Under the pieces are notes generated by a model. It did not search any database. It was not told where the DNA came from and worked only from the letters and a program-made list of their open reading frames with translations. A stretch of DNA of 21,608 nucleotides from IMG/VR virus record IMGVR_UViG_3300006916_000468, positions 1-21,608 of that record; one strand, written 5' to 3'. How positions within the stretch are numbered: position 1 is the first letter of the stretch; each line of letters opens with the position of its first letter. This document shows positions 1 through 21,608 of the stretch, piece after piece. A program made the position numbers and the translations under genes. Source of the DNA: a virus.

Positions 1-107
1 CAGGTGCCCAACGAACAAAGACAGGAAATGACGTGCGCCAGAAACGCGGATACATGATCCCGTACCATAGGCGACCAATCTGGCCCTCCCATGCTGTGGC
101 GTATCGG

Positions 108-659
108 TTAAGCAGTATCATCGTCGTCCTCCTTGATCCAAGTGTCAGCGAGTGGGCCGTCACCTGCGGGTTTGTAGCCAGCCGCGCGCAACGTCGCTTG
201 CCACTCCTTGAGCATCTCCTCAGACACTGCGGCTTGTTTGAGCATATCACGAATGTTGATCGTCGTCCGCTTTGTTTCAGAAAGTTTCTCAGGCCCGCGG
301 GCATACGCGTCAGGCCATTTGTAGTTTCCGCGACAGTCAAAGCGACCGAGGTCACGAGGCGGCTCGTCGTAGTGCGCGAGCACACGTTTCTCGATCTCCG
401 AGAAGTCAACGTTTGCCAGATGCTCAGTGCGCGGGTCCATCGCTGGGCGATACGACCGCGAGGGCAGCTGCTCACGAATGTTCGGTTTCGACGACGAGAA
501 GCGACCCGTCACAGTGCCTAGCACGTCGGGCGGTGGGTATTCGCCCGCGATCTGCGCTTGTTTGATCTGGCCCGCGCCATAAGCCGCCATGAGCATTAGT
601 TGCAGCGTCTTGCCGCTCTTGTGCGGGTGTGTGATCACGCGTTTGGGTTCGTCAGACAT
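108..659 (-). CDS. Unknown protein with an isolated DNA polymerase I (family A) motif A segment
   Basis: This 183-aa protein has residues VTGRFSSSKPNIREQLPSR at about 50-68, followed by VDFSEIEKRVLAHY at about 83-96. These match the conserved TGR(L)SS..PN block and the motif A block (DYSQIE.R) of family A polymerases, including the catalytic Asp and the steric-gate Glu. No motif B or motif C follows, and the rest is charged and ends in an acidic tail, so a working polymerase is unlikely from this reading frame alone. Near the N terminus, HPHKSGKT resembles a degenerate Walker A loop whose first Gly is replaced. The start is supported by GGAG seven bases upstream and by the TGATG overlap with the preceding gene. 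It could be a polymerase remnant, one exon of a split gene, or a protein that reuses the fold. Its function is unknown. Confidence 0.6.
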   Translation of the reverse strand: MSDEPKRVITHPHKSGKTLQLMLMAAYGAGQIKQAQIAGEYPPPDVLGTVTGRFSSSKPNIREQLPSRSYRPAMDPRTEHLANVDFSEIEKRVLAHYDEPPRDLGRFDCRGNYKWPDAYARGPEKLSETKRTTINIRDMLKQAAVSEEMLKEWQATLRAAGYKPAGDGPLADTWIKEDDDDTA

Positions 660-862
660 CAGTAGTCTCCGTCAAGCAGAATGTGAGCGCCTGCCTCCCG
701 CATGTCGATCTCTTCGACTTGCAGGTCCTGATCTCGATCAAGGCCAGCCTTCTCGAGTTCGTCGCGCAGATACTTGCGTGCTGTGCCCGCGCCTTGCGCA
801 AGGACAACGGCCACTGCGCCTACGGGCCAGTGTCCATTGAAATAGATCTTAAACAGCTTCAT
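659..862 (-). CDS. Small hypothetical phage protein
   Basis: I do not recognise this 67-aa protein. It begins with a short hydrophobic, strand-like stretch (LFKIYFNGHWPVGAVAVVLA), then a helical, charged middle and an acidic C terminus, with no signal peptide or clear membrane span. A strong ribosome site (GGGAGAA) lies just before the ATG and sits inside the last codons of the 29-aa zinc-ribbon gene, whose stop codon directly abuts this ATG. The TGA stop shares its A with the ATG of the next gene. This makes it the middle member of a translationally coupled set. Being a real gene is well supported by these signals; its role is not. Confidence 0.7.
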   Translation of the reverse strand: MKLFKIYFNGHWPVGAVAVVLAQGAGTARKYLRDELEKAGLDRDQDLQVEEIDMREAGAHILLDGDY

Positions 863-952
863 CTATCTTCTCCCACAACGAGGACATTTACCACCAATAA
901 ACCGTGGCCATTTAAAACCGCACCACGAGCAAATCAAATCCATTGAAAACAT
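863..952 (-). CDS. 29-aa zinc-ribbon peptide
   Basis: This very short frame encodes a peptide with two CxxC knuckles, CSWC at residues 8-11 and CPRC at 23-26, separated by 11 residues that include aromatic and basic residues. That is a minimal zinc-ribbon pattern expected to bind one Zn2+ through four cysteines. The start ATG is preceded by AGGAG at good spacing, and this site overlaps the TAG stop of the ATPase gene. The TAG stop of this gene sits immediately before the ATG of the 67-aa gene. So it fills the gap between two genes exactly, as a real operon member would. Tiny zinc ribbons often bind nucleic acid or a protein partner, but no partner is shown here. Confidence 0.7.
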   Translation of the reverse strand: MFSMDLICSWCGFKWPRFIGGKCPRCGRR

Positions 953-961
953 TCTTTTCTC

Positions 962-2197
962 CTAAAAAGGTATCTCGTCTTGATGTTGAGATGAAGAAAT
1001 CTTGGGCAGTACATGAACTTTGTCCAGAGGCCCTTCCTTGGCTGTCAAGCGATCAACGACGCTAAACAACCTTTCGAATAAAAGATTCTGCAATTCACGA
1101 GATTCATCTTTGTAGCCATGATTGTGATGCAACCATTCTTCATACAATGTTGATGCAAGAAAACGGTATCCTTGATCGAATGTCTTCTTGCAGATATAAA
1201 TCTTTGCACCAGCAACTTTACCAAAACATCCTATTCCAAGGTCTTCAACAGTGACGAAGTCGCTTAATTCAATGTCGCAATCAAGTCGACGAAGAAGAAC
1301 CTGCGCTTTTTCAAACTGCTCAATGTCGAAGTCATCTAGTTGAACAACTTTAGGTTCAAGTTTGTCTTTTGCGTGGTGTTCCCATTGTTTGCGTGCTGAC
1401 TTCGATAGTCGATTATTAGACCTGTTACGATTGACAACGCGCATAAAAGCATCTGAAGGTGTGATATACTCATGAAGCAGAACAAGTGAATGCTCAAAAG
1501 ATCCTTGCTCTGCGAGTATAACAAGCAGTATCACATCTTCGTCGTCACAAGTGATCACAGCATGCTCAATCTTTGTTTTGTAGTCATAAGTGGACTTGAT
1601 CGACCTGTCTTCCGTGAGAACCTGACCATTAGTGATGTTGTAGGTAAAGATTGAAGCGTTCTGCAATTTATGAGTTTTAACACCTTTGTAGTATGCGGTC
1701 TTGTTGATCTCCTTTTTGTGAAATTCAACAACGCCTGAGACAGCGACGGGTGTAGTAGGAAGAAAAATTTCATGCCTACCATGATAACATGTAGTTATCT
1801 CAGACCCTGAGACGACGATTTCTGTCCCATAAGTCTCAGCAGGTTCTTCATCAGAAATAGTGCCACCTTCATCAAGACAATTCGAATGTAGTTCGCGATA
1901 TGCTTGCCACACTTCCCAATCCCTACCCATCTTAGTTGTAAAACCAAGCTTCTCACCGTTCATCGTCACAACGTCAAATTCTTCGTCACGAATGATTGCT
2001 TTTTCTGTACCGAACGTGTTTTCTTTTCCTTCAGTGAAAATAGAAACCTTATGTCCCGTGCGAAGAAGCGTTGAGATTGCAAATTTCAAACCTGTACCGA
2101 AGTAGCCAATTGCAGAGTCAGAATCTTTTACAGACACGCCTAGGATCGTTACTGCTGCGAGATCAATCGTCTCGTCGTTGTAAAAATAAACTGTCAT
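962..2197 (-). CDS. GHKL/Bergerat-fold ATPase (histidine kinase/Hsp90-like), possibly permuted
   Basis: This 411-aa protein opens with a stretch (residues about 6-24, NDETIDLAAVTILGVSVK) like the DxGxG/lid region of Hsp90-type ATPases. Then comes IGYFGTGLKFA (30-40), which closely resembles the G2 box (GQFGVGF) of that fold. An N-box-like ELHSNCLDE follows at 102-110, and GTEIVV near 124-129 resembles the G3 region. The N-box normally comes first, so the order looks permuted. Near the C terminus, YEEWLHHNHG (about 352-361) is a Glu/His cluster that could bind metal. The ATG chosen lies behind a strong GAGGAGGG site and overlaps the TGA of the upstream gene (ATGA); a longer frame from 2341 would run through that whole gene. 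ATP binding is likely; the target is unknown. Confidence 0.75.
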   Translation of the reverse strand: MTVYFYNDETIDLAAVTILGVSVKDSDSAIGYFGTGLKFAISTLLRTGHKVSIFTEGKENTFGTEKAIIRDEEFDVVTMNGEKLGFTTKMGRDWEVWQAYRELHSNCLDEGGTISDEEPAETYGTEIVVSGSEITTCYHGRHEIFLPTTPVAVSGVVEFHKKEINKTAYYKGVKTHKLQNASIFTYNITNGQVLTEDRSIKSTYDYKTKIEHAVITCDDEDVILLVILAEQGSFEHSLVLLHEYITPSDAFMRVVNRNRSNNRLSKSARKQWEHHAKDKLEPKVVQLDDFDIEQFEKAQVLLRRLDCDIELSDFVTVEDLGIGCFGKVAGAKIYICKKTFDQGYRFLASTLYEEWLHHNHGYKDESRELQNLLFERLFSVVDRLTAKEGPLDKVHVLPKISSSQHQDEIPF

Positions 2198-2415
2198 CTT
2201 TGGCGCCCTCCTCGGAACGCAAATGCGGAATGTGGGTCGATTGGTTCGAAGTTCAAAGCGATCATGTCTTTGATGCGTTTTAACGCGCAAGCTGCAATTG
2301 CACGATCTGCAATCCGTGACGACTTCGCAAGGTCGTAGCATCGTAGAGCAGCGTCACGCACTTGTTCGTGTGTCGCGTCTTGATCAATCGCACTGACTTG
2401 TTCAATGAGTGTCAT
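2194..2415 (-). CDS. Small hypothetical protein upstream of the GHKL ATPase
   Basis: I do not recognise this 73-aa protein. It is mostly helical by composition (Ala, Leu, Arg, Asp and Glu rich) and ends in a basic tail, FRGGRQR. A longer in-frame start at 2532 would overlap the methyltransferase gene, while the ATG used here has GGAG six bases upstream and lies just downstream of a clear promoter and palindrome (2430-2465). It is therefore the first gene of its transcript. Its stop overlaps the ATPase start, so the two are probably made together and may act as partners. That last point is inference from the overlap only. Confidence 0.7.
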   Translation of the reverse strand: MTLIEQVSAIDQDATHEQVRDAALRCYDLAKSSRIADRAIAACALKRIKDMIALNFEPIDPHSAFAFRGGRQR

Positions 2416-2429
2416 TTTGTTCTCCGTTG

Positions 2430-2442
2430 ATAACTCAGTTAT
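2430..2442. promoter_or_regulatory. Palindrome copy, ATAACTCAGTTAT (perfect)
   Basis: This is a perfect 6-1-6 inverted repeat overlapping the -10 box of the promoter of the 73-aa gene. Its place would let a bound dimer block RNA polymerase. It is one of seven copies or near-copies in gaps across the window. Confidence 0.75.
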
Positions 2443-2465
2443 ATCAGTGTGATTGTGTGTGTCAA
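2438..2465 (-). promoter_or_regulatory. Sigma70-type promoter for the 73-aa/ATPase transcript
   Basis: On the minus strand, TTGACA (2465-2460) is followed after 16 bases by TATAAC (2443-2438). The -35 overlaps the stop codon of the methyltransferase gene. The -10 overlaps the palindrome at 2430-2442, and the ribosome site of the 73-aa gene lies just downstream. The probable start of transcription falls near 2431. Confidence 0.7.
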
Positions 2466-3682
2466 TATTTACCTGACGATCTTGTAGGTAGCACCGGGCC
2501 GTCTTGGTAGCCTCGTTTGTGGATAACGCCAAACTCTTTCTTCATCACACGAAGCTGCTTTGGTGTGGGTTCAAAGTCGTCGCCCTCTCTATACCAACGG
2601 AGGTCATTGTCATTTGCTCCTGGAGGCCAAACTTTGACCCAACCTTCCATGTCGCGTGCCTCGTCCATAAATAAGAATTGATAAATAAATTCTGAATGTC
2701 GCGTGTAAGGAACGCGGTAGAATCTACCATTTGGATCTATCCACCCACAGTCCTGAGTCGTCTCAAGTTCATCTATGAGACGGGGTCTTTGAAACGTGTA
2801 CCGCATACCAATATATGAAGTTAGCACTTCTTGGTCTCCATCACGTCTGATACCAGCTGGTATGTTTCCTTCATCGACAGAAACAAATTCGTTCATTTCG
2901 TCGTCAAGCTCGTACACCCCTGCCCAAGTTGCTAACTTATACAAGTTCCTACAGTCACTTTTTGTTCCATAAACTTGGTACACATGTTCACCGCTTTCTC
3001 CAACGTCACGAGCAACAATCTCATAAGACATGTCCGGCAAGTCCAGTTCAACATTCTTTTCAAGTCCAATATAGTACGCGAACAACCTGTTACAGAATTT
3101 AAGATGCAGTTTAAAGAAGCGCTCAGCGAAACCTGAGTGACAAGGTCTAGCAATAAAAATAGACGTATTTTCAGTGCAGTCTTTCACTAACTGAACAATG
3201 GTCTCATCTTGAACAACTTGGATCATTGTGTGAGGTTCAGGTCTTCTCATAATATCAAGACCAGTGCACGCGAAACCTTCATCTTGCAATGTTTTGGTCA
3301 TCAAACCTGAACCTGCGCCTATGTCAAGAACAGGGTGGTAACGAAGATGAACGCAAGTTGATAACCACGCTTTGAAATTTTCATTAGGAACGAAAAAATC
3401 GAGGTCTGGCATCATACCAGCCTGTAATATAGCCAATGTGTCAGGACAATGGTCTAATTCATCATCGTTATCTTCTTCGATTTCATCAACACGAACAAAC
3501 CGCCGCGCTTTTTCATGAGGACGCAGTGTGTTGTTGTAAAAGTCTAGCAACGCATGAGCACGCTGCTCAGGTGTGTGCTGATCCCAACCAGGATTGTCAA
3601 TTTCAGAACGAGGTCGTTGATCAAGTTGCTCGGAATGCTCTTGGTCAGAGTCGTCATTTTTCCAGGTGAATGTGCCTTGCAT
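2462..3682 (-). CDS. Class I SAM-dependent methyltransferase, substrate unknown
   Basis: Residues 117-127 of this 406-aa protein (PVLDIGAGSGL) form a textbook motif I for S-adenosylmethionine binding, followed by an acidic residue at the end of the second strand (GLDIM, D143). No DPPY/NPPY motif of DNA amino-methyltransferases and no PC motif of cytosine-5 enzymes is evident at the expected place. The first 80 residues are acidic and probably disordered. Residues from about 320 to 385 (YRVPYTRHSEF to FEPTPKQLRV) look like a separate small domain of unknown role. AAGGA eight bases upstream supports the ATG. The TGA stop lies inside the TTGACA -35 box of the next promoter. It could modify DNA, protein or a small molecule; the sequence does not decide. 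Confidence 0.75.
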   Translation of the reverse strand: MQGTFTWKNDDSDQEHSEQLDQRPRSEIDNPGWDQHTPEQRAHALLDFYNNTLRPHEKARRFVRVDEIEEDNDDELDHCPDTLAILQAGMMPDLDFFVPNENFKAWLSTCVHLRYHPVLDIGAGSGLMTKTLQDEGFACTGLDIMRRPEPHTMIQVVQDETIVQLVKDCTENTSIFIARPCHSGFAERFFKLHLKFCNRLFAYYIGLEKNVELDLPDMSYEIVARDVGESGEHVYQVYGTKSDCRNLYKLATWAGVYELDDEMNEFVSVDEGNIPAGIRRDGDQEVLTSYIGMRYTFQRPRLIDELETTQDCGWIDPNGRFYRVPYTRHSEFIYQFLFMDEARDMEGWVKVWPPGANDNDLRWYREGDDFEPTPKQLRVMKKEFGVIHKRGYQDGPVLPTRSSGKY

Positions 3683-3687
3683 AGTTG

Positions 3688-3882
3688 TTATCCTTGTTTA
3701 AACGTTAGCGCTTCGCGCATGTGCCAATCTAGGTCGTCGCGCACCGAACCAATGCGATGCGCAACAGAATCAAGCGTGCGCGATGTACTGTGGTCAGTTT
3801 CGTTGCGCGCGTCTTGTTCGAACTCCTCAGACAGCGTTTTCAACACGCTGTCCAAGAATGCTTTTGTTTGTTCAGGAGTCAT
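3688..3882 (-). CDS. Small hypothetical protein
   Basis: This 64-aa protein of unknown role is strongly helical and acidic in its first half, with charged heptad-like spacing (EQTKAFLDSVLKTLSEEFEQ). It has no membrane segment. The gap to the upstream gene is only six bases and there is no good ribosome site before the ATG, so translation probably relies on ribosomes finishing the 127-aa gene. Its last codons overlap the AAGGA site of the methyltransferase gene. Position in a tight three-gene run and absence of a competing frame make it a likely real gene. Confidence 0.6.
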   Translation of the reverse strand: MTPEQTKAFLDSVLKTLSEEFEQDARNETDHSTSRTLDSVAHRIGSVRDDLDWHMREALTFKQG

Positions 3883-3888
3883 AAATAT

Positions 3889-4272
3889 TCAGCAAGCTTT
3901 TCTTGCTACCTCTTGTCTGTCACGAATTTTGTCAGCTTCTTCATTCAAGCAGCTTTCAGGAATACGAAGAACGAAGCCGTCTGCCCACTTCATTGCAACG
4001 TCACGTTTAATCTGTTCACACATGTTCTTGACTGAATTACCTCCCGACCATGTTGAACGATTAGACGACGCCATACGCAAAGCTTCTTTGTTTACAGCTA
4101 GTGAAAGAGCGTTCTTGTCTTTTCGATCTTGGTTCAACCAAATCGCAGCAGCAACCTCAAGCATTTCATTCTCGATTTTAGTTGAATAGTCAGAAGAAAG
4201 TTTTTCTAAAGTTTTTTCTACATCCCATGCAGGCGCTTCAGCAAGTTTCTCTTTGTTGATAATATTTGACAT
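3889..4272 (-). CDS. Hypothetical protein, first gene of the leftward operon
   Basis: I do not recognise this 127-aa soluble protein. It is rich in Lys, Glu, Ala and Asn, mostly helical by composition, and has three Trp residues in the pattern AIWLNQ, STWSGG and MKWADG. It starts behind GGAG with six-base spacing and is the first gene downstream of a strong promoter at 4299-4327. That position is typical of genes expressed early in infection. No motif suggests a reaction, and it could be an early host-interaction protein, which is only a guess from location. Confidence 0.65.
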   Translation of the reverse strand: MSNIINKEKLAEAPAWDVEKTLEKLSSDYSTKIENEMLEVAAAIWLNQDRKDKNALSLAVNKEALRMASSNRSTWSGGNSVKNMCEQIKRDVAMKWADGFVLRIPESCLNEEADKIRDRQEVARKAC

Positions 4273-4290
4273 AGTAGACTCCGTTGTTTG

Positions 4291-4303
4291 ATAACTGAGT
4301 TAT
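4291..4303. promoter_or_regulatory. Palindrome copy, ATAACTGAGTTAT (perfect)
   Basis: This perfect copy overlaps the -10 box of the leftward operon promoter. Its centre lies 44 bases, about four helical turns, from the centre of the next copy, so cooperative binding is possible. Confidence 0.78.
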
Positions 4304-4327
4304 ATATCCTAGAAAAGCAGGTGTCAA
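4299..4327 (-). promoter_or_regulatory. Sigma70-type promoter for the leftward operon
   Basis: On the minus strand, TTGACA (4327-4322) is followed after exactly 17 bases by TATAAC (4304-4299). The -10 overlaps the palindrome at 4291-4303 in the same register as at 2430. A second palindrome copy (4335-4347) lies just upstream of the -35. The start codon at 4272 is about 20 bases beyond the expected start of transcription. Confidence 0.75.
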
Positions 4328-4334
4328 GCACATT

Positions 4335-4347
4335 ATAACTGAGTTAT
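4335..4347. promoter_or_regulatory. Palindrome copy, ATAACTGAGTTAT (perfect)
   Basis: This second perfect copy in the divergent region lies upstream of the leftward -35 box and of the candidate rightward promoter. It has no convincing promoter of its own in the shared register, so it may be an auxiliary operator. Confidence 0.75.
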
Positions 4348-4365
4348 TAACACCTTCTTTCTCGA

Positions 4366-4395
4366 TTGCGATTTTAACATGTTGGCACATATTAT
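4366..4395 (+). promoter_or_regulatory. Candidate promoter for the portal transcript
   Basis: TTGCGA (4366-4371) and TATTAT (4390-4395) are separated by 18 bases upstream of the portal gene. The match is only moderate. It is the best rightward candidate in the divergent region; the palindrome at 4335-4347 lies upstream of it. Confidence 0.35.
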
Positions 4396-4443
4396 CACCG
4401 ACAAACGGGCGGAGCCCTCTAAATCCTGACAAGAGGACCGATA

Positions 4444-5943
4444 ATGCCGCGCACAGTTGCAACCGTTCATTCAGATTACACTCGTCGCAATATCCAGTGG
4501 TCCCGAATCCGTGACGCGCTTGAAGGTCAGGACGAGATAAAAGAGAATGGTGAAGCGTACCTAAAGAAACCTGACGGCATGACACAAAGCGCATATGACG
4601 CTTACAAAGATCGTGCGCAATTCTTCCCAGTCATTGAACGCACACTGCGCGGAATGTCCGGCATGGTGTTTCGTCACCCAATCAAGTGCGAATTGCCTTC
4701 ACGCCTCGAGCCACTTAAAGAGGCTGCAACGACTGACGGTCATTCACTTGCCGTTATGGCTGAGAACGTCGTCAATGAGGTCCTCAGCATTGGTCGCTAC
4801 GGGATCCTTGTCGATTATCCGCAGGCGAACACCACAGCAACGTCAATTCCGTATCTTGCGACATACACAGGCGAAAACATAACAGATTGGGAAGTTCAAT
4901 TTGTTGATGGTTTGAGAACGTTGACGCGCGTTGTACTGAAAGATGATTTTGACTCAGATGACGAAGACGTTAACGACGCCGCAGAAATGCGGCTAGAATT
5001 GATTCTCAATGACGAAGGAAACTACGAAGTTCGTCGCTGGAAAGCAGCTGGCTCTGAAAAAGGCACAAATGAAGATTCACCAACATTCGTTATGGTTGGT
5101 GAACCAAAAGTGCCCGTAGTAAATGGAAAGCCTCTGAAACGCATACCATTCGTGTTCATCAACCCTTACGATTTACGTCCTGAGGTTGAGAAACCTCCTA
5201 TGCTTGATCTTGTTGACGTGAACATTGGTCACTATCGCAACTCAGCAGATTATGAGCACGCATTGTTCTTGACTGCGCAACCTACGCCTGTGGCAATTGG
5301 CGCAATCACAGAAAAGAATAAACCCGACGCTATTGGTTCAGGTGCTTTCTGGATTCTTCCTGAAGGATCATCTGCGATGTTCCTTGAGTTTGGTGGTGCA
5401 GGTATTGAGGCACAACGCCAAGCAATGCTCGACAAAGAAGACCGTATGGCTGCGCTAGGCGCGCGAATGATACATGACGGTAAGAATCGTAATGAGGCGT
5501 CAGACACCGCGAAAATGCGCGGCAAAGGCGAAATGTCATTGCTCACCAATGTTGTGAATATGGCAGAGGCGGGAATTGATCGTGCATTACGTATTGCAGC
5601 CGAATGGGTAACTGGTCGTCCTGATGACGTTGAAGTAAAGCTCAACCGTGACTGGGTTGAAACTAAGATGGATCCGCAAACGCTTAATGCGCTTGTGAAG
5701 TCGTGGCAATCAGGTGCAATGTCGCATCAAACGCTATATGAAAACTTACAGTCTGGTGAAATTGCTCCCGTTGATCGTTCTTTTGAAGACGAGAAAGACT
5801 TGATCGAAGAGGAGGGCGGTGATCTTGGTTTAGGCGTAAATCAGCTACTTGGCGCAGCTGCTCAGCAGGCGCCCGAGTCTAAGCCAAAAGAAGACGAGTC
5901 CGGTGAAGAAGAAGCCGCGGGCTCACAAGAAGGCAAAAGATAA
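4444..5943 (+). CDS. Portal protein (DUF4055-like family)
   Basis: This 499-aa protein has the N-terminal pattern of the DUF4055 portal family: a WSRIRD helix, then GEAYL, SAYDAYKDRAQFFPVIERT and LRGMSGMVFR in the first 75 residues. Length fits the family. Portals form the dodecameric ring at one capsid vertex through which DNA is packaged and ejected. The C terminus (after about residue 455) is acidic and low-complexity, EEE and DESGEEEAAG, as in many portals. The ATG has an AGAGGA ribosome site. It is the first gene of the rightward block and is followed two genes later by a Mu F-like head protein, the usual portal partner. The terminase that normally precedes a portal is absent; leftward genes lie there instead. 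Confidence 0.85.
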   Translation: MPRTVATVHSDYTRRNIQWSRIRDALEGQDEIKENGEAYLKKPDGMTQSAYDAYKDRAQFFPVIERTLRGMSGMVFRHPIKCELPSRLEPLKEAATTDGHSLAVMAENVVNEVLSIGRYGILVDYPQANTTATSIPYLATYTGENITDWEVQFVDGLRTLTRVVLKDDFDSDDEDVNDAAEMRLELILNDEGNYEVRRWKAAGSEKGTNEDSPTFVMVGEPKVPVVNGKPLKRIPFVFINPYDLRPEVEKPPMLDLVDVNIGHYRNSADYEHALFLTAQPTPVAIGAITEKNKPDAIGSGAFWILPEGSSAMFLEFGGAGIEAQRQAMLDKEDRMAALGARMIHDGKNRNEASDTAKMRGKGEMSLLTNVVNMAEAGIDRALRIAAEWVTGRPDDVEVKLNRDWVETKMDPQTLNALVKSWQSGAMSHQTLYENLQSGEIAPVDRSFEDEKDLIEEEGGDLGLGVNQLLGAAAQQAPESKPKEDESGEEEAAGSQEGKR

Positions 5944-6117
5944 TGGTAACAACAGCGAGAGTCATACTGAAGGAATATCACTAAACGCGTAGATGCACCA
6001 TGTGACTGATCAATTCGTGGCTTTTATCATATTGTTAACATCTTTTAGCATACCTTATTTTGACAGATTCTTAATTGTTCATTGAACGATTCTTTGTAAT
6101 CGTCCATAGTGGTTCAG
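5944..6117 (+). other. Gap between portal and reductase genes, no supported gene
   Basis: This AT-rich gap of about 174 bases before the terminator holds two small inverted repeats (GTTCATTGAAC and ACGATT-6-AATCGT) and a TTGACA at 6060-6065 without a matching -10 box. A 30-codon hydrophobic frame (5993-6085) lacks a ribosome site. A weak promoter for the reductase may lie here. Confidence 0.35.
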
Positions 6118-6141
6118 CGGGCGTCACAAGGCGCCCGTTTT
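6118..6141 (+). terminator. Intrinsic terminator before the reductase gene
   Basis: CGGGCG, an 8-base loop and CGCCCG are followed by TTTT. It lies 29 bases before the reductase ATG, so it would stop portal transcripts and separate reductase expression unless read through. Confidence 0.7.
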
Positions 6142-6169
6142 CATCACACAAGAGAAAAGGAGCGCCTTT

Positions 6170-8077
6170 ATGTATGGGCCAAGCCATCCCGTCAGCATTG
6201 ACCAACATATCCAGAAATACCGCATTGGCCCAGACGAACAGTTTCAAGACATGTGTTGGCGCATTGCAGACAAACTTGCAGACAACGAGGCACACAGGCG
6301 CGACATTTATCTGACACTACTTCATCAGAATTTTATGCCTGCAGGTCGTGTGCAACGCGCTGTGGGTGCGCCGATGCGAATTTGCGCGCATAACTGCTTT
6401 GTGTCCGGAACAATCAAAGACGATTCCGTAGACATCATCGACAAAGTTTCAGAAGCTTTCCAAACAATGCGAATGGGCGGCGGTATTGGTTACGATTTTT
6501 CAACGCTTCGGTGGCGTGGTGCTTTTATCAAGTCGTTGCGTTCAACAGCATCTGGTGCTGTCTCATTCATGGACATTTACAACGCGGCATGTAAGACAGT
6601 TCGATCAGCAGGCGGCCGACGTGGCGCGCAGATGGGCGTTCTGCGCATTGATCATCCAGACATTGAAGAATTCATCGACGCGAAGACAGCTGCGTTGTCT
6701 GACGATGTGATGAAAGCACAAATGCTTCTAAGCATGAAGAAGACAGAGCTCCAAAAAGCATACGAAGAAAAGCAAGACGATGAAACTCTTGCACGCCTCG
6801 ACTTCTTTGTTGAAATGGAGCCTTTCATGCTCGACATGGTCGAGAAAGTTTCAATTCAAAACAGGTTGTCTGCTTTTAACGTGTCAGTCGCGGTGACTGA
6901 CAAGTTTATGGAAGCTGTTGAATCTGATGGCGACTTTGATCTCGTATTCGATGGTAAAGTTGTTCGAACAGTTAAAGCACTTCCTTTGTGGAACAAACTA
7001 ATGCAAGCCACTTGGGACTGGGCTGAACCAGGTGTGCTTTTCATCGACAGAATAAATTCGATGAACAACCTTTACTATTGCGAAGTCATAGCAGCAACAA
7101 ACCCTTGTGGTGAACAACCACTGCCTCCTTATGGCGCATGTTTGCTTGGGTCTTATGTTGTTCCGAAATACGTTCGAAAATTTGGTGACAAATATTTCTT
7201 TGACGAAGAGGCTTTTAAAGCAGACATTCCAGGCGTCGTTCGAATGATGGACAATGTTATTGATGAAGCTCTTTACCCGCTTCCTCAACAGGAAAGAGAA
7301 GCAAAAGACAAACGTCGAATGGGGCTCGGTGTGACAGGCGTTGCGAACGCAATTGAAGCCATGGGCTTTCCTTATGGTTCAGCTGGCTACATCAAAACAC
7401 AAGATAGAATTCTTCGCATACTTTTGAATGAAGCTTACCGAGCATCAGCTCTTCTTGCAAAAGAAAAAGCGCCTTTCCCTCTCTGGGATAAAGAAAAGTT
7501 CATGAAAGGCGAGTTCATCAATAGTGGCGTATTTGACGATGACGTTCTTGAACTGATCAATGAACACGGTTTGCGCAATTCGCACTTAACGTCCATTGCG
7601 CCGACTGGTACAATTTCATTAACTGCTGACAATATGTCGTCAGGCGTTGAACCCGTTTTCTCATACGTAACTGGTCGCGAGATAATCAATCAAGATGGCG
7701 TTACCAAACAGTACGTTGAGATTGATGACTACGGTGTGCGTGAGTTTAACGTCAAAGGACGACGCGCTGATGACCTCAGCGTTCTTGAACATGTGCAAGT
7801 ATACACCGCTGCTCAACGTTACGTTGACAGTTCAATTTCCAAGACCTGTAATGTTGGCGGAGATGTTTCTTTTGATGACTTCAAGAACATTTATATAGAA
7901 GCATGGAAAGCTGGTGCGAAAGGATGTACTACATTCAGGCTCGATGGAAAACGATTTGGCATTATGAAGTCACTTGACGAGTCAATACCTGAAAACGAGA
8001 TAGAGCAAATGGAAGCGATTGTCTCAGGCGAGGCTTGCGTGTATGATCCTAAGACAGGCACTAAATCATGTGAATAG
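6170..8077 (+). CDS. nrdJ: Class II (adenosylcobalamin-dependent) ribonucleotide reductase
   Basis: This 635-aa enzyme would reduce ribonucleotides to deoxynucleotides with a B12 radical. Visible motifs are NCFVSGT with C76, GGGIGYDFS (103-111), NPCGEQPLP with C313 and E315, and C324 exactly 11 residues later, matching the active-site cysteine spacing known for class II enzymes. RMGLGVTG, TSIAPTGTIS, DSSISKTCN and KGCTTFR follow, and a C-terminal cysteine pair (C623 and C634) could relay electrons. No class I partner subunit lies in the window. Between FIDAK (about 168-172) and LSAFNVSV (233-240), where relatives are compact, there are about 50-60 extra charged helical residues. The gene has a GGAG site, follows a terminator and sits inside the head module, so it behaves as an independent unit. 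Confidence 0.93.
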   Translation: MYGPSHPVSIDQHIQKYRIGPDEQFQDMCWRIADKLADNEAHRRDIYLTLLHQNFMPAGRVQRAVGAPMRICAHNCFVSGTIKDDSVDIIDKVSEAFQTMRMGGGIGYDFSTLRWRGAFIKSLRSTASGAVSFMDIYNAACKTVRSAGGRRGAQMGVLRIDHPDIEEFIDAKTAALSDDVMKAQMLLSMKKTELQKAYEEKQDDETLARLDFFVEMEPFMLDMVEKVSIQNRLSAFNVSVAVTDKFMEAVESDGDFDLVFDGKVVRTVKALPLWNKLMQATWDWAEPGVLFIDRINSMNNLYYCEVIAATNPCGEQPLPPYGACLLGSYVVPKYVRKFGDKYFFDEEAFKADIPGVVRMMDNVIDEALYPLPQQEREAKDKRRMGLGVTGVANAIEAMGFPYGSAGYIKTQDRILRILLNEAYRASALLAKEKAPFPLWDKEKFMKGEFINSGVFDDDVLELINEHGLRNSHLTSIAPTGTISLTADNMSSGVEPVFSYVTGREIINQDGVTKQYVEIDDYGVREFNVKGRRADDLSVLEHVQVYTAAQRYVDSSISKTCNVGGDVSFDDFKNIYIEAWKAGAKGCTTFRLDGKRFGIMKSLDESIPENEIEQMEAIVSGEACVYDPKTGTKSCE

Positions 8078-8086
8078 GAGAATGCA

Positions 8087-8167
8087 ATGCCAAAAGGAAT
8101 GGGTTACGGAAAAGGTAAAAAGGGCGGCAAGAAAGTCGGCGGTAAAAAGAGCGGCAAGAAAAAGTAA
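8087..8167 (+). CDS. 26-aa Lys/Gly-rich basic peptide
   Basis: This short frame starts with ATG behind AGGAG (six-base spacing) and encodes a peptide in which 20 of 26 residues are Lys (11) or Gly (9). It begins MPKGMGYGKGKK and ends in a run of lysines. There is no acidic residue. It lies between the reductase and the head morphogenesis gene, with three bases to the next ATG. A strongly cationic disordered peptide could bind DNA or an acidic protein such as the portal tail, but this is inference. The strong ribosome site and exact fit in the gap support a real gene. Confidence 0.65.
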   Translation: MPKGMGYGKGKKGGKKVGGKKSGKKK

Positions 8168-8170
8168 ATC

Positions 8171-9283
8171 ATGACTTCCTTGAATGAACGTTTTATGGAT
8201 TTTCAAGTCGCACAGCAAGTGCGATGGATCCGGCTACAGAACAGAGAAGTCCGTGAGGCTCTTCTGATCCTTCGTCGAGTCGAAGAGAATCTAAAAACTA
8301 TCCTACAAGGAGCAAACATTGATGAAGGGCGTTTCACGGAAGCACGTTTAAACGCCCTTCGTATTCAAGTCGGGAATCTGATTAAAGCACTTGAGAGTGA
8401 GCTAACCCCCGTACTTGTTTCAAATGTTCGTGATGCTTTAGAAGCAGCGGCTGAAGTTGAAGAAGCTGCTTTCGTTAGAATACTGCCCGCAGGTCTTGAC
8501 GTTACCACGCCTAATTTGGGCGTGCTTCAAACAGCTGCAACTTCAACGTCGTTCAATGGTGCAACGACCACTGAATGGGCAAGAGCATTTCATAGGTCAC
8601 TCACTGAGACAACTTGGCGAACGATTGTTGATGGAATAACCTCTGGTTCAACAAGCGACGATATTGTCCGAGAATTGATCGGAACAAAAAGCGCGCGATT
8701 TAAAGACGGTGCACTACAGGCAAGACGGCGTGGACTTGAAGCTCTTGTTCGAACGTCAATCAATCACGCGACAAATCAAGGTCGTCAAGCAGTCTGGGAG
8801 TCAAACACTCACTTACTCAAAGGTGTTCGATGGGTCGCGACACTCGACACAAGAACAACACCGATTTGCAGGGAACGAGATGGTAGAGTTGGTCCTGTGG
8901 TGGATGACCCAAATTGGACACCGCCTGCAGGTTCATCAAAACTTGATCCACCATTTGCAAGACCACCTGCTCACATCAATTGCAGATCGACAACAGTGGC
9001 CATAACTAAATCCTGGAAAGAACTTGGCTTTGACGTTGAAGACTTGCCTCCCGCAACTCGCGCGTCAATGGATGGTCAAGTACCTGCAAACACTACCTAC
9101 TTTGAATGGTTGACAAGACAGTCGTCTGCAACGCAAAGTGAGGTGTTAGGTCCAGCTCGAATGAAGCTGTGGAAGGAAGGCGGAGTCACGCCTGATAGAT
9201 TTCAAAATGATGCTGGCCACTATTATACTTTGGCGGAACTGAAACGTCGCCAGCCTCAAGCCTTTAAGGATGCAAATCTATGA
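8171..9283 (+). CDS. Phage head morphogenesis / minor capsid protein (Mu gpF-like)
   Basis: This 370-aa protein carries the C-terminal signature of the Phage_Mu_F family: WVATLDTRTTPICRERDG at about 221-238 with C233, then PPAHINCRST at about 265-274, a Cys and His/Cys pattern typical of these minor head proteins. The N-terminal half is helical, as is usual. Proteins of this family bind the portal or enter the capsid and are needed for head assembly. The start lacks a strong ribosome site, so coupling to the preceding 26-aa gene is likely. A downstream in-frame ATG at residue 9 is possible. The stop overlaps the endolysin start by four bases. Confidence 0.82.
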   Translation: MTSLNERFMDFQVAQQVRWIRLQNREVREALLILRRVEENLKTILQGANIDEGRFTEARLNALRIQVGNLIKALESELTPVLVSNVRDALEAAAEVEEAAFVRILPAGLDVTTPNLGVLQTAATSTSFNGATTTEWARAFHRSLTETTWRTIVDGITSGSTSDDIVRELIGTKSARFKDGALQARRRGLEALVRTSINHATNQGRQAVWESNTHLLKGVRWVATLDTRTTPICRERDGRVGPVVDDPNWTPPAGSSKLDPPFARPPAHINCRSTTVAITKSWKELGFDVEDLPPATRASMDGQVPANTTYFEWLTRQSSATQSEVLGPARMKLWKEGGVTPDRFQNDAGHYYTLAELKRRQPQAFKDANL

Positions 9284-9984
9284 CCTTCGAACAGTGGTTG
9301 CAAAGCAGACTAACTTCTCACGGCTTTCCAGTTGGTGGGATTGATGGTATTATCGGTAAGACAACGATTGCTGGCATTAAAGCTTTTCAAAAATCCCGAA
9401 ACTTAACTCCAACAGGAAAAGCTGACGAAGTAACCGTTGCTGCGCTACGTGTCAGTTCTTCATCAGGTGAACCTGTAATTCAAGGGCGTGATGAACTTCA
9501 ACAAAGAACTTCAACACTATCAAGCTTTCCTCGTCAACGTAATGTTGAAAGTTTTTATGGAAAAGTCGGAACCAATCAAACACGAATTACGCCTCCTTGG
9601 AAAATGAGACTTGCGTGGGATAAGCGTAGATTTATCCAAAAAATGACACTTCACGAGAAAGTAGCAGATAGTGCTTCTCGTGCAATGCAACGTGTGTATT
9701 CGAGCTATGGTGACGCAGGAATAAAAAAACTTGGCTTAGATCTTTTCGGCGGTTCGTTGAACGTCAGAAAAATGCGAGGGGGATCTCGTTATTCAATGCA
9801 CAGTTGGGGTATTGCGATTGACTTCGATCCTGAACGAAATCAATTACGCTGGAAAGAGCCTCGTGCAAGATTGTCTCATGATGACGCTGTTCCGTTCTGG
9901 GAAGCCTGGGAAGCTGAAGGTTGGATTGCACTAGGTCGAGAACGAAATTTCGATTGGATGCACGTTCAAGCTGCGAGGTTATAA
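9280..9984 (+). CDS. Endolysin: peptidoglycan-binding domain plus M15 (VanY-like) peptidase
   Basis: Residues 1-55 of this 234-aa protein form a PG_binding_1-like domain (VGGIDGIIGKTTIAGIKAFQ). Residues about 105-234 form a zinc peptidase of the M15 type: SMHSWGIAIDFDP gives H174 and D181 as metal ligands, seven residues apart, EAEGW gives the probable catalytic E213, and WMHVQ gives H228. Enzymes of this type cut peptide bonds in the cell-wall peptide. There is no signal peptide, so release would depend on the holin encoded next. The start overlaps the previous stop (ATGA), and the stop overlaps the holin start (TAATG). A role in DNA injection as a structural lysin cannot be excluded, but the holin neighbour favours lysis. 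Confidence 0.85.
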   Translation: MTFEQWLQSRLTSHGFPVGGIDGIIGKTTIAGIKAFQKSRNLTPTGKADEVTVAALRVSSSSGEPVIQGRDELQQRTSTLSSFPRQRNVESFYGKVGTNQTRITPPWKMRLAWDKRRFIQKMTLHEKVADSASRAMQRVYSSYGDAGIKKLGLDLFGGSLNVRKMRGGSRYSMHSWGIAIDFDPERNQLRWKEPRARLSHDDAVPFWEAWEAEGWIALGRERNFDWMHVQAARL

Positions 9985-10244
9985 TGACACGCCTTGAAAA
10001 AGCGAAAGCGTGGTGGAGACCTGCGTTGGCTTGGTGTTTTGTTTTTGGTTGGTTTGCAACACTCGCAACTATTCTTGCTTTGCTTTGGCTTGGCAGAGTT
10101 ACGCTTTCGGACGCAAGTGGTCTTTTAATCGCTCTTGTTGCAGGTGGAGCTGCTCCAACTACAACTTACGCTCATGGGAGGACAACTGAAAAACGATTTG
10201 GTGTTGATGAAACAACACCCCCTCCTGGATTTCAGCAAGACTGA
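9984..10244 (+). CDS. Holin-like small membrane protein
   Basis: This 86-aa protein has a basic N terminus (MTRLEKAKAWWRP), a first membrane span at about residues 16-37 (LAWCFVFGWFATLATILALL) and a second hydrophobic segment at about 45-60 (SGLLIALVAGGAAPTTTY). A polar, proline-rich tail (TTPPPGFQQD) ends it. This two-span layout fits a holin, which makes pores that let the endolysin reach the wall. The start shares one base with the endolysin stop, and the longer in-frame extension upstream lies inside the endolysin gene. A different small membrane role is possible because sequence alone does not define holins. Confidence 0.72.
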   Translation: MTRLEKAKAWWRPALAWCFVFGWFATLATILALLWLGRVTLSDASGLLIALVAGGAAPTTTYAHGRTTEKRFGVDETTPPPGFQQD

Positions 10245-10404
10245 TTAAGACCTTTTTACTCACATAACTCAGTTTATATCGACCTCGATCAACGGTAGAC
10301 GGCTTTAAACCAGCGCGATAACATAGACGTGCAAAAGCGTTCATTAAGCTGTCTCGGTGTGAAGCAATCACAAATAAACCGTCACGAGGAGACCCTTTGA
10401 TCGT
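10159..10404 (-). pseudogene. Possible remnant coding segment on the opposite strand
   Basis: An open frame without a good start codon or ribosome site lies opposite the end of the holin gene and the gap after it. Read from just after a TAA at 10405-10407 it contains SPRDGLFVIASHRDSLMNAF followed by a helix and strand pattern ending near KLSYVSKKVLI. This resembles the repeated sub-domain of LAGLIDADG homing endonucleases and inteins, but only by eye and without the catalytic signature. It may be chance: one of the imperfect palindromes (10264-10277) falls inside it. Low confidence. Confidence 0.18.
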
Positions 10405-10426
10405 TTAGCTCCGAAAGGAGGTGATC
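10245..10426. other. First part of the 396-bp gap between holin and scaffold genes
   Basis: It contains the degenerate palindrome at 10264, an open frame on the minus strand that may be a relic, and the hairpin CTCC-GAAA-GGAG (10409-10420) carrying the very strong ribosome-binding sequence. No tRNA or convincing gene was seen on the plus strand. Confidence 0.4.
10264..10277. promoter_or_regulatory. Degenerate palindrome copy, ATAACTCAGTTTAT
   Basis: This copy carries one extra T in the right half. It lies 20 bases after the holin stop codon. No -35 box fits it in either direction. It may be a weakened site or chance. Confidence 0.4.
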
Positions 10427-10513
10427 TTGTATCTGGCAAAAGGCCGCGCGTTAAACTGCGTGGCCTTTTGTTCGTTCAACATCAAATTGAACAGTACCTT
10501 ATTTTTAGAATAA
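10427..10513 (+). CDS. Possible 28-aa leader peptide spanning a terminator
   Basis: A TTG codon lies five bases after AGGAGG inside GAAAGGAGGTGATC, which is complementary over 14 bases to the 3' end of alphaproteobacterial 16S rRNA. The frame runs 28 codons through the terminator hairpin at 10437-10470 to a TAA inside the palindrome at 10510. The peptide has no recognisable features. If translated, ribosomes would cover the hairpin and could prevent termination, so the peptide may be a by-product of attenuation. A GTG two codons earlier in the same frame would overlap the ribosome site. Confidence 0.3.
   Translation: MYLAKGRALNCVAFCSFNIKLNSTLFLE
10437..10470 (+). terminator. Long-stem terminator-like hairpin
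   Basis: A 13-base-pair stem with a single G-U pair (CAAAAGGCCGCGC with GCGTGGCCTTTTG) and an 8-base loop. The A and U tracts lie within the stem, so it could work in both directions. It follows the lysis genes and lies inside the possible leader peptide frame. Confidence 0.7.
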
Positions 10514-10514
10514 C
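10487..10514 (+). promoter_or_regulatory. Candidate promoter for the scaffold/capsid transcript
   Basis: TTGAAC (10487-10492) and AATAAC (10509-10514), spaced by 16 bases, lie downstream of a terminator. The -10 overlaps the palindrome copy at 10510-10522 in the same register as the two leftward promoters, which raises its credibility although the hexamers are weaker. Confidence 0.45.
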
Positions 10515-10522
10515 CGAGTTAT
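10510..10522. promoter_or_regulatory. Palindrome copy with one mismatch, ATAACCGAGTTAT
   Basis: This copy overlaps the -10 of the candidate scaffold/capsid promoter. A half-site (ATAACTC at 10533-10539) follows two helical turns downstream. Confidence 0.6.
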
Positions 10523-10640
10523 AGCATCTTCAATAACTCGCTTGCAGGTCTGAAGTCCTTTTTCTATCTTCGGGTTGACTGACAAACCTGAGGGCCTCAG
10601 GAGCGGTCTAGGCAGAGCCGAAGAGAAGGATAATATCACT

Positions 10641-11408
10641 ATGCCATTTTTTGACCAAGAAGGTAAAGAAATCGAACTTGGTGCAGATACCCCCGAGGTA
10701 AAAGCATTGCTCGATTCCGCTATTAAGGAAGCGACTTCCGGACTAGCAGCAAACCGCGACGAGATTTTGGGCGAGAAGAAAACTCTCCAACAGAAACTCG
10801 ATGAAATGAGCCAGACTTGGGGCGACTATGATCCCGAAGCTGTCAAAAACATTATGTCGCGACTTGAAAACGACGAGGAAGCAAAACTCCTCGCAGAAGG
10901 CAAAACTGACGAAGTTATCGCTCGTCGCACAGAACGCTTGCAAGCGGACCATGCGAAACAGATCGAGAACTTGGAAACGAAACTTGCAGAAGCAATGGGC
11001 AACTACGATGGCGCTCAAAGCACTGTTAAGCAGCTCAAAGTTGAAGGCGGTCTCCGTCAAGCAGCTGTTGAATTAGGCCTCGTTCCGTCAGCCATTGAAG
11101 ACGCGTTGTCGCGTGCAATGGGCGTCTTTAAGGTCGGAGATGATGGTTCACTTGTGCCTGAAAACTCAAGTGGTACTATTTATGGCAAAGATGGTAAGAC
11201 TCCTATGAGCCCCGCTGAATGGCTCGAAACTATGAAAGAGACTGCACCACATTGGTTCCCAGCTCCTTCTGGTGGCGGTGCAGGCGGCGGGAACAATCGT
11301 GGCGGAAGTCACACAATTAGCCGCGCTGATGCGCGTGACGTTCAGAAATATCAAGCTGCTAAGAAAGCAGCTGCTGATGCTGGCGTAGCGTTGCAAATCG
11401 TAGCTTAA
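10641..11408 (+). CDS. Capsid scaffolding protein
   Basis: This 255-aa protein is highly charged and helical, with a coiled-coil-like middle (residues about 45-140, rich in Glu, Lys, Gln and Leu), a glycine-rich linker (SGGGAGGGNNRGG) near 215-230 and a basic, helical C terminus (ADARDVQKYQAAKKAA), as scaffolds use to grip the coat protein. It sits immediately before the major capsid gene, the standard place. I chose the ATG at 10641 because GAAGGAT lies upstream; a TTG at 10575 in the same frame would add 22 residues of non-conserved look. Scaffolds guide procapsid assembly and leave or are cleaved before packaging. Confidence 0.8.
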   Translation: MPFFDQEGKEIELGADTPEVKALLDSAIKEATSGLAANRDEILGEKKTLQQKLDEMSQTWGDYDPEAVKNIMSRLENDEEAKLLAEGKTDEVIARRTERLQADHAKQIENLETKLAEAMGNYDGAQSTVKQLKVEGGLRQAAVELGLVPSAIEDALSRAMGVFKVGDDGSLVPENSSGTIYGKDGKTPMSPAEWLETMKETAPHWFPAPSGGGAGGGNNRGGSHTISRADARDVQKYQAAKKAAADAGVALQIVA

Positions 11409-11412
11409 TCTC

Positions 11413-11457
11413 GAACCGCCGCGCTGATGCGCGGTTCATTAAATCGCGCTTCGGCGC
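11413..11457 (+). other. Two GC-rich hairpins in the capsid gene leader
   Basis: GAACCGC pairs with GCGGTTC (11413-11437), and GCGC-TTCG-GCGC (11446-11457) is a stem capped by the very stable C(UUCG)G tetraloop. Neither is followed by a U-run. They lie between scaffold and capsid genes and may stabilise or process the capsid mRNA. Confidence 0.5.
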
Positions 11458-11481
11458 AAGGCAATCGAAAGGAAAATTACG

Positions 11482-12711
11482 ATGCCAAATACTCTGGGTA
11501 ACTACAATCCCGAGTTCTACGCTCAGGAGGCCCTGATCCAGCTCTACAAAGCGCTGGGAATGGCAGGCCGCGTTCACCGTGGTGCTGAGCAAGAACGAAA
11601 TGGTTCAGGCAACCAAAAAGGTGACACGATCAACCTTAAACGCCCAACGAAATTCACCGCTCAAGAGCACGTCAAAGGTACGGGTTCAAGCGCGCAGGAT
11701 GTTGTTGGCGAAAACGTTGCAATCAAACTGAACAACCACCAGGAAGTTAAGTACAAACTCACTGACCGTGAACTTGCTTATACGACCGAACAGATCATCA
11801 CCGATCACATCACGCCTGCTGCTTACGCACTTGCAGACAAGATCGACCAAGACTTGCACGCGTTGGGTTCCAAAGTTGGTCCTAAAGCGCACATTTCTGG
11901 TTCGGCTTCAAGCGGCTTCATTACTGGTCCTCGTAAAGTTCTTCGGAACAACGAAGTTCCAATGGACGCTGGCATGATCCATTACCTTGTTGACTCCGGC
12001 ATGGAAGCAGCATTCTTGGATCTTGGTATTTTCCACGAAGCACGTATCACAGGCGACGGTGCGAATAACGCTGCATTGATGAATGGCTCTTTGGGTCAAC
12101 GATTTGGTGTTGAAGTGTTTGCATCGCAGAACGCTGACGTTGATATGAGCGCAATGAGTTCGACTGCTACTGCGTCTGACGCGTCAGGCGACAGTGTTGG
12201 TGCTGTTAACAACGCGAGTGGTTATGAAGCAAATGCGAACACAGTTGCTGTTGATGGTTTCACAGGTGTTGAAACTGTTCAAATTGGTGACACGTTCACA
12301 ATTGCAGGCGACCCAACGGTTTACACGTTGACTGCTGACACTACGTTTGCAGCTGGCGCAGGCAACCTTGTGTTCTACCCTGACCTTCGTCGGAACACTG
12401 CAGACGACGCTGTTGTGACTTTCAATCAACTTGACGCAATTCAAGAAGCTGGTCACATCCGCAATCTTATGTTCCACAAAAATGCGTTTGCACTTGCATT
12501 TGCTCCTCTACCAATGACTGGTGACGGTCGTGGTGCGGAAATGGCAACTGTGACTGACGAGATCTCCGGTCTGTCTGTTCGTGCTCGTATGTACTATGAC
12601 GGTGATACTGCTTCGAATTTCGTTGCACTTGATGCTCTTTATGGTACTCAGGTTCTTGACCCAATGCTCGGCGCGCAAGTGCTTCGTGCATCAACGGTCT
12701 ATCCTGCGTAA
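11482..12711 (+). CDS. Major capsid protein (P22 coat-like, HK97 fold)
   Basis: This 409-aa protein follows the scaffold gene and has P22-coat-family features: an N-terminal arm, GDTINLKRP at about 48-56, a long helical spine region, and an inserted domain (about 260-305) with QIGDTFTIAGDPTVYTL that resembles the extra beta domain of P22-like coats. The C-terminal third (AIQEAGHIRNLMFHKNAFAL) contains the sequence usually seen in this family. It forms the icosahedral shell. A good AAAGGA site precedes the ATG, two GC-rich hairpins lie in the leader and a strong terminator follows, fitting the most highly expressed late gene. Confidence 0.88.
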   Translation: MPNTLGNYNPEFYAQEALIQLYKALGMAGRVHRGAEQERNGSGNQKGDTINLKRPTKFTAQEHVKGTGSSAQDVVGENVAIKLNNHQEVKYKLTDRELAYTTEQIITDHITPAAYALADKIDQDLHALGSKVGPKAHISGSASSGFITGPRKVLRNNEVPMDAGMIHYLVDSGMEAAFLDLGIFHEARITGDGANNAALMNGSLGQRFGVEVFASQNADVDMSAMSSTATASDASGDSVGAVNNASGYEANANTVAVDGFTGVETVQIGDTFTIAGDPTVYTLTADTTFAAGAGNLVFYPDLRRNTADDAVVTFNQLDAIQEAGHIRNLMFHKNAFALAFAPLPMTGDGRGAEMATVTDEISGLSVRARMYYDGDTASNFVALDALYGTQVLDPMLGAQVLRASTVYPA

Positions 12712-12720
12712 GAAACAGCT

Positions 12721-12748
12721 TAGGCGGGGCTTTTAGTCCCGCCTATTT
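12721..12748 (+). terminator. Intrinsic terminator after the capsid gene
   Basis: TAGGCGGGGC and GTCCCGCCTA form a 10-base-pair stem with one G-U pair and a TTTTA loop, followed by TTT. It begins nine bases after the capsid stop codon. Confidence 0.8.
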
Positions 12749-12783
12749 GCGTGTAACATTACCCGACATGAAAGGACAATGAA

Positions 12784-13044
12784 ATGGCAAAAGACATGAC
12801 CACTTATCCTGTCTCAAAAGGCAAGGATGGAAAATTCTTCGGTTATGCTGATGCGACTCAAATTGCGAAAAGCAAAGGCAAACTTAAACTGTTTGACCCA
12901 AGTGCAGCTGAGCGCGTGAAGATCGAAAAAGAAGTTGCTGCAGTTGAGGCGAAGGAAGCCGACACAGCAAGCAAAAAAGAAGAAGCAAAACAAGCTGGCG
13001 GTGCTGACGCATCAGCAGTGAAGAAAGGCCCCGCGTCTAAATAA
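12784..13044 (+). CDS. Small Lys/Ala/Glu-rich protein after the capsid gene
   Basis: I do not recognise this 86-aa protein. The first 40 residues look folded (TYPVSKGKDGKFFGYADATQ), and the rest is a low-complexity Lys/Glu/Ala helix and tail (EVAAVEAKEADTASKKEEAK). It has an AAAGGA ribosome site. It lies between the capsid terminator and a second terminator or attenuator. Many phages have a small capsid decoration or completion protein at this place, but nothing in the sequence proves such a role. Confidence 0.7.
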   Translation: MAKDMTTYPVSKGKDGKFFGYADATQIAKSKGKLKLFDPSAAERVKIEKEVAAVEAKEADTASKKEEAKQAGGADASAVKKGPASK

Positions 13045-13066
13045 GCACGCGCTGGTACTAATACCA

Positions 13067-13093
13067 GGCGTGTCTTAACGGGCACGCCTTTTT
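13067..13093 (+). terminator. Intrinsic terminator with a competing upstream hairpin
   Basis: GGCGTG pairs with CACGCC, followed by five T. The same GCGTG can instead pair with GCACGC at 13045-13050 within a longer hairpin (CTGGTA-CTAA-TACCAG inside). The two folds exclude each other. Confidence 0.7.
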
Positions 13094-13108
13094 ATTCCTG
13101 GAGGTAAC

Positions 13109-13375
13109 ATGGACGATCAAACTCAAATCAGCTTGACAAGGGCAGAACTAAAGTCGCTGCTTGAGGAGGCCGTCCAAGACGCTTTCACAAAAATGGGTAT
13201 GGACGTTACCGACCCAATCGAAATGCAAAGAGATTTTCAACACTTGCGTGAGTGGCGAGTAGCTGCGGCAGCGGTTCGAAAAAAAGGACTTCTAACACTC
13301 GTCGGTATAATCGTCGCAGGATCAGCAGCTGCTTTCTGGTTAGGCTTCAAAGCGATGATGGTACCACCATCTTAA
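13109..13375 (+). CDS. Small single-span membrane protein (DUF6127-like)
   Basis: This 88-aa protein has an acidic helical N-terminal part (LTRAELKSLLEEAVQDAF and MGMDVTDPIEMQRDFQHLREW), then Arg/Lys-rich residues and one membrane span at about 61-80 (LLTLVGIIVAGSAAAFWLGF). The pattern resembles small DUF6127-type proteins in phages and prophages of alphaproteobacteria; this assignment is from memory of the pattern only. GGAGG precedes the ATG. It could be a lysis accessory protein, such as a second holin or spanin-like factor, or unrelated. Confidence 0.65.
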   Translation: MDDQTQISLTRAELKSLLEEAVQDAFTKMGMDVTDPIEMQRDFQHLREWRVAAAAVRKKGLLTLVGIIVAGSAAAFWLGFKAMMVPPS

Positions 13376-13400
13376 TTATTGCTTGGATGCGTGACGGTCT

Positions 13401-13413
13401 TGAACTTAGTTAT
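13401..13413. promoter_or_regulatory. Degenerate palindrome copy, TGAACTTAGTTAT
   Basis: Eleven of 13 positions fit the ATAACT-N-AGTTAT pattern. It lies in the 63-base gap before the metallophosphoesterase gene. No good -35 box is visible in the matching register. Confidence 0.4.
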
Positions 13414-13438
13414 ACGAACAAGATCAAAAGGATAACGT

Positions 13439-15103
13439 ATGCCAAAAACAATAACAGTTACGCCTCAACAAACTTATGATGCGCTAGTCGACAATCGTGG
13501 TAACATGCGCGCAACTGCTCGTGACCTTGGCATATCTCGTGGTGCAGTAAAGTACCGACTTGATCGCGCTGCTCGTGAACTCGGACTTACTTTTGACAAA
13601 CCAACGTCAGGCGGCGTAATTGCGCAGACAGCTGCGGTGAAGCGTCCTTTGCCTACCAAAGGCAAGTTGAAGCGTTACATCATTACAGCTGCACAAAACA
13701 ACACTGACGTTCACACAGAGTTTTTCGTGAACCTTGTTGCATATGCAGAAGCTCTCGACGCAGAGCTTATGGTTGGTACATACTCCTACAATCGCGCGTC
13801 GTACTCTCAAAAATCAACGAAACGAAATCTTGGGCCCACCGAAGACGACAGGCAAGGCGATTGGTATGACCCAATCCTTACTCCTTACTTCTGTGACGAG
13901 ACAGTTGAACTTGCACCGATGCTTGAATGGCGCGGTGAATTGAACATTCAGCCAACAGCAAAACGTCCTTTGACGGGGCTTGAAACTTATACACAGCGAA
14001 AATCCGGTATATTTCCTCACGCAAAAATTCAGCTCACTTCCGTCGCAGGAACAAAAGCCGACGGCGCAAAAATGAATTACACGACGGGCACAGCAACTAT
14101 GCTGAACTACGTCAAGAAAAAAGCAGGGCTTGAAGCTGAATTTCATCATGCCTATGGCGCGTTGATCATCGAAGTTGACCATCTTGGCGACTGGTTCGTC
14201 AGGCAGTTACACGCTGACACTGATGGTAGTTTCTACGATATTCCCGACCTTGGTCAAAAAGGCGCTATCATTGTAAAAGATGGCGAAGTTAAGACAAATG
14301 GTGTTCCTGTTGAAGCGATCAACTGGGGCGATATTCACACAGAAGTTATTGACCCTGAATGTAAGGCCCTTGCTTTTGACAAAGGTGGAATGCTTGATTC
14401 TTTGAAACCAAAGCACCAACTTGCACACGACATTATTGACTTCGCAGTCAATAAAGGTCACCATGATCGTCACAACTCGCACATGCGCTTCCGCAAAAAA
14501 GTTCTTGGTCAGACAAACGTCCGTTCCGAGGTTGAAGGCGTCAAGAGTATGCTTGATTATATGCGCCGCGACTGGTGCTTGACTGTTGTTGCAGACGCAA
14601 ATCACGATAGGCATCTCGAACGTTGGTTAAACGAGAATGATCATCGTCACGACGACACGAACGCAATCTTCATGCTTGAGTGTGAACTCGACTTCAGGCG
14701 CGCTATTGAGAAAGACCCAAAACGTAAATACTTATTCCTTCATGAAGCTTTGAAACGAATGGGCCTGCCAAACGATGACTTATTCCTTCATGCCGATGAC
14801 CAGTTTGTCATCTGTCCTGATGAAGGTGGTGGGATCGAATGTTCACTTCATGGTGACATAGGACCTAACGGTTCACGCGGATCACCAATTGGTCTCAGTA
14901 AGATGGGTCGTCGTGCGAATACAGGTCACACGCACTCAGCTTGTATCTTAGACGGTCTCTACGTTGCGGGCACGTTATCATTGCTTGAACAAGAATGGAA
15001 CGTTGGTCCCTCGTCATGGTCACATTCGCAAATTGTTACCTATCCAAACGGTAAACGCACCATTGTGACTTTTTATAATGGTAAGTGGCGTGGCAACACC
15101 TAA
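13439..15103 (+). CDS. Helix-turn-helix protein with calcineurin-like metallophosphoesterase domain
   Basis: Residues about 10-50 of this 554-aa protein form a Fis-type helix-turn-helix (GNMRATARDLGISRGAVKYR). The large remaining part carries metallophosphoesterase motifs in order: GDIH (297-300), DANHD (386-390), HGD (471-473) and GHTH (496-499), which together supply the two-metal site of this fold. An extra His-rich segment (KGHHDRHNSHMRF, 339-351) sits between the first and second motifs. Such a combination suggests DNA binding followed by phosphodiester or phosphomonoester cleavage. It resembles in size and plan a group of phage proteins linked to DNA transfer or host DNA breakdown, but I cannot verify homology. 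It lies between capsid and neck genes, preceded by a degenerate copy of the recurrent palindrome. Confidence 0.75.
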   Translation: MPKTITVTPQQTYDALVDNRGNMRATARDLGISRGAVKYRLDRAARELGLTFDKPTSGGVIAQTAAVKRPLPTKGKLKRYIITAAQNNTDVHTEFFVNLVAYAEALDAELMVGTYSYNRASYSQKSTKRNLGPTEDDRQGDWYDPILTPYFCDETVELAPMLEWRGELNIQPTAKRPLTGLETYTQRKSGIFPHAKIQLTSVAGTKADGAKMNYTTGTATMLNYVKKKAGLEAEFHHAYGALIIEVDHLGDWFVRQLHADTDGSFYDIPDLGQKGAIIVKDGEVKTNGVPVEAINWGDIHTEVIDPECKALAFDKGGMLDSLKPKHQLAHDIIDFAVNKGHHDRHNSHMRFRKKVLGQTNVRSEVEGVKSMLDYMRRDWCLTVVADANHDRHLERWLNENDHRHDDTNAIFMLECELDFRRAIEKDPKRKYLFLHEALKRMGLPNDDLFLHADDQFVICPDEGGGIECSLHGDIGPNGSRGSPIGLSKMGRRANTGHTHSACILDGLYVAGTLSLLEQEWNVGPSSWSHSQIVTYPNGKRTIVTFYNGKWRGNT

Positions 15104-15111
15104 TTCAATCA

Positions 15112-15124
15112 ATAACTAAGTTAT
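15112..15124. promoter_or_regulatory. Palindrome copy, ATAACTAAGTTAT (perfect)
   Basis: This perfect copy lies nine bases after the metallophosphoesterase stop and before the neck genes. No TTGACA-like -35 fits in either direction, so here it may need an activator or act on elongation rather than on initiation. Confidence 0.7.
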
Positions 15125-15151
15125 TTCTCAAGTCGTTTCATCGTTGATGCT

Positions 15152-15166
15152 TGGCATTAGATGCCA
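15152..15166 (+). other. Short inverted repeat TGGCAT-TAG-ATGCCA
   Basis: A perfect 6-base stem with a 3-base loop lies between the palindrome at 15112 and the ribosome site of the adaptor gene. No U-run follows, so it is not a standard terminator; it may be an operator or an mRNA 5' hairpin. Confidence 0.4.
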
Positions 15167-15195
15167 TAGGATCGCAACGACGAAAGGACTTTGTT

Positions 15196-15681
15196 ATGAC
15201 GTTGACCGTAGGAACTGATGCTTATTTTACGCTTGATGGCGTGCGCGCATTTTGGGCAGCTCGCGGCGATACAGCATGGGCAGCGCTTTCAGATGCAGAT
15301 GCAGAAGTTCACATTCGAAAAGCAACAGATTGGGTTGATCGAAACTTTGAATTTATTGGTGACAAAGCCACTGGAATACAAAGATTAAAATGGCCACGTC
15401 GTTATGCAGAAATAGAAGGTCATGCGGTTGACGAAACAACTATCCCTTGGCAAGTAGAAGAAGCGACAGCACACGTTGCAGAGCTTTATCGTGCGGGAAC
15501 GTATGACCTAGAAGGCATCTTGACTGACGATGCCGCTGCAATCTCAATGCAGAAAGTTGACGTTATCACTGTTCAGTATGACACGTCAAAACGTCTTCAA
15601 GGCGCGGACATTCCTTCACACGTTTACGAGCTGTTAAGTTCAGTGACAAGAAACAATAGTGGAGGGCTTAAACGCGCATGA
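15196..15681 (+). CDS. Head-tail adaptor / DnaT-like connector protein
   Basis: This 161-aa protein matches the head-tail adaptor type often annotated as DnaT-like ssDNA-binding: a start with YFTLDGVRAFWAARGDTAW, then ATDWVDRNFEFIGDKATG, LKWPRR and IPWQVEEATAHVAELY. These proteins sit under the portal ring and begin the neck. An in-frame start at 15151 would add 15 residues but has no ribosome site; the chosen ATG has AAAGGA at good spacing. The stop overlaps the next start (ATGA), beginning a run of overlapped neck genes. Confidence 0.75.
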   Translation: MTLTVGTDAYFTLDGVRAFWAARGDTAWAALSDADAEVHIRKATDWVDRNFEFIGDKATGIQRLKWPRRYAEIEGHAVDETTIPWQVEEATAHVAELYRAGTYDLEGILTDDAAAISMQKVDVITVQYDTSKRLQGADIPSHVYELLSSVTRNNSGGLKRA

Positions 15682-16067
15682 CGTTTTACACTGGCCTACG
15701 CGATGATACTGCAGGACCTTTGATTGACCAGTTTGGTCAGTCAGGGACTTATCGCGTTCATGCAAGTGAGAGTTACGACAACGCGACAGGAAAAACGACA
15801 AAAGGAGCGCCAACTGACACAGCAGTAAAACTGCTTGAACTGAAAGGTGCCGGTCCTCGACAAGCTCAGGAGTGGAGCGAAGACGTTGCGAGTATGATGC
15901 GGACGGTTGTTTTGCTCTCAGCGAAGGAATTTGCCGCTGAAGGCGTGACACCTGAAGTTGATGAAGTGTTAATTTATGCGGGAAAAGAAAATAGGATTTT
16001 AGGAATTAAAGCTGTTGCTCCTGGCGGTGTCGCGGTGATTTACAAAATGGCGGTGCAATATGCCTAA
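15678..16067 (+). CDS. Head closure / stopper-type connector protein
   Basis: This 129-aa protein has an N-terminal FYTGLRDDTAGPLIDQFGQ block typical of neck or stopper proteins in siphoviruses, followed by beta-rich segments (AVKLLEL, EVDEVLIYAG, NRILGIKAVAPGG). Such proteins close the channel after DNA packaging and link the head to the tail. It overlaps the genes on both sides, by four bases upstream and eight bases downstream, in the conserved order adaptor, stopper, tail completion, tail terminator. The assignment rests on order and pattern rather than on a unique motif. Confidence 0.65.
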   Translation: MTFYTGLRDDTAGPLIDQFGQSGTYRVHASESYDNATGKTTKGAPTDTAVKLLELKGAGPRQAQEWSEDVASMMRTVVLLSAKEFAAEGVTPEVDEVLIYAGKENRILGIKAVAPGGVAVIYKMAVQYA

Positions 16068-16473
16068 AGGTTTATCTCCTCGACAATTCGCTCTTGATTT
16101 GAAAAAGTTTGGTAAGGTCACTCGTGATCAAGCAAGATTGATTTTTCAAAAAATTGTTCTTGACCTCGACACACGAATTGTTCTTGGGACTCCTGTTGAC
16201 GAAGGTGTTGCTAGAGGTAACTGGTACCCATCTGTCAGTCAACCGTCTAACAACGTGTCACTAGGAACAGCTGACAAGTCTGGTAACAAGTCAATCAGCG
16301 CGGCTGCAAGTGTGGCAGGAAGCTTGAAATTAGGAGACGTTGCTTGGTTCACAAACAACCTACCTTACATTTTGCCTCTTGAAAATGGTCATTCTGGTCA
16401 AGCACCTGAAGGCATGGTGGATATAAATTTAAACGCAGTTGCTGCTCAGTACGGTGGTAAAATAACACGATGA
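16060..16473 (+). CDS. HK97 gp10-like neck / tail-completion protein
   Basis: This 137-aa protein has the typical sequence VLGTPVDEGVARGNWYPSVS in the middle and WFTNNLPYILPLENGHSGQA with PEGMV near the C terminus. These are hallmarks of the HK97 gp10-like family, which works at the head-tail junction or on the tail tip side of the neck. The N terminus is basic and helical. It overlaps the previous gene by eight bases and the next by four bases. Its position before the tail terminator and tail tube is the common one. Confidence 0.8.
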   Translation: MPKGLSPRQFALDLKKFGKVTRDQARLIFQKIVLDLDTRIVLGTPVDEGVARGNWYPSVSQPSNNVSLGTADKSGNKSISAAASVAGSLKLGDVAWFTNNLPYILPLENGHSGQAPEGMVDINLNAVAAQYGGKITR

Positions 16474-16877
16474 CTTATGCTGCTGCAAACGCTGCAATTC
16501 GATTGCGATTTGAAAATGAGTGGGATGACGCTACTCCTGTTCAAATGCCAAATGTAAAGTTTAACACACCTGATACTGAGTGGGTGCGTTTAAACGTTGC
16601 ACAAGCGTCTTCGAGATGGGCATCATTTGGTGACCCGGATAACAACACCGAGAGAAATCTCGGACAAGTCATGGTTCAAATCTTCACGCCTTCGGGCGAA
16701 GGAGAAGGCCGTGGTTTAGAGCTTGCTGATCAAGTAAGAAGCATTTTTCGCTCGTGGCGAGATCCTGCTTCGGGTGTGCGGTTTCTGGTACCGCCGTATG
16801 CTCGGGTGATTGGCGTAGATAAGAAATGGTATCAAATAAACGTTGTCGCGCCATTCCAGTTCGACGACTTCACCTAA
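16470..16877 (+). CDS. Tail terminator protein
   Basis: This 135-aa protein starts with a helix (YAAANAAIRLRFENEWDD), then WVRLNVAQASS and RNLGQVMVQIFTPSGEGEGR followed by a helix ELADQVRSIFRSW and a strand. This alpha/beta plan, with a loop containing GEGEGRG between strand and helix, is usual for lambda gpU-like and related tail terminators. They cap the finished tail tube and provide the head joining surface. It starts with an ATGA overlap and is followed 18 bases later by the tail tube gene. Confidence 0.72.
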   Translation: MTYAAANAAIRLRFENEWDDATPVQMPNVKFNTPDTEWVRLNVAQASSRWASFGDPDNNTERNLGQVMVQIFTPSGEGEGRGLELADQVRSIFRSWRDPASGVRFLVPPYARVIGVDKKWYQINVVAPFQFDDFT

Positions 16878-16895
16878 CGGGAAAGGAGAATCCCA

Positions 16896-18092
16896 ATGCC
16901 TGATTTTGGCACTTCCAATCGGGTGGCACTCCGTCAGGTCGCTGAGTCGACTTGGGGTGACACTCCCGCGACTCCGACATTTGATGCAATTCGCTTCACA
17001 TCGGAATCACTGAACTACAACGCAGATTTCATCACGTCAGAAGAAATTCGCGCTGATCGAATGACACCAGACACTATCCAGGTTTCCAGCCAAGGCGCAG
17101 GAGACATCAATGGTGAATGGTCTTATGCAACTTACGACGCTTTCATTGAAGGCGCGATGTACTCAACGTGGGCTGAAACCGGAACAGCACAAGGTCCTGA
17201 CACAACGATTGCTATCGTAAAATCAGGCGGCTCGCCCAACACTTGGACACTGACAGATTCTGGTAGTGGTTTGGCATCAAACTCGTGGGTTGTTGGTCAG
17301 TTTGTAAAAGTGACAGGCTTTTCTACTGCAGGTGATTTCTTTGCTGAGATCACGTCAATTGCTGCAGGAACGCTCGGTATTCAGCCGCTTACGGACGTTG
17401 CTTCGGAAGCTGCTGGCGACTCTGTTACCATCACGCCACTTGATTACATTCGTAATGGCACGACCAAGAATTCTTACACAATTCAAAAGTCGTTCAGTGA
17501 TCTCGCAACTCCTGAATTGTGGAACTTTACTGGTTCACGAATTTCAACATGGAGTCTTGAGCTAGCTACTGGTTCGATTTTGACAACGACTTTTGGTGTC
17601 ATGGCAAAAGACGGTCAAATGACTGAGACGCAGTTCGCAGGTGCGACGATCAACCCTGCAAACACGAACACCGTCTTGAATGCTGTTGACAACGTTGCTG
17701 CTATCGTGTTTGACGGCGATCCAGGTGGCTCGACGTTCTATTTCAACTCTTTGTCGATCAGCCTCGACAACGCATTGCGTGGTCAGGAAGCAGTTGGTAC
17801 ACTCGGGCTGATTGGTGTTGAAGCAGGTCGATTGTCTTTGACTGGCTCAATTGAACTTTACTTTGAGAACAGTTCACTATTTGATAAGTTCCGTGCCGCG
17901 ACAGCATTCGGTTTGTCATTCTTGGCTCAAGACACATCTGGTAACGCGTATGTTGTGACGATTCCGCGTGCAAAGTACACTCAGATGGAAATCGTTGCAG
18001 GTGGTCTTGATCAAGACATCTTTGCGTCTGCGCAGTTCGAAGCGATCATCAACACTGCTGGTACTCACCAGTATCAGATCAGCCGTACTTAA
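16896..18092 (+). CDS. Major tail tube protein
   Basis: This 398-aa protein begins with SNRVALRQVAESTWGDTPAT and ESLNYNADFITSEEIRADR, a start seen in many siphovirus tail tube proteins of the larger type. A beta-rich insertion (about 90-180) follows, then YTIQKSFSDLATPELWNFTG and a C-terminal half with FNSLSISLDNALRGQEAVGT. It forms stacked rings of the tail tube. A strong AAAGGAG site lies before the ATG. A hairpin terminator follows the stop, and next comes the tail assembly chaperone, the normal order. The Ser, Gly and Thr-rich middle could be an exposed domain on the tail surface. Confidence 0.82.
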   Translation: MPDFGTSNRVALRQVAESTWGDTPATPTFDAIRFTSESLNYNADFITSEEIRADRMTPDTIQVSSQGAGDINGEWSYATYDAFIEGAMYSTWAETGTAQGPDTTIAIVKSGGSPNTWTLTDSGSGLASNSWVVGQFVKVTGFSTAGDFFAEITSIAAGTLGIQPLTDVASEAAGDSVTITPLDYIRNGTTKNSYTIQKSFSDLATPELWNFTGSRISTWSLELATGSILTTTFGVMAKDGQMTETQFAGATINPANTNTVLNAVDNVAAIVFDGDPGGSTFYFNSLSISLDNALRGQEAVGTLGLIGVEAGRLSLTGSIELYFENSSLFDKFRAATAFGLSFLAQDTSGNAYVVTIPRAKYTQMEIVAGGLDQDIFASAQFEAIINTAGTHQYQISRT

Positions 18093-18111
18093 CGGTACCG
18101 AAGTGCGCACA

Positions 18112-18142
18112 GCGAGAGGGGTAGTCGGGTCTCCCCTCTCGC
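18112..18142 (+). terminator. Intrinsic terminator after the tail tube gene
   Basis: A perfect 10-base-pair stem, GCGAGAGGGG with CCCCTCTCGC, and an 11-base loop. The downstream tract is T-rich but broken by other bases (ATCTTGTTCTTG), so termination may be partial, letting transcription enter the chaperone and tape measure genes. Confidence 0.65.
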
Positions 18143-18225
18143 ATCTTGTTCTTGTATTGTATAAATTAGAAAGATTGCTTATCTTGGGGTTGTCATGCTA
18201 CCCGACCCTTAAGAAAGGATTTTTA

Positions 18226-18627
18226 ATGACTGACCTGAAATTTGATATTAACGATTTTCGTCTCGATGACGAAGCCGTGGAAAACGGTGTGTGGGTTGAC
18301 TTCGGCGGTAACGCTGCTTTTAAACTCGCGCCTTTCGACAATCCTTCATTTGAAGACGCTTTCCGTAAAGCCAACAAACCTTACCAAGATCTTGGCAAGA
18401 AGCCAACAACCGAAGAACAAGAAACGATCATGTGTCGCACAATGTCACAGTTCATCGTTCTTGATTGGCGTGGTGTTTTTGATGGCGACAAAGAATGGAA
18501 GTTCTCACCCGACAATGCTTTCCGTCTTTTGACTGAACTACCACGCATTCGCGCGCGCATCATTATCGAAGCGCAGAACCTCGAAAACTTCAAAGCGAAA
18601 GCTCGCGAGGAAACCGAGGGAAACTAA
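18226..18627 (+). CDS. Tail assembly chaperone, G-type
   Basis: This 133-aa acidic protein (FDINDFRLDDEAVENGVWVD and DWRGVFDGDKEWKF) lies between tail tube and tape measure genes, where lambda G-like chaperones sit. The ATG at 18226 has AAGAAAGGA upstream. Longer in-frame starts would overlap the tail tube gene and the terminator. Its final codons, GGA AAC then TAA, contain the slippery heptamer GGGAAAC, from which ribosomes can shift back one base into the next frame to make the longer GT form. It would bind the tape measure protein during tail assembly. Confidence 0.82.
   Translation: MTDLKFDINDFRLDDEAVENGVWVDFGGNAAFKLAPFDNPSFEDAFRKANKPYQDLGKKPTTEEQETIMCRTMSQFIVLDWRGVFDGDKEWKFSPDNAFRLLTELPRIRARIIIEAQNLENFKAKAREETEGN
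18618..18624 (+). other. -1 ribosomal frameshift site GGGAAAC
   Basis: The heptamer is in the correct phase (G GGA AAC) directly before the TAA stop of the G gene. Lambda uses GGGAAAG at the same place. A perfect 8-base-pair hairpin (TACGGCGA and TCGCCGTA, 18654-18674) lies 29 bases downstream, further than usual for a stimulator. Confidence 0.82.
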
Positions 18628-18998
18628 AAAGCTGCGTCGTTTGGGAAATGAGCTACGGCGACAGGATCGCCGTACTTCAAAAAATTGCTGAACGTTCTGG
18701 AAAACTTCCTAGCGCATTAGCAAACAGACCAGTACCTTCAACGCACGCAGCACCTTATTTCGCCGCTTTCAAAAGGTTACACTCTTCGCGTATGATGGGA
18801 GGTAACGGCACACCGTCTGGGATTGCTCTGTCAGAGATCGAGTCCTACGCACGCATGTTCAAGTTCGATAGTCTAGAGGACCGTTTAGATCTTGTCCACT
18901 ATGTGAAAATCTGCGACGACGCCTGGTTAACTGAGGTGAACAAGCGGAGAGAACCAATTGCCAACGCAAGAAAGCACGCTCCGGGTAGGCGTCGATAG
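18624..18998 (+). CDS. T domain of frameshifted GT tail assembly chaperone
   Basis: This frame is -1 relative to the G gene. It is open from the slippery site onward, so a shift at 18618-18624 would give a 257-aa GT protein (133 residues read to the slip plus 124 more). The T part includes LPSALANRPVPS, GGNGTPSGIALSEIESYARM and WLTEVNKRREPIANARKH, and ends in a basic tail. An internal ATG at 18648 exists but has no good ribosome site. The GT form of such chaperones recruits tail tube protein to the tape measure. Its end overlaps the start of the tape measure gene by 41 bases. Confidence 0.8.
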   Translation, partial: LKSCVVWEMSYGDRIAVLQKIAERSGKLPSALANRPVPSTHAAPYFAAFKRLHSSRMMGGNGTPSGIALSEIESYARMFKFDSLEDRLDLVHYVKICDDAWLTEVNKRREPIANARKHAPGRRR

Positions 18999-21608
18999 TA
19001 AACCAATGATTGACGGAGCCCGCAAAGGTGAGCGGGCTCTTGAAAAACTTGGTAAAAAAGGTGAAGACCTTGGCGCTACCTTTGACAAGATAAACAAACG
19101 AACAACCTTGTTGACGAATGTCTTCAGGGGTTTAGTTGCTGTTGGCGTTGGTAAATTTTTCTTAGACGCAACTCGTGCTGCGGGAACGTTTGAAACAAAG
19201 ATGGCCGAAGTGTCAACTTTGGTAGACACAGCAGTGTTCGATTTGAACAGGCTTGAGGATGCAATCCTCAGTCAATCGCGTGCATTCGGTCAATCGCCTG
19301 TGCAACAAGCAGCGGCTGCTTATCAAATCATTTCAGCTGGTGCAGGAACAGCCACTGAAGCAATTAGTCTTCTTGACGCTTCAAACAGACTAGCAATTGG
19401 TGGTGTCACCGACGTGGCTACCGCTGCCGATGGTTTGACGTCTGTTCTGAACGCATACGGTATGGAGGCTTCAAACGCGTCAGACGTCAGCGACGTTTTG
19501 TTTGTTGGTATGCGTGCTGGTAAAACGACAATCGGAGAACTTGCAGGTTCACTTGGTAACGTCGCACCTTTGGCTGCGCAAGCGGGTGTCAGTTTCGACG
19601 AACTTGTTGCATCAATCGCAGCGTTGACAAAAGGTGGTATTGCAACAAGACAAGCGGTCACTGGTGTTCGTGCAATCTTGGCGGCTGTAACCAAACCGAC
19701 ACAAGAAGCCTCTGACATGGCTAAACGTCTTGGTATAGATTTCAATGCAGCAGCACTTCAATCAAAAGGATTTGCTGGATTCATGGATGAAGTTGTCAGA
19801 GCAACTGGCGGTTCATCTGATGCAATGGCACAACTGTTCGGCGGTGTTGAGGCTCTTGTCCCAGCACTTGCACTTGCAGGACAAGCTGGCGTTGACATGA
19901 ACAAAATACTTGACGACATGAAAGAGCGCGGAGGAGCAACTCAAGAAGCGTTCGACAAAATGACGAACACGTTCGAGTTCCAAGGAAACCGTCTACGTCA
20001 AAGTTTGATTTCTGTGATGATCCAGCTCGGATCAGTCATAACCTCGGTACTAACTCCCGCGATAAAATTTCTTGCTGACAATTTCGACGCGCTAAGTCGC
20101 TTTGTTGTTATTGCTGCCGCGGGTTTCAGTGCGCTGTTGATCCCGTCGCTTTTCGCTATGATACCGGCTATTGCGTCAGTAACAGCAGGACTGCTTGCTA
20201 TGGCAGCTGCTTGGCTTCTAACGCCGTTCGGTCAAATTGCAGCATTGATCATTGGTGTGTCAGCTGCACTCGCATATTTCGGTGACACTAACGTTGAAGT
20301 CGCTGGTCGTGTTGCAACTGTTTGGCAGGTTTTCCAAGCTGTGTTGTTGACTGCAGGTCAATATTTTAAACAATTGTTTGATATTGCGGTCGCTGTTTGG
20401 CAAGGCATCATAAATGGTTTAGGAGAACTTGCGGGTAAAGCCGGTGAGATTTTCACGCGTATTCTTGACTGGGCGGTTTCAACTTGGACAGGTGCTGAAA
20501 CTACTGCAGGTGAATTTTTCACAAGCATAAAAAACAAGTTGACTGAATTTCTTTCGAATTGGGGAATCTCACTTGATACTGTGGTTGGTTGGATAAAGGC
20601 GGGTGTAAATACCTACATTGGTCTTTACGTTGGATTCCTAAGCGCAATCAAACCTATCATCACAGAAGGCATTCCTGCCTTGTTCCAACTTGCAATGGCG
20701 AAAGCCAAGAACCTTGCAATCACAGGTTTGCAGAACATCATTAACGTGTTTGTTCGCGGACTTGGTGGACTAGGAGACGCACTAGATTTGATTCCGGGTT
20801 TTGATGGGATTGGTGACTCAATTCGTCAGTCGTTAACTGTTGACTTCAGCGATTTGAAAGCTGACACAGCAGACCTGCAAGCTAATCTTGAAGAAGCGGG
20901 TTCACGTATTAGCAGCACGTTTGGTGAAGCTCTAGAACGCGATTATGTAGGAAGTTTCGGTGAAACGCTTTCTATGATCGGAACAAAGCTTTCAGATGAT
21001 CTGGGTTCAAACTTGGACGGTGTTACGAAGAAGCTCGACACTACAGATCAGGTTCAAACTAAGTTAAACACAACACTTGACTCTGGTGCAGCAAAAATCA
21101 CTGCGCTAGGCGACGCATCAAAAGAGTCTTCAGACAAACTTGACGAGCTAAAAAGAAAACAAGAGCAATATATTGAAGGGCTTGATTCTGAGTATGAGCG
21201 TATTCAAGCGAATAATGGGGGTGCTCGAGAACAAGTTCGTGCTTGGTATCAAGAACAGTTAATTACGTTAGACAAACTTGGTTTGAAATATGAAGACTTC
21301 TCATCTAGAATAGAAACTATTTTCGATGATAGAATGTCAAAAGCAAGAGAAAAAGATCTTGCTAACGCTGAGGATTGGGCTTCTGGAGTAAAAAGAGCAT
21401 TAAACTCAATTGAAAAAGAATCAATGTCGGCAGCTGATATGGCTGAGTCAACGCTAACTGGAGCTTTTGATAAAGCCAGTGACGCGCTAGCTGATTTCGT
21501 CCTGACAGGTAAGTTCGACTTTAAAGAATTTGCACGATCAATCATCTCGGACATTGTTCGAATGATCGCAAAACAGTTAATTTTGAACGCGGTTCGTGAT
21601 GCTTTTGG
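18958..21608 (+). CDS. Tape measure protein (partial, runs off the right end)
   Basis: At least 883 residues are encoded. The start is taken as TTG at 18958: GGAGAG lies six bases upstream, and the first residues (STLRVGVDSKPMIDGARKG) have the strand plus helix opening common in tape measure proteins. An ATG at 19006 would cut through that motif. A TP901-type core follows (about 75-250, with FETKMAEVSTLVDT, ISLLDASNRLAIGG and LTKGGIATRQAVTGVRAIL). Strongly hydrophobic segments lie at about 380-440. The last part (about 805-883, ASGVKRALNSIEKE and FKEFARSIISDIVRMIAKQL) resembles the lambda-type C-terminal domain. It sets tail length and takes part in DNA ejection. Confidence 0.9.
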   Translation, partial: MPTQESTLRVGVDSKPMIDGARKGERALEKLGKKGEDLGATFDKINKRTTLLTNVFRGLVAVGVGKFFLDATRAAGTFETKMAEVSTLVDTAVFDLNRLEDAILSQSRAFGQSPVQQAAAAYQIISAGAGTATEAISLLDASNRLAIGGVTDVATAADGLTSVLNAYGMEASNASDVSDVLFVGMRAGKTTIGELAGSLGNVAPLAAQAGVSFDELVASIAALTKGGIATRQAVTGVRAILAAVTKPTQEASDMAKRLGIDFNAAALQSKGFAGFMDEVVRATGGSSDAMAQLFGGVEALVPALALAGQAGVDMNKILDDMKERGGATQEAFDKMTNTFEFQGNRLRQSLISVMIQLGSVITSVLTPAIKFLADNFDALSRFVVIAAAGFSALLIPSLFAMIPAIASVTAGLLAMAAAWLLTPFGQIAALIIGVSAALAYFGDTNVEVAGRVATVWQVFQAVLLTAGQYFKQLFDIAVAVWQGIINGLGELAGKAGEIFTRILDWAVSTWTGAETTAGEFFTSIKNKLTEFLSNWGISLDTVVGWIKAGVNTYIGLYVGFLSAIKPIITEGIPALFQLAMAKAKNLAITGLQNIINVFVRGLGGLGDALDLIPGFDGIGDSIRQSLTVDFSDLKADTADLQANLEEAGSRISSTFGEALERDYVGSFGETLSMIGTKLSDDLGSNLDGVTKKLDTTDQVQTKLNTTLDSGAAKITALGDASKESSDKLDELKRKQEQYIEGLDSEYERIQANNGGAREQVRAWYQEQLITLDKLGLKYEDFSSRIETIFDDRMSKAREKDLANAEDWASGVKRALNSIEKESMSAADMAESTLTGAFDKASDALADFVLTGKFDFKEFARSIISDIVRMIAKQLILNAVRDAF

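Follow-up and report, generated by a model that had tools for sequence, protein, structure and literature searches.

The intergenic gaps of a Nanhaivirus-like phage and its relatives carry a 13-bp palindrome that is fused to phage promoters. We propose that this palindrome is probably a promoter-overlapping operator for a phage-encoded, homodimeric HTH regulator, most likely gp73, and that the predicted binding would be repressive and act as a genome-wide brake or timer. The stretch of DNA analysed (the window, 21,608 nucleotides) is related to the Dinoroseobacter phages R26L and R5C, and also to Pan1. An earlier note on the window had proposed a phage-wide operator set for a symmetric dimer. 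That proposal is well supported in silico, in that the sites are confined to gaps, conserved, fixed relative to promoters and present ahead of the gp73 gene itself, but the 13-mer it gave was too narrow and the likeness it drew to stoperators was poor.

Distribution of the palindrome

All four perfect copies of ATAACT-N-AGTTAT that had been listed for the window (at 2430, 4291, 4335 and 15112, with C, G, G and A, respectively, at the centre) were recovered, against 0.00 expected by chance and none in 100 dinucleotide shuffles (Table 1). Allowing one mismatch gave five copies (0.00 expected); the fifth, at 10510, had been described as a one-mismatch copy and fits the consensus of the phage group completely. 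With up to two mismatches there were seven matches, compared to a shuffle mean of 0.44 and a maximum of 2 in 25 shuffles, and five of the seven are the good copies. The remaining two, at 10264 and 13401, had been offered as degenerate copies, a claim that found no support: such matches are near background, conservation was not seen, and the comparison of gaps among relatives revealed no site kept upstream of the DNA-transfer gene, where 13401 falls. Credible genes hold none of the five good copies, which agrees with the earlier note, where no perfect copy was seen within a gene. The copy at 2430 sits in a gap (2419-2461), and a TTG-started ORF that runs over it was rejected, since it only lengthens upstream a 74-aa gene that starts with ATG and has R26L gp107 as a homologue.

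Within the window the arms are fixed and the centre varies, as the earlier note had stated, but across the relatives two inner positions also vary (C/G and T/C) and the outer ATAA...TTAT is invariant, giving the group consensus ATAASYNRSTTAT. This consensus occurs 15 times in R26L, 6 times in R5C, 14 times in Pan1, 10 times in G021 and 5 times in the window, versus 0.00-0.02 in dinucleotide shuffles. The core ATAA-N5-TTAT was counted 15, 7, 14 and 5 times in R26L, R5C, Pan1 and the window, respectively, and eight other AT cores of like form, used as controls in the same four sequences, occurred 0-1 times. The 35 near records hold 109 sites, whereas the reversed pattern occurs there once. R26L, with a coding fraction of 0.937, gave 18 matches in a weight-matrix scan, all of them in gaps, and the reversed genome gave none. 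Overlap with annotated genes in R26L, R5C and Pan1 is at most 4 bp of a stop codon, and over half of the R26L gaps of at least 45 bp carry no site. The consensus copies in R26L, R5C and Pan1 are all intergenic, and controls are close to zero.

The sites are also kept in the same gaps of relatives. A site is retained ahead of the scaffold gene in 9 of the 9 long genomes covering that gap, and between the DNA-transfer and tail genes in 9 of 9, where it lies 77-80 bp before the next gene (the window is counted in both cases). Aligned contexts show that most scaffold-gap sites of relatives are trailed by degenerate copies, as is the one in the window. The copies at 4291 and 4335 are 44 bp apart, centre to centre, and the gap preceding the portal gene likewise holds two sites 44 bp apart in R26L (75733 and 75777) and has sites in Pan1, G002, G009 and G021. 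The motif was neither as frequent inside genes as outside them nor lost from the corresponding gaps, the two outcomes held to count against an operator set. It is confined to one phage group. In more distant relatives (G033 and L041-L044), whose sequences do not cover the gp73 region, the motif was not found, nor was a replacement palindrome found in G033 and L041-L043.

An intrinsic terminator was ruled out as the function of the palindrome, which would fold into an AT-rich hairpin of 6 bp with a single base in the loop; a terminator scan lists none of the sites.

Table 1. Putative operators and candidate promoter elements in the window
Feature	Position	Strand	Remarks
Putative operator ATAACTCAGTTAT, perfect copy	2430..2442	.	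Right half on the minus strand forms predicted -10 box TATAAC (2443-2438) for leftward genes
-35 box TTGACA of the promoter with the 2430 operator	2460..2465	-	Assigned from sequence and register class
Putative operator ATAACTGAGTTAT, perfect copy, early/late divergent gap	4291..4303	.	Minus-strand TATAAC (4304-4299) as predicted -10 box of the leftward early-block promoter
-35 box TTGACA, leftward promoter	4322..4327	-	17 bp from TATAAC of the 4291 operator
Second perfect putative operator, divergent gap, portal side	4335..4347	.	No recognisable -35 box
ACCTTA, candidate -35 element, late promoter	10496..10501	+	Precedes the 10510 operator by exactly 8 bp
Putative operator ATAACCGAGTTAT, ahead of scaffold and capsid genes	10510..10522	.	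Full match to ATAASYNRSTTAT
Degenerate second copy ATAACTCGCTTGC	10533..10545	.	Follows the 10510 copy at 23 bp, roughly two helical turns
ACCTAA element	15098..15103	+	8 bp upstream of the 15112 operator; TAA doubles as stop codon of the DNA-transfer gene
Putative operator ATAACTAAGTTAT, perfect copy	15112..15124	.	Between the DNA-transfer (A1-like) gene and tail genes

Promoter geometry at the sites

One half-site of the palindrome (TATAA) doubles as a -10 box, and the palindrome occupies two registers behind TTGAC, 11 bp apart. In the left register it lies 17-19 bp behind TTGACN; in the right register the distance is 7-8 bp from TTGACN or 8 bp from ACCTWA, with ACCTWA present at the promoters of scaffold and tail genes. 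Across 112 distinct sites, TTGAC occurs 45 times, 39 of them at 7-8 or 17-19 bp, and ACCT[AT]A occurs 38 times, 24 of them at exactly 8 bp. At the register distances, TTGNNN or ACCTNN accompanied 95 of the 112 sites versus 17-31 at equally wide control distances, and 17 sites had no recognisable -35 element. The promoter at 2430 is an example of the left register (L), with TTGACA, 16 bp and TATAAC, and is followed by a conserved ribosome-binding site, CAACGGAG. The offset between the registers is about one helical turn.

Scanning the window with a general sigma-70 consensus gave no promoter excess (21 versus 18.8); the scan is blind to these promoters, which carry TATAAC, because it demands T at the sixth and last -10 position. 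When viral contigs were scanned for TTGACR-N6..17-TATAACYNAGTTAT, 18 stretches were returned with gap lengths that cluster at 6, 16 and 17. Matches beyond this group are mostly single promoters and are probably due to chance.

Because one half-site is the -10 box, a bound dimer would cover that box. A gp73 homodimer bound to the palindrome may therefore occlude the -10 box and start site in the left register, and the spacer and -10 box in the right register. Rising gp73 would then shut off the promoter of its own gene together with those of early and late genes, and a phage reported to be lytic would thereby have a genome-wide brake or timer. We infer repression rather than activation, least certainly at the ACCTWA promoters. 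Points against this reading include the 17 sites that lack a -35 element and the many R26L gaps that lack a site. In addition, operators at late promoters are not needed by a simple early-gene Cro, and the promoter-fixed registers could also fit a palindrome that is part of promoter recognition.

In the latter case, the palindrome would serve activation or promoter recognition: some phage protein, whether gp73 or a different one, would bind it and recruit or redirect the host RNA polymerase, chiefly at the late promoters with ACCTWA. The rigid geometry fits contact with polymerase, the late promoters have no normal -35 box, and at late genes the distance between ACCTWA and the palindrome is exactly 8 bp in the 24 of 38 occurrences given above. 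However, early promoters whose TTGAC box is ordinary have the same site, placed in either of two registers from the -35 box, and an activator sitting atop the -10 box would be unusual. We consider this explanation unlikely.

It is very unlikely that the palindrome is a symmetric -10 box of bidirectional promoters with no dedicated binding protein. The TATAA half-site does resemble -10 boxes and the site is frequently found between divergent genes, but none of the sites has convincing -35 boxes in both directions; the sole doubly labelled site, at 4291 in the window, has a proper box and a fortuitous TTGAC on the other strand. The half-site that is not a -10 box is conserved as well, though sigma-70 does not need it, an argument that is partly circular because the sites were selected with both halves.

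gp73 as the candidate binder

The protein that we favour as binder, gp73 (R26L naming), is a 65-aa XRE/Cro-type protein annotated as "hypothetical" and placed among transcription regulators in PHROG. Its gene lies outside the window, has homologues in 7 of the 7 long genomes covering the region, and is restricted to this group among 50,697 phage records. The palindrome precedes every gp73 homologue examined, with its centre about 38-44 bp before the start codon, and in R26L gp73 is a lone gene that points away from its neighbours. Pfam matches are weak, both being under the Pfam cut-offs (HTH_19, 1.9e-5; HTH_3, 0.0028), and the best PDB sequence match, to 434 repressor, is not significant (E 0.6). 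An AlphaFold model (pLDDT 83) has an HTH fold that matches small phage HTH repressors including 434 repressor, and Aca1, Aca2 and Aca10 are among its top structural matches. The recognition-helix residues Q29, S32, N33, Y34 and R35 are invariant in 13 homologues. Literature searches turned up nothing on this motif or on what gp73 does.

A scan of about 39 proteins from R26L and the window found a convincing HTH domain in gp73 and in the A1-like DNA-transfer protein only. The latter has an N-terminal PucR-type HTH (HTH_30, E 3.6e-8, above the Pfam cut-off), its gene is present in every long genome covering the region and a site directly follows it, so the sites might be operators for a different phage protein such as this one. 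This seems quite improbable: A1-like proteins are widespread, in 1125 phage records, whereas the motif is found in this group only, a narrow range that gp73 shares, and the gap comparison found no site in front of the A1-like gene. A host regulator exploited by the phages is a highly improbable binder. R26L and R5C are known to infect one and the same alphaproteobacterium, and early promoters resemble host sigma-70 promoters, but the motif is limited to one phage group, and a phage-encoded regulator whose own gene is preceded by a site suffices without a host factor.

Phage lifestyle and comparison with known systems

Dispersed operator sets are known from temperate phages, in which they silence the prophage. 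The set described here is surprising because these viruses are described as purely lytic, without a repressor. No lysogeny genes are reported in the R26L paper, and a search for relatives with a similar capsid found none, the best match being 29% in genome contigs and 27% in plasmids. The operator set raises the question of how a lytic phage would benefit from braking all its promoters, or whether these phages are not strictly lytic. We tentatively suggest that one 65-residue Cro-like protein may run most promoters, early and late. It may be a genome-wide timer of transcription, which would be a new use of Cro, or it may betray a dormant state not yet described, either plasmid-like or pseudolysogenic, during which this one protein silences the whole genome. 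The question can be tested with one small protein and the cultured phages R26L and R5C. From sequence alone, promoters are mapped across an entire phage group, most of it uncultured, and a "hypothetical" gene gains a suggested role.

The 434 operators of lambdoid phages have the form ACAA-N6-TTGT. As with 434 Cro and 434 repressor, the candidate is a small XRE/Cro-type HTH protein with putative symmetric operators on promoters, including its own, and the outer 4-bp ends of these operators are fixed around a variable centre. The 434 operators cluster at one switch region, whereas the 13-bp ATAA-N5-TTAT occurs 6 to 15 times per complete genome at early and late promoters, and no second repressor or lysogeny genes are known here.

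The SP-beta repeated element (SPBRE) is a 15 bp element in intergenic promoter regions that was first recognised by sequence analysis; subsequent work established that a single phage-encoded master repressor, MrpR, binds it (PMC10516654). Here, too, a repeated intergenic promoter element was found from the sequence of one phage genome. However, SP-beta is a temperate prophage and MrpR is related to tyrosine recombinases (PMC10516654), while the present phages are reported to be lytic and the proposed regulator is an HTH protein of 65 aa.

The earlier note had compared the sites to mycobacteriophage stoperators. The stoperators of L5 (cluster A mycobacteriophages) are asymmetric and oriented with transcription, are bound by a two-domain monomer, and in many cases stop elongation, including at sites off promoters (PMC9283540). 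Both systems have many 13-bp sites in short intergenic spaces (15 in R26L and 14 in Pan1, all in gaps) that serve, here putatively, one phage regulator, but the sites here are palindromic, hence without orientation, and overlap the -10 box, which makes the comparison a poor fit. A stoperator array was rejected on symmetry and promoter position, given the -35-like element at 95 of 112 sites.

Aca repressors are small HTH phage proteins that bind inverted repeats in the core promoter and repress promoters including their own (PMC9410906). gp73 resembles them as a small HTH phage protein with a structural match to Aca1, Aca2 and Aca10. Aca proteins control their own acr-aca operon, whereas here many promoters genome-wide carry the site and the gp73 gene, as seen in R26L, stands alone.

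Conservation of the palindrome in intergenic gaps

The window is a virus contig of 21.6 kb whose structural genes match those of the Dinoroseobacter phages vB_DshS_R26L and R5C and of phage Pan1, complete relatives that are all classified under Nanhaivirus, and near-identical or related contigs for comparison were taken from viral contigs. The four perfect copies and the one-mismatch copy of ATAACT-N-AGTTAT reported in the earlier note lie where it placed them, with a chance expectation of none. The two degenerate copies also reported there are unsupported, because they carry two mismatches each and shuffles yield 0-2 matches at that level.

Features of the window and related records
Feature	Record	Position	Remark
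Palindrome, perfect	window	2430, 4291, 4335, 15112	
Palindrome, one mismatch	window	10510	
Palindrome, degenerate	window	10264, 13401	
Half-degenerate second palindrome	window	10533-10545	ATAAGTCGCTTGC type
A1-like DNA-transfer protein	window	13439-15103	HTH_30 at 3.6e-8
Polymerase-like short protein	window	108-659	minus strand, left end
gp73	R26L (PP882867.1)	43803-44000	65 aa, annotated hypothetical
GTTTAAAC, examples	R26L (PP882867.1)	20004, 33829, 61081	
Operator copy, one mismatch	L016	228	upstream of gp2
R26L gp2	L016	276-767	163 aa, 'hypothetical'

Counts of ATAA-N5-TTAT are 15 for R26L, 7 for R5C and 14 for Pan1. Of eight alternative AT cores built to the same pattern, these three complete genomes contain none, and the window has no more than one copy of any. 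The centre inside the palindrome core is SY-N-RS. In 35 near records, some of which overlap one another, ATAASYNRSTTAT was found 109 times versus once for the reversed pattern, and in 37 distant relatives the counts were 2 versus 4; dinucleotide shuffles gave an expectation of 0.00-0.02 per genome for ATAASYNRSTTAT. A weight matrix trained on 112 distinct sites found 18 places in R26L at a score >6, all 18 in gaps of a genome with 93.7% gene coverage, and none in the reversed R26L genome. Compared with the gene tables of R26L, R5C and Pan1, ATAA-N5-TTAT positions overlapped genes by at most 4 bp, within the stop codon only.

The relatives keep the motif in the same gaps, so the failing that the earlier note said would count against its phage-wide operator set is not seen. 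All nine long genomes covering the scaffold gap carry the site there, as do all nine covering the gap after the DNA-transfer gene (window included in both), and it precedes gp73 in 7/7 genomes. Recurrent sites also precede the ribonucleotide reductase, portal, helicase and QueD-gp63 genes. Conservation of the halves within the 112-site set is circular, since both were required at selection; this circularity does not extend to the distances from the -35 elements, the avoidance of genes or the link with gp73. The sites come from related phages and are non-independent, and very small binomial values are read as an ordering, not as probabilities.

Placement on promoters

Distances were read outward from each of the 112 sites, within 45 bp. 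Of the 45 TTGACN occurrences, 27 stopped 7-8 bp short of the palindrome and 12 stopped 17-19 bp short; for ACCT[AT]A the distance was exactly 8 bp in 24 cases out of 38. In the 17-19 bp register the -10 box is the near palindrome half (TATAAC; spacer 16-18 bp), and in the 7-8 bp register it is the far half (TATNNN; spacer 17-18 bp), the two registers being separated by 11 bp. TTGNNN or ACCTNN lay at one of the five register distances at 95 of the 112 sites; control distances spanning the same width gave 17, 24, 23 and 31. When R26L gaps were searched for TTGAC[AG] first, without demanding the palindrome, five of eight occurrences had it and a sixth had the far half only.

Most TTGAC-type sites are followed by a conserved CAACGGAG ribosome-binding site. 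The ACCTWA-type sites stand before the scaffold gene and before the tail genes, a placement which suggests that late genes combine the same palindrome with a -35-like element of another kind. The half-degenerate palindrome, about 23 bp downstream of the late operator and also seen in the relatives' scaffold gaps, is perhaps a second dimer site.

gp73 as the candidate binder

The gp73 gene of R26L stands alone, oriented away from its neighbours, and has homologues in R5C, Pan1 and the related records G021, G025, G002 and G024 (67-89% identity). The palindrome centre lies ~38-44 bp before the gp73 start codon in all of eleven gp73-retrieved contigs, Pan1, G021, G025 and R26L; the G024/L138 copy, ATAAATCGCTTAT, is one base away from the consensus. 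The recognition-helix residues are invariant, and among 50,697 phage records gp73 is confined to this group. Pfam matches to HTH_19 (1.9e-5) and HTH_3 are both under the cut-off, PHROGs assigns gp73 to transcription regulators, and its best PDB sequence match is 434 repressor (E 0.6). The AlphaFold model is an XRE-type HTH bundle (mean pLDDT 83) that matches Aca2, Aca10, C-proteins and the 434 and P22 repressors with modest scores. The window ends short of the gp73 gene. The contig L136 carries gp73, and its sample also yielded a contig that encodes a capsid identical to that of the window; from this we infer that L136 and the window may belong to one phage.

Bound to the palindrome, a gp73 dimer would be expected to overlie the -10 box whatever the register. 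In the simplest reading of sequence and model, gp73 would repress initiation and autoregulate, acting as a genome-wide brake. Activation could also occur at the ACCTWA promoters, because their spacing is strictly 8 bp. R26L has been described as a lytic phage, and its paper reports no integrase, excisionase or repressor; a related capsid (>30% identity) was not found in genome contigs or plasmids, an absence only, which is consistent with a lytic lifestyle.

The nearest logic, by analogy, would be that of Cro/CI-type operators and the SP-beta SPBRE/MrpR set; SPBRE, too, came to notice as a repeat in intergenic DNA before it was shown to be the site of the master repressor MrpR. Aca repressors provide precedent for small phage HTH proteins on inverted repeats within core promoters. 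The suggested likeness to stoperators is a poor one, as those of L5 differ in symmetry, orientation and position. Judged from sequence, what appears new is that a half-site of the putative operator doubles as the -10 box, in either of two registers and at early as well as late promoters, and that such operators are present in phages that have been described as lytic and as lacking a repressor.

Other features of these phages

Another palindrome, GTTTAAAC (often CGTTTAAACG), has 20 copies across the R26L genome, 17 in R5C and 16 in Pan1; it is also present in G021, G002, G024 and the window (3 copies). It is present in genes and gaps alike and is not tied to promoters; other palindromes of its composition number 0 in R26L, R5C and Pan1. 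R26L gp2 is predicted to be a LuxI-type autoinducer synthase (Pfam 1.2e-15; PDB matches 5e-9), and a phage-borne quorum-sensing synthase under a palindrome operator would be worth attention. Because of its N-terminal HTH (HTH_30), the A1-like DNA-transfer protein may also recognize specific DNA sequences. The short protein at the left end of the window resembles part of a DNA polymerase, and R26L possesses, in addition to its full polymerase gp51, a short gene of this kind, gp115.
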